DNA of 64,000 nucleotides, from contig JAHLKC010000056.1 of NCBI GenBank assembly GCA_025449115.1, positions 124,001 to 188,000 on the forward strand, given 5' to 3'. Position 1 is the stretch's first letter, and each line of letters opens with the position of its first letter. This stretch comes from Chytridium lagenaria. Its lineage: Eukaryota; Chytridiomycota; Chytridiomycetes; Chytridiales; Chytridiaceae. The translations under genes and the position numbers were made by a program. This document shows positions 1 through 64,000 of this stretch, one piece after another. The notes below the pieces were generated by a model. It worked only from the letters and a program-made list of their open reading frames with translations. It made no database searches and was not told where the DNA came from.

Positions 1-629
1 ATGCAATTGCCGAAATGACAGCAATGGAAACCAGCGTCCCGCATCCCAAAAATCAACGCATATCCACCAACAACATCCCCTCCAACAACACACCCTGGTA
101 CAGCTGGTCCACTTCTCGGCGCGGAAATTGCCGGTACGCCCGCCTTGGCATCGACCATCCACAAGATACAACCGACCGGCAACGCGGCCACCATCTGAAG
201 GAGGGCATTAACCTGTCCAGGAGACACAGTCCCAAGCAATCCCATGACGTCAGGGCGTTCACGCTCAATATCGAACCCCCGCGAGGAAACGAAAAATCAT
301 GAACAAATCGCACCGTACCCTCCGGTGCCACCACCTTTTTGAACCGCACCCACCGGTGCGTTGGAAAACACCGGAAACTGCTGAACCTCCTCCACTGTGA
401 ACGGACCCAAACGCCTGCCGAGCGCGAGCTCCTGAGCACTGTTCACTCGTAACTGATCGGCCGCTGTGGGGTGGAAGGACACAGCGGACGCGTGGTTCGA
501 AACCACAACATGGCGTTCCGCCGGAAAGACAGCCGGCAACGCAAACCCCCTCGCCAGGCCCCGAAAAAGGAAATTTCGAAGCGGTTGGTTCGGAAAATCA
601 ACCGTCAACTCTGCGAACATGTAACCCAA
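1..629 (-). pseudogene. Reverse transcriptase fragment, frameshifted
   Basis: Two overlapping minus-strand frames (629-297 and 439-53) together give an RT N-terminal half. The first holds 'RVNSAQELALGRRLGPFTVEE' type sequence ending near 'SNAPVGAVQK'; the second continues with 'VRFVHDFSFPRGGS' and then, after another frame change, 'AYRQFPRREVDQL' and 'LLEGMLLVDMR'. These correspond in order to the basic/GPF region, the 'RLIHDLS' region and motif A of DIRS-like RTs. The catalytic YxDD box would lie beyond the window edge. At least two frameshifts make this copy inactive as written, unless they are sequencing indels. Confidence 0.6.
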
Positions 630-656
630 ATAGGAGTGACCAGCTTGGTCAAACCA

Positions 657-3576
657 TCAGGATACAACAGGTACCGCGCCACCCTGCAGTGCGACGCAGT
701 GAATGGAAGCTCTGGTGGAGACGGGATGCCCAAGACCTTCACCCTCGCGGGCACCACTGTTGTTTAGCGGTAAGACCATGCGAGGCAAGCACCACCCCCG
801 ACACCCCGTGCCAATGCATCTGGGTTGGCTTCTAAAGCGCGCACCCCCGGGTGCGCCTCCGCCACCCCAGCCTTGTCCGCTTGCAACGGTCAAACGGTGG
901 ACCGTCGACACCACCCCACTCAACCCCATCACGAGCGACAACCCCCCGTTAGGGTCCCCGCTAATCCCCGCACCCTCGACGAGATGCGTCCCCTCCAGAC
1001 GCACCTCTTATGGCGCCTTAGCGCCGACTCGGTCCCTTATCCGCGGCCGACGGTTCCGCTGGCCCGGCGCCCAGGACCCTTCCACCACTCCTCGAACCAC
1101 GCTCCCCACCGGAGCCACGCCGGTCGCCCTTGTCACCACCCCAGGAGCGACCGTCATCCCACGTGGAATGTCCCCATGGATGCTCCATTATCAGATGGCC
1201 ACGCCCGCACTCTTGGCACTCATGAGCGAAAACAGGCAATCGCGGAACCGACACCTTCGAGACCAGTTAAAGTTAAAACAATACTCGTTACCCTCCTGTC
1301 GCCGGTCCCCTGACGGCAAACTCCCCAACGAACGCTTTCCCCGGCCCTCCCCAGTCTTGAGGGGAGGTCGCCGTGGTGATGGCACCCCTCCGCCAGGCCC
1401 AAACCGTCCTCACCCCCCCAGCGCACCACGTTGGCCCCCACCGCCAGCATGCGTTTCTGAAACAAACACCGCTCCTTAAGGAGAGGGATCTCATCGGTCA
1501 AGCGGAGCATAGGAAACCGATGCACGAAGGAGCGCTTCTGGATCTCATAGGCAGACGCCGCCGCCCAGCCGTATGAGTTCGTGGTCTGCAAGACCTCATC
1601 GTGGAACCTATCGAGCTCCTTCGCCCCATTTGGGTAAAAAACCAAAACTGCCGTTCGAAACCGACGAAAAGCAGTCACCCAGCCATCGTACCTAACAAAT
1701 TCCACCCCGAGGCCACCGCGTCCTCTGCCAAACTAAAGCCATCGACATCCAAAACCACCTTCTTGAGAGGTTTCACGACGACATGCGGGTCGAACTTAAT
1801 CATGGGAATGTCCAGACCCTGAGCCAAACGATACCAGCTGCCCGAGAATACCAATTCTTCACCACTATAATGCGGCTCTGAACAAGCTCCGGGATCTGAG
1901 CCTTAGACATGCCGGCAAGCGCATCCCGGATGTCGAGATTGAGCTCCACGTCATATGGCACCCTGACCTGTGACGCCAACCCCATCCCCGAGGCCCACGC
2001 CGGCACCACCCCGCCAAGAGCTGCCCACGGGCCTTCCTCCCGCGTAGCTTGTTGGAAAACCGGGCCGCCGAAAAACCTCAGGCAATTTCCCCCCCCAGCC
2101 AAATCCCCACTTGCTGATCCACCAGTTGCTGTCGCCCCCATTGCTGATCCACCCGCGCCACCCAGGCGCTGGGAAACAGCCTTGGCACCTAGCTGGGAGA
2201 CAGCCTTCGCCACCTTCACTGACACCGCCGTGCCTAGCGCCTCTGCGACCTGACGGGGCAGCAAGGTCTCCAGCGGGCCCTCGAGGCCGGCTGGCGTCGA
2301 TACAGAGCCTCGTCTGATGACGGTGCTGCTAAGTCCGTCCGTCTCTACGCCCTTGTCGCGGTCTCGCACCTCCTTCTCTGCAATCAAACCCTGTGAGATT
2401 ATAAGATAACCTCACCAAGAGGCGTGAATGCGTCGCTTATATAGACATTGTGCCCTTATTCTTGTTTTGTTGTTCCCCCATTCTTTTCCCTCTTGGGGTT
2501 TTTCATAGTTTTTCCCCATAGATATGAGAGAGGTTTTTATAGAAGGAAGGGCGGTCGACGTGGTATGCCAACTTATGACATGCTACCACGTTGGTCGAGA
2601 TGCCTGTTGTTGTTATTTGATTCCCCTTTATGTATTGTTTTATTATTTGTAGAAAGTTGAATAGATATATGTGCACCTCTGTAGTCCTGGATTGATCCCA
2701 CCTATACATCCAGGCATGGCTGCCCTTGGGCCATGCTTTCTTCATTCTTCTGTTATTCAACGCTCGGGGATTACGCCGCTGGGGAGACTACACCTTGAAC
2801 CAAGACACTTGAGTCTAAGAAGGCCTGAGCCCTAGACGCCTCTGTGGCATGATTCCTTTGAAGGTTTGGGTAGTATAACCACCTCTGTTCTTTTCTTGAT
2901 TGCGATGACTGGCTATCTAGTTGCCTGTGAGTGGGAGTGCGGCATGAGCAGGGCCTTAGGTAGAAGAGATCAGATGAGAACATGTTAAAACGGCTTATTG
3001 CGGCGATTACGAGGCCTTGTACACTACTAGGAGCGGGATGGACTCCCTCCTTGATGACCCTTCCACTCTGGCGCGTTGGATCTCCGCCTGAGTACCTTTT
3101 TCCTTTGTTTTTCCTTCCTTTCTTTCATTTGGATTAGTTTTAGAGCAGAACCACAGCAACTTAAATCCCCGCTGTCACTAAAGGCAGAATAGGGCTTGAC
3201 TCTTAATCTAAGAGTACCTCCTAGATGCTAGTCTTGTCACCTATTATGTGGTTCTCTACCTCTGTATGCCAGGGCTTAGCAGAGGGGGCCATAGAGAGAA
3301 CTTCACAACCCGACCAGTTGGGGTCCTCCAGCCCCATAGCCCTACGGCCGTACGCCGCCTCTTGAAATTCGCCGTCACCTCTTGGGCTGACCGCTCTGAC
3401 GCCTGCACCGTTCGACGGATGTTAGAGACAAACTCCCCCAACCCGTCTTGCCGGCTCTGAACCTGACTTCCTCCACCCGCCGCCTGCTTACCATCAGCAC
3501 CCCCAACGCGCACTTCCAGCAGTTCTTCCACCTCATCCTCAGACTCCGAACCACCCCAACCAGACACCCTCGTCAC
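657..3576 (-). pseudogene. Gag-like region of the left retrotransposon, interrupted by a solo LTR
   Basis: Minus-strand frames at 3576-3308, 2387-1800 and 1705-1220 together form a gag-like protein. The 3576 frame begins with an acidic stretch and a region suggesting a coiled coil. The 2387 frame is Ala/Gly-rich and ends 'RIIVVKNWYSRAAGIVW'. The 1705 frame holds 'AVLVFYPNGAKELDRFHDEV' and 'AASAYEIQKRSF'. The stretch 2392-3307 is not part of it: removing that LTR and one copy of its ACCC duplication joins 3308 to 2391, with a residual one-base frame difference. The region at 657-1004 is proline-rich on either strand and probably non-functional. No zinc knuckle was seen. Identification as gag is from position next to RT. 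Confidence 0.45.
2392..3307 (+). repeat. Solo LTR related to the 16-kb Gypsy element, with 4-bp target duplication
   Basis: The segment begins TGTGAG and ends TTCACA and is flanked by ACCC on both sides (2388-2391 and 3308-3311). Its length, 916 nt, is close to the 938-nt LTR at 40473. It shares an ordered set of landmarks with that LTR: a 'TTCCCTCTTGGGGTTTTTCATAG' type block, 'TTTTTCCCCA', 'GGTTTTTAT', 'GAAGGA', and a similar last 15 bases. The two are clearly diverged, so it is a relative rather than a recent copy. It lies within the gag-like region of the left retrotransposon, so it arrived after that element. Confidence 0.65.
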
Positions 3577-4211
3577 TGGAACGTCCTGGCTGGGACGTGA
3601 CGGCCGACCTACAAAACTTGTGAGCGTAATGGAAGCTTAACACCAATTAAGACGGGTTGGAGAAAAAGGGAAAAGGGTGTTAGGGTTAAAGAACTTCTCC
3701 ACTCCTAAATACACTAACTATATATCGTTCGTGAAATTTATTTCTTTAACCCGGAGAGACTGCCAGTGCGTAGACGTTCTTTCGTAGTGAATTTTGGGAT
3801 GACAAGACGGAAGAAATGGCATGAAGTGACACAAAGACCATCTTCTCTTTGGGGCCTCTTCATTGCGACTTCTGGCCATCGAAATACCACCACCCCGACC
3901 ACCGCCCTACGGTCCACACCGCTGGTGTCATTCTTTCCTCCTTTCCTTTTTCTTTTTCGTTTTTTCTTTTTCGTCTCCTGCTCCCTCGGCAGGTGCGCCC
4001 TCTTTTCTGTCCCTACCAGTTCCCTTTCCGACTTCACGTGGGTTCGATCCCCACAGGGAAGAGGGGGCTCACCTACCGTGGTTGCAGCTTCCGCCTGTCC
4101 CGTGTCGACGGCCTCGGCCTTGACATAGGTCAGCCGGTTTTTGTCTCCACTACTGAAGTCTGCGGATTATATGTAGCATTTGGATTTTTCAAGTCAAATA
4201 AAGTCTTGAAC

Positions 4212-6435
4212 ATGTTCGGAGGTGGTTCAGGAAACAACCCCACAAACTTTACTGGTGCTGCCTTTGGGTCCACCAGCACTCTCGGTGGAGGTGGTGGCAG
4301 CGCCTTTGGAACTCCAACACCTCTCGGTGCTCCTGTATTCGGTGGAGCTTCGCAGCTTGGTGGAGGAGGCCCGACTTTTTCAAACGTAAACGGCGGGTCG
4401 GTTTTTGGAGGGAATGCTGCAACTGGAGCTACATCTGGGTTTGGGGCCTTTGCTGGGAGTGGAACTGGGTTTGGAGGAGGCTCAACAACGTTTGGAGCTG
4501 CTAATCCAGTTGGGACTGGGTCTGCGTTTTCGGCAGCGTCCAGGCCTCCGCTTTTGGGGGTGGAGGAGGAGGTAGTGTATCGGCGTTTGGAGGTGGAGGA
4601 GGAGGAGGTACTGCGTCAGCCTTTGGAGGTGGCGGGAGTAGCGCCTTTGGAGGTAGATCTGGTGCTGGTGCACCGGCTTTTGGAGGTGGAGCTGCCGGAG
4701 GTTCGGCTTTTGGAGGAGGTGCATCCTCCGCGTTCGGAGGTGGTGGTAGTGGTGGAGTATCTGCGTTTGGGGGAGGTGCTGGACAGAGTGCCGTTGGAGG
4801 CGGGCCGGCAAGACCACCGTCCGCTTTTGGAGGAGGGGCCGCAAGTGGTGGGTTTGGCGGGAGTGCGGCATCTGCATTGGGTGGAGGTTTGGGATCCGCT
4901 TTTGGAAACCCTCCGGCAGCTGGCTCTGCATTTGGAGGAACCGCACCTGCTTTCGCAAATCCTTCATCAGCCGTACCGTCATTTGGAGGAACCTCAACAT
5001 CATCAAGCTCAGCTTTCGGACAACCCAGTGGGTTTAGTGCAGCCGCCTCTGGGTCTGCTTTTGGAGGGGGAGCAAGCAGTGCGTTTGGTGGTGGATCTTC
5101 AAAGTCCGCGTTTGGAGGGAGTGGTACCGCCGCTGGAAAGCTTCAGCAATCTGAGAACCGGTTTGCGGTGCTCAACAATGGCGGTAATGAAGGAGGAAAT
5201 GCAGAGAGCGAACCACCACGTGGAGGCTCGAGGAGTAGGGCTTTAACAATGGCGTCGTAAGTTTCCTTGTTCTTTTATTCTTACCGCCTTGGGAGGAGGC
5301 TGACGTCTTCTTAGGAAAGGAGGCTCCGCTACCGGTGAGCTTGTGATGAAAGACTTGACACATGTTTCGGAACGACCTATTTGGTTTATGAGTTGCTATG
5401 GAATGGGGAAGGATGAGCCGTCGATTATTCAAGGAACGGATATGTCGCCTGAGGAGGCGAGATTTTTGTTTTGGCGTGAAGCCACGATTAGCGGAAATCC
5501 TGCTGGCAATGTAGGTTTCATCAGTTTCTTTTTCAGACAGCATCTGTTTGCATAAAGGTTTTTGTTTTTGTTTCTGGTTTTTTGTTTGTTTTTTTTTAGC
5601 TTTGCAATATCCATTCATAAAACATTAAACAATCTTAATTTGGATGCTCTATATTGTTGTTGTTGTTTTTTCTTTTTTTCTTTTTCCTCTTTACTTTATT
5701 CGGACTCTTTAAATTTCAAGTAATCTAACTGTGTTGTAGATCGACGACGTTAAAAAGTTTCACACAATCATGAAGCAAGAGACGACTGTTCTTTTAGATG
5801 CCATTAAGGGAAAGAATTTTGATCCCAAAACATATGCCAGCAAACCCTCACCACTCGCAGCCTTTCTCGTTGAGAAGTATAAGGGATATCCCGGTTCTTC
5901 CGAAAACTTCACCACCTTTCAACTTGGACCTCCTCCTCAACCTGCCCCTTCTGCTTTTACGACGGCGTCTGCAGGATCCAACAACATCTCCTCACCCACC
6001 CCTCCAATGTTGCCTAATGTTGCTGCCAATATGACACCCTCACCGACTCCTCCATCATTCGGTCCATCATCTGCAGGCCCATCCGCCTTCCCCTCGTCAT
6101 CCACAACTTCAGCCTTCGGCCCATCATCATCCGCCCCTTTAGCTCCTAAATCCACCGGCTTCTCCTTCCTCCAAAGCGCATCCGCCTCCTCCGCATCTTC
6201 ATCCTCATCCTCATCCGCCTTTTCATTTCGTAACGCGGGAAAAGCACCTGCAGATCCAGCGGACGTGGATAAATTGTCTGCGGAAATGATTGCACTAGCT
6301 AGGATATATGATATAACTTTGCCAAGAGAGGTGCCGCTGGAGGAGGAGGATATGAATGCGTACAAGGCAGATAAGTTTGTTGACAGGGTTCCACTTGTGC
6401 CGCCCCCAATGTCGATGAGGAAGAGGGTGCGCTGA
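4212..6435 (+). CDS. FG-repeat nucleoporin with Nup42/Amo1-like conserved block
   Basis: The start MFGGGSGNN is typical of FG nucleoporins. Exon 1 (4212-5256) is almost entirely FG, SAFG and GGG repeats. Exon 2 (5315-5510) holds a block with 'WFMSCYG', 'IIQGTDMSPEEARFLFW'; exon 3 (5740-6435) continues with a short helical segment, then a Pro/Ser/Phe-rich low-complexity stretch and a conserved C-terminus ending KRVR. Introns are 5257-5314 (phase 2) and 5511-5739 (phase 0), both GT-AG. The 'SCYG...GTD.SPEE' block resembles the conserved segment of fungal Nup42/Amo1-type proteins; the usual CCCH zinc finger is absent. The product should act at the nuclear pore in transport. One base is missing near 4530-4545: upstream the FG frame is in phase with the ATG, downstream the repeats (for example 'SAFGGGGGG') lie in another frame to 5256. 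This could be a sequencing indel. Confidence 0.75.
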
Positions 6436-6636
6436 TGAATGTGCCAGTGTATTTCTAATTAAACCTTTTGCAAATAAACTCTTTTATTCACTCGTGTATG
6501 TTTTGGTGCTTTCACGTAGCGCCTGAGGGTTCAAGATTTTCTTTTGCACATAAATGCAAGTCGACCGCTCAACGTCTTTCATATAAAACAAAATCACACA
6601 ATTTTGAATTGGTGAATTTTTCTTTCAAGAACAATA

Positions 6637-8848
6637 ATGACGGACTCTAGTCCAGAAGGTAACGAGAGGAAGAAAGAACTTGAATTTGCAGACGAGGACG
6701 CCCGCTCACGGCCCTCTGTGTCGGGTGTCATTGTGAATGAAGGGGCTATCTGCTCAGCTGCCGTCGCGTCCAGCGTTGATGTGGTAGACCCAAATCTGAT
6801 TTTATCAAAAGAGCCAAGCATGCATTCCATCCATCCAAACATCTCCTTAGAGGGTAACAAAGAAAATGCATCTACAATGTTCCTCGGACCTACCAAGCTT
6901 CCCGCTTCTCGCTGTTGGAACACTGGATTCTATATCGATGTTGCGGCAGCAGAAATGTATATGCAATATGCTGATGATGAGTTGCGGGCTCTAAGGCTCA
7001 CCGCATCGAACGACGCGAATTGGGCGTTTAATAGGATCTATTCCCGGAAATTTAACGAGGCTGAACTTGGAACGAAGTTGATCGATCAATCGCCGCCATT
7101 TACATTTACGCCTCAATCCACTACCACAGTATTTTCTAAACCTTCGCATACACCTAAAGTTGAGCCTCAGGAGTCAGCGTCCATTGTGAAATGGATGTGT
7201 AATATTCCGTCGCCTGTAATTTCTTCAGCCCTCCGCATGCCGACTGGAGTTGCGGAAGTTCATAGAGTCACAGGAAATACTGGTTTCAACTTTGCACGTG
7301 TTTCAAAGGAACCTGAGAGCCCGAAGCCGCTCTTGCAAACAAAAGTTTCTGCAGAAGAATTATCGACGGGGATGAAGAACGCATCAGTTCTCCGTGCTTA
7401 TCCCTCTAATGTTTATCTTGGCGCAAAGTCTGTGAAGGGTATGAATTTTGGAGACCAGAACGGGAATGTAAAAAAGAACGGAACTTTATTTAACCTTGGA
7501 GGTATTGTGTTGAGAGAGCGACAGGATCCGAATATTAGGACAGCGAAACCTTTGGATTATGGCAAGAGTTGTTCAGACTCGATTAAGCGACCGCCAGTTC
7601 CAATAAGGCCACCTTCGAAGACTACCGATTTATTGAACAAGGAGAGCCAATTGGGACAAGGTGGATATGGCAAGGCTGCTAGCAGCGCCATCTCGGCCGT
7701 ATGTGAATCCGAAAAACTCGATATTGATGCCTGGTATCTTATTTGTAAGCCAAACTTTTTCTAATGATTTTAGGGCAAGCGTCCTTCGAAACCATAGATT
7801 ATTGCAGCCTGAACTTCCAACTTGGCCATTAAGCTGTTACGGTGATGATTCTAAACCCTGCAGTATTTCTGGGACGGACGTGTCGCCAGAGGAGGCTCGA
7901 TTTTTGTGGTGGAGCGACTCTAATGGAATGACGGGAGAAAACGTTGGTCATGTTTGCGTTCTGCTTCAATTTGAATGTTATGAGTAAGCTTCTTACTAAT
8001 TTATTATTATTGCAGATGGAGAGCTTGAAAATGTTCAAATGGATCGTGATCAAATGCTTTGACGACCTCTGTAATAAGCTGAGGCCAAACTACGTGGCTA
8101 CATCCATTTTCAAGATTGATAAACCCTCTATTTCGTCTTTCCTCGTTAGCAAGTATCGGCATATGAAAGCGCAAGCTCCTCAGCCAGAAGCCTGTGTTGC
8201 AATGGCTTCTCGCTGGAATCATTGTGATGTTGGACAGAGGACTTTGACGGAACTTTTTTTCCCATCTTCCGTCCATCCCTCCACGCCGAGTGAGCATTTT
8301 GTGATCAAGAAGAAGACGCAACGTGAGCCGTTAAAGGTTCATTTGAAGAAGAAGCCGGACTGTGGATCAACTAGCCCAGGTTATTCTGTGAGGAACGCTT
8401 CCACCCGGTCAAATCTAAATATTGAACGAGCCGCCTGTTTTTGAAATCCAAAGAGATGATGAAGAGAATATTCCGGAGACATGTTCGTGTTGCCGTTCTC
8501 CTCAGATGATGGTTCCGTGGACGAAGTTGGGATACACCGTCTACGCTCAACGCCTTATCCCAATCATATTACAAAAAGCAGGAAGGAGAATATGCAGAGT
8601 CGTTGTGTAGCTCGTCAAATGCTCCAACGCCAACTCGATTTCGTGGTTTCGGATGTAACGGTGAAGACGTTGTATACAGGATACTTCAAAGGGAATATGA
8701 TGATGAAAGTCTTGCGTATAGGCATGCGGTGTTGTCCCGAGGAAAGAGCTTGAGATGTGGTTTTGGAAAAGAAGATGAAGAAAAGTGGTGCCGGAGACGT
8801 TTTGTGGAGGTTGGGAAAGTATTTCTGGACGGTATTGAATGGAGTTGA
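6637..8848 (+). pseudogene. FG-less paralogue of the nucleoporin block, tandem copy 1 (frameshifted)
   Basis: Exon 1 (about 6637-7733) gives an unrecognised 365-residue N-terminus with no FG repeats. A 40-nt GT-AG intron (7734-7773) leads to exon 2 (7774-7942), which carries 'TWPLSCYGDDSKPCSISGTD' and 'SPEEARFLWW', the same block as the upstream nucleoporin. A second intron (7943-8015) leads to exon 3 with 'KWIVIKCFDDLCNKLRPN' and 'ATSIFKIDKPSI', matching the post-block helix. After about 8430 the frame has to shift to continue with 'NEPPVFEIQRDDEENIPET', and again later; each change is confirmed by the homologous sequence in the third paralogue at 9589-11241. Function is unknown. It is either a pseudogene or an indel-damaged gene. 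It lies about 200 nt downstream of the nucleoporin stop. Confidence 0.55.
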
Positions 8849-9140
8849 TGAGTAGATGTTTATGGATTCTGTCGTATTGGTTGCGGTGTGGTGACGGAGG
8901 AATTATTCTTGAGTTACTGGTGTTATTTCTCTTTAGTTCATCTGCTGTCATAAACAACAGCTTCTTTCATTCACCTCGTTCTTACCATGTGTTTTCGCAT
9001 TGGCTTCTTTTTTATGATTGACTTCAAATAAAAGCAAATTAAAATAAGAATGTCGTGACGTTTATCAGTAAATAGTGCACTTGAAAGTCGAGTTTGTTCG
9101 GACATCATTTTCAGTACAAAAAAAAAAAGACTTAAGTTGG

Positions 9141-9581
9141 GATGTCAGAGCCACTCAAAACGCCAACTTCACGTAAGTGCAAATGATTTGGCATTCGTCT
9201 CGAAAACTAATTTGAGCTGATGTAGGCGAGAGGCTTTCTTGACCCATTTGCACAGAATTCTTCACACCCCCAACGACACTCCGCTCTGGCCGTTTAGCAG
9301 CTTCGGAATTCACAACAAAGTATGCCGGATCGAGGGTACAGATATTTCACCTGAAGAGCTCCAGTTTCTTCTATGGTATGATGCGAGTGTGTATGGAAAG
9401 GCTGAGGAGAAGGTAGGGACACTTTGTTTCTCCTACATTGAAGAATTTGAAAGATGGCTACGCTGGACTGTTTCAAACGACGATGGCCAACTCGATCCAA
9501 AAGCTAGAGACCGAAATTGCAGAGAAGGGACGCTCGAGAGTTTTGGCTTCATCTTCTATACGTGACTTGCTTGTGGACTAA
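9141..9581 (+). CDS. Short FG-less paralogue of the nucleoporin block, tandem copy 2
   Basis: A possible start is ATG 9141 with a short first exon ending before GTAAGTG at about 9172. The second exon (from 9226 or 9231) carries 'PLWPFSSFGIHNKVCRIEG', then 'TDISPEELQFLLWYD'. An intron beginning GTAGGG near 9412 and ending at about 9452 leads to a last exon reading 'DGYAGLFQTTMANSIQKLE' and stopping at TAA 9579-9581. That tail aligns with 'FHTIMKQETTVLLDAI' in the nucleoporin. It is much shorter than its neighbours and lacks low-complexity sequence. The exact acceptor of intron 1 is uncertain: the better-looking acceptor (TGTAG) breaks frame, while the next AG keeps it. Confidence 0.45.
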
Positions 9582-9588
9582 ATATGCC

Positions 9589-11241
9589 ATGATGAAGTTT
9601 CCGGGAAAGATGTTGGAGTGTGGTTTGGTGAACACAACGGAAGATACGGCCTTGAATAGAGGGAAAGAAGAGCCGTTACCTGGAGAGCTAGTAGTATCAG
9701 AAACTACCAAAGATCAGCGAGAAGTCGCGGAAAGTGACAAAGATTGCAGGATGGTTTTCGAAAGGGTAAAACTTGTATGGTGGGAGTTTCCTTTCGAATA
9801 ATATCCTGTGCTTATCGCGTTTATCTAGGTCACATTTGATCCTAATTCTCGTATGTCAACGCCAGGAGTGGCGGAAGCTTTCCGCATTCCTCGCAAGGTC
9901 TCGACACAACGCAACGACAGTATTCTTGAAAGATTTGATTTAAACGCTTGGTAATTGACATCAAGATGCCGTATGATATTCAATTTCGTAGGGAAAAAAT
10001 ACTTGTACAGCGCGGTCTATTGGGGCCAGAACTTCCACTTTGGCGCTTGAGTTGTTATGGTGATGATTTTAAACCTTGCAGTATATCTGGGACCGACGTA
10101 TCGCCGGAGGAAGCGCGATTTTTGAGGTGGAATGACTGCAAAGCCAAGAAAGGAGAAAATGTTAGTTAGATGATTGATTTTTATTTTGTTTTGGCTTTCA
10201 ATATTTAACAGCCTAACATAATTTTTAATAATGTTAGATCGGGATTCTAAAAATGATAAACTGGATCGTGATCAAGTGCTTTGACGATTTTTGCGATAAA
10301 TTAAGGCCAGACTACGTGGCCACATCCATCTTGAAGACTGATCAGCCCTCTATTCATCTTTCCTTGTGGACAAGTATCATTTTATGGGGAGCGCCTCGAT
10401 CTCACCGAAACCTGTTGTCATGCCTTCCCGATACGAACTTTTTTTTGGAGGGAAAATCGAACCGCCAGTCCCTTATCTTAGCCCTTCCACCTCGAGTGAG
10501 ACTTTAATTGTCAACTGGAACATGCATCATGCGACAATGAAGCTGCACGTATGGGGAAATCCAGACATTGAAAAAATAGTCGCAGCTGATTTTGTGAGCA
10601 ATTCTACCCGCTCGCATCGAATTTTCATCGCTGAAGGAGCCGCCCGTCTTTCGAGCTCAACGTAAGGATGACGAAAAAACCTCGAAGATACCTTGTATTT
10701 CGACCGCACATAGTGATATTGCGGACAAAGCCGGGAGAGTTATTGAAAAACAGGATAACGCTAAATTGGAGAGTTTTCCACCTGCTTCAGCCTTGACTGT
10801 AATCGTGACCCTGCAGGTAATTTGGGTGGTGTTGGGTATATGCGTCGAAAAGAAGTTCATGATGAAGCTCTCCGAAATCTAGACGAAAATATTCCGGAGA
10901 CAATGCTGTCCTGCCGTTCGCGCAGAACTGTTTTGTGGATGAAGTTGGCGTGTCTCATTGGCGGCAAGTAGCTTGTCCCCGTCGTACTTTGTTGGGACAA
11001 AAAGGAGATGATGCGGAGTCTTCGAGGGATTCTTTCTTGCTTCAACATCGACTCGTTTAGGTGGGTTTGAAGGTGACGTGAGTGGAATTAAGGGGCACGG
11101 TGAGGAGACTGTGGGTTCTATGCTTGCATCAACACCGAGTCGTTCAGGTGGTTTTGAAGGTAACGTGAGTGGAAATGAAGAGAACGATGAGGAGAGAGTG
11201 GCGCCGGAGACGATATTTGGAAAGTTGGGAAAATATTTGTG
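9589..11241 (+). pseudogene. FG-less paralogue of the nucleoporin block, tandem copy 3 (frameshifted)
   Basis: It starts eight bases after the stop of the preceding copy. The N-terminal exon (9589 to about 9765) is followed by an intron ending TATCTAG near 9829, and an exon ending 'RFDLNAW' with a donor at the same codon as in tandem copy 1. The block 'LPLWRLSCYGDDFKPCSISG' and 'TDVSPEEARFLRW' follows, then an intron and 'NWIVIKCFDDFCDKLRPD'. Near 10364 one base is missing: the frame moves from 'SIHLSLW' to 'DKYHFMGSASISPKP'. Later frame changes lead to 'GFEGNVSGNEENDEERVAPE' and a stop at about 11241. Nucleotide similarity to 7680-8850 continues to the end, so this is a tandem duplicate. Confidence 0.5.
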
Positions 11242-11918
11242 AGGGTGTTGGGTGGTGGCGATGAGTAGGTGTGTATTGTTTCGTCGAGTTGGTTGGTTGC
11301 GGCACGGTTACGTCCATGAGATTCGACATTGTGTTATGGTAGATTCAAAGTTGTTGATTTCACGTAACTTGTAGTTTATTATCCTTCGTCTCCTTTATGA
11401 ATTTATTTTCTTGCTCCAATCTGTGGGGGTTTTATATTCCAGCACGAACGCCGTGTTCGTCAGAGCTGTTTACATATTTGTTTTTTTCATGTTGTTTTCC
11501 CTTTTCACATCTCTCATCTTGATGGTGTTGTATAAAAATGCGCATTCCATCTAATAAAAAGCAAAGTATCAAAGTTACTTTGAACGCCTTGAAACTGCAT
11601 AAGGCTGACTTCTTCGTGCTTCTCTAAACCACTAACCTCGTCTTGCCGTCAATGTATCAAAAAGAGTTACGTGAAATAAATGCGATATACGCAAAAGGGT
11701 ATATGTAGCCTGATAATAAGGGTTCTCTGAACTTTGTGAAGTAGACGTACTCCACGAACGCGGTTCAAAACCTTAATAAATAGATGGATGTAATGATGAA
11801 GATAGATAAATGCATTCGAAATCTTTTATTGACTGCGTCACAATATGCGAGCTTTTGAGGATGTAAGAAAATCTCTTGGGCACCTCCTTTCCAATAACTC
11901 CAAAGAAAAAAGGCTTCT
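11242..11918. other. Convergent intergenic region, no gene seen
   Basis: AT-rich sequence between the converging nucleoporin paralogue and the Hsp31-like gene. It contains AATAAA-like signals, for example near 11553 and 11777, that could serve as polyadenylation sites. No supported gene. Confidence 0.4.
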
Positions 11919-13047
11919 TCACTTCTTTAACGCCTCCACAATCGCCTCGGCCAATCCCGAAGAGCTCCCCGGTTTTGTCCGGTCACAAGCCTCCCGTCCA
12001 CAACCACGTGCGGTGCAAAGACACTCTCACTCTTTTCATATAACCCCCATTCTCCTTCAACCTTGTCTCAAGCATGAACGGCATGAAAGGCGTTAATTGC
12101 ACAGCGTCTTCCTCGTCATTTGTAAACCCGGTCACCTTTTTACCCTTGACGAGGTATTCGCCTGATGAGAGCTTGACGTTGGCGATGCCGGCGGGGCCGT
12201 GGCAGACTGCGGCGACGAGGCCGCCTTGTTCGTAGATTGCTGCGGTGACAGAGTGGGAGGTGGCATCGGTGGCGAGATCGTACATGGGGCCTTTTATTTT
12301 AAAGAATGAGTACGTTGAATGAAAAGGAAATGACGGAAGGACAAAAGCGTGGAGTACCTACCGTGGCCTCCAGGGAACACCACAGCAGCATAGTCCGATG
12401 GCTTAATAGTTGATAACAAAAGAGAGTTATTCACTTTTCCAGTGGCAACGGAGTCTGCGAGGAAAGCAATACACTCGGGGTCCTATTTCACAGACATGTA
12501 AGTTCACTTTATCAACAAAAAAAAATGTTAAAACTCTCACCTCCTTAAATGCCTCGGCGGATCCAGGGTCAAGCGGAGTCTTGCCACCTTTTGGTGACGC
12601 GACGGTGATGTTGAAGCCCGCTTTTGTGAGAATGTTGTAAGGATGGGCGACTTCGGGAAGGTACTGTAAATAGACAAAATAGGTTAGAAGTTTGAAGCGA
12701 GGGGATGATTAGAGTGAATTAATGCAATCCATCCACAATGAGGAAAATAGCGCCAACATTGCATCCACGGGTGCTGATCATTATTCACAAGTTTGCCGTC
12801 ATCACTTATCACAATCCAGCCAAAACTCCTTCCACCGCGTTTTCTTCAGAACATTCAGTCATCCATCCACATCTTCACTCGAATAAACTCCCCATCCTCT
12901 TCCATCCTTCCAACCCCAAACTGCTTCCCCACTTCACTCCCAGCATCGTCAAGCACCAAAACAGACACTCACCCAGCCAGTCTTCTTCCCAGTCGACCCC
13001 AACTCATCGTGCGATGTCATGATGAACAGAATGTCCTTGTTGCCCAT
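11919..13047 (-). CDS. Hsp31-type DJ-1/PfpI protein (glyoxalase III-like)
   Basis: Four exons on the minus strand: 13047-12973 (25 codons, MGNKDILFIMTSHDELG...), 12663-12541 (41 codons, YLPEVAHPYNILTKAGFN...), 12482-12362, and 12290 to TGA 11921-11919. All introns are GT-AG. Diagnostic segments are 'GGHGPMYDL', the nucleophile elbow 'VAAVCHGPAGIANVKL' with the catalytic Cys, 'GKKVTGFTNDEE' and 'PFMLETRLKENGG'. This is the fungal Hsp31/YDR533C class: glutathione-independent methylglyoxal detoxification and chaperone-like activity, cytosolic. Near the C-terminus two bases are missing, one in a GGGGG run (about 12047) and one next to AAAACC (about 11972). Allowing for both, the frame runs through 'APHVVVDGRLVTGQN' to the expected 'EAIVEALKK' and stop. 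As written, the last frame runs out early. Homopolymer indels are the simplest explanation. Confidence 0.85.
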
Positions 13048-13735
13048 GTTGTTGTCGTCGCGGTGAATGTGGTGGAAATGGAATGCGTTCGATGGATGAT
13101 GGTAAAACGGAGGGAGCTCCTTTTTATATATTAACGATCGAGCGATCGAAATTGTTTTTCAAAGATTTACCGAAGTGATGATGCTGACAATTTAAGACCG
13201 CACCACTGATGCACAGAAACAGCTGGCACAAAGGGATGGTGGGGAAGGTTGAAGGCTGCGCATTTCAAATCATGACGGCGGCGTCGACTGACGATTATAA
13301 ATACGTCGAGGGCTAAACCATCGAATGGAGGCGCGTTAATTCATTTCAAGTTGAGCCATCACAATACCTACAAATGGAGGCAAAAGTCTTAATTACTTTG
13401 TATTGTTTAGCCATGATCGCACCACAGTTTCACACCTTCATAAGTTACATCGCTAAATCTGCGCATCTCATGATTTCACTTAAATTAAACCGTCGTTACG
13501 AGTAATCATTAACGTCGATGGTTGTTTGTAATAAGACTTTGGGTAGAATATCCCTTCTTAAAGACAATTTTTGGAGTAATAAACATTAATAATAATTAAT
13601 GCTGGTAAAATGGATGTACAATACAAGAACAACAAGAATAAATAATCATTAATAACAAATCCTTATCGGTGGCAAAAAGCGCAAATGCTGTGGAAACTCC
13701 AGTAAAGCAACCACCATTGCCAAAAACAGATTCCT
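13048..13735. other. Intergenic region, no gene seen
   Basis: AT-rich region between two minus-strand genes. It should contain the promoter of the Hsp31-like gene (sequence just above 13047) and the 3' end of the repeat-protein gene. An ACGATCGAGCGATCGA-like palindromic patch lies at 13132-13149. No coding sequence is supported. Confidence 0.4.
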
Positions 13736-15745
13736 TCATAGACCCCATCTCCTCTTTGCCGCCTCCTCCGCTTTTCGAAGAAGTTCATCGTCACTCTCCG
13801 GCCCTTCACCCAAAGTTTCCGATGCGTTTACATCAGATACGTCAGAGTTTCCCATATGAACACTAGCGGTACGTTCCGCCATGCTCAACAACCCGTCAAT
13901 TCCATCATCAGCGTGACGGTCAAGCGGCGCGGGAGTAGCGTCACCAAAGCTCAAGTCATCGTCGTTTATCAGCTCCCCATCGTCTCCGTGAAACACACTG
14001 GCTTTGCGTTCAGCCACGCTCAGGAGTCCGTCTCTCTCCTCATCAATGTGACGGTCTAGTGATGGAGGAGTGTCCATATCCATGTCAAAATCATCCAATA
14101 TACCCCCTTCTTCAGCACTATTCACGCTGGCTTTTCGTTCGGCCATGCCTAACAACCCATTTTTCCCGTCATCCACGTGACGATCCAGTGACGGAGGGGT
14201 ACTATCATCAAATTCCAACTCATTGTTGTTCATATTCTTGCCGATAGCACCCTGGTTCACGCTAGATTTACGTTCGGACATACTCAATAGCCCATCTTTC
14301 CCCTCGTCTACGTGGCGGTCTAGGGATGGGGGGTTACCGACGTCAATTTCCAAGTCATCGTCATTTGAAATTGGCCTTGTGTCGGCGCGATTGACGCTTG
14401 CTTTACGTTCGGCCATACTTAATAGCCCATCTCTCCCCTCATCAACATATCGGTTCAGTGACGGAGGAGTGTCGACGTCCAGCTCCGAGTCATTTTCGTT
14501 CATCTTTTCCCCGACGTCGTCGTGAATCTTGCTGGCTTTACCCTCATCTATACTCAACATCCCGTCTGTCCCCTCATCCGTGTACCGGTCTAGGGACGGT
14601 GGAGTGTTGATGTCCACCTTAATGTCATTGTCATTGATGTTCTCCACTACCTTTTCGTGGTTCAGGCTGGCCTTACGTTCGGCCATACTCAACAAGCCAT
14701 CTTCTTCATTGATGTGACGATCCAGTGACGGGGGAGTACCGCCGCCTACATCAAAATTATCATCATGTAGCATCCCTCCGACTTCAGCGTGGTTCACGCT
14801 GGCTTTTCGTTCATCCATGCCATCTCTTCCGTCATCAACGTGACGGTCTAAAGACGGTGGAGTACCGTCGTTCCACTCTAACTCGTGGTCAGACGTTTCT
14901 TCCCCATCTTCAGTACGATTTACGCTAGCCTTTCGTTCGGTCATGCTTAACAACCCATCTCCACCGTCATTGGAATGACGATCCAATGAAGGAGGTCCCA
15001 TCCTCTTGGAGTTAATCTCAACAACTCCCCTGAGATCCTTGTTAGCTTTAGTTTCATCCGTGTCTAACAATTTATCCCAGTCGTCAGCATGCCGGTCAAA
15101 TGGAGGGAGCACACCATTCCTATCGTTGTTTAAGTGAACGCTTGCCTCCCGTTCTTCCGCTCCCAACAATCCATCGTTGGTGAAGCGGTCTAACGATGGA
15201 GGGACTTCAAGATCAAAAGCAAGGTCATTGCTTCGCCACATATCACCTTGATCGTTGTCACTAGAGAGATGAACACTGGCTTCGCGTTCATCCATACTCG
15301 GCATCCCATCTCCAGAGTTCCCAAGCCGTGTGAGACTCTCATCTCTATCTATAGTTGCATCCAACCTTTCATGAATGGTTCTTGAGACCCCTTTGTTGAA
15401 CGCTTCCTCAAGCTCCGTTGATCCAGGTGGCGGTGGCTGCAACCGATGATGGGACAAAGGCGGCGTGCCAGGAGCTTGCATCCACGGACGAAGGTTAACT
15501 ATGATCGTAAGCAAGTAAACGAGAGTTGAAGGATTACCTTCATCACTTGGTGGATCCATAGACGGCCACAACTCATCCTTCACTACAGATCCGTCATTTT
15601 GCAGGGCAGAGGAAACCCACAATCCCTCATCAGTAGGAGGGTATTGATTCCTTATGCGATCTCCAGAGGATGGCGGTATGACATACGCTTGATGTAAGGG
15701 GATGGTGATAGCGAGGAGTGTGAGGAGGAGTGATGGATGGAGCAT
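13736..15745 (-). CDS. Secreted acidic protein with 12 tandem ~45-residue repeats
   Basis: The open frame extends up to 15817, but the ATG at 15745 gives a clear signal peptide (MLHPSLLLTLLAITIPL, cleavage near QAYV), so it is the likely start. A 39-nt GT-AG segment (15537-15499) is in frame and is probably a retained or minimal intron. From about residue 130 to the end there are 12 degenerate repeats of roughly 32-48 residues with core 'PPSLDRHVDDGxDGLLSMAERKASVN', separated by acidic Asp/Asn/Glu spacers. No transmembrane segment is seen, and the protein ends KRRWGL. Each unit carries a basic 'ERKAS' patch between acidic spacers. I do not recognise the family. It could be a repetitive secreted or wall protein, or a precursor processed at the basic sites; the latter is only a guess because the sites are RK, not KR. 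The frame is intact over 2 kb. Confidence 0.75.
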   Translation of the reverse strand: MLHPSLLLTLLAITIPLHQAYVIPPSSGDRIRNQYPPTDEGLWVSSALQNDGSVVKDELWPSMDPPSDEGNPSTLVYLLTIIVNLRPWMQAPGTPPLSHHRLQPPPPGSTELEEAFNKGVSRTIHERLDATIDRDESLTRLGNSGDGMPSMDEREASVHLSSDNDQGDMWRSNDLAFDLEVPPSLDRFTNDGLLGAEEREASVHLNNDRNGVLPPFDRHADDWDKLLDTDETKANKDLRGVVEINSKRMGPPSLDRHSNDGGDGLLSMTERKASVNRTEDGEETSDHELEWNDGTPPSLDRHVDDGRDGMDERKASVNHAEVGGMLHDDNFDVGGGTPPSLDRHINEEDGLLSMAERKASLNHEKVVENINDNDIKVDINTPPSLDRYTDEGTDGMLSIDEGKASKIHDDVGEKMNENDSELDVDTPPSLNRYVDEGRDGLLSMAERKASVNRADTRPISNDDDLEIDVGNPPSLDRHVDEGKDGLLSMSERKSSVNQGAIGKNMNNNELEFDDSTPPSLDRHVDDGKNGLLGMAERKASVNSAEEGGILDDFDMDMDTPPSLDRHIDEERDGLLSVAERKASVFHGDDGELINDDDLSFGDATPAPLDRHADDGIDGLLSMAERTASVHMGNSDVSDVNASETLGEGPESDDELLRKAEEAAKRRWGL

Positions 15746-16272
15746 CTTTTTTGTTTGCTGTCGGACTTTGAAATTATTGGTCGAAGTCTTGATGGTTGAA
15801 GGCATTTGAGTATGCAATACTGGTATCGTAAAAGAGGCGCAGAGGTAGCATTTCTCAAGACATGAAAAGATACAGAAAAACCTCTCGCGAAAAAGTACAT
15901 TACATTAAGGGATTTCAATCGCAAGTTTGGCGAGAGGTTGAATTAATTGGTAAGAGGATCATGCTGCAGGGGCTCCTGTGCGAGGCGTAGGCCAGCATGA
16001 CGGCCTCAATTTCTCAGAGTCAAGCTTTGATGATAGTTGCACCCGCAACGGTGCAACGGCACCTATCCTCCTCCACCGATACCACTTCCCACCACAAGGC
16101 CTAGGCTCTGCATAAATCCTATTTTGAATGCGTGAAGGAATATCGCAAGGAACACAAAAAACCGTTAAGGACACAAGGAACACAACAGACCATGAAGGAT
16201 CACAAGGGACACAGCAAAGCCAAAGTGATGTCTGAGTTTCATAGCCTGGCTTCAATACCAAGCTGATAATCA

Positions 16273-16947
16273 TGTCCACCCCCCAACCGCAACCCTCGAC
16301 ATCGATCTGCAACTTCATCACTTCTCTGTAAGCTGCAACTAGTTGCCATCTGTTCTTTCCTATCTAATCCATTTCATCGCTGTACCTGCACCCATTAGAG
16401 CATTCTCCCTCGCCTCCATCACTGTCGTTCTTGTGATCCTCGCAGAATTCTACCCATCAAACCTCTCGAATAGAGGGAAGGGAGGGCCATGCGAAGCAAA
16501 TATCGTAACGTTTTTACTGGGTTGTTTGAGTATATCGGTGCTATACGGGTTACCGACAAAGTCGCTGGAGTTTTATCTTGATCGCCGGCCAGAATGGAAG
16601 AATCATTTGGTCGGGAAACTCCAGCCGTTCTCTAGAATTGTTTCATTGTTTGCATTGTGGGTACTTCTCTCTCGCTTTGCTTTGACGAGTGGGGGAGAAT
16701 TCGATGGAGCATGTTGGGCTTTACCGGGATGTTTGCTAATATAGAGATGATCTAGTATATGGATTATTCTCGGTCAAGTGTGGCTATTTCGCAGCACGGA
16801 GTGTCGTTCAAACAACCCGCCATCTACTGGCTCGCCATGTATTATATCAGTAAGCCAAATCATCCGTTTTCACAATCATTTTATTAACCTATGTTTTATC
16901 TAGTCATTACTTACGTTACCTTATTCTTTACCTGTCTTTGTTCATAA
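16273..16947 (+). CDS. Small multi-pass membrane protein of unknown function
   Basis: A four-exon model keeps frame throughout: exon 1 from ATG 16273 (MSTPQPQPSTSICNFITSL), a GT-AG intron ending at CCCATTAG, exon 2 to 16660, exon 3 16756-16849, exon 4 16904-16947 ending TAA. The protein has hydrophobic segments at about residues 12-35 (ending 'TVVLVILAEFY'), 50-65 ('ANIVTFLLGCLSISVLYG'), 90-100 and 130-150 ('YWLAMYYIIITYVTLFF'). It is shorter than 160 residues and no family is recognised. An alternative frame after 16938 would add a basic tail ('KWLGIRRGLSNEVK'). It is divergent from the secreted repeat protein, with about 530 nt between start codons that presumably contain both promoters. 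Confidence 0.5.
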
Positions 16948-17347
16948 GGAAATGGTTGGGAATCCGCCGTGGACTTTCGAATGAAGTGAAATGTTTTTGT
17001 TGATACTTTGAATTTAATTGGCGCGCTTTTACTTGATCTCGAGCTGTAACGTGAGCTTGATTTTAGGAAGCCTCATGTTTCATGCGCATGAGGATCCCTA
17101 TACAACGGGGTATTTCACCAAAGCCTTCACTCCATTCTTCATTTCACAACGTTTCTTTTTGGTTTCGATAATGGCGGAGCCTATTGAATACCGACGCCCT
17201 CAAACTTCTATTAGTAACGGCACAGCTTTCACGATAAAGCTTCTATTCAATATGAATACAAAAATAAATAACGCGCCACAGAGTTACAACCAATAACTAT
17301 ATTTTAACTAATCATCCGCTCTAAAAAGACCACCGCAACATAGTTTT

Positions 17348-19543
17348 CTACTTCTTGAACCTCATTACCAACGCGATCCGACGAAGCTCCTCCTGCGAAG
17401 GGGGTTGCCTAGCATTCCTCGAACCTTTGCAACCATTCCGCGTCTCGAGCGACCGTGGAGCGCGAATCTCTCTGCAAGCATCTATAAAAAAAATTAGACA
17501 TACGACAGCAGTTTTAGCAAAAGAGACTTACAATAAAATGACCAACATCCTCCTCTCTTGAGCAATAGTGCCCGGATTTTTCTTGATAGTTTCAGTGACG
17601 GCTACGTTGATGGCAGGAGAAGTCGCGAGAGTTGGTTCAGGGACGTGTTGACCAAGTTGCTAACGGATTATAAAAATTAGTATCACTTCTAAGAACAAAA
17701 TGACATAGAATGTAGAAAATCTAACCAGAGAGCCATCACCGCCTTCCTCAAGGTACACGGGAACATTCGCAGTGGACACGACCCAGCGTCGGCTTCCACC
17801 GCGCCCTCCGTTTCCACAACATCCACACCGCCCTCATGGCCGACGTGAGCGTCTGACGCGTTCACCAGATCTTCGGCAAGCGACTAAAATAAAATAAAGA
17901 GTGAAAAAAAATATGAGTCGCGCATTAGAACATTTATTATATGACAAAGGAAGAAGTGGAAGAATGATGTGGAAGAGAAAAGCTTACCATAACCTCCTCG
18001 CCGGCATCCGCGGTCACCTCCGCAGTCGTCTCGATTCTGTCTTTGGGGACATCAACATCGGCCTTCATGAGATTGAGAGAACTGTTGTTGGAATCGATAG
18101 GGGCCAAAATGGGAAGATCGACGTATAGAGGTGTCATCCGCCAGAACACATTGTCAAAAAAGGCATCAGGGACGGTATCGGTAGCAGACGGGGTGTTGTA
18201 ATCAATAGGAGACTCAAAATCGGTAACTGCGGAATGTCCAACTGCAGCCTTTATGAAAAACAGAATTAAAAAAAAGGAACAATGACCAGGAGCGTAAATG
18301 AAACTACATACATTCAAATTAAGCGCAAGCGACCCCAAATCGTACATTTCGTCTGAATCTTCAAAAATGGTCTCCATAGGGCCTTGCCTCTCCGCACCAA
18401 CATCGAGGGTAGTGTCTTCACTGTTGTCACGCCTGTTTCCATCATCCTCCTGCTTGTACTCATCGTCAGATTCCAGACCTAGCTGAGTCTCAATAGCCGG
18501 ATTCAAACGATCACGACCAAGACTCTGATATAAATGATAATGTAAGAACTGTGTAAACAATATGTCGAAGGACGGAACAGAAATGCTTAAATGTCATCTT
18601 TACTTACAATTATGTCATCATCATCGTCAATTGATGCGAACCGGTCGTTCATGTTGAAACGGGCGGCAATACTGTGAGAGGCCATTTCGCCAACCTCGGG
18701 ACAGCGACTTTCTGACTCCTCCGTAGCGACTCCCAATAAGCCATTCTCTGCAGAATTCCCGTGAGCCTCGAAGGCTGCCAAAGCGGTGCAAGAGGGCTCG
18801 GAAGTCTATTACATACAAGGAGGAAGACATTAGAATTGAGAATGTAAAAACACAGAAACGAGGCAAGAAAGATACACAATAAACGTAAAGCTTACCGCAA
18901 TGGATGCTTCATGAGTCGGGACAACAGCAGGAGCTTCAGAAGCCATAACCTCAGCCTCTGAAGGACGACCGGATACCTCTCCCGCGCTGTATGTCGCATT
19001 CTATATTAACGAAAATGGTAAGTTGACTACACTCTTAAGACCAATTGGTCTTACCGAACACCTCAAAGCTTCGTCCACCAGGGTTTCTGAGCTCGCGTCA
19101 CATCCATCGTCAATCTAAAGGCCGTCGTTAGGTAAAGATGTGAAAAGCAAAGTTTACCTGTGAGCTTAGCTTGGAGGCATCAGCTGGAGCCCCGTCAGTT
19201 AAATTAAACGCAAAGTATTGAATAGCGGCCACGATGCCTTTGTCGCGTGTCTTTGCCAAATCACCAGCGCACATTCCCAGACGTTTCAAAGCGTCAGCGG
19301 CTTGGAGACAGCCCACTTTGTGCTAGACACCGGCAAGAGGAGGTAAGTGACATGGAAAAAGGAGTGGAAGAACATGGAAGTAAGAAAGGATCTTACGGTT
19401 TCTGGCTTCATCGTCTCCTTTCCAATAATCACCATCGAGTTCAGGATGTTGCAATCTAGGATAATCGCCATCATAGACTCAGAGTTATCGGTCGAGGGCG
19501 TCATCCCGTCGTTGCAAAGGTTTGCCAGCATGTCGAGAGGCAT
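17348..19543 (-). CDS. Copy A of the phase-0 modular acidic gene family (10 exons)
   Basis: Ten exons on the minus strand: 19543-19397, 19322-19158, 19114-19055, 19000-18896, 18805-18608, 18524-18312, 18248-17988, 17883-17726, 17659-17532, 17482-17348. The first seven are whole codons (49, 55, 20, 35, 66, 71 and 87), so every intron between them is phase 0. The protein starts MPLDMLANLCNDGM, has 'SMMAIILDCNILNSMVIIGK', 'HKVGCLQAADALKRLGMC', the 20-codon exon ending 'LVDEALRCS', an acidic middle (for example 'IDDDDDI'), a 'DAFFDNVFWRM' motif, 'SLAEDLVNASDAHVGHEGG', and a basic tail (R/K-rich, ending RFKK in the sister copy). No signal peptide, membrane segment or known domain is seen. Exons 8 and 9 are each one base short of the sister copy (158 vs 159, 128 vs 129), and exon 10 lacks one base in a G run. 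Function unknown. Confidence 0.7.
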
Positions 19544-20510
19544 GGTAGATAGAGTGAAGAGCGAAGGGAAGGATGTGGTTCAATATCTCTAACGCTGTCG
19601 TTTTTGAGAAAGAATGTATGAAGAGCTTCGCAGTAGAGAGAGTGACCCTCTCTTTATCCTCACAGGTCCGATTCGGAGCTGAATCATGGCTGCTGAATCA
19701 CGGAATTCTGCGAGCCTTTGTGGTTGGAGAGAGATGGTGAGCCATCCCATCAACGAGCAAATCTTCTTGCTGAGGGTCGATCCTTCTCTCCTGCATTTTG
19801 ATGGGTAGGACGCTCTGGATCATGGGTCTTCGATCCCTCTCCTTTCAAACCCGCTTGCGAATCTTTAGGAAAGCGAGAAGGTTTATTGGTGATGCGTGTT
19901 CCTAGAAGACTGACAGCGCATATCCACCCATCATATTGCAGCATCCCTGCCCGGTGCTCATTGTAGCATGGATCACCTGGATGCGAGGAGGGTTGAAGAC
20001 GATCCCTTTTGCAGAAGAAAGCATGGCAAAACATTGGAAAAAGATTGTGTCCGAAACTCAGTGGCCTTCACTGTTACCCTGGACACGTCGCGTAGAACGC
20101 GATGATGGAAAAATAATGAGCACGATTCTCCGATGGATTCGGATTCCAGGTATGCCACAAGACGGTGTAATGACGGTCTTATTATCCGTCTGGATGCTTT
20201 TTCAGCACTCGACGTCGATCCCAAAATCAATTGCAGCATGCACATTTCCATCACTTGAACAGCTTTGAAGCCACTAATTATGCTTCGTCAAAAAGCATGT
20301 TGAAATTATCGTATCATGAGAGTTCCGCGATGACGTGTGGGGAGGCGATCTCAAGCTGCTGTCATAACGGACACGAGCCAGAGTTGTTTTATCAACAGCC
20401 TTTTTTCCCAAGCAGCTATGAAGATAAATATGGGGTTAAGCCTAGTCAATGCAGGCATTTTTTCCGACGTATTATAATATAAAATCGTGCCCAAGAAGAG
20501 TCAACGCACG
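19544..20510 (-). repeat. Duplicated upstream block of family copy A (inverted relative to copy E)
   Basis: Read on the minus strand, the 1 kb upstream of copy A matches 61768-62832 upstream of copy E. Landmarks in order from the distal end are 'TTCTTGGGCACGA', 'TATATTATAATA', 'GGCTTAACCCCATA', 'TCTGGCTCGTGTCCGTTATG', 'GATCGACGTCGAGTGC', 'TCGTCTTCAACC' and the promoter motif. A conserved open frame (20034-19750 here, 62337-62624 in copy E) has few changes, which may reflect recent duplication rather than a gene. Copy D shares only the last ~280 nt. Confidence 0.75.
19666..19688 (-). promoter_or_regulatory. Conserved upstream palindromic element, copy A
   Basis: Minus-strand CATGATTCAGCTCCGAATC followed by GGAC. 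It contains the inverted repeat GATTC-6-GAATC, and a second GATTCAG lies just upstream. It ends 123 nt before the start codon of copy A. The same element precedes all five family members. Confidence 0.6.
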
Positions 20511-21239
20511 AAGACTCATATAATTATAACTTTGTAAAAAAACAAATAAAGCCACACATCCGAAATACCACCCATAATTCCTTCCCACATCGACGTCAGT
20601 AAGAATATTCACTACAAGCAACGCATCAAACTACCCAACCCTTCCTTTACACCCATCATTCTAACCTGATAAGCCTAAGAAACGTTTCACTCCCTCTTCT
20701 AACATTATCACATTCCTTCCCACGATGTCTTTCAAATTACATCCACTACAGTCGACATTACCAACAGCCATAGAAGTACCTAAGCCCCATTCATATCAGT
20801 CACCTGAATTCTCGTTCCTGGTGACCTCACCGTTTCTCCCAACCGTTATCCACTAAATCCACGTTCCACCGTATTCCTCCCCATATCGTCTCAATAGCTA
20901 CATTGACTGTCCTTTCAAACTACGAGTCAATCTACGCTAGATATCCGTCATACTCATCATCCAAGCCTGAAGAACACTAGACACGATCCCACGTTCCATA
21001 CATCTCTTCCAGACGTCACGCGCCACGATATTCCGTCTCCACCGATTTTCTTTCTCTAGATCATTCTCTCCTATCTACGCGTCTTCCGGCTTAGCCCGGA
21101 TCCAGGGAGTCTTATGCTTTTTCGCGCAATCTCCAGTTATATGGAATGCGTGTAATGGCAAGTGACGTTGATGATTTAGCCTGGACTTACTGTGTTCATT
21201 AATAAGGTATCTTTGATGCGCCGGATGATGCGGAGTTCA
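20511..21239. other. Intergenic region, no gene seen
   Basis: Low-GC sequence with many stops in all frames. I see no gene, repeat array or RNA gene here. Confidence 0.4.
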
Positions 21240-21460
21240 TGTTAGGATCGGTAAAGGGAGAGGTTGGACATAGAAATAATGACGAGCCGCAAGGCTTCAT
21301 ACTTTCCTTGCAAAGGCTCGCTACTCAACGGAAAAAATAATATATTAACCCAAGTTAATGTAAAAAGGAAAAAAAAAAAGTTTACCGTAAGAGCACTGGT
21401 ATCTTCATCGTCCTTAGATAAAAGCAACAGAAGCAGCGAAATATTCCAAATCCATTAAAG
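21240..21460 (-). pseudogene. Possible exon relic of the modular acidic family
   Basis: Minus-strand reading gives 'LSKDDEDTSALT' immediately followed by GTAAAC, and after an AT-rich gap a second coding-like stretch ending 'VIISMSNLSLYRS'. The acidic exon ending at a GTAA donor resembles exon ends in the family copies on either side. Similarity is short and may be chance. Confidence 0.2.
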
Positions 21461-21625
21461 CAATGATTAAAACAAAACAAGTAGTGACAACCTTTCGTAA
21501 ACCTAATATATTGACATGTGCATCAAAATAAACCTCCAAACAGCCACTCCCATCCCGATCCGACCACCATCAAAACACTAACATCATCGCTTTCTATCCT
21601 TAAGCATGAACAAGTAGTTTAGAGC

Positions 21626-22598
21626 TTAGCCTTCTTTCCACCTTGGCAACAGGATGTTGTGGTCCTTGATGAAACGAAGTGTCTTTTCGACTCCTCCAGC
21701 CTTGACAAAGACCTTGCAGAAAACGGAATAAGTTAGAATAGTTATTCATTTGGTGTAAGGTAGTCTAACTGTTTAAATACGAAATACGAAAATAACCGTA
21801 ATCACCACAAAGACGAGGACAGAAGATAAACACAGAAATACAACCAAATATCCCTAAAGCAAAGATATTCTTACCTCCTCCAACTGAAAAGCGGCCTGCA
21901 TGTCACCGACGACCCTGATTCTTCCACTGACAAAAGCCTTGACGGCACTCAAACCTCAGTGACAAAGTTCAAGATATCATGATCTCAATCTCCATGACTA
22001 CAACAGGGATCTGTTCGGTCGACTTTGTGGCGCCCTTAGGAGGGGAGGGAGGTGAGGGCGGGTTTGAGATACGATAGCGGGACCATCACGGCCTTGGAAG
22101 AGAAGGTACCTTCAAACGTATGATCAATCGTTAATTCAAACATGGTAGCGATATGTAGCTGTTGCAGTTATAAATAGTCGGTCTAGTAATTAAAGCGATA
22201 GCAGAAGCCCCATACTCAAGTTGCCCAGCCGAATTACAAGTCATGGTGTTTAGCACAGCTGCTCCATCCTGCCTTAGCCAAAATAAGCCGCTTCTTCGGC
22301 ATTATCCCTGCTCCTCGCCATAGCACTTCTTCGCAGCGCGATGATTCCTCGACCAACAGTGAATCCTTGCCAAAGTAATGACTCACCACTCATCCACAGC
22401 ATTACCCTTCTTCAAGACGGTCACAATGAACAATCCCTTCAAATTGGCAGTAGAGACGGGGTCAGCGTTAATCTCCTTTGCAAGTTCTGGAAAGAGGATG
22501 GAAGAGTGAAGAGGTGCTGGTGTTGCTGATGATGTGGATGAGGAAGAAGCAGCAACGCCCTTGAAGGAAGCGAGTTTCTCCTTTGCGGCGTCAGACAT
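21626..22598 (-). pseudogene. SCP2 sterol-transfer domain protein, frame disrupted
   Basis: The first exon (22598 to about 22383) starts MSDAAKEKLASFKG and reaches 'LFPELAKEINADPVSTANLK' and 'GLFIVTVLKKGNAVDEW', matching the N-terminal half of the SCP2 sterol-binding fold, and ends at a GTGAGT donor. Further minus-strand exons give 'VVVMEIEIMIS', then in another frame 'SAVKAFVSGRIRVVGDMQAA' and 'FQLEE', then after an intron 'VFVKAGGVEKTLRFIKDHNI' and a stop at 21628-21626. Those pieces fit the SCP2 C-terminal half, where a 'G(K/R)(L/I)(K/R)VxGxM' strand precedes the last helix. The central exon contains in-frame stops and needs one or two frame changes. SCP2 proteins bind and carry sterols and acyl-CoAs, often in peroxisomes; no clear PTS1 signal ends this protein (it ends KEG). 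Confidence 0.5.
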
Positions 22599-23418
22599 AT
22601 CGAAGGTAGTGATCGTTATGGGATCAAAGCTGGTGTTGCTGGAAGGTAAGCCCTAGGCTTGACGATAATCTGGAGTCGAGACGGAGGAGTGCGCGAGGGA
22701 TGGATGCCGTGTGCTTGCTTGTGAGTGACTCAAGGAGCAGCAAATTGATCTCACAAAAAGTGATTATCAGTCACATGACCTCACATAGATAATCACGTGA
22801 CGGCTGACGAGGCAGAGACGGCCTCACCTCTGCCTCCTCGGAGACGCGCGTATGTAGGTACGTAAGTACAGATTGGTGATTCCAATTAAATAGCGCAACG
22901 GAGTCTGGTGATGGTCGGCCGTCCTCATCCGGACTATTCTTACTTTACCCAATATCCTGACTTCCACAATAATCTGCCTTTCGAAAACCACAAGGAGAGG
23001 CTAGATATTCGCAAATAAGTCGCGTTATCATCCATCAGTCGTCCAGATACTAAAGGTAATAGCCTTTCGGCATAGAAAGAAATGAAATTGATGGTGTTGA
23101 TGTGACGGCGTTGTCCAATAGGTCCGGACACGTTATCTTAACAATCCCCCATAACCTTCACCTTCATAACCAGCCGGTTCGTATCATGCTGAGCAGACCC
23201 GGTAATACGCTCATCTAGAAGCACGCATGGGATTCATCCACTTGCTTCAATCGCTATTGGCCGCATCGTTGCAAGCAAGCGGGTATCTGATATGCTGCTC
23301 CCAATGCGATCACTTTTCTACCCATCAGAATGCAGAGCGCTGGTTCTGATAACAGTGATAGAGTGCCGAACGAGATGAAAGGTTCGCCTGGACATTGACG
23401 AATAATTCCATGGCAGGC
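22599..23418. other. Divergent intergenic region
   Basis: Contains the promoter region of the SCP2-like gene and the upstream region of family copy B. The palindrome 'TCACGTGA' occurs near 22794-22801, and 'AGTCACATGACCTCA' is nearby. No coding sequence is supported. Confidence 0.35.
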
Positions 23419-23434
23419 CATGATTCAGGAGGGC

Positions 23435-23458
23435 CATGATCCAGCTCTGAATCTGGAC
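23435..23458 (+). promoter_or_regulatory. Conserved upstream palindromic element, copy B
   Basis: CATGATCCAGCTCTGAATC followed by TGGAC, preceded by a second CATGATTCAG at 23419. It ends 123 nt before ATG 23581 and is followed by a TATA-like GAATAAAAC. This is the same element as in copies A, D and E despite wide divergence of the coding sequences. Confidence 0.55.
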
Positions 23459-23580
23459 TTTGACGAATAAAACGTCTGCTCGTTTCCCCCTGTGCTTATC
23501 GCTTTCACTTATCGAAACAACTATAACAAGAACAAAGGACAGCGAGCTATTTTCTGCTTCTGCATGTACAATAGTACGCA

Positions 23581-26124
23581 ATGCTTCCATCGGCAACATT
23601 AGACATATGCAGCGAAACGATGACGACATCAAACGAGATATTGGAGTCAATGATGGTGGCCACATGGAGGATGACTTTATTACAGACCATGGTGACCGTG
23701 GGGAAAGGCTCGATGAAGCCAGAAAACGTAAGTTTCTTCGCATGGCTCCACCGCTCTCCCACCGCATTTTCTTACAACGTCAACTGCTCGTCCCCTGCTA
23801 CCAGCACAAGCTCGGCTGCCATAAAGCCGCCGTCGCTCTCCAACGCCTGATAACTAATAACGGCAATGAAATTGTAGCCGTGATCAAGGACTTTGGAGTG
23901 AACCTCTTGGAAAGCTTTGTGTGCGAGGAGTCGAAGCCTGAGAAGGCAGGTTCATGTAAGACTTTTCGCTGTTTTAACAACGGCGTGTAGGTAAAAGTTG
24001 AGTGCGCTGAGAGTAGCGATACTCTAACAGACGAGACTTTACGGCTCTCGGTAAGACCATATTTTGTGTTGGACGACGAAACTCAAGTTAATTTCTTACG
24101 AGTAGAACGCGACATACACGTCTGGAGAAACTGAGACTAGTCGTCCGTCGAGCATCAAGAATCCAGATTCCAACGTGCCTGCACCTTTACGCCAATACAG
24201 CTTCTTTGACGTAAGTGAAATCTACTGCACACATGTTTCTTTCTTCTTCGCATTTCTACGTCACGAAGTAATTCTTTTCTTGTTTTTGTCAATAGACTCC
24301 TCGGCAGAGTATTCCTGATCTTGCTTGCAATACCTCGTCTTCTCACGAAGTCAGCACCGATATTTCAGATTTAAAAATCAAAAGACTGATGTGGAAGAGC
24401 AACACGACCTTCATGCCAGTAATGTTGATATGAATGTGAGTTTTCTACGAATCTTTACCCATTTGCTATTATCGGGTACTCATTTTTTGCGGTGTGCAAG
24501 GCTACTGCGGACGCCTCCACCCCCTCTGATTCCCACAATTGTAAGAATGGCGCTATTCATCGCGACTTTAAGGCGGAGGACAATTGTATTACAGAGGATA
24601 TGAGTGCCATGGAACAACTTGATGCGCTTGCGGCTCTTTTAAAGGTACGTGATCTCTTTCCGTGTCATCTCAATGTTTTTATATATGTCTCTCTTTTTTT
24701 AACGGGGTTTTGAAGGCTGCTATCGATGAATTCAGGACGACCGAATGCGATTCTTCTTCCGGGGAAAATCGTGGTTCGCGTTTTAATGGGCCTGAGGGTG
24801 AGGGGACCAGTATTGAAGAAACGACAGTACGGTATCGGGTTGAGGATGGGATGGCTGTTGTCTGCAAGGTTATGTTCCTTCTGCTTTTTTTCTAAGTCGT
24901 TTCATGAATTCTGCATTATAATATTGAAATCTATGTATGATAGAATGCGAATGATTACGAAGAATCTGTGCCTAATTTTCAAGAGGAGACCGACATAGAG
25001 GATGCCTACAATTTGTTGGCATTCCCACGTGATTTTCCGGACGGCAAGTCTGTGCCGGGGCTTGGTGATGAGATGGTAGCCGATGCTACTTCTACTCTTA
25101 AAATGGCTTCTTCCGATATTATTTTCTCGGCCTTTGATCTCAACAATGAAGTCAACGACCGCAACGACGTCCCTGCAGAATTTAGGGATCCGATCTTTTG
25201 GCGGCTTCCCATTTAGGGTCGTTGACTTTGCGGATGTTGTGGGTAATGAGTCTGGTGTGAGATGCAGAGGTGGCTCGGAGAATGGAATTGGGGTAGGGAT
25301 GGAGAAGAAGACTGGGTCGGACCATGAGATCAGAGAAGGTTTTACTATGAGAGGTGGCGAGGAGATGGTCTCGTGGATGCTAGAGCAGGAACGGCTGAAT
25401 CAACGACTAATGAAGGTTCTGTTGTGTATGAAACCTTCTTCTATCGCATCGGCGGATTTACGTGATAGCTTGAACTTTGGGCAGGTTTTGGACCAGTTTC
25501 CAACTTCCGCTTTCACAAATGACGAATACACATCTCACGGCGTCGTCAGTGAGGGTGCTGGACGAGGTGTCCTGCAGGAGGGCTTGACAGTGTTGTTGAA
25601 ACTGAGTGTTTCGCACACGCTGGTGATCACGTTGTTGAGCGAATCGCTTGTATTATAGAAGATGTTGGCAAGGCTGGAGACGTATTGTAAGTATAACGTG
25701 TGCCGGCGACTTTCGTTTTCTTTTTTTTTCTTCATTACCTTCAGTTCAAGCGTGCTTTGCCTGCTCACCTGAATTACCTTCCTGTGCTATCCCTCAGTCA
25801 AATACCTCTTCTCCTATGATTTACTCCAGCTTTCTGGACCCCAGCGGCACCACAAGGTCTCACGAGGCTGGCGTGGTTAATGCCCTCGATAACTGCACCA
25901 AAAGTCTGCGCATGAACATAAACGTTGATGCTCCTTGGACGGATATGTACTCTGAGCTTGATGCCGCTCGGTTGGCCAGGACGCTTAAATACCGTAACCG
26001 ATGCTGTAACCGTGGAAATGTAGGAGCCTTCCTTTCTAAAACGTGTATTAATGAGGTTTTTTTTTTGAGTAGATCAAAGCGGAGAGTGCGTTTGGTGAAG
26101 CCGAGGAAGTCGTGGGAGTCTTGA
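23581..26124 (+). CDS. Copy B of the phase-0 modular acidic gene family (diverged)
   Basis: At least ten exons. Exon 1 is 49 codons as in copy A (MLPSATLDICSETM, 'SMMVATWRMTLLQTMVTVGK'). Exon 2 starts at 23805 with 'HKLGCHKAAVALQRL'. Exon 3 is again 20 codons ('VKVECAESSDTLTDETLRLS') and exon 4 starts 'NATYTSGETETS'. Later exons include the signature 'NDVPAEFRDPIFWRLP' and, near the end, 'DMYSELDAARLARTLKYRN' and a basic tail (SKRRVRLVKPRK). Introns are GT-AG and almost all phase 0. One-base frame breaks occur near the exon 2 donor (about 23955), in exon 5 (about 24385), after 25214 and near 25590, so the copy is either decaying or affected by indels. If the last intron is strictly phase 0 the stop moves to about 26183. 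Acidic overall; function unknown. Confidence 0.6.
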
Positions 26125-26756
26125 ATCTTGGGTTATGGAATTTTATGGTGAAATTGTCTAGAAGTAGGGTTTATGGCTTTTAAGATTTGCGTTTAATCAT
26201 GTACTCGTGCTGGTGGTTATAAGTGGCCTTTTTCCTTAATATAAACCAGTATGAATTTTATGAATTTTACTACGATCGGATTCACTTTTATCCAGCAGCA
26301 GAGAAACCTTTTCTCATCGCGCAGTATTATTCCTTAAAGATACCAGCAGGTAACAACATTGGCCAAAGTTGACAAAGTACAATGAGCGACTATAAGGTCA
26401 CGTGCCCGACTTGTCGCTCTTGGTCTCGTCCAAACACACGGACGCGACTTTTCTCCATCCTCAAGAGACGCCGTTCCATTGAGGAGTTGGTACAATTGTA
26501 GGGGAGCTGCATCTGATGGGTAGAACGGTGGTTGCTCCAGATAGAAGCACGAATCCGATGAACCCTCTCGCTAGACGATTGGTTGCTTGACCAGAGTGAT
26601 GGGAATCGAGTACGCTGTTTTAGACTCATCCGTTCCTCCCATCCAGAATGCAAGACAAGGGTTTTACTATTCATAATTGAAGCGGTTCGTCCCTTCACGA
26701 AGCTGCCTTTTTATTCTGAGCGAAAATGGCTCCCAGGATTCTTTGATTCATGAGGT

Positions 26757-26786
26757 CATGATTCAGGTTCAGATTTGGCACTGGAC
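26757..26786 (+). promoter_or_regulatory. Conserved upstream palindromic element, copy C
   Basis: CATGATTCAGGTTCAGATT then TGGCACTGGAC, followed by a TATA-like GAATAAAAGG. It ends 107 nt before ATG 26893. It is more diverged than the other four, but keeps GATTCAG and the closing GGAC. Confidence 0.45.
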
Positions 26787-26892
26787 GAATAAAAGGCGGA
26801 CACCCTCTTCCTTATGAAGACCTCTTTTCAACTGTTCTGGTTAGACATTAAGGCTTTAGATAAACCTTCTTCATTCAACTTCTCTACACACC

Positions 26893-28296
26893 ATGCCTTT
26901 CTCAAGCCTCGCAAACTTGTGCGAAGACGGGATAATGCCATCAAATTTAAAGAGTATGATGGCGACTACATGGAAGACTACCTTGTTAAATTCAATGATC
27001 ATAGTGGGAAAAGAGACTATGAGTCCGGAGAGCGTAAGATAGTTTCCATCGTTTTTTTATTTCACTCTTTTTTTTTGATATTAAATTACCGTCCACGCTT
27101 GTAAATAGTATAAGCTGGGCTGCGAGAAGGCCTGTGTCGCTCTTCGACGTTTGACGAAAACTCTCGACAAATTGGCAAGCACATGCGATAATGATCTTGA
27201 GGACGCTATCAAATACTTTGTGGCAAATCTAACGGATGGTGTTCAGCTTGTTGAAAAGGTAGGCTTACATTCTTCAAATTGTTTATCTAAATCAGATATA
27301 GTCCGACGATGAGTGTGTTGGGAGCGCCGAGACTTTGACCGACGAAGCCCTTCGTTTTTCGGTAAGATATACGATTTATCGTGAGCTGTATATTCACATA
27401 TTTGGTATATAGAATGCGACTTGTAACATAGGAGTGATATCAGGGCGTCCTTCGGGAATCGGCGGTACGGGCTCCGATGCAGGTGGTTATGCCTCCGGTC
27501 AGGACTCCTTTGTAAACGAGGGCAGCAGTGATGTCGAGGAAACGAATTATATAATGGCAACCGAGGTTGCCCCTTCCACCGCTGCCGTCGACAGCCTTCT
27601 CTGCAATGCATTTGTGGAGTCTGAACTTTTTGATCTCGAAACGGAGGTCCCCGGCAATTCAATCGACGATGCCGACGTCCCTGCCGAATTTAAGGATCCG
27701 TTCTTTTGGGCGAACTCCCTGCCGAACATTGATTTTGAGGAGGTTCTTGCTACCACTGAGGTTATTGGAGAGAAAAATAGGGATAGTTTAGAAACTGACG
27801 TCTCTATTGCCCACGTTCCTTCGTACCTAAACTTCACCGCCGATATTCCTTGTATGGCAATTTACGCAGAGCTGAATGCAGCGAGGTTGACTATGGCGCT
27901 TAGAAATGGCAACGAGGCTGAGGCCGCTGCTATGAACGTGAGGGCTTCTTGTTGATTTCCGTTGTTTTTTTTTATATTTTAACCATATTACGACTCTTCC
28001 CAGAAGGCCTTGTTGATGAATCCAAAGTAGCTCTACAGCTCGTCGCAAACCCTTACATGAACTTGGATGCCGTTGTTCCGCAAGCGGTTATTGACGCGGA
28101 GGTTGACGTCGCGACACTGTTGATGGCGGTTCAGTTGGGCAACGATGCGGAAACCCTTTTTCTTGAAGTTTCTCAGTCAAAGCGGATGGATTGTTCTGAG
28201 GAGCCAAGATATTTGAGGAAGGCGCCTTCTCAGGAGGCGTTTCGGTGTAAATCATTTGTGTGGACGGTTTATAAGGCGCAGTCGGCATTGTTTTGA
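26893..28296 (+). CDS. Copy C of the phase-0 modular acidic gene family (most compact)
   Basis: Five exons: 26893-27033 (47 codons, MPFSSLANLCEDGIMP), 27109-27258 (50 codons, YKLGCEKACVALRRL), 27302-27361 (20 codons, ending TLTDEALRFS), 27413-27937 (175 codons, starting NATCNIGVISGRPSG) and about 28004-28296. The first three introns and the exon 4 donor are phase 0. Exon 4 seems to be a fusion of several exons of the longer copies and contains 'DADVPAEFKDPFFWANSLPN' and 'IYAELNAARLTMALRNGNEA'. The first four exons have no frame break, which makes this the best copy for deciding what the family is. The last exon acceptor (CCCAG before AAGGCC) gives a one-base mismatch with the preceding phase. 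No signal peptide, membrane segment or known domain. Confidence 0.7.
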
Positions 28297-29409
28297 GGAG
28301 CGCCTACTGGATTTTTTCTGTTTGAATACACTACACTTTTAGCGCAAAATGTGAGTGCGGTTTTCTCTATGTGTGGGGGTTTGTGTAAAGGCACACCGTA
28401 TATTCCCTAACATTAGTGAAACTAAATTTAGTGTAAATCCGCGGATATGGATGATTTTAGAGTATTTTCACTAGCCTCTGTTACGCCACTAGTCAACAAT
28501 AGGAATTTATACTTGACATCAATGCGAATTAGGCGTAGTTTTTAGTAAGCGCCAACTTCGGTGTATTCAGTAGTGTCTATCTTCACGACTCAGAGTAATT
28601 TTGTAAACTTCAGCAATTGTATTATTTACATTTCATATGTTTAACACAAAGATTGCATAACAGTGTCTACCGTGAGTCGTTTTTACACCACCGTTGTTGC
28701 GAAACTTTGTGTGAGTTTACAACTTTCAGCATGGATTTTACACTGACCTCCTTAGTCACTTTAGTGTAAATAGCACTAGTCTCGGTATTCGACTTCACTT
28801 TAAGATTTATAACGAGGTGAGGTTAGTGGGGGAAAATAGAACTATTGTGTTTTCATACCAACCTGTGTCCAGGATCGATCCAAAACATATGTGAGTCGAA
28901 TATGCTTCCTCCTCGCAGGCCTTCATTGGGAAGATTCCTTCAGAGTTCGTGATTGATTTTTCGCGTTAACATGGCCCGTGTGAAGGCATGATTGCAGACT
29001 AACTGTACATTCAAACTAAAAAACGTTTAGGTCTAGAAATGCATGGTCAACACCGACATCAGGAGGTCTGCAACGAAGATCAATTTTAAGGTTAGAACAG
29101 TCAGCATTTCGTCCCTACACACAACTATATTCAAAGAGGGATTGAAAATCTCCCGATTGCGCTCCATGGCTACGTGGCAATCATTTACAGTCGAGTCCAA
29201 CAGGCTTTGAGGAGTAAATTATAGAGCGCGTCGATCTTTAGCGCAATTTTCATAAGGTTTCCAGACGGTTATTCCAAAGTCTCAGAGAATCTCTAGATCT
29301 TAGTGCGCAGCTCCCGCTTAAGTTTCAGCTACCCTTCATCCTTACGTCGTGTTAATCATTCTGCGGTTAGCTGGCTTGCTTTGTAAAACATCACCCGCCC
29401 TGCACAGTC
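28297..29409. other. Intergenic region, no gene seen
   Basis: 1.1 kb upstream of the haem peroxidase fusion. Stops occur in all frames and no repeat or RNA gene is visible. It presumably contains the promoter of the fusion gene. Confidence 0.4.
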
Positions 29410-32400
29410 ATGACAACGAGGCACTATGAGAGGGGACAAGGGTCACACGTGCCGACATCACACGTAGCCGTCTCGACGTCTCTCGTTCTCCTTCTAGTTC
29501 TCATCGGCTTTTCTTCAGCTCAAACAAACGTCACCGAAGTCCAGAGCTACAATGGCTACGGTAACAACAGGATGAACCCTACCTGGGGTGCGGTTGGTAC
29601 ACCTTACATAAGGATGGTCCCACCGACCTATGGACCAAATCAATGTAGGTTCAGAAGTACCTTGCAATTATTATTTAGACGAACTTTTTTTGCAGCTCCA
29701 GGAGGTTCAACCAGACCGAACGCGCGACTTATTTCAAACCAGCTCTTTTCGAAGAGTCCATTTCTTTACTCAAACAAAAACGTGACGGACTTTTTGCCGA
29801 ATTGGGGGCTCCTTCTTCATATGGACGTCATGGTGACTGAGCGAAACCAATGTAAGCCCACTTTTAGCAATCGAAGGGCACTAATAGTATGTGTAGCCGA
29901 TCCTTTCCACATCCCCGTAACCTCACCCGACCCTTTTTTCAATCCCGCCGGTCTCAGCAACATCAGCATCAGCATGAATCGATCTGTACACATTGCTGTA
30001 GACGCGACGAGAAATCTTCGAGTTCATGTTAATTCTGTGTCCAGTTTTATTGATGGCAGTAGCCTCTATGGACTTACTAACGAAACTGCAATGAGTATGA
30101 GGAGTTTTAGAGATGGGCTGCTGAAAAGTCAGAATTTCTCGACGGGAGAGTTTCCAGTAAAGACTACTGGAGGCATGTTCTTATTTCCTTTAATGGATGC
30201 CAATAGGACTCCTGTAAGTATCTTGTGTTATCTTTTTTCTTTTCGTAGTCATCACTTATTGAATTCCCATTTTTTCTACAATAGCAAATCCTTGCTATTC
30301 ACATCGTATTGCTCAGAGAGCATCAGCGTCGAGCACGAGAAATCAAGGCTGTTTACCCGAATTGGTCTGATGAGCAGATTTATCAAAGAGCTAGAAGATG
30401 GGTCATCGCTATTATCCAAAAAATTACCTATGAACAAGTAAGTTTTTATCGCCCTTCTTCCATCTCACATACATAGTACCTCCCGGTTGTTCTTGGCGAG
30501 CCTCTTGCTCGCTATACCGCCTACAACGATACTATCAACCCACAAGCCGACATATTCTTCACAAATGTTGCCATGCGCTACGGTCACAGCGCAATCGCGC
30601 AGCTCGTAATGCGGTACGAGGAGAACGGTCAAGTCTCTGATGTGGGACATCAGTTAATCCGGAACTGTATTTTTGGATCAAATCCTTGGGATGTGCAGAC
30701 GCATGGGGTCGAATCTTTGCTTAGGGGCATGGCCATACAGAAGGAACAGCTGGTAGATGTGAGCGTTGTGGACGATATGAGGGATCATTTTGTTGTTAGG
30801 GGGTTAAATTAGATTTGCCGGCCATTGATGTGCAGAGGTGAGAAGGTTATACACTTTGGGAATTAACCCTTGCTTTTCAATTCCATATTAAAGAGGCCGA
30901 GACACTGGGATTCCTGACTACAACACTTGTCGCGAATCGTTTGGTCTTCATCGAGTGTTCCTGTGGTCCGAGATCACGTCGGATATTGACGTACAAATTC
31001 GATTGAGGCAACTTTACAATGACGATATCAATAGTGTTGATGCCATCGTTGGTAAGTCTTTTCCTTGGAACTGCGTATATACGTAAATTCGATCAACTAA
31101 ATTTGAACTATCAGGTGCAATGGCCGAAAATCATCAGGGATCTGGAGTGCTTGGAGAGCTTTTCGGGGTTTCTATACGGGAGCAGTTTACAAGGTTGCGC
31201 GATGGAGACAGGTGTGTACAGTTTTGAATTCACCGCACTTCCCAGTTGAAACTTTCGCATAATCTCTGTTACTTGCTTATTATAACATCAAAAATCTCAC
31301 ACGTATTTAATGAAGGTTTTGGTACGAGTCTCCGGGCATTCTTACCGACGATGAAAAACTGGCATTATCGAGAATATCTCTTGGCGACATTATCAAGCTC
31401 AACTCAAGGATCATCGCATACCCAGCAAACCCTTTTCGCACTAGCACCGGCAGCTCCCCCTTATCGCAATCAGCCCCCTCCTCTCCGACAACTTCATCAG
31501 ATTCTTCCTGATTGAGATGCTGGGTACTCTTAGGTTGACGTGGACGGTGAGGGCTAGTGACGGGATGGTGGATTTTTTGTTTCAGAGCAATGCGTCAGGG
31601 TGGTTTGGATTTGGGATTGGATCGAATATGGTGAACGCAGATATATATTTCGCAACAAAAAGTAGCAACGGGAGTCTCACCGTTATTGATAGTTGGAGGT
31701 AGGACCTGCCCGAGTGTTTCTACGCGAATTAATACCGTTGCTTTTCAGCTCTTCTTCAGGTGCTCCCCAACCCGATACCTCCGTCGGCGGCCAAAACAGC
31801 ATTCAACGAATACAAGACGTAACCTCTTTATACCCAACGTCCCGTCAATCCGTCCAATTTTCGCGGGCTCTCACCACCTCTGACTCCCGTGACGCTGACA
31901 TTCCCAACGGCCCCATCCGTCTCATCTTCGCCTTCCACCCCTCCTCCCATGATTATAGGTACCATGAATCCAACCGTGGTGTAGTAGACGTCAATCTTTA
32001 CGCAAAGGGAGTCAGCCTCTCGGCGTCTGGATCTCCTATGGTGCCCATGAGTTTGAAAATTCTGCATGGGTTTTCCATGTTTTTGGCGTTTGCGGTGATT
32101 TATCCGGTGGGCATTTTTGTGGCAAGGTATTATACGGATTTAAATAAGTGGGTTGAACTTCATGCAACGTTGATGGCAACGGCGACGTCCGATGTAAGTA
32201 TACTTTGTAAAGATGCACTTTGCTTTTGGAAAAGATGATGCTTTTTGGCGGAATACCTAGTTTCAATCTTGACTTTGTCGAACTTTTTTTTATTCCCCCC
32301 TGTTTAAAAAAAAAATAACGTGTTATGCCCCACTAACAAATCGTTTTTGAATCTATAGGTTCTTATCACTGCTCTTACCGCCATCATTGGTAGTTACAGC

Positions 32401-34832
32401 GATTCTGACCATCTTCACGTCCGTCTCGGTATTATCATCGTCGGTCTCGTCTTCACCACCATGTTCACCGGCTACGTTGCTTCCAAAATCACCGTTAAAT
32501 TCCTTCAGCCTTATATCACCTACATCCGCCTCCTACACCGTATTCTCGGTTTCGGCACCTACGCCTTTGGCCTCGTCACTGGATATTTTGGCGCTGTGGC
32601 TATTCAGTATGGAGATGAAACAAAGTGGTGGATTGCAAAAGCCTATATAGGGTTGGTTGGGTTCATGCCGATCTTGTGTTCATTTATGGAGAGTTTTATA
32701 AAAGGACGGGGATGGGAGGTATTAAGAATTCGAATTTGCAAAAGGCTATGGCGGGTGATGATAAGAATGAAAAGCTACCGCTTTTTATGTGGGAGGATGT
32801 GAATCAGAGGGTGTCTTTGGGGCAAAATGGATTATTATTGAAGATACTATATGTAAGTTCATTATCTCATATATTAGGATTTTTTTCACCACTTTTTGTT
32901 TTAAAAAGCTCTTACTTTAGCTCGTTGTCTTGTAATTTTTATCGCCTTGTTATGTTCATAAGGATCTTTGACTAAAAGTTAATTTTCTCAATTTCTCTCT
33001 CCAGATGATATCGAGTCGTTCATTGATAGGCACCCAGGTGGCTCTGCCATTATCCGCAACTACATTGGTTTGGACGCAACCAATATCTTCAAAGGCAATA
33101 CGCGAAGCACCATGGAGAGATCCCGTAGTAAAAAGAAGAGCAAGCCGACAAGTCCGCTTTTCGAGGTTCGAGCCACAAACACTCACGCTTCGCTGTATAT
33201 CTTCTCGGATCTATGGCCGTTGGACGACTTCGTAAAAGCGAAGACGACGATCACTCAGAGGTTCTCTCACGAGAAAGCAGCGTAGTATCGAAAATCAACG
33301 TGACTCAACGTCCTCAAAGTATCTTAATGAGAACCCGAAGTTGGAAGGACAACGAGGACACTCTTCCTCAAAGTCCTCAACGTACCGCAGACCCGCTATT
33401 TCTGCAAACCAAGTTCCGTACATATACCGTGTCCACGAAAGCACAAATTACTGGCGCTGGCGCAAAGTACCCCGTATATCATCTTCGGTACGACTTTGAA
33501 CGTGGTGGATGACAAATTCACGGTGAAGCCGGGACAGTCAGTGTCGTTCCAGCATGTGGATGAGGACGGGAAGATTGTTACTAGGTCTTATACTCCGCTA
33601 AGATGTGATAATGAGGGGGGTATTGACTTTTTTGTTAAAATGTACGGAGGGGAGATGACCAAACATCTCTTGGTGACTAGATCGATTAGAATCAGAGGAC
33701 CGGTGCAATCAATGGAAGTATTGAATCGAAATGGAATTAATGGTTGCTGGAAGGTGCTCGGACTTATTGCTGGAGGAACAGGTTTGTACCATTTTCTTCC
33801 ATGTGACTGTCAACATTCTATAAGAAGTCGCAAAGATCCCTTCCCCCATTTTCTTCTTCTACTTATAATTTCATTATTTCGCAGGCCCAGTCCCATGCTA
33901 CTCATGATCGACTATCATCTCAAATATGGCTCTCGCGATCCCGTCAGTAATCGTCCTACATTCAAGATCCACCTACTCATTATAAACCATTCGGACAGCG
34001 ACATTTTTGCCGCCAAAATCGTCGAAGACATAGAAAAAGCTTGTGAAGGCGCCCTTACTGTCAATTACATGATCAGTACTCCTTCTCAGCAATATTTGCC
34101 GAAACCTGGAATCATCATTGGAAAACTTTCCCAAGAGGTTATTGTGTCGACTATGCCTAGGCTACCCGTGGATAACAAGTCTCCTACTCGAACACCTTCC
34201 GTTATTCCCACTCAAAGACAGGGAGTAGGCCATCCGAGCGTTTTGACTCATCGTAAAAGCTTCACTTTCAGTCCCAACCTTTCCGATAAAGGTAATATAC
34301 TCAATATGATTTTATTTTAATCAACTTAAGGCATCATTGAAGCCGGAGAAAACGGAAGTATAGACGCTGAGATCCCAGCTCTATCTACTAAAAATCCCAG
34401 TAGCCCCGCTTATCGCAGTAATACTCGTGATGACGCTGCCATTCGCTTCAATATCCGCGAATCTGGTGGTGCCACTGGTATGCCAATGTTGATGCGTGAG
34501 GATTCGTCGTATAAACGCAGAAGCTATGAAGACAATAACAGAATGACTCAAGCACGGTCTAGAACGTTTAGCATACAACAGTCGGTCCTCGGGAATGACG
34601 TGGGGCTGCCATCACCCGCAGCACAGGAAGTAGATCTTGACTTGGATATGTGTCGAAATATGGCTATGATGGTTTGCGGGTGAGTTTAAAATATCCTTGT
34701 TCCTTTTCGTCGATATTCGCGGACTTCAGATGCTAATATTTTCTTCCCTCAAGACCCACCATGATGAACAACGCAGTGAGCGATCTCCTTCAGGACATGG
34801 GCTACCCAGCAGATATGATCTACACAATGTAA
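29410..34832 (+). CDS. Haem peroxidase-DOMON-cyt b561-cyt b5-FAD/NAD(P)H reductase fusion
   Basis: One multi-exon gene on the plus strand (first exons 29410-29644, 29696-29851, 29897-30213, 30285-30437, 30477-30837). Order: signal peptide ('VSTSLVLLLVLIGFSSAQT'); animal-type haem peroxidase (about 29560-31500) with distal 'WGLLLHMD', 'DGSSLYG', 'LREHQRRARE', proximal-His 'MRYGHS', 'LDLPAIDVQRGRDTGIPDYN' and 'RLRDGDRFWYE'; DOMON (about 31530-32000, 'SGWFGFGIGSNMVNADIYF'); six-helix cytochrome b561 (32040-32790) with His in 'LHGF', 'ELHA', 'DHLHVR' and 'LLHR'; cytochrome b5 (about 32770-33110, 'HPGGSAIIRNYIGLDATNIF'); FAD domain ('RSYTPL', 'GGEMTKHL', 'IRGPV'); NAD(P)H domain ('GLIAGGTG', C-terminal 'MVCGPTMMN'). 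Stop at 34830-34832. A G-run indel near 30800 and frame changes near 31500 and in the b561/b5 linker are needed. Inferred role: cytosolic NAD(P)H electrons cross the membrane to a secreted-side peroxidase/DOMON head. Confidence 0.8.
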
Positions 34833-35169
34833 ATTCGACGTGAACATTGTAAATACCAAAAAGTGTAATAAATGTCCGGATAAGACTACCTAGCGCGGTC
34901 TCTTCGCAGTAACGTTCTAATCCACACGTTGTCAGAGTAGCGACGTCCGAAACAGTTTGTGTTTTTGACACCATTTTTCGAGATGCTTCCCGCTCCACCC
35001 ATCTTCAATCCATCTCTCGAGCACCCAGCTGATGAATGCATTGACGCTGCAAAGAGGCTGGCTGTCATCGGATGCGTGAAAAGGTTTTATGACGTTCCTA
35101 TAGGTACACTCATCCATAATGCTTGCTTTCCGACAGCTCCGCAAACGAGCGGGATCGAATGCCCCTGAA
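34833..35169. other. Intergenic region between the peroxidase fusion and copy D
   Basis: A short plus-strand frame (34959-35168) reads 'HPADECIDAAKRLAVIGC', which I cannot place; it may be chance. No supported gene. Confidence 0.35.
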
Positions 35170-35449
35170 ATACTCACCCACCACCACCCATCAAAATGCA
35201 GGAAGAGAAGGATCGACCCTCAGCAAGAAGATTTGCTCGTTGATGGGATGGCTCACCATCTCTCTCCAACCACAAAGGCTCGCAGAAGATTTCGTGATTC
35301 AGCAGCCATGATTCAGCTCCGAATCGGACCTGTGAGGAAAAGAGAGGGTCACTCTCTCTACTGCGAAGCTCTTCATACATTCTTTCTCAAAAACGACAGC
35401 GTTAGAGATATGAACCACATCCTTCCCTTCGCTCTTCACTCTTTCTACC
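35170..35449 (+). repeat. Duplicated promoter-proximal block of family copy D
   Basis: From 'CATCAAAATGCAGGA' to the start codon this is nearly identical to the same region upstream of copies A (minus strand) and E. The similarity stops abruptly at about 35185 on the upstream side, whereas A and E remain similar for another 700 nt. Confidence 0.7.
35307..35329 (+). promoter_or_regulatory. Conserved upstream palindromic element, copy D
   Basis: CATGATTCAGCTCCGAATC followed by GGAC, preceded by another GATTCAG. It ends 121 nt before ATG 35450. Confidence 0.6.
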
Positions 35450-36983
35450 ATGATGCCTCTCGACATGCTGGCAAACCTTTGCAACGACGGGATGACGCCC
35501 TTGACCGAAACTCTGAGTCTATGATGGCGACTATCCTAGATTGCAACATCCTGAACTCGATGGTGATTATTGGAAAGGAGACGATGAGCCAGAGACCGTA
35601 AGATCCTTGCTTACTTCCATGTTCTTCCACTCCTTTTCCCATGTCTTACCTCCTCTTGCCGGTGTCTAGCACAAAGTGGGCTGTCTCCAGGCCGCTGACG
35701 CTTTGAAACGTCTGGGAATGTGCGCTGGTGATTTGGCAAAGACACGCGACAAAGGCATCGTGGCCGCTATTCAATACTTTGCGAATTTAACTGACGGGGC
35801 TCCATCTGATGCCTCCAAGCTAAGCTCACAGGTAAACTTGGCTTTTCACATCTTCTTTATTGCTTATCTAACGACGGCCTTTAGATGACGATGGATGTGA
35901 CGCGAGCGCAGAAACCCTGGTGGACGAAGCTTTGAGGTGTTCGGTAAGACCAATTGGTCTTTGGAGTGTGGTCAACTTACCATTTTCGTTGATATAGAAT
36001 GCGACATACAGCGCGGGAGAGGTATCCGGTCGTCCTTCAGAGGCTGAGGTTTTGGCTTCTGATGCTCCTACTGTTGTCCCGACTCATGAAGTATCCATTG
36101 CGGTAAGCTTTACGTTTATTTTTGTATCTTTCTTGCCTCGTTTCTGTGTTTTACATTCTCACTTCTAATGTTTCCTCCTTGTACGTAATAGACGTCGACC
36201 TCTTGCACCGCTTCGCAGCCTTCGAGGCTCACGGAGAGCCCGCGAGAATGGCTTATTGGGAATCGCTACGAGGAGTCAGAAAGTCGCTGTCCCGAGGTTG
36301 GCGAAATGGCCTCCCACAGTATTGCCGACCGTTTCAACATGAACGACCGGTTCGCATCAATTGACGATGATGATGACATTGTAAGTAAAGATGACATTGA
36401 AGCATTTTCTGTTCCGTCCTTCTACATATTGTCTACACAGTTCTTACATTATCATATAAATCAGAGTTTTTGTCGTGATCAATTGCAGCGGCTCTTGAGA
36501 CCCATCAGGGTTGGAATATCACGATGACTACAAGCAGGAGGTGATGGAAACATGCGTGACAACAGTGAGGACACTAACCTCGATGTTGGAGGAGAGGGCC
36601 CTATGGAGACCATTTGAAGATTCAGACGAAATGTACGATTTGGGTCGCTTCCGCTTAACTTAAATGTACGTAGTTTCATTTACGCGCCTGGTCGTTTGTT
36701 CCTTTTTTTTAATGCTTGGTTTTCATAAAGGCTGCTGCTGGACATTCCGCAGTTACCGATTTGCGTCTCTATTGATTACAACCCCGTCTGCTACCGATGC
36801 CGTCCTTGATGCCTTTTTTGATAATGTGTTCTGGCGGATGCACCTCTAGACGTCGATCTTCCCATTTTGGCCCCTATCGATTCCAACAACAGTTCTCTCA
36901 ATCTCATGGAGGCCGACGTCGATGTCCCCAATCACAAAGCGAGACGATTGCGGAGGTGTCCGGGATGTGACGAGGAGGCTATG
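35450..36983 (+). pseudogene. Copy D of the modular acidic family, 5' half (exons 1-7), frame-damaged
   Basis: Exons align one for one with copies A and E: 35450-35597, 35670-35831, 35885-35943, 35998-36102, 36192-36380, 36465-36665, and about 36731-36983. Splice sites are all kept, but several exons have lost single bases: exon 1 two bases (148 vs 150 in copy E), exon 3 one base (59 vs 60) and exon 5 several (189 vs 195); exons 6 and 7 also change frame. Exon 2 lacks one whole codon relative to A. The gene continues after intron 7 at 59381, because a 22-kb nested transposon now fills that intron. Function unknown. Confidence 0.65.
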
Positions 36984-37068
36984 GTAAGCTCTTCTTTTCC
37001 ACATATTTTTTCTTCTTCCCTTGTTACAAAATTAACGGTTTAATGCGCGACTTATTTATTTTTAAATA

Positions 37069-37113
37069 TATGTCTATTATCTCTAGTATTCAGCTCTGGA
37101 GAAAAAGGGCTCG
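37069..37113 (-). repeat. Repeat B2 of the YR retrotransposon (host-side end)
   Basis: Forty-five bases from TATGTCTATTATC to GGGCTCG, repeated at 37561-37605 (B1). The first bases overlap the host intron junction, so ATGT is shared by host, A and B repeats. Confidence 0.75.
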
Positions 37114-37149
37114 CAAGCGGGCTAAAAGGAGCCCGAAGCGAGACAAGGA

Positions 37150-37235
37150 GAAAAACCACACACTGGCTACCGGGGATTGAACCCGGGGGCTGAAATCCAG
37201 TGCGGGTGAAATGTAGGCCAACCAAACCCTAAGAA
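37150..37235 (-). other. tRNA-like B-box segment, possible tRNA or SINE relic
   Basis: Minus strand contains CCGGGTTCAATCCCCGG, a perfect T-arm with 5-bp stem and 7-nt loop that matches a Pol III B box, followed by TAGCCAG. The matching 5' acceptor strand (CTGGCTA) is not present at the right distance, and the anticodon arm is weak, so it is not a functional tRNA. It lies between repeats B2 and A2. Confidence 0.3.
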
Positions 37236-37396
37236 AAGGAGAATAATAAACAAACAATTAATGCATACAATTGAAATTCGGGCGGTGGGGTAAGGTAGCC
37301 AGGGTGGGCCGGAAGAAAAGGAAAAGAAGAAAAGAGAAGAAACGAAGAAACAGTGGAAGGTGAGGAAGAGGCGGTGAAATGGGGATGGATGGTGGG

Positions 37397-37565
37397 ACAA
37401 GGCAACTTAACTGCACCGGGTGTGCAGTTGAGTTGGAGAAAATGAAGAAGTTGTCCTTCATTTTCTCAACTCACCGATACCTTATGCACATAATGTCCGA
37501 CTATGTTCGGACATTGTGTAACACAAGGTAACTTTGGTGAGTAGAGCGAATTCTGGAGATTATGT
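37397..37565 (-). repeat. Repeat A2 of the YR retrotransposon
   Basis: 169 nt that appear identical to A1 at 59202-59370. Each copy contains two hairpins: GAGAAAATGAAG...CTTCATTTTCTC, and AATGTCCGA-CTATGT-TCGGACATT. It abuts B1 at the shared TATGT. Confidence 0.85.
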
Positions 37566-37605
37566 CTATTATCTCTAGTATTCAGCTCTGGAGAAAAAGG
37601 GCTCG
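37561..37605 (-). repeat. Repeat B1 of the YR retrotransposon
   Basis: Second copy of the 45-nt B repeat, directly adjoining A2, giving the internal B1-A2 junction expected for split direct repeats. Confidence 0.75.
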
Positions 37606-37633
37606 AGCGGGCGGGCTATGCACTCGCCAATGC

Positions 37634-39087
37634 TCAAACTCTGATAGCAAGCCCGTGGAGAGACCCAATGCTCATAGGTACGGAAAGAAAACCTTTATTG
37701 TGATTTAAAATGTAGATTATGGAAAAACAAATAAGAAGGGAGGTGGGTTTTCCAGGAAACAAGCGCGGACTGCCAGTCGAGGAGGAGCGTTGTGAGGAGG
37801 GAGAGACCGCGGCGGAGAGTTGGGCATAACGAGCCGCGGTAGCAGACGAACGCCAATGGCCAGCAGACATCACGAGGGGGATGCGGTCCTCAGAAACCAC
37901 GGTAGAGATGGCGGTTGCGACGCGTAGGCCATGTATGGTTTCGCCGTGATAGCCGGTGGTGGCATGGAGGGCGGCGCTAAAACGAGACTGGAACACCGAA
38001 TAACCAGCGGAACGGTGGGGGTTGTGGGTATTAGGAGTAAAGTAAGGAAAAACAAAAGAGCGCGGACGAGAGGAAGGCCGACGAGAGACATTCCTCCGCA
38101 TAGGCTTTGAGGGAAAGGATGACGCAACGAGACGGTTGAGAGTCAAAAAGGATTACAATGCGTTCCACCGTCCCTGCCTTCACCGTTTTGCCGGTAAACA
38201 AAGCGATATGGATACCGGAACCATCGGGTAGCCAGGTGACCGCGTGGGGGTCTAAGCGGGCGATGTCACCACCACGATAACCAGCAGCAGCAGTCAAAAG
38301 GCAAAAGGCGGTTTCTGTAGAGCGATAAGGCGAGTGTAGAGGCTGACGGCGGGGCGGTGAAGTGCGGCGTGGGCAGCAGAAGATTGCCAATATGTCACCG
38401 CTGTAGAAAGAGTAGAGGAGAAAACGGGAGTTGCCTGAACAGGAGCGAGGAGAGCAGATTGACCCTCGCGTTGGAGGAAGGGAGGTATTGATTAACCAAG
38501 GGCGAATCGGCAGGGTTGCCGGTAGAGGAAGAAGGGGACCACGGATGGAGGAAACCGACAGAATGGAGGGCCGTCTTGAGCAAACTGATGTGGCGGGCAA
38601 TGGAAGCTGGGGCGGCACGGACAGGGCAGAGAAGGCGGGGTGTCAGATGGGGAAAGGCGGTGGGGACAGGAGTTAGGAGAGGGACAGGAGTGGACACACC
38701 GGTCTAAGATGCGGTGTTGAGAGGTGGCGGCTCCTTTGTGGGGACAAGAGGAGTGGTGATTGAGTGTTGGCGGTTCGGTTTGGAAATAAGGAAATCGACG
38801 ACACAGAGGGGTGGCAAATTGATGGAAAGCGGGGGGTCAAGGAGTGAAAGGAAGGAGGTGAAGGACGATAAAGTACGGTCCTTGAGAATGGTTTTCGGTA
38901 AAGACTGGAGGGAAGTGTGGAAAGCCTGGCGCCTGGTATGAATGTAAAGGTCAGGGGGGTCGCCGGGGGGAAGGGGTCCATGGGCAGGAGCGACAGCGGT
39001 ACCACAAAGAGGACAGAACAGGAAGGATGACTGGAGAGGAGCGCTGCAACAGGAGCAGAAGGGAGGAAGCACCGGGGAGGCAGCCAT
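37634..39087 (-). pseudogene. Tyrosine recombinase of the YR retrotransposon
   Basis: The likely start is ATG 39087 (MAASPVLPP), followed by a four-Cys ribbon 'CSCCSAPLQSSFLFCPLCG', common at the N-terminus of fungal YR-element recombinases. The catalytic half gives 'GYRGGDIARLDP' (first Arg), then in another frame 'HGLRVATAIS' (HxxR), 'SAGHWRSSAT' (H/W box) and 'ARYAQL' with the nucleophilic Tyr. These are the RHRY residues of the tyrosine recombinase family, which integrates the circular DNA intermediate of DIRS/Ngaro/PAT elements. Frame changes near 38700 and 38100 break the gene as written. It follows RNase H and precedes the B1/A2 repeats. Confidence 0.75.
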
Positions 39088-39149
39088 TGTTATAGAAATA
39101 AAAGTGTATTTGAGTACAAAGTTTGTTTGATCCAAAAGTCATACGCAGA

Positions 39150-40472
39150 TTACAAGGAGCGGTGGAAAACATAAAAATCATGAGGCAGCGGTAAGAGGGT
39201 GACGGTACGCGCAACTTTGCAGTAACCAGTAAGTAAAAGGTCACCTCTGGAGCCTAACTTCCATGAAGAAGATGATGCGTGAACGAGAGGAGGCCACCAC
39301 GAGTGATAAAGATGAGGGACCACAATCGTGAAAGAGACGGGTAAGGAAATCAGAAAATCGACGCAGGGCCGAAGGAGGGGGAAGGGTGGATAAACGTAGA
39401 GGTGTTCGGTGGGAGAAGCAGGATCCGGGGACCAAGCAAAGAAATTGGTGCCAGCGGAGCCGGAGCATAAATAGCGGGAGAGGAAACGAGAATGTTTGGC
39501 GGTGTGAGGGGAGGCCATGGCGTCCATGGTAAAGGGTCCATGTGCCGAAAGGATCCGGAGAAACGCGGAGGGAACCAAGGAGTAGTCCCCATCAGGGGCT
39601 TCCCGAGAGATATTATCGGCTTCCGTATTCTCATGGCCTGGAACATGGTGAAAGGAAAGGCGTAAACCAGACAACCGCGCCAGTTCAAAGATACGGCGCA
39701 CCTCGGAGTTAATGGCGAGGGAACGGGAAGAGCCCTTGACCAGGGCCTCATAGAGGCCAGAGTTATCAACCCCAATATTCAACCAGTCGCGTTGGGTAGG
39801 AGACCGAAGAGTAGAGGCCAACGACGGAGAGACGTAAATGTCGACGAAGGCCCGGGAAAGGTGAGGAAGGAACGCTTCAAGAGAACGGCGGCAGGCGACC
39901 GCTTCCCGTAGGTTGATAGAGGAGCCTGAGGCGGGGAGGAGGGAAGCTTCAAGGTCGCCCCCGGCTTGAAGGTCAGTGGGGGAGGGAGTGAATGTAAGAG
40001 CGGTGGAAAGGGGAAAAGAAGAGGCCGGTGAAGAGGAGGGAGTTGGAGCAGAGAGGTAAAGATGCCCACCCCAACGGGTATTGCTAGCGTCAGTACGGAT
40101 CGTCAGGATGCGGTGAGCCGAGGTAGCCCAAAGGTATGGGGTGTTAGAGATAACCAACGACATCCAGAGAGAGATCTCGTCGGAAAGGGGTTGCGTAATG
40201 GGAACGGTAAGTGAGGAAGACGAGTGTAAAAGGGAACGTCTGGAAGCGGCAATAGCGAGGTATTGGTGGCGAGTAAAGGACAAACCGCCAGGAACAATAA
40301 GCGAGAGGTGAGCGCATTTGCCGGCAAAGCTCTCCATGAGAGGAAGTGGGGCGGTGTCATCGGACAAGAGGGAGGCGGCGAGGGTAAGGAAAGCCGTCTG
40401 CTTATCCGGGGGGATCGAAAAAGTACGATTAACGAGGTCGACCAGAAAACCAAGGAAACGGAAAGAGGATGA
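39150..40472 (-). pseudogene. RT C-terminus and RNase H of the YR retrotransposon
   Basis: At the Gypsy insertion the minus-strand frame reads 'FRFLGFLVDLVNRTFSIPPD' and 'KQTAFLTLAASL', the typical end of the RT thumb, followed by 'ILTIRTDASNTRWGGHLY' (first RNase H aspartate), 'SSINLREAVACRRSLE' and 'ADNISR'. A further domain follows ('AMASPHTAKHSRFLSRYLCS', 'YVYPPFPLLRPCVDFLI', 'VPHLYHSWWPPL'), as is usual after RNase H in DIRS/Ngaro-type elements. The frame is open over 400 residues. It is the continuation of the RT at 57586-56587, separated from it by the inserted Gypsy element. Confidence 0.8.
40469..40472. repeat. Left target-site duplication (ATGA) of the Gypsy element
   Basis: ATGA directly before the 5' LTR; the same four bases follow the 3' LTR at 56587-56590. 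A 4-bp duplication also fits the solo LTR at 2392. Confidence 0.6.
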
Positions 40473-41410
40473 TGTGAAGAATTACATTATTCACATGGCC
40501 TATGGCTCATAAGGACATTTTGCCTAAGTCCGTTGAGTTCCGTTATATCCCGCATCGACGCGTATATTTACGCGTCATATTGAATCCTCCCTTCTTTTCC
40601 CTTTGGGTTTTTTATATATAGTTTTTCCCCACGTTTATAGGGTTTTTATTGAAGGAGGTGGCGCGCCATATGTGCCGTTTATGTGTGTGTGCATATGTTG
40701 TGTCTATTATTTGTTTGTATTTTGTGTATTACTTTAATATGAGAGATTTCTTGATTTAATTTGTACATGTTGAATCAAGTAGTTGATATGGAGTTGATTC
40801 CCCATCCTCTATCTCACGCCGCGTGGCCTCGCCGTGATCTCCCTTCACTCCTTCTTGGATGGCAGCCCACCCCTCTACCCCCTGCCACCTGGTGAAGCCG
40901 CAATCCAGCTGTTTGAAGCAGAAGGCTGCGATGGGAGCCCAAGGGTCCTCCTCATTGTCAGTGTCCTTTAGCTTAGGCTTGTCGGCTACATTCCACCTCT
41001 GATGTCCCGAGCCGGCTGATCGACCTGCAGGCAGGTGATGAGTGAGGTTACCCTGTGCCAGCTCGTGAGGCAACGAGATCTTCACGTTCCAAAAGGTGCC
41101 ATAGCAGGAAGGCAAGGAGGCTTTCAGCCATCCCCGATCGCCAGGAGACGATCTGGTGCTGATATTGGTTTAGAAGCAAGGTAAGTCGATAATGAAGATA
41201 CTAAAACCGTTCCCATCTCCCTTTTATTTAATAGAACTCGCGAAAACTACCACACACAGCCAAAACAACAACTAACATCACTTAGACGGCGGAGTACATC
41301 CGTCCTTTAGGTGCTCTGTGGACTTGCTCTGCTGGAGCAACTCCTTTACTCTTCTCCCCTACCCCCTAGTCGAAGCTAGGTAGGGAGGGATGGGTCAAGA
41401 GAAGATCACA
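40473..41410 (+). repeat. 5' LTR of the Gypsy element
   Basis: 938 nt, TG...CA ends. It contains a TTTTTTATATATAG TATA-like block near 40608, the likely promoter. It is almost identical to 55651-56586, with differences such as GGCGCGCCATATG here against GGCGCACATATG there. Confidence 0.9.
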
Positions 41411-42723
41411 GTGGGGGCCCAACCTAAAAAGGTGTCTGGTGAGTTTTCGTTGATTTCTCTTTGGTTTTCGTCATTTCCTTTTGGATTTTTTTCGATGACC
41501 TATCGGCACCCCCGCCCCGGACAAACGTGGACGCGTTCCCGCTGTCTCCGGAGCTCTGGTGGTGGCCTTGCATTGTGCTAGGGGACTCCCCTGATACTCT
41601 GCATGGCCATTGTCTATTTTGTGTCACCATGCTGCTTCCGGGACCCTCTAGTAGCCTCCCTAGCCACTGCATGGGCATCAGAGCCTCCCCACCTTCACAG
41701 CTTTGCTAAGGCCGCGATCTTTCGCCCCCTAAGCTTAGCATAATGTGAAAAACCCTTCTTGATTTGCGCGCTGGAGCGCCCAGATCCTTAAAAGAAGAAA
41801 ACCTGTTACTTAAACTTTTCGACCTTTTCGATTGTTTATTAACAAAACCTTTTCGTTTGACGACTTTGTCGTCATCCTAGACCTCTGGTCTATATTTTGT
41901 GAAAAGTGCAGCCTTCTAGGTTGGCTTTTTATAGACTTTAAATAGAAACTTTATTTTCTAATAAGAAACTCTTTTCGATTTTTATATCAAAAGATGCGCC
42001 GTTCGGCGCACATCATTTGCGCTGTCGAACGGGCTCTCTAGCATCATTATTGACGCCGATCGTGCATTTTTGGTGTTGATGTTTTATCAAAACATCACAC
42101 ACATTAATTTCATTTTGAAAAACCACCCTGTGGAACCACCCTATCTAGCCCAAAACCTCGAAGCTAGAGGTGGTTCCCAAGGATCTCGGCCAAAATAGGC
42201 CTTAAAACGTTGCTGTAAAGCATTTCGGATTCTTTATAGGAAGTTATTAAGAATTCCCAAAAGTTTTCGTCGAAAACTCTTTGTTTTCGACGATATTTTA
42301 TTAATGTATTCATAATATTATTAATGTATTCATAATATTAAAAGACTTCGAAAATATTTTCGAAAAACAAGGATAATTTCGGGACGGCTTGGGAGGATTC
42401 ATAGCTCTATATCCTCCAAAGCCACCCCTGTTTGATCCGTTAATTATATAAATGACAATTAACGAATCCAAGGTGATGGGGAACAGCTCACGCCATTTGG
42501 CGTGAGTTGCCTCCCATCGCAGAGAATGAAATTTCATTTAAATACAATAAATTGTCTAATTCAAAAAGATTTGACAACCATCCGTCGGAGTCCGCATACA
42601 AAAGAGTAAGCCTCAACACACCATACCATCTTGGCTGTGCTTGCATCTTTATTAACATCACCTTTTGATGATTATTGCTTACATCAGTGAGTCCCCGCAA
42701 CACTATCAACGAAAGGCTTTCCG
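41411..42723 (+). other. Untranslated leader of the Gypsy element
   Basis: About 1.3 kb between the 5' LTR and the first gag-like frame. It begins GTGGGGGCCCAACC, a candidate tRNA primer-binding site. Short frames such as 41461-41709 show no recognisable domain. A tandem 22-nt direct repeat (TTAATGTATTCATAATATTA unit) lies at about 42300-42341. Confidence 0.5.
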
Positions 42724-45700
42724 ATGTCAATGTCAGAAACACCCAGCACCGTGCAAAACGATGGAAAGGTTGATAAGACCAAGAAACGTCGTCCAAAGCT
42801 TAATGGTGCTGGGATTCCCGAGAACGCTCGTCTTCTCTCGCTAAAGGCTGGCACGGACCTCCCCATCATCAAGGATCTGTCCAACAACTTTATGGCTCAA
42901 TTTCGAGCCATGAATGCTCTCCTTGGGGTCCCGTTCTGCCACGAGAACATCAATCGATTCATGAGGAACCAGAGACCTCGTCGAAACGGAGAACGAGAAC
43001 GAACCGTACTTTGACGAGGACGAATGCAAAAGGCTTGGGATCTTGATTCTCGACTCCCGCGCCACCGTCGGTCAGCACCAGAAAGCTATGGCTGATGCTG
43101 GTCGTGTACTCCCACCTCCACCTCCTCCTCCGGACGGCCTCCCACTTTAAAGACCGCCAATAAGACGCCTTCAGTCGCTAACAAGCGTGCTCCACTCCCT
43201 ATCAGCGTCGATAATAGTGATGATGAGGACGTTCCCTCTGCTGCATCATCCTCTCGTGTTCGTCATCACGAACGTTTGGGGACCAAATCATCTCGTCATT
43301 CTGACCCTATGGACTGTGATGACGACAATAGTTCTCGTGGTCGTTATACACCTCGTGATATCCGTCGCAACTCTCTCGACGGGATTGGAAGTTCCACTGA
43401 TGACGAGATTTTTCTTCTCGCCTCTGACGATAATCCTTCAGTGTTCGAGGAACTCGAAGGCTCTGATAGGGATGAGGCTATTAGACAGCGTAAAGCCGGA
43501 AACCTCGACCCTCGAGTGCTGGTTACTAAGCGCCCTGGATCTTCCTCTTCCCGCACCACTCCAAAGCCTTCTGGAGAAGCCAGTGCCAACCCCGCGTCTC
43601 GTCGTGAAAAGGAACTTACCAGCAATGGCTCGAAAATCGCCGTTATCCGCTTGATGGTTGATAGATTGAAGGTCCTAGAGCTTGACGTCAGCCTTAGTGA
43701 GCCTCGTTTGGTTCGTGATCCATCTTACCGCAACCATAAGTTGGATTCCGTCATCTCGTTGGTCACGCAGCGACGCCAGTATCTCCACAACACCTCCGTT
43801 AAGATTCGTGCAATGATTGTGGATACCACTGCCCGCATTGGTGCTATTGAGGGTTTCGAACCCTTGAAAGTAAAGGAACTCGCACCAGAAAAGCAATTCT
43901 CTGATGCTTCCCTCGTTGCCATCCGTCGAGAACTGGCCGCCTCTCTCCTCGACAACCAAATGCGTTTGCACGATCTTGAGTCTGGTTTAAAGGAGAGCAG
44001 CTTCATGCCCGCATTGCCTCCTCCGCCTCCAGAACCTCGCCCTCGGCCTTCTGATATGCGCGAGAATATCTCCAAACCCCCTCCTGTCACCAAGATTGCT
44101 GGCAAACCCGTTTTGGACGAGGTTATCAATCTCGTCGACACCACCACTGATACCACGACTGCTTCCCGCGGCTCTGTGAACGCCAGTGACGACGAGTCGG
44201 ACCTATCTGATCACCTCGCCGACCCCCGCCAAGTCAAACCTTTGGTGTCGGGTCCTCCTTTACGTGCTCCTCGTGGCGTTCGTCACCATGGTATGCTCGT
44301 TGACGACCTCACTACTCGCCTGCATCGTCTTGAGTACAAGCCGAAGATTAAAGTGGTTGCCACCTCTTCATCACTCGCCTTGGTTCGTCGACATCTCCCA
44401 CCAGCCGATGCCATGGCCGCCGCTTCAGCTTCAGTCAAGCAGAAGGTGAGCCTCGCAGAATACAAGGCTCGTCTTGTCGCGTCTCGAGAGAAAAACAATG
44501 ACCCCTGTAACGAAGAACGTCGCAAAAGTATTGAGGACGCCGTCGCTTCCCATGCTGCTTGCGTTAAGAAGGCTCATGAGGAGTCTGAAGCTGTGGTTAT
44601 TGACGAATCACCCCTCTCGACGCGTTCCACGTCGCCAAAGTTTTCTCCCATCAGTGCCAAAGCTATGATGCTGGCAGTGATTCTATCACTAGTCCCGAGA
44701 AGGACACCGAATAGGGTTAATGCGATTTATCGCGTTTACCTTTTCACTTTTACTCTTTCTTATAAGTCAAAATAAGTAAACAAAGAAGTACCATAAGAAT
44801 AAAGATAGAGCATTTTATTATCCCAAAACGTGATCTTTATTATACACAAAAACGCGTTAAATACTGCAAAAAACCGAAGATTTTCTTTAAGATTTTCGCG
44901 ATTCTCGCTTGCTGTAGAGTTGAGAAAAGTAAGAGATATGGAGAACTACCCCATTTCACCCTCGAACGCTCTTCTGACGCATTCTTCTTCCAAGCTACAT
45001 TAATCACTGCCATCCATCGTGGTCCAGTGATCCGACAGCCTTACTGGTGGTGTTTTTGTTGCTGCTAACTTTGCAAGCCATTCTGTTCCCCCGCCTTTAA
45101 TCACGACTTTACAGCTTGTGATCGCGATAACTGAGGAAGGATCTGTTCTTTTTCATCCTAGTCTCTTTTCAATTAGCGACATTTTCTTCCCTTCTGTTAC
45201 CTATTCCAGATCAGGTCGCCGTGAGATTGCATCGTTAGATTACCTTGCCTCTCATCGCGATTCCCTATTAATAGGGCTGATCTCGTGCTTCTTTTTCACG
45301 CTGGCCCCGTTATCACGGCCCCACGTCATCTTGAAGCCCCTTTTCATTTGGAGCTTGTCTTGAACCCTCGCGTTGCGACCGTTCTCGCTCCACCAAACCA
45401 CACAGCCCAGGCTTCTGCCTCAGCTGACACTCTTGACGAATCCTTGTCAACATCTGAGTTAAGTGCTACTGCTTTTCAGTCGGCACTCTTTTCTCCCTCC
45501 ATCCAACCGGACTTCTCTCCAGTTGCCGGTATCACTCTTAATCCTCTTGGTTTCCGCCCAAGACCCATTTTATCTCGCCAGGTATTCTCCAACTTGAGGA
45601 GTGCTCGTGATATCTTCCAGAAGCTTTGTCTTCCAGTATTGCTTGGATTCCGCGTGTAAGTGCCCCACCCGCTGAACCCAACGAACCCGACATCCTTGTC

Positions 45701-47288
45701 GTTCCTTTGACTACAGCTCCGACTCCAGTCAACATTCCGACGGCTTCGTCGTCTCTACTTACTGTAACTACTACTTTTAGTCCAGTACAAACAGCTGCTC
45801 CCGTCGATATGTCCGGTGCTGCAGGTCCAGGCGGGTTTTCCCGTTCTTCTTCCTCCGCCTCTTTGGTTGGATTTGGTAAGATTAAAGACGGCATGACCGC
45901 CAAGAGCGCCAAAGATGATATGGCAACCGTGGTTCTGGACTCCCCTCAACCGGCGGCCATTTACCGCTTCATTGCAAAGATTGAGAACATTCTCGATCAG
46001 TATGTTAATGACCCTAACAAACCGGACCTTGCTCGTCCTTTTGATGATCTGGAACACGCTTTTCGCGTTACATGGAATCCAGCCATCAACTTGAAGCCTC
46101 CCGTCGACTCTGGTAGCTCACCTCGTTCCCAGAGCTCAGACGACGTTAGAGCAACTTAAAAAGGTTCTCCGTCGTAATTTTGCACCTAACACCGACGTGA
46201 CTGACCTTGCCACAAAGGTTGAACAGTTTCAGTGGGATACCTCGCGTATGAGCCCACTTGAAGCTTTTAATAATTGACGTATCTTAATACGTCTTTACCA
46301 TCCTCTAACCGTCTTCAAGACGAAAAGCTCAAAGATATCCTTATCCGAGGATGCCAGGATGACCGTTGGAAGTCCCTCGTCAAAAAGGAAACCTTTACCT
46401 CTGGACGTAAAATGGGACAACAAAGACGTCAGCGCCGATGACATCGTCGACCACATGCAACTTCATCACCCTCGTTTGGTGAAATCTTTGGATACCTCCT
46501 CCGAAACTGCCGCCATTGTTCAGGCGTTTTCAGAGAAAATGAGTCCCTGTCTCAAGCAGTCTCTGATGGACAACGCGAAGTTATCCGACTTCGTCGTGAA
46601 ATAAAAAAGACTCCCCAATACTCGCGATAACCTTATGGTTTCATATCGCCGAGAATACCGACCTTCCGTTGCCTTTCCCCAACATGAGCGACGAACTCGT
46701 CAATCGTACGTTAAACACGTACGTTACTACCTTAAACTCCGTCCTCCACTCTGATGGTGATGCCGAGTTATCTGAGGTTGACGTGACTAGCCTTCGCGCT
46801 GACATTGAAATGATTAAGAATGGCGCTCGTGAACCATACCATCGCCAGCCTTACCGTCAGGGGTACCCTCCCCGCAACAACGACTTTGGCAACCGTTCTC
46901 GTCAAAGTAGTTCCAACAGTTTTGATTATAACCGCAGCCGCCAAGGCTCTGGAAACAGCGACCAACGCGGTACTTACACATCATACCCCGCTGGTAACAC
47001 TTCTAATGATGGAGGTAACTCCACCCCTGCTACCATGATACTCATGGTGCCGCCAGTGATCGCCCGGCTACCAGCTCTCCTTCAGCTGGACCGGCTACTC
47101 CCTCTTCTTCTCGTCGATTTCCTGCTCACTATTACCAGCTTTTTGCTTTCGATCCTTTTAGTGGCAGGCCTTTCGCCGAGGTTGAAGACCAAGATGAAGT
47201 TCTGTCTCGCCTGCTTTCATCAGGTAAGATCCCAGACCCTTCATCCCATACTGACTCTATTTTCAATAGCCCAACTCAACAAGCCGTG
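42724..47288 (+). pseudogene. Gag region of the Gypsy element (frame-broken)
   Basis: A series of plus-strand frames: 42724-43014 (basic, 'KTKKRRPKLNGAG'), 43276-44714 (439 acidic and Pro-rich residues), 45118-46159 (ending near 'QYVNDPNKPDLARPFDDLEH'), about 46150-46604 (capsid-like, 'EQFQWDTSRMSPLEAFN', 'VKWDNKDVSADDIVDHM') and 46669-47289 (Asn/Arg/Ser/Gly-rich, nucleocapsid-like, no CCHC knuckle). Position before the protease and the capsid-like 'W(D/N)...SPLEAF' region support gag. At 4.5 kb it is unusually long, and it is broken by at least four frame changes. The roles of the first two frames are unknown. Confidence 0.55.
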
Positions 47289-48740
47289 ATCCCTGAGGTT
47301 CATGAGGTTGTGAAGGCATTTTATGAAGTTCCGTTTCACTTCATATATGCCGTGGGTTGTTATTTCATTGAAAATCTTATGTCAGTGCCCTCCGTAGTAT
47401 GGAATCCAAAGAATAAATGTTTTTCTTTCCCTACTTCTGTCCCTTTTATCGACATTGGTAATATTGTGGATAATTCCACTCCAGACTTACCGCATCCGTA
47501 TATCTACATACCGACGGATGACGATGAACTAGATAAGTTTATTATTGCTTTATTGGCGTATCCAACAGATGCAATCGTAATCACCCAACCTTCAACGCGT
47601 CCATCCGCGTTATCACACTTAACGCAATTAAGCATTAAAAACCCTCTCTTAATTCGGAGTATGCTTCCCAATTTGCATATCCTTTTTCGTGAGCAAAATA
47701 AATATTCAACCGCGTGGTTTGTCTCTTCTAAAACCGACGCCGTATACGTTGATATTATCAACCAAACACATGAACTTGTGCCGGTTACCTCGGAACTTCC
47801 CGTTCCAATACCTCTCACCTTGTACCAAGTCCGTACAATTACGACTACCCCTCCTATTGCGCCGTTTATACGGGCTCTTTTTGCTACGAGCCCCTATATT
47901 CGTCGCCATCGCAACTCTCAACCTATTGCAATCACGAATGCTCTCCGCGAGTCCGCACTTACTCTCGCTTCAAAGAGCATTTCCCTGCCCACCCTCCCTG
48001 ATTATACTCAGATTAATCTTGAGGCTTTCCTTAACAACCCGGGCCCGTCGCTTGCCTTGCATCAAGCTATTGGTTCTGACTCTACGAGTAAAACTCCAAT
48101 AAAGGTGTCCGTTGGTATTAATACACACGTCAGCACTAGCGAAGGGTTTTGCCAAACAGACAACGAACCTCAGGTACTCACTCAGGTGATGACACAGGTT
48201 TCAAACCTTTATGAAATGAGCGTTGCGGAAGCATCAAAGTTCCCCAGAAACTATGTTCACCCAGTAAAATATACTCGGGAAATGGAGTGTCAAACCGATC
48301 CAGTCATCGTCGACGAGATTCCCTCGGAGCTCATTGAGAGTGATACCCCTTGTATAGCTCAGATCTGTTGCAGCCTAGGCGGCATTCATATTGGTGACGC
48401 TTTGGTCGATACAGGCTCTGACGGTAACCTAGTAACCAAATCTCTTTTACGGGATCTTTATTCACGTGGAGTTGAGTTTGATATCACTCCATTTAATTAC
48501 CCAAAGTTCTCTAATGGAATTGGTGGACGCGAGCGTATTCTAGGAATATGCAGACTCAACGTATCTCCTGGAATTACTCCTGGAGTTAGGAAGAAACTTC
48601 CTTTCTATATAGTAGAAAACTGTCCGCGGCCAGTGATTCTTGGCATGCCAACGGTGCAAGCCTTCCACATGGATATTCTAGCTAGTTCTCACAAACTACG
48701 CTACTTCTATTATTCCCCTACTCTAAAGGTAGAAAGGTAA
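47286..48740 (+). CDS. Aspartic protease region of Gypsy pol
   Basis: An open frame of 484 residues. The C-terminal third is a retroviral-type aspartic protease with 'GDALVDTGSDGNLVTKSLL' (catalytic DTGS at 48408-48419), 'FSNGIGGRERILG' and 'RPVILGMPTVQAFHM'. The first 320 residues have no domain I recognise; they include 'PHPYIYIPTDDDELDKFI'. The enzyme would release gag and pol products. Sequence between 48740 and 49880 leads toward RT through several short frames. Confidence 0.75.
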   Translation: MIPEVHEVVKAFYEVPFHFIYAVGCYFIENLMSVPSVVWNPKNKCFSFPTSVPFIDIGNIVDNSTPDLPHPYIYIPTDDDELDKFIIALLAYPTDAIVITQPSTRPSALSHLTQLSIKNPLLIRSMLPNLHILFREQNKYSTAWFVSSKTDAVYVDIINQTHELVPVTSELPVPIPLTLYQVRTITTTPPIAPFIRALFATSPYIRRHRNSQPIAITNALRESALTLASKSISLPTLPDYTQINLEAFLNNPGPSLALHQAIGSDSTSKTPIKVSVGINTHVSTSEGFCQTDNEPQVLTQVMTQVSNLYEMSVAEASKFPRNYVHPVKYTREMECQTDPVIVDEIPSELIESDTPCIAQICCSLGGIHIGDALVDTGSDGNLVTKSLLRDLYSRGVEFDITPFNYPKFSNGIGGRERILGICRLNVSPGITPGVRKKLPFYIVENCPRPVILGMPTVQAFHMDILASSHKLRYFYYSPTLKVER

Positions 48741-49860
48741 AAGCTTACGAGACACCTTTGAAGGTAATAACAAATGGGTTCACTTACAAGAGTAAGTCAC
48801 CCTACATACGAATTGTCCTCGCTAAGGAGGCTCAGTTCGACCCTGATTACGGAACAACCGTGTGGTGTGTTTTGATAGGCTGCCAGACGTTCCTTCGCAA
48901 ACTACACCGTTCTTCCTCGTCAGGACTTTACTGACTTTGACGCGGAAAGGACCGTATACTCACACGCAGACCTGTTTCCCAACGGAATGCAGGCCGTACG
49001 TTGCGACGATGGTCGCCTTGTACCAGACATGGAACCATTCCCTCTACAGGTTGGTCATCGAGGACCTTTCCAACCTCTTTACCACCAGGAACGTGTTTTG
49101 GGTATATTCATGACGACCCTAAACAACAGTTCACTGACTTCATCCCCATCATGAGGATGATCAGGATGACCCTGCGCATGCCTCTATATCAAAACAGAGG
49201 TCACCGCAAATAGCGGATTAAAACACTCCAAGATTTTGGAAACCATCTCAACCTTCTCATTAATGGCATTGGTGCTGTTGATGACGATGGTAAGAGAAAG
49301 TCAGCCGTGCTGACACCCGCCGCCTTCTTAGGAAGAGCAGCGATAAAGGGAAGTACCCCAAAGTAACGTACTTCTACCTTACAAAGCTTGAAAAAGCGAA
49401 ACTGCCACCAGAGGAGTCTCGAGACCCCCTCTTGGATGTGCCCGACACGGATATCCTGACTTCCAAAAGGAGTTAGATCCCGTTGACGAAGGATACGGCT
49501 CAATGCCTGATATTCCCCCTCTTCCTGACTTTGTCACAAAAGCTCTGCTGGAAACTCCAGCTGACGATGGCCCTGATTTGGAAGAGCCCTCCCGTCATAG
49601 ACCTCATGACACCACGAATGAGGATCGCATGGATTACCTTAAGAATATGGATCCTATATCCACTGAGGATCTCTGAAGAAGTTTGATCTTCAGCACATTA
49701 CTGATATGCAACTGCGTGAGCGACTCATCCAGTTCTTGTCAATTCCTAAGAACGCTGATGTCTTTCGTGAATACGTTAGAACAGGCACAAAGGACCCTGG
49801 TTACCATACCATTGAAACAAAACCATATTCTCGCCCTCCCAACATGGCTCCTTACCCGTT
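48741..49860 (+). other. Spacer between protease and RT of the Gypsy element, frame-broken
   Basis: About 1.1 kb with short plus-strand frames that change phase repeatedly. The translated fragments are acidic (for example 'LLDVPDTDILTSK' region) and match no domain I know. It corresponds to an unusually long linker ahead of RT. Confidence 0.4.
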
Positions 49861-51080
49861 GGTTTAGAGCGCGCTAAGATCATCCGCGACCATGTCGAGG
49901 AAATGCTGAAGACTGGCGTCATCAGGAAGTCACGCTCTCCTCACGCATCTCCCGTGTGTCTCGCGAAAAAGAAGGACGGTGCTGACAGATTCTGCACTGA
50001 CTTTCGTCGTTCAATGAGATACAATAAAGGATAAGTATCCTTTACCACGCATTGATGAGACCTTTGATCGGTTAGCCGGGATGTGTCTCTTCTCATCCCT
50101 TGATCTCCTCTCAGGCTTTTGGCAATACCTGTAGCCCCAGAGGATCGTCACAAAACTGCCTTTGTTACCCCAGATGGACTCTATGAGTACAACGTGATGC
50201 CCTTTGGCCTCACAAATAGTCCACCAACTTTCCAGAGATGCATGGACTTAGTCCTTGCTGGAATAAAGTGGATCAAATGTATGGTGTACATTGACGATAT
50301 TATCATATTCTCAACGGATGTGGATTCCACTTCGAAAATCTTCAGCTTGTATTTGATAGACTATAGAGTACAACCTGAAGCTTAAGCCTAAGAAGTGTCA
50401 GTTCCTTTTCAAGGTCTTACCCTTCCTGGGTCATATCGTCTCTGAAGATGGATAAAAGCAGATCCTGATAAGCTTGTGAAGCTTGAAGATTGGCCTGTAC
50501 CAAAAACAGTCAAGGATATTCAACGATTCCTTGGTTTCACTAATTATTTTCGACGATTTGTACCCAACTTTACTGACGTCGCAAAACCATTATATGATCT
50601 CACTCGCAAAGAGATCTCATTTGACTGGACTGCCTCCTGTGAAGCAGCCTTTCGACGCTTGATAGATATACTCAAATCTGAGGTACTATTAGTAACTCCA
50701 TTACCAGACGATAAGTTCGTTATATCTTGCGATGCTTCTAAGTACGCAATTGGTGCTGCGCTTTTTGTGAATCGCGACGGCATATACCATCCTGTAGCTT
50801 TTGCTTCACGCACGTTGAACGATGCTGAGCAGAACTACTCTAACACTGACCGCGAGGGTCTCGCTGTTGTGTGGTCTTCAAACCTCTTTGAGACTTACAC
50901 ATGGCGCAAACCATACCGCATTGAGACTGATCACTCAGCCTTAATCCCCTGTTTGCTAGAGGTGACCTGAAGGGCCGCTTTGCCGATGGTCATACTCTCT
51001 ACAGGATCATGAGATTGAGTTGGTTCATGTTCCCGGCAAGAGCCAGGCCGTTGCCGACGCTCTCTCACGCAGCTTCAAAC
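49861..51080 (+). pseudogene. Reverse transcriptase and RNase H of Gypsy pol
   Basis: RT begins 'LERAKIIRDHVEEMLKTGVI' and 'RKSRSPHASPVCLAKKKDGA', then '[12 protein letters not shown]' (motif A aspartate), 'YNVMPFGLTNSPPTFQR' and 'MVYIDDIIIFS' (catalytic YIDD at 50287-50298), then 'RFLGFTNYFRRFVPNFTDVA'. RNase H follows with 'FVISCDASKYAIGAALF', 'YSNTDREGLAVVW' and 'HVPGKSQAVADALSR'. All are classic Ty3/Gypsy signatures. Frame changes occur at about 50030, 50130, 50340-50450 and 50965, so a continuous pol is not readable as written. Reverse transcription occurs in the virus-like particle. Confidence 0.85.
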
Positions 51081-51796
51081 CCCCAAAGCCTATACCTGAT
51101 GATGACTCAGAGGTTGGTGACTTCCCTGAGACCGCCCCTCGAGTCTTTATCGGAAAAGATGCTAAAGTTAAGAACAAAGAACTTTTGCAAACTATAACTT
51201 CTGCGCTTAGCATTGATTATACCCACCCACCCGCCCATGTCTTTTCTCCTTCTCAAAAACGGGAGTTTGGATCTGATCGACCATTGCTTTCCAGTGAAGT
51301 TATCTTCCCTGAACAGCTCATTGACAATGTCTTCGTCAGGATAAAGTCATCTCGATTGAAGGACATTCTCGAGAGACGCAGACTATTTGAATATCAAAAA
51401 CGGGAGTTCACAGGAACTACCCGTTTCTGGATTTGCCAGGTGCCTGATCCTGAGGTCAACTCCTCTCGCGCACCTAGGCACATACCTGGACAAATTACCC
51501 ATGTCATAACAGTTAATGCTGGTATACCACCAGATGCTGTAAACTACCCAGTGCCTGACACTGGTCCAAAATCTCTAAGTAGTTTTCATGCTTATGAAAT
51601 ACTTGAGATACGTGAGCTCTTCTCACCCCTCAATGAAAAGAGGACAACTGCAGACTCACTCCCATCTCTACGCGAGATATATGGCGTTGAGAGAACGACG
51701 GCTCTGCCTGATGTTCCTTCTCGTATGATCCACGACTTCCCACCAGAGTCAATGAAAAAGTTATATCCGATTGATGATATACATACACCATTCCGC
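51081..51796 (+). CDS. Unassigned pol linker between RNase H and the ExoIII-like domain
   Basis: About 235 residues read in the same open frame (51020-51997) as the end of RNase H. Sequence includes 'VFIGKDAKVKNKELLQTITS', 'TRFWICQVPDPEVNSSRAP' and 'GQITHVITVNAGIPPDAVNY'. I recognise no domain. It occupies the place where Ty3/Gypsy elements usually have only a short tether before integrase. Confidence 0.5.
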
Positions 51797-52630
51797 TCTT
51801 CCAAGTTGAAGATTATAAGTTGGAATGTGAAAGCCTTCAAGCTCTTGTTAAGAAACACTTTGCAAAGAGAATTGAAGGTGATGAATCCAATAGAGCAGAG
51901 TTCTTTGCTAAATATTTGGATGAAATGGAATGTGACATCGCCTGCTTCCAAGAGACTATGGTCGGCGATGGTCACGAAAAGTTTTGGCAACAACTGAAGT
52001 CCGTCCGCGGATGGAAGATGTATGCTGACGACAAAAGAAATGGACACAATGGTGTTATGACCATGGTCCGCGAAGATATCCCCGTACTTTCAGTAATATG
52101 TGGGACTCATATGATGCGCACTGACTTCGACGACTTTGTTGAAGAGGGACGGTGCCTTACTCTCTGCCTTTTAGGTATGAATATAGTGAACGTCTATGCG
52201 CCAAATGGCACGAGGCATGATCACAGACAGGAATACAAGATGAAGTTCCTGGAACGACTACATACTTTTGTAAAGAGCCTCAAAGCTCAGTCAAATACAA
52301 TTGTTGTAGGCGATTTCAATATTGCTCACAAAGCAATTGATGTTCGAGAACCATCCAGATTTTATGGATACTCTGGATTCCGCAACGATGAACGCTACTG
52401 GCTTAGCTCATTCATTAATTTAGGTTTTAAGGATGGATTTCGTCATAGCCATCCGCATATGCCAGGATATACTTGGCATGACCCAACAGAGTTCTATAAA
52501 GCTGTTTGGAGATAGACTACGCCTTTGTAGATAAACGAATTCCTTGTAAATGGAATGTCAACCACCATTTTGTGGCGTCACTGACTGACCATGAAATGGT
52601 TGAATTGGTCTTAGAGCACAGCGATGCTCA
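51797..52630 (+). CDS. ExoIII/ExoA-type AP-endonuclease domain within Gypsy pol
   Basis: A full exonuclease III-family fold can be traced: 'LKIISWNV' (metal/phosphate Asn), 'YLDEMECDIACFQETM' (catalytic Glu at 51952-51954), 'WKMYADDKRNGHNGVMTMV', 'EGRCLTLCLLGMNIVNVYAP' (Tyr), 'TIVVGDFNIAHKAIDV' (Asp and Asn at 52312-52320), 'GFRNDERYWLSSFINLGFKD', 'YTWHDPTEFYKAVWR' with 'IDYAFVDKR', and 'SLTDHEMVEL' (Asp-His pair, 52584-52592). All active-site residues of the family are present. The GDxNxAHxxIDxxxP segment is nearer to bacterial-type ExoA than to LINE endonucleases. The N-terminus is in one open frame with the linker after RNase H, and the C-terminus in one open frame (52506-53132) with the integrase zinc domain, so it is part of pol. 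One-base frame breaks occur near 51830 and 52510. Confidence 0.85.
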
Positions 52631-53949
52631 CCACAACGATTATGACAACATGATCTCATTACCGGCACTTGACCAAGTACCTGATCAAGAGCCGCCGCAC
52701 GAAGCCCCAAACAACCCCGGGCCTTCTGCACATGATAGGAATTCAAATACTGTTCCCAATGCTTTCATGGCTAATGGACAGATATCTGGTGACTTTATTA
52801 AAGCCCAAAGAAATGACTTGAGATTTGCCAACGTCATCAAGTTCCTAGAGAAAGGAATCCTTCCTGAGGATCCTGATCTAAGAAAGGGTGTTTTAATGAA
52901 TGCCCAGAATATGGTGATGCGTGGTAGAGTTCTCTACCGTGTACTCTATGTGAAGGACTACCTCATGCGACGATCGCCAGTGCGAGTCGCTTTATGTATC
53001 CCCACAAGGCTTCAGGATGTTGCGTTGGACGCCGTCCATGATGATATGATGGCTGGAGGACACCTCGGTGTTCGCAGACTTATCGCCACTACCCTAGATA
53101 GGTTCTGGTGGCCTACTATCCAAAAGACTTAGAGGCATATATACGACGATGCCTACATGTCAACAGTCTAAAGATAACTTGACTAGAAAAGGTGCCGTGA
53201 GGCCCATACCCTTTGGTCATAGACCTTGGGATCGTGTTGCCATTGATATTGTTGGTCCTATGAACATTAGCCAACGTGGCAACAAGTATATTGTTGTCCT
53301 CACGGACTACTTTACCCGTTGGGCTGATGCTTTTGCCGTCCCCGACTTAGAAGCAAACACCATTGCTAGAATAGTTGTTGAGCAATGCTTTTGCCGCTTC
53401 GGCATCCCCTTGACCTTACACTCGGATCAAGGACAACCATTTCCTAGTGACCTCTTTAAGAGAGTTGCTACTGTACTAGGAATGAAACAATCCTTCTCTA
53501 TGCCGTATTGGCCTCAGGCCAATGGTTTAGTTGAACGAACAAACAAAACCTTATGCCAGATGATACGTGCATATATAAACCAAAGAACACATGACGATTG
53601 GGATGAAATACTCCCCTATGTGTTGTTTGCATACAGAACAACGGTCCACCAGACCACAAATGAAACCCCATTCATGATGATGTTTGGCCGCGAGGCGTTT
53701 ACGCCGGCTGACCTCAAGTTTGGTTATCCCACAGACGATGTGTTTGCGGAAGAATATCCTGACCCACGATTATGGGCTCAGACAGGAGAAGAACCTCTGA
53801 TAGCTGTTTCCACCACTAGAGGCACTGCAGAGGCTCTTCCTAAAATACTTGCTATGTTCTCTGAACAGCTGCACTTCTTTGACGGTCGCTTAGCACGAGC
53901 CGCTCATGACTTGCTCGGACTGATGGTCGAGAGCCTTACTTGCTCATAG
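52631..53949 (+). pseudogene. Integrase zinc-binding and catalytic core of Gypsy pol
   Basis: The zinc-binding part has 'VHDDMMAGGHLGVRRLI' and 'RFWWPTIQK' and, after a one-base break near 53130, 'CPTCQQSK' (HHCC). The core has 'RVAIDIVGPMNISQRG' (Asp, 53244), 'LTLHSDQGQPF' (Asp, 53424) and 'QANGLVERTNKTL' (Glu, 53533), a D,D35E arrangement, then 'FAYRTTVHQTTNETPFMMMF'. The C-terminal part after 'FGYPTDDVF' is an added segment. Integrase would insert the cDNA into the genome. Confidence 0.85.
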
Positions 53950-55547
53950 CTGACGTCCTTAAGAAATATGGTTATGATCTATTTTACCTTGTCCACATCC
54001 ACTCGATGAAGAGACTTGGACACACCTTCCAATGGAGATCCTTTGGAAGGAATGAATCTTCCCAGATGCATTCGTTAACTCGTAAAGCGAAAACGACTTT
54101 GCATGGGAAAGAAAAGGACGCCTATGTATCCATTATTCATAATGGCTGTATGACCGAACGCCCACATCTGCGTGACAGTTACCCCATATTTGTTGACAAC
54201 GCCATGAACTTATATGTCAACAACACTCTGGTACTTTCCCCAGATATTATACACCTCAATGCTGGCCGTCCCCTTGTTGACGATGGACCTGCACGACATG
54301 TTAGAATCATTGACCTTAAAGTCAATGACGATCAGGACGATTATATTTCCCCTGAAGATGATATAGACACTGACACACATGTGAGTGTGCTCATGAATAC
54401 TCGACAAGCCCTTCAGGACTTTGTCAAAGAATCCCTCAACGATGATGATGATCGTTTAGAGGCTAAAGATTATGTTACTCAGCTCGCTGCTAGGCTAGCC
54501 TATTCAAAGGCCGTACTCTTGCGTGCAGAACTCAAACGCAAGAGACGAGCACAACAAAATAAACCCAGTCGCAACAAACACTCGTTTGATGTTGGTGACC
54601 TGGTATGGCTCTCTGTTCCCTTGAAGACTGAACGTCGAGGGAAAGAGAACAAGAATGCCCCCACTAAGAAGTTCCAATTTAGATGGGCTGGCCCTATGCG
54701 TGTCCTTAGTAAATCTATGGACAGCAATAGATACACAGTTGTAGAGCTCCTCCCTGGAGGCCAGCTCTTATCACGACTTGCTAATGCTGCTAGACTCCGA
54801 CCATTTGAGTCTTTGCCGCCTACAGAAACTGCTAATGCTGCATCTGCAGAAGTAGCTTCAGATGACTTTGCTGCTGAGATTGCAGCATGGAAAGAACTCC
54901 AAGTTATTAGACGCATGCCTAAGAATAAGGTAGCTGTTGGAGTTAATCGCGAACTGTTTCGACGATTCGATGAAGAAGTCGCTGATGCCGACTATAATGA
55001 TCCTGAGTTCTATGTTGAGAAACTGGATTATCATACTTATGATACTCATAACAAAAAGTATAAGTATTATGTTAAATGGCTCGGTCATGGAACCGCGCAT
55101 AACCTTCTAATGGATGAAGAGGCTTTACCCCCATCCATAGTTAAAGATTACTGGGACCGTGTTGCTAAGACACAGCCCACGGCATATGCTCTAAGAGTAG
55201 TGTACGAAAAGAATGCTGGCCGCAAGAGACTTGCGCCTAAGCCCATATCCTACACGATGCCTGAAGATAATGATGGTTATCGTAGTGAGGATGAAAATGA
55301 AGGTATCCTTGATGATACCCCTCATAGCCCCATAAAAAAACGTAAGCGCAAGGCTAAACGTACTCTACGGCAGGCTGTACCCATAGATTCTGATGACCAG
55401 AATGCTATTGATAATGAAGTTCCTCATTTGGAACCTGATATAGATAATAATCTGAATGATGATTATCCTGATAAAAACTTTGAAGTACCTTTAGCTATAG
55501 AAATGCTAGATGGTAACAATTATGTAACTCTTGCCATGGCCTTATAG
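53940..55547 (+). CDS. Integrase C-terminal domain and chromodomain of Gypsy pol
   Basis: A 535-residue open frame. Its first 200 residues are an unassigned insertion relative to ordinary chromoviruses. Then 'HSFDVGDLVWLSVPLK' and 'FQFRWAGPMRVLSKS' form the SH3-like integrase C-terminus, and 'EFYVEKLDYHTYDTHNKKYK' with 'YYVKWLGHG' and 'PPSIVKDYWDRV' form a chromodomain. A lysine/arginine cluster ('KKRKRKAKR') near the end may be a nuclear localisation signal. Chromodomains direct integration to particular chromatin. Stop at 55545-55547, about 100 nt before the 3' LTR. Confidence 0.8.
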   Translation: MLIADVLKKYGYDLFYLVHIHSMKRLGHTFQWRSFGRNESSQMHSLTRKAKTTLHGKEKDAYVSIIHNGCMTERPHLRDSYPIFVDNAMNLYVNNTLVLSPDIIHLNAGRPLVDDGPARHVRIIDLKVNDDQDDYISPEDDIDTDTHVSVLMNTRQALQDFVKESLNDDDDRLEAKDYVTQLAARLAYSKAVLLRAELKRKRRAQQNKPSRNKHSFDVGDLVWLSVPLKTERRGKENKNAPTKKFQFRWAGPMRVLSKSMDSNRYTVVELLPGGQLLSRLANAARLRPFESLPPTETANAASAEVASDDFAAEIAAWKELQVIRRMPKNKVAVGVNRELFRRFDEEVADADYNDPEFYVEKLDYHTYDTHNKKYKYYVKWLGHGTAHNLLMDEEALPPSIVKDYWDRVAKTQPTAYALRVVYEKNAGRKRLAPKPISYTMPEDNDGYRSEDENEGILDDTPHSPIKKRKRKAKRTLRQAVPIDSDDQNAIDNEVPHLEPDIDNNLNDDYPDKNFEVPLAIEMLDGNNYVTLAMAL

Positions 55548-55650
55548 ACTTGCCGATAATGCAAGCTTTGATATATTTACAGATAGTTCTTATACTTCTG
55601 ACAGCTAAGTTAGACTTTTCTACGTAAGTCTTTTCTTAAAAACGGGAGAA

Positions 55651-56586
55651 TGTGAAGAATTACATTATTCACATGGCCTATGGCTCATAAGGACATTTCG
55701 TCTAAGTCCGTTGAGTTCCGTTATATCCCGCATCGACGCGTATATTTACGCGTCATATTGAATCCTCCCTTCTTTTCCCTTTGGGTTTTTTATATATAGT
55801 TTTTTCCCCACGTTTATAGGGTTTTTATTGAAGGAGGTGGCGCACATATGTGCCGTTTATGTGTGTGTGCATATGTTGTGTCTATTATTTATTTGTATTT
55901 TGTGTATTACTTTAATATGAGAGATTTCTTGATTTAATTTGTACATGTTGAATCAAGTAGTTGATATTGAGTTGATCCCCATCCTCTATCTCACGCGCGT
56001 GGCCTCGCCGTGATCTCCCTTCACTCCTTCTTGGATGGCAGCCCACCCCTCTACCCCCTGCCACCTGGTGAAGCCGCAATCCAGCTGTTTGAAGCAGAAG
56101 GCTGCGATGGGAGCCCAAGGGTCCTCCTCATTGTCAGTGTCCTTTAGCTTAGGCTTGGTCGGCTACATTCCACCTCTGATGATCCCCGAGCCGGTGATCG
56201 ACGCTGCAGGCAGGTGATGAGTGAGGTTACCCTGTGCCAGCTCGTGAGGCAACGAGATCTCACGTTCCAAAAGGTGCCATAGCAGGAAGGCAAGGAGGCT
56301 TTCAGCCATCCCCGATCGCCAGGAGACGATCTGGTGCTCATATTGGTTTATAGCAAGGTAAGTCGACATAGAAGATACTAAAACCGTTCCCTTCTCCCTT
56401 TAATTAAGCAGAACTCGCGATACTCACCCACACCATCGCCAAACAACAACAACATCACTTAGATCAGGAGTACATCCTGTCCCTAGGTGCTCTGTGGACT
56501 TGCTCTGCTGGAGCAACTCCTTTACTCTTCTCCCCTACCCCCTAGTCGAAGCTAGGTAGGGAGGGATGGGTCAAGAGAAGATCACA
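55651..56586 (+). repeat. 3' LTR of the Gypsy element
   Basis: 936 nt, TGTGAAG to GATCACA, preceded by the purine tract AAAAACGGGAGAA and followed by ATGA. Near-identical to the 5' LTR. Confidence 0.9.
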
Positions 56587-57586
56587 ATGAAGAGGTAAAG
56601 TGGATTTGTAACGAGACGTAGTAAACCTGTTAGGATACACACAAGGCACCAAATGGTAGCGGCATCCCCCCCGCACAAGAAGGGTACATGAGGCTTGGAG
56701 AGAAGGACCAACAGCGGCATCATCAATCCAGATTAACGCCGGAATTTGCCAAGCGCGAACGTAACAGGTGAGAGCGACGGCCATAGTTTGCGTAATGTAT
56801 GGAGACGGCGACCAACCAAATACCAGAACCGTAGAGACCAGGTAGTAATCAATGCCGTCGATGGTAGCAATGGTACCAAAATATTGATAACTGGAGGGGT
56901 GGAGAGGGATGTTGTTGAAACAACTGGCGATATCAATGACGGCGGCGGAGTGGGAGGTCCAGTAGGTCAAGGCTTGGATACCCTCCATCGTGAAAGGGAG
57001 GGGTTGCATCCAACAGTTCAAAGAGTACAGTCGTCGCATTTGCGGGGCTTGGTGGGCTCGATCAGGATAGGTTTACCATGTAGAGGTTGGAAGGAAAACC
57101 GGCTGATACCGGACCCACAATGCGACGGGCACCCGACTGGAGATCCTTGGCGGTAGAGGTGGCAACGAAATCGAGGAAAGGCGCTGGTACAGGGTAAGAG
57201 GGAGCAACCCCACGGGGAGGTAGATCGGCTGAGTAATGGCGACCGCGATAGACGCCATCAAACGGTTGGATGAAGTCTTCGACGCGGACACCCTCTGCGA
57301 CCCATCGGTGAATCAGAGCCGCCTCGCGAGGGGGTGAGTAAGCGAGGATTTCCTCCCACATGGGAAGGGTTGAAGAATTAACGCATCCCGCCACAAAAGC
57401 CGACGGGTTAGGGAAGGGTATGTCGTGCGGTGTTGAATGAGAGGAGCCATTGAGAAGACTGGAGAGTCGAGAGTGAAGCGAGGCGCGGGTTGGGGGCGGA
57501 GTAGGCGTACCATCGGATAAACACCACAATGATGGTGTTGGAGGCTGGACAATGGAATACACGAAATAAAATAAAGTGGAATACAA
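56587..57586 (-). pseudogene. Reverse transcriptase core of the YR retrotransposon
   Basis: Minus-strand frame 57586-57062 gives the N-terminal RT part ('LIHRWVAEGVRVEDFIQPFD', 'PPRGVAPSYPVPAPFLDF', 'SGARRIVGPVS'). A frame change near 57050 leads to 'MRRLYSLNCWMQPLPFTMEG', 'AAVIDIASCFNNIPLHPSS' (motif A Asp), 'VFGWSPSPYITQTM' and 'IPALIWIDDAAV' (catalytic DD). The 'NxWMxxLPF' segment is of the Ngaro/PAT type. The frame is then cut at 56587 by the Gypsy element and resumes at 40472, with one base difference in phase. Confidence 0.75.
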
Positions 57587-57640
57587 ATGTATTAATATTT
57601 GATGTTAACATAAACAAGAAAAGGAGGGTGGGCAAGGCAA

Positions 57641-59181
57641 CTAAGTAGAGCAGTGGAGCCGAGCACAAACCGCACTAGTAGCGCTGGGCTTCGAACAACG
57701 GTTTGAACAGTCTCGTCCATAGTGACCACGTTTTTTGCAGTGGCCGCAAACATTCTGGTCGGTGGGTGGTTTTGGGAGTGAAGACATAGAGGTCTTGGTG
57801 GTACCCACCGGGGCCGAACGGGAATCCGACGAAGAACCCGACGCCGGGCGCTCGTAAGGTGTCTGGGCGAGGCGGCGGGAGTGGGTGATCTTCACAGCAT
57901 TACCAAGTTGGCGAGACTCGTTTAATATAGCAGCCGCCAGAAGGGAAGCGTCTGGATTGGGCAAGCGCCAACCCAGGATATTGATAATGGCGGAAAGCTC
58001 GTTGCGGAGTGGAAGAAACTCCCCGTCGGCTAAGCGGAAGTGGGAGCGGTTAAGGAGGGTCTTCCAAGCCGACGATTGAGCCGGGCTGAGGCACCGGCAA
58101 TCCACCCCAATGTCGTGAAGGATGGAGAGGCGACCATAGAAAGCATCACGCGAGCGGATCCAAAAGGGCGGAGGGTCCCGTTCATTAGAACGAAGGAACT
58201 CGGCAGCCTCAGACCGGAAAGTACGCAAGGCCTGGGCATAGATAGCGACGTGCTATAAAGGAAGGTGGTAAGAAAAAGGGCGGTGGGGAAAGCATAGGCG
58301 GTGGTATGTAGAGTTGGGGCGGGAATCCAAGCAAACCATGTGCCATGAAAGGGATGGCGGGGGTATGCCAGGAGCTGGCGAGGGTTGCCAGGGGCTAGCG
58401 GGGGTGTGCCAGGAGCTGGCGGGGGTGTGCCAGAAGCTGGCGGGGGTGTGCCAGGAGCTGGCGGGGGTGTGCCAGGAGCTGGCGGGGTGTGCCAGGAAAG
58501 GAGAGGACGCAAGGTGTGCGTAGGGAGGAAATGACGAGTCAAATCCGAGATGGACCAAAGGCCATAAATATGAAAAGAAGGTATAATAAAAGAGATTTAC
58601 AAAGGAAATGTAGTATACATACAGGTACGTAGGGATCCTCGGAAAAGATGTCCGTATCGCGGATAAACTGACCAATATCAATCACCGAAGAAGGAGGAAC
58701 GGTCGGAGTGCGCGGTGAAAGACGAGAACGGGATTCGAGTTCCAAGGCAGCGATACGCTCTTGATGAGCACGAATAATCGCTTCAGCATCAGCCAATTCC
58801 CTACGGGCGAGAACGAGAGGATCCGGAGCCCCGTTGTCTGGATTGATAACATTAGGGGGAGGGATAACGGGGGGTGGATTAGGCGCGATTAACGGATGAT
58901 CAGCGGCCCCCCCCCCGTTAACCAGTGCTTGATTGACTGGATTACCAACAAAAGCGGTGAGGTTAGTGACGGGATCGACCGCGGGACGAGGAATAATAGC
59001 CGAGAGGGCCGTCATGATGCGAGGACGCATAGCTAAAAGCCCTTTCGGCCAAGGACGAGGCATTCCAATTGCCGTTGCGACGTTTTTGAGAGCGGTGTAG
59101 GAAAGGACGCTCACAAGCACACCATCCCAAGTGGTAAGGTGAGCGTCCAGTGGTGGGGGTGGTGGTGGTAAATCGTCCATC
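57641..59181 (-). pseudogene. Gag of the YR retrotransposon, with CCHC zinc knuckle
   Basis: Frame 1 (from ATG 59181, MDDLPPPPPPLDAHL, to about 58620) has 'VLVSVLSYTALKNVATAIGM' and a coiled segment ('ARRELADAEAIIRAHQERIA'). A possible intron starting GTATGT at about 58622 spans a minisatellite. Frame 2 (58228-57641) has 'LGWRLPNPDASLLAAAILNE' and the zinc knuckle 'CGHCKKRGHYGRDC' (C-X2-C-X4-H-X4-C). Gag would form the particle. Whether 58620-58250 is intron or coding is not decided by the sequence. Confidence 0.6.
58355..58500. repeat. Minisatellite of about 7 units of 20-21 bp
   Basis: Tandem copies of GCCAGGAGCTGGCGGGGGTGT with single-base variants, inside the gag region of the YR element. 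The unit contains the palindrome CCAGGAGCTGG-like core. There are no unique spacers, so it is not a CRISPR array. Confidence 0.85.
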
Positions 59182-59201
59182 GAACGTCGGAGAAGCGAGA
59201 A

Positions 59202-59370
59202 ACAAGGCAACTTAACTGCACCGGGTGTGCAGTTGAGTTGGAGAAAATGAAGAAGTTGTCCTTCATTTTCTCAACTCACCGATACCTTATGCACATAATG
59301 TCCGACTATGTTCGGACATTGTGTAACACAAGGTAACTTTGGTGAGTAGAGCGAATTCTGGAGATTATGT
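59202..59370 (-). repeat. Repeat A1 of the YR retrotransposon (5' end)
   Basis: 169 nt that appear identical to A2 (37397-37565). It abuts host intron sequence TTTTTTTCAG that ends at the acceptor of exon 8 of copy D. Confidence 0.85.
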
Positions 59371-59380
59371 TTTTTTTCAG

Positions 59381-60204
59381 TCGCTTGCAGAAGATCTGGT
59401 GAACGCGTCAGATGCCAACGTCGGCCATGAGGGCGGTGTGGATTTTGCAGAAACGGAGGGCGACCTGGAAGCCGACGCTGGGCTGATGGCCACAATGAAT
59501 GTCCGCAAAGACAGAAGCGAGACGACTGCGGAGATGGCCGCGGATGCCGGCGAGGAGGTTATGGTTAGCTCCTCTCTTCCACATGATTGTTCTTCTTCTT
59601 CTTCCTTTGTGACAAATTAACGTTTTAATGCGCGACTCATTTTTTTCATATATTTTTTATTTTCAGTCGCTTGGCGAAGATCTGGTGAACGCATCAGACG
59701 TTCACGTCGACCATGAGGGCGGTGTGGATGTTGTAGAAACCGAGGACGCTGTGGAAGCAGAAGTTGAGCTCGTGGCCACTGCGAATGTTCCCGTGTACCT
59801 GGAGGAAGGCGGTGATGACTTTACGGTTAGTTTTTCTATCATGCGTAATATTGTTCTTAGCAGTGATGCTGATTTTATAATCCTTTAGTTACTTGGTCAA
59901 CGTGTCCATGAACCAACTCCCGCGACTTCTCCCGCTAGTAACGTAGACATCACTGAGCCTGTCAAGAACGAGGCTGTCACCATTGAGGAACAATCCGAGG
60001 ATATTGGCCATATGATTGTGAGTCCCGTTTGCTAAAACCGTTCTCGTATGTCTAACTTTGATTTTTTAGATGCTTGCTGAGAGATACGCGCTCCACGGTC
60101 GCTCGCGACGGGGGAATGGCTGCAGAGGCTCTAGGAATGGCAGGCAACCCCCTTCGCAGGAGGAGCTTCGTCGCATTGCGTTGGTAACGAGGTTTAAGAA
60201 GTAG
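59381..60204 (+). CDS. Copy D of the modular acidic family, 3' half (exons 8-11), intact
   Basis: Exons 59381-59563 (61 codons), 59667-59825 (53 codons), 59889-60017 (43 codons) and 60070-60204 (45 codons with TAG). All introns are phase 0 and GT-AG, and there is no frame break. Exons 8 and 9 both begin 'SL(A/G)EDLVNASD' and are duplicates. Exon 8 ends like exon 7 of copy A ('ETTAEMAADAGEEVM'), so it is a hybrid made by unequal exchange. The last exon reads 'MLAERYALHGRSRRGNGCRG' and then a basic tail ending RFKK. The 5' half lies 22 kb away across the nested transposons. Confidence 0.7.
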
Positions 60205-60306
60205 AGATTAATGTACAGCTGTTCTTAGAAGCGTGGACTTTTAAAGCAAATAAAGGTTTTTTTTAGATGTAGACCAAAATTTTCTCTTGTTTGGGCTTCT
60301 TCTGAG

Positions 60307-61632
60307 ATGCAAGGGAGGCCGTCGTCTCGGGTCCAACCACCCCTTTCCATCTTACCTCTAGAGTTACGGCACAAGATCCTTCGCCTCACAGAGGATGTTG
60401 AACTCAACGTTACCATAAAGCTTGAATGCCTTTGGCTGGATTTGCCCAGACTTCACCCTTCCGACCCAACAACGGCATTTGACCGTCTCCATCCAGCTTC
60501 ACAATACTTTCCCATCTCCGTGGAGATTGCTGAAAAACTCGATAATGAACTTATCAACATCACAGACGAAAGTACTGCCATAATTGCTTGGCACATTCGA
60601 TATCAACAACGCAGGTTCTACATCTATTTGCACGAGGTGGCAGAACATGGCCGGTTAAAAGTCATCCAAATGTTTCATCGTTTCCGGTCAACTCTGTTCA
60701 GTTCCAATGTCATGGATGGAGCTTGTAGGAATGGTCACATTGATATCGTTAGATTTCTTCACACCTACCGCTCGGAAGGGTGCTCTACGGCCGCGATGGA
60801 CGAAGCGGCAGAGAATGGTCATTTGGAGGTGGTGCAATTTCTGCACGAGAATCGAACGGAAGGCTGTACAGTAGCTGCCATGGATGGAGCAGCGGCCTAC
60901 GGGTATTTAAATGTGGTTATATTCTTGCATGAAAATCGAGACGAGGGTTGCTCCAAAATGGCAATGTGTCGTGCTGCAAGATCTGGGTGTTTGGATGTCG
61001 TTCAATTCTTACACGAAAACAGGACGGAAGGATGCACCAGAAAAGCAATGGAGTGGGCGGCCGCCAGTGGGCATCTTGATGTCGTCAAGTTTCTTCATGA
61101 GAATAGGACGGAAGGAGGCGGGACGGGTGCGATGGATTGGGCAGCTGATAACGGGCAACTGGAGGTCTTGAGGTTTCTTCATGAAAACAGAGGAGAAGGT
61201 TGTACTGTTAATGCAATGAACTGGGCGGCCTTGCATGGACATTTGGAGGTCGTGGAGTTTTTGCATAATAATCGAAGTGAGGGCTGCACGACTGCTGCGA
61301 TGGATGGGGCGGCTAAAAACAGACATTTGGAGGTTGTTATATTCTTACATGAGAACAGGAAAGAAGGCTGCACGAAAGGTGCGATGAATTTCGCTGCAGA
61401 GGCTGGATGGTTGGCTGTGGTTCGATGGTTGCATGAAAACCGAACAGAAGGTTGCACGGCTTGGGCCATGGACAGCGCAGCTTCGTATGGAGACTTGGAG
61501 ATGGTTCGGTTCCTAGTTGAAAATCGAACAGAGGGATGTGTCAAGGATGCTCTTGCTAGGGCTGCTGAGAATGGACATGATGAGATAGTGGTGTTTTTAA
61601 GGAGCAATCTCAGAAAGTGCCCGCAGGCCTAG
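60307..61632 (+). CDS. F-box-like and ankyrin-type repeat protein
   Basis: A single intact exon of 441 residues. The N-terminus 'PLSILPLELRHKILRLTEDV' resembles an F-box-like start. From about residue 115 there are about 11 repeats of roughly 29 residues with core 'GHLEVVxFLHENRTEGCTxxAMDxAAxN'. They are ankyrin-like, but shorter than the usual 33. No transmembrane segment or signal peptide. Such arrays bind protein partners; with an F-box-like head the protein might act as an ubiquitin-ligase adaptor, which is inference. It starts about 100 nt after the stop of family copy D. The frame is unbroken over 1.3 kb, in contrast to most neighbours. Confidence 0.75.
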   Translation: MQGRPSSRVQPPLSILPLELRHKILRLTEDVELNVTIKLECLWLDLPRLHPSDPTTAFDRLHPASQYFPISVEIAEKLDNELINITDESTAIIAWHIRYQQRRFYIYLHEVAEHGRLKVIQMFHRFRSTLFSSNVMDGACRNGHIDIVRFLHTYRSEGCSTAAMDEAAENGHLEVVQFLHENRTEGCTVAAMDGAAAYGYLNVVIFLHENRDEGCSKMAMCRAARSGCLDVVQFLHENRTEGCTRKAMEWAAASGHLDVVKFLHENRTEGGGTGAMDWAADNGQLEVLRFLHENRGEGCTVNAMNWAALHGHLEVVEFLHNNRSEGCTTAAMDGAAKNRHLEVVIFLHENRKEGCTKGAMNFAAEAGWLAVVRWLHENRTEGCTAWAMDSAASYGDLEMVRFLVENRTEGCVKDALARAAENGHDEIVVFLRSNLRKCPQA

Positions 61633-61767
61633 GAAACATTTTAGGTGGTTATTCGGTTTTAAATATTTTTGGACGTGTTCATTTATTTGTTTAGAAAGCG
61701 ACTGGTATTGCTTTAGTTTTTTTTCCCCAAAGTTGCAAATAAATGAGTGTTGGTGCATTGAGTATTC

Positions 61768-62832
61768 TTGGGCACGACTTTATATTATAATACCGTCGCG
61801 TGTATGTCTACATGGACTATGCTTAACCCCATAATTATTTTTATAGCTGCTTACGAACAGGGCTGTTGGTAAAAGCGCTCTGGCTCGTGTCCGTTATGAC
61901 AGCAGCTTGAGATCGCCTCCCCCACGTTGTCCAGTACTCTGAAAATACGATTAGTTACGGCTTCCGATTTGACGGCATTTCTTCTCAACAGCCTTCTTCA
62001 CATACAACGCGCGCCAGATCTTTTGGTTCATAAATGCGCGCTGATTTCTAAGGACAAAACTCTTGGACGAGTTATTGGAACGAGTAACATGCTTTATGAC
62101 GGGGCATGATCAGTGGGTCCATGGAAATATGCATGCTGCAATTGTTTTTGGGATCGACGTCGAGTGCTGAAAAAGCTTCCAGACGGATAATAAGACCGTC
62201 ATTACACCGTCTTGTGGCATACCTGGAATTAAATTCATCGGAAAGGCCGTGCTCATATTTTTCCATCATCACGTTCTACGCGACGTGTTCAGGGTACGGG
62301 TGAAGGCCACTGAGTTTCGGACACAATCTTTTTCCAATGTTTTGCTCTGCGCTTTCTTCTGCAAAGAGGGATCGTCTTCAACCTTCCTCGCATCCAGGTG
62401 ATCCATGCTACAATGAGCACAGAGCAGGGATGCTGCAATCTGATGGGTGGATATGCGCTGTCAGTCTTCTAGGAACACGCATTACCAATAAACCTTCTCG
62501 CTTTCCTAAAGATTCGCAAGCGGGTTTGAAAGGAGGGGGATTGAAGACCCATGATCCAGAGCGTTCCACCCATCAAAATGCAGGAGAGAAGGATCGACCC
62601 TCAGCAAGAAGATTTGCTCGTTGATGGGATGGCTCACCATCTCTCTCCAACCACAAAGGCTCGCGGAAGATTTCGTGATTCAGCAGCCATGATTCAGCTC
62701 CGAATCGGACCTGTGAGGATAAAGAGAGGGTCACTCTCTCTACTGCGAAGCTCTTCATACATTCTTTCTCAAAAACGACAGCGTTAGAGATATTGAACCA
62801 CATCCTTCCATTTGCTCTTCACTCTTTCTACC
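61768..62832 (+). repeat. Duplicated upstream block of family copy E
   Basis: Homologous in inverted orientation to 19544-20510 upstream of copy A. Together with the gene it forms a duplicated unit of at least 3 kb; the right end runs off the window. Confidence 0.75.
62688..62710 (+). promoter_or_regulatory. Conserved upstream palindromic element, copy E
   Basis: CATGATTCAGCTCCGAATC followed by GGAC. It ends 123 nt before ATG 62833, with a GGATAAAGA TATA-like stretch just after. Confidence 0.6.
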
Positions 62833-64000
62833 ATGATGCCTCTCGACATGCTGGCAAACCTTTGCAACGACGGGATGACGCCCTTGACCGATAACTCTGA
62901 GTCTATGATGGCGACTATCTTAGATTGCAACATCCTGAACTCGATGGTGATTATTGGAAAAGAGACAATGAAGCCAGAGACCGTAAGATCCTTCCTTACT
63001 TCCATGTTCTTCCACTCCTTTCCTCATGTCTCTTACCTCGTCTTGCCGGTGTCTAGCACAAAGTGGGCTGTCTCCAGGCCGCTGACGCTTTGAAACGTCT
63101 GGGAATGTGCGCTGACGATTTGGCAAAGACACGCGACAAAGGCATCGTGGCCGCTATTCAATACTTTGCGTTTAATTTAACTGACGGGGCTCCATCTGCT
63201 GCCTCCAAGGTAGGCTCACAGGTAAACTTGGCCTTCTCATATTCTTTATTGCTTATCTAACGACGCCCTGTAGATCGACGATGGATGTGACGCGAGCGCA
63301 GAAACCCTGGTGGACGAAGCTTTGAGGTGTTCGGTGAGACCAACTGATCTTTGGAGTTTGGTCAACTTACCAGTTTCGTTGATATAGAATGCGACATACA
63401 GCCCGGGAGAGGTATCCGGTCGTCCTTCAGAGGCTGAGGTTTTGGCTTCTGATGCTCCTACTGTTGTCCCGACTCATGAAGTATCCATTGCGGTAAGCTT
63501 TACGTTTATTTTTGAATCTTTCTTGCCTCGTTTCTGTGATTTTACATTCTCACCTATAATGGCTTTCCTCCTTGTACGTAATAGACGTCGGAACCTCCTT
63601 GCACTGCTTCGTCAGCCTTCGAGGCTCACGGAGAGCCCGCCGAGAATGGCTTATTGGGAATCGCCACCGAGGAGTCTAAAAGTCGCTGTCCCGAGGTTGG
63701 CGAAATGGCCTCCCACAATATTGCCGACCGTTTCAACATGAACGACCGGTTCGCATCAATTGACGATGATGATGACATTGTAAGTAAAGATGACATTGAA
63801 GCATTTTCTGTTCCGTCCTTCTACATATCGTCTACACAGTTCTTACATTATCATATAAATCAGAGTTTTTGTCGTGATCAATTGCAGCCGGCACGTGAGA
63901 CTCAGCAAGGTTGTGAAAATCACGAGGAGTACGAGCTGGAGGATGATGGAAATGGGCGTGACAACAGTGAGGACACTAATCTCGATGTTGGTGCGGAGGA
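62833..64000 (+). CDS. Copy E of the phase-0 modular acidic gene family (truncated by window end)
   Basis: Six exons are visible: 62833-62982 (50 codons), 63057-63221 (55), 63274-63333 (20), 63388-63492 (35), 63585-63779 (65), and 63864 onward. Every one is a whole number of codons, so all introns are phase 0, and there is no frame break in the visible part. The start MMPLDMLANLCNDGM, 'SMMATILDCNILNSMVIIGK', 'HKVGCLQAADALKRLGMC', 'TLVDEALRCS', 'NATYSPGEVSGRPSEAE' and 'FASIDDDDDI' follow the order of copy A. Copy E is the cleanest full-pattern member in the window. Function unknown; acidic, soluble, no signal peptide. Confidence 0.75.

What the first reader, a model, noticed from the sequence alone, without database searches (positions are those of the whole stretch)
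51797..52630. LTR retrotransposon carrying an ExoIII/AP-endonuclease domain inside pol
A complete ExoIII-family nuclease with all expected active-site residues lies between RNase H and integrase of a Ty3/Gypsy chromovirus. Both joins are in open frame: 51020-51997 covers the RNase H end, linker and nuclease start; 52506-53132 covers the nuclease end and the integrase zinc domain. It is therefore a fused module, not a nested LINE. AP endonucleases are known from non-LTR elements, where they nick target DNA, but I know of no established case in Gypsy pol. Its 'GDFNIAHKAID' region is like cellular/bacterial ExoA, suggesting capture of a repair gene. It could nick target DNA, remove abasic sites from cDNA, or trim cDNA ends.
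Basis: partly seen in the sequence, partly recalled or inferred. Interest (0 to 1): 0.93.

Follow-up and report, generated by a model that had tools for sequence, protein, structure and literature searches.

The report
Gypsy retrotransposons carrying an ExoIII nuclease
A family of large LTR retrotransposons in this genome carries, fused inside its replication polyprotein, a DNA-repair-type nuclease that is kept intact by selection, plus a second small domain that looks like a nucleic-acid reader, a combination not found in the literature searched.

Summary
A 16.1-kb LTR element (40473-56586, 4-bp target duplication) encodes RT and RNase H, then a complete ExoIII/AP-endonuclease domain (51806-52618), then integrase. 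The window copy is frameshifted, twice inside the nuclease. Other copies carry the same order in one open frame, the longest 2573 codons. Of 84 integrase zinc-domain hits found in the genome, 48 have the nuclease 232-583 bp upstream. Of the other 36, 26 have RNase H close by, as in ordinary Gypsy elements. The catalytic residues are conserved; in three pairs dN/dS is 0.04-0.09, as in integrase. The nuclease occurs in two distant Gypsy lineages. Sequence searches link it to prokaryotic ExoA/Mth212-type enzymes, but the tree does not exclude a LINE link. Likely function, inferred: AP-site or 3'-end processing of the element's own cDNA before integration. Target-site nicking is less likely, because DDE integrase, LTRs and a short target duplication are all present. 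Ten paper searches showed no report of either domain in Gypsy pol. Domain presence is near certain; mechanism is about even odds.

The parts
40469..40472 (.). 4-bp target-site duplication ATGA, left copy (right copy 56587-56590)
   Evidence: the joined flanks leave a 453-aa open frame across the junction on the minus strand
40473..41410 (+). 5' LTR, 938 bp, TGTGAAG...GATCACA
   Evidence: 40 near-full LTR matches (92-100%) listed in the genome, 40 of 254 candidates scored
43276..44775 (+). 499-aa open frame in the gag region, no Pfam match
48375..48650 (+). aspartic protease domain (within open frame 47286-48740)
   Evidence: Asp_protease_2, 21.4 bits, below the cut-off of 24.3
50119..50385 (+). 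reverse transcriptase fragment (RT is split by frameshifts in this copy)
   Evidence: RVT_1, 1.2e-15
50476..50970 (+). RNase H region
   Evidence: RT_RNaseH_2 1.2e-27, RT_RNaseH 2.3e-24
51296..51799 (+). ASCH-like (PUA-fold) domain between RNase H and nuclease
51806..52618 (+). ExoIII/AP-endonuclease domain, complete active site, two frameshifts in this copy
52998..53135 (+). integrase H2C2 zinc domain
53218..53511 (+). integrase catalytic core (rve)
   Evidence: 1.8e-13
55014..55160 (+). possible chromodomain (weak)
   Evidence: E 0.49; clearer in L009 (0.00041, still below cut-off)
55636..55650 (+). purine-rich tract before the 3' LTR
   Evidence: sequence
55651..56586 (+). 3' LTR, 936 bp, 95.4% identical to the 5' LTR (888 of 931 aligned bases)
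56587..56590 (.). target-site duplication, right copy

Best explanation
A lineage (A) of large Ty3/Gypsy LTR retrotransposons has a fixed in-frame module between RNase H and integrase: an ASCH-like PUA-fold domain followed by a catalytically complete ExoIII/AP endonuclease. Shown by computation: position, order, fold, active-site residues, spread over families, purifying selection. Inferred: after polyprotein cleavage the nuclease works with RT and integrase on the element's own cDNA. It would cut at abasic (perhaps uracil-derived) sites and remove blocked or frayed 3' ends so that synthesis can finish and integrase gets clean ends. The ASCH-like domain would help to hold or recognise nucleic acid. 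This is the same kind of problem that captured dUTPases may solve in other Gypsy elements.
Against: No biochemistry, expression or protease-site evidence. Nothing here shows that the substrate is cDNA rather than target DNA or RNA. The window copy itself is broken. In the L010-L014 pair dN/dS of the nuclease is 0.28, on very few changes. Ordinary Gypsy elements in the same genome do without the module. The nuclease was folded with 33 free-standing relatives in its alignment, so the fold match is not independent of the sequence match.
Confidence: 0.5

Rival explanations
1. The nuclease nicks or prepares chromosomal target DNA, as AP endonucleases of LINEs do, perhaps guided by the ASCH-like domain to modified or damaged bases.
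Against: Integrase domains, LTRs, purine tract and 4-bp target duplication are all present, so integration needs no separate nick. The closest folds are general repair enzymes.
Confidence: 0.2
2. Nested insertion: the nuclease belongs to a LINE or other element that landed in the Gypsy element.
For: The tree does not reject a clade of lineage-A nucleases with LINE-type ones (p-AU 0.336). Complex fungal LTR elements made by multiple insertions are described (PMC3248453, passages).
Against: Narrow spacing in 48 hits, one open frame through all domains in L009 and L010, the same selection as integrase in two pairs, two lineages. The window-copy nuclease as query does not list the LINE-type loci used in the tree at E <= 0.001.
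Confidence: 0.02
3. The nuclease works mainly as RNase H-like or 3'-5' exonuclease, removing the tRNA primer or trimming cDNA ends, rather than as an AP endonuclease.
For: ExoIII enzymes have these side activities (recalled). The module lies between RNase H and integrase.
Against: The element has its own RNase H. The best structural matches include AP endonucleases and a DNA uridine endonuclease as well as exonucleases.
Confidence: 0.25
4. The module serves defence or counter-defence: it degrades competing nucleic acid and is not needed for transposition.
For: Accessory domains of retrotransposons have been proposed to act in antiviral defence (PMC6338049, part 1 of 4).
Against: Fixed place inside pol, and purifying selection like that on integrase.
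Confidence: 0.05

Closest known systems
Ty3/Gypsy LTR retrotransposons (Metaviridae)
   Same: RT best match in the PDB is Ty3 (2.6e-79 for lineage A; 7e-20 for lineage B); RT-RNase H-integrase order; H2C2 zinc domain; LTRs with TG..CA ends in the window copy
   Different: An extra ASCH-like plus ExoIII module (nuclease only in lineage B) between RNase H and integrase; 16.1 kb long
ExoIII/ExoA/Mth212/APE1 AP endonucleases
   Different: Part of a retrotransposon polyprotein; 26-34% identical to the 120 free-standing relatives listed
AP endonucleases of non-LTR retrotransposons (LINEs)
   Same: Same superfamily, also in a retroelement
   Different: Here it lies in an LTR element that has its own integrase; the LINE-type loci of this genome are not listed by the window-copy query
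Gypsy elements with captured dUTPase (fungi, rotifers, planarians)
   Same: A captured nucleotide- or DNA-quality enzyme inside pol (PMC2864245, PMC5408684, PMC6431247; passages)
   Different: dUTPase lies between protease and RT in the rotifer and planarian elements and acts on nucleotides; here a nuclease lies between RNase H and integrase
ASCH/EVE/YTH (PUA-like) domains
   Different: No Pfam, NCBIfam or PDB sequence match; inside a retrotransposon polyprotein
Orchid Gypsy elements with an m6A demethylase (2-ODD) domain
   Same: Large Gypsy element with an added enzymatic domain (PMC9289625; abstract start and passages)
   Different: Different enzyme; described as an additional open reading frame, in plants

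Membership tests
Ty3/Gypsy LTR retrotransposon | Paired LTRs with short target-site duplication | tested here: met
   LTRs 40473-41410 and 55651-56586, TSD ATGA; LTR pairs around nuclease copies also in C76, C105 and C16. Lineage B: none found in five 10-kb stretches
Ty3/Gypsy LTR retrotransposon | pol order PR-RT-RH-IN with Ty3-type RT | tested here: met
   the protease is below the Pfam cut-off
Chromovirus | Chromodomain after integrase | tested here: inconclusive
   L009 20.7 bits, E 0.00041, cut-off 25.1; window E 0.49
ExoIII / AP endonuclease | Curated family score | tested here: met
   TIGR00633: L012 159.9 and L010 153.4 bits against 99.05. The stricter TIGR00195 is not reached (148.6 and 142.0 against 182.55)
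ExoIII / AP endonuclease | Catalytic N, E, Y, D, N, D, D, H | tested here: met
   present in the window copy too, over three frames. The APE1 numbers used there are recalled
ExoIII / AP endonuclease | Fold | tested here: met
ExoIII / AP endonuclease | Cleaves AP sites | not testable with these tools
   needs an assay
LINE (APE-type non-LTR element) | No LTRs, no DDE integrase | tested here: not met
ASCH / PUA-like domain | Curated family score (Pfam ASCH) | tested here: not met
   no match up to E 10 for five linker pieces
ASCH / PUA-like domain | Fold | tested here: met
ASCH / PUA-like domain | ASCH sequence motif | tested here: inconclusive
   hhalign to 10 phage ASCH-type proteins: probability 55.7%, 30 columns, score 32.4, against at most 20.4 in 200 column shuffles

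The most novel reading that the evidence does not exclude
ASCH-like reader plus ExoIII form a modification- or damage-guided nuclease inside a retrotransposon pol. It recognises uracil, abasic or modified bases in cDNA or at the integration site and couples their processing to integration.
Probability: 0.2. Interest if true: 0.92.

Novelty: new variant of a known kind. Interest (0 to 1): 0.78.

Why it matters
AP endonucleases are the hallmark of many non-LTR retroelements, while LTR elements integrate with a DDE integrase. A selected, catalytically complete ExoIII inside the pol of LTR elements breaks that division and suggests that cDNA damage or 3'-end quality limits these elements. With the ASCH-like domain it gives a compact natural fusion of a putative reader and a repair nuclease to RT and integrase, testable with purified domains.

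Tried and rejected
Nested LINE: rejected by uninterrupted frames and narrow spacing. Copies lacking the domain: 7 of 49 lineage-A integrase loci have no nuclease hit within 1.2 kb. In C3 the end of the nuclease is there after all (97% to L015). In C155 only a short weak match next to integrase was found in 1.3 kb upstream. In C131 RNase H and nuclease hits lie 7-9 kb upstream on the same strand, perhaps split by an insertion. The other four were not read.

Donor: the profile search found 448 proteins; of the 120 listed, those with a name are called exodeoxyribonuclease III, and those with an organism are bacteria or archaea. A scan of prokaryote genomes gave 6 bacterial loci at 25-28% identity. 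Tree rows came from these protein hits, so the donor is biased towards them. A+B as one clade is not rejected (p-AU 0.191), nor is A+LINE (p-AU 0.336); in the second tree lineage B is one long row. So neither the number of captures nor the donor is settled. Of eukaryotic free-standing enzymes only the three rows of the APE2 group were in the trees. The six LINE-type rows were so labelled by eye; afterwards all six matched Exo_endo_phos_2 (Endonuclease-reverse transcriptase), 4 of 6 above its cut-off. No RT was sought beside them.

Host: the rRNA search gave no answer. Other organisms: the polyprotein query found one 933-aa protein among 2898 candidates, with RVT_1, Exo_endo_phos and other domains (see Noticed in passing); a second query found 3 AP-endonuclease-like proteins among 397 candidates; viral contigs gave none. 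These collections may hold few transposon proteins, so spread outside this genome is unknown. No ASCH in six bacterial genomes, so phage ASCH proteins were used.

Literature: ten searches; lists are capped (for example 12 of 347 and 20 of 163). No listed title or abstract start reports an AP endonuclease or ASCH domain in Gypsy pol. Passages were read of PMC3248453, PMC10799480, PMC2864245, PMC6431247, PMC5408684 and PMC9289625; part 1 of 4 of PMC6338049; PMC3411680 held none of the terms sought.

Full report
What is in the window. The window is G000:C56:124001-188000 of an unnamed 42-Mb assembly in 356 contigs. Direct repeats 15.2 kb apart bracket the element: 5' LTR 40473-41410, 3' LTR 55651-56586, ends TGTGAAG...GATCACA, target duplication ATGA on both sides, 888 of 931 aligned LTR bases identical (K2P 0.048; 19 transitions, 24 transversions). 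It lies in an older element on the minus strand that looks, from memory, like a DIRS-type retroelement; joining the flanks gives a 453-aa open frame across the site. Inside, Pfam finds aspartic protease (below cut-off), RT, RNase H, Exo_endo_phos, integrase H2C2 and rve, and at best a trace of a chromodomain.

It is a fixed module. From hit coordinates, 48 of 84 H2C2 hits have a nuclease 232-583 bp upstream on the same strand. Of the 36 that do not, 26 have RNase H 199-496 bp upstream, the ordinary Gypsy layout, and 10 have neither in range. Where a nuclease is present and RNase H was found, the RNase H-to-H2C2 gap is 1222-1411 bp in lineage B and 1894-2545 bp in lineage A, with one locus (C135) at 1467 bp. 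Of 79 merged nuclease loci, 30 have RNase H and integrase, 5 RNase H only, 18 integrase only, and 26 neither in range. Among 49 lineage-A integrase loci, 42 have the nuclease within 1.2 kb; of the 7 without, none has RNase H at that distance. One of the 7 keeps the end of the nuclease; another has RNase H and nuclease hits 7-9 kb upstream. The tool calls its counts lower bounds. Pairs of the window's LTR enclose nuclease copies also in C76 and C105 (15.1-15.2 kb apart) and C16 (13.6 kb).

Selection. dN/dS of the nuclease is 0.042 (L011-L016), 0.093 (L012-L013) and 0.056 (L022-L023); integrase in the last two pairs has 0.102 and 0.047. The RNase H-nuclease linker has 0.301 (L012-L013) and 0.297 (L010-L014); the spacer between nuclease and integrase has 0.345 (L012-L013) and 0.109 (L022-L023). 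In L010-L014 the nuclease has 0.28 on very few changes. Other pairs are too diverged at silent sites or nearly so. The linker includes the ASCH-like part, so that domain seems to evolve faster than the nuclease.

Two lineages. Lineage A RTs are 66-89% identical to L009 over the aligned pieces, 32% and 35% identical to two ordinary Gypsy RTs (L051, L052), and 29% to the two lineage-B copies aligned over about 400 residues. The best PDB match is Ty3 for both lineages (2.6e-79 and 7e-20). Lineage B (L022, L023, L024, L027, L028) has the nuclease soon after RNase H, without room for the ASCH-like part; I found no LTRs for it. In the tree of 47 rows the nucleases of A form one group (100/99), as do the two of B (100/100), and the LINE-type endonucleases of this genome stand apart (99/99). 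Whether A and B share one capture is open (p-AU 0.191), and a link of A with the LINE-type nucleases is not rejected (p-AU 0.336). Sequence searches favour prokaryotic-type ExoIII: 448 hits, best 1.1e-44, 26-34% identity among those listed, while the window-copy query does not list the LINE-type loci at E <= 0.001.

How it probably works. The enzyme is made with RT, RNase H and integrase. A LINE-like nick is not needed, since the element shows the marks of integrase-made insertion. AP-site cutting and clean-up of 3' ends on the element's own cDNA is the simplest use of an ExoIII in that place, and matches the capture of dUTPase by other Gypsy elements (PMC2864245, PMC5408684, PMC6431247, passages). 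That step is inference; no activity was tested.

Novelty. Ten full-text searches and the papers opened gave no report of an AP endonuclease or ASCH-like domain in Gypsy pol (listed under Tried and rejected). Lists were capped, and subscription journals and Repbase were not searched, so 'new' means not found here.

Noticed in passing
39150-40472 and 56587-58225, minus strand: An older element that looks like a DIRS-type retroelement (RVT_1 6.6e-6, below cut-off, at 56542-57036) is interrupted by the LTR element; the joined flanks are open in frame. The DIRS label is recalled, not tested.
   Followed up: partly
L022, L023, L024, L027, L028: A second, distant Gypsy lineage also carries an ExoIII-type nuclease soon after RNase H, without the ASCH-like domain.
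   Followed up: partly
protein P0001 (933 aa, outside the window): The one protein found with the polyprotein query carries precomputed RVT_1, Exo_endo_phos, PF24698, PF13655 and PF08388. The last two are group II intron maturase families by recall: possibly a group II intron-type RT joined to an ExoIII-type nuclease.
   Followed up: no
29410-30441: Open frame with an animal haem peroxidase domain (8.4e-32).
   Followed up: no
60307-61632: 441-aa open frame with many ankyrin repeats.
   Followed up: no
59370-59788: Two direct copies of 133 nt, 81% identical, 286 bp apart from start to start.
   Followed up: no
G000:C131:86457-93708 and C49:46679-53887: LTR pairs of the window's family only 6.3 kb apart, each with a nuclease hit inside: perhaps shortened elements that kept the nuclease.
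   Followed up: no
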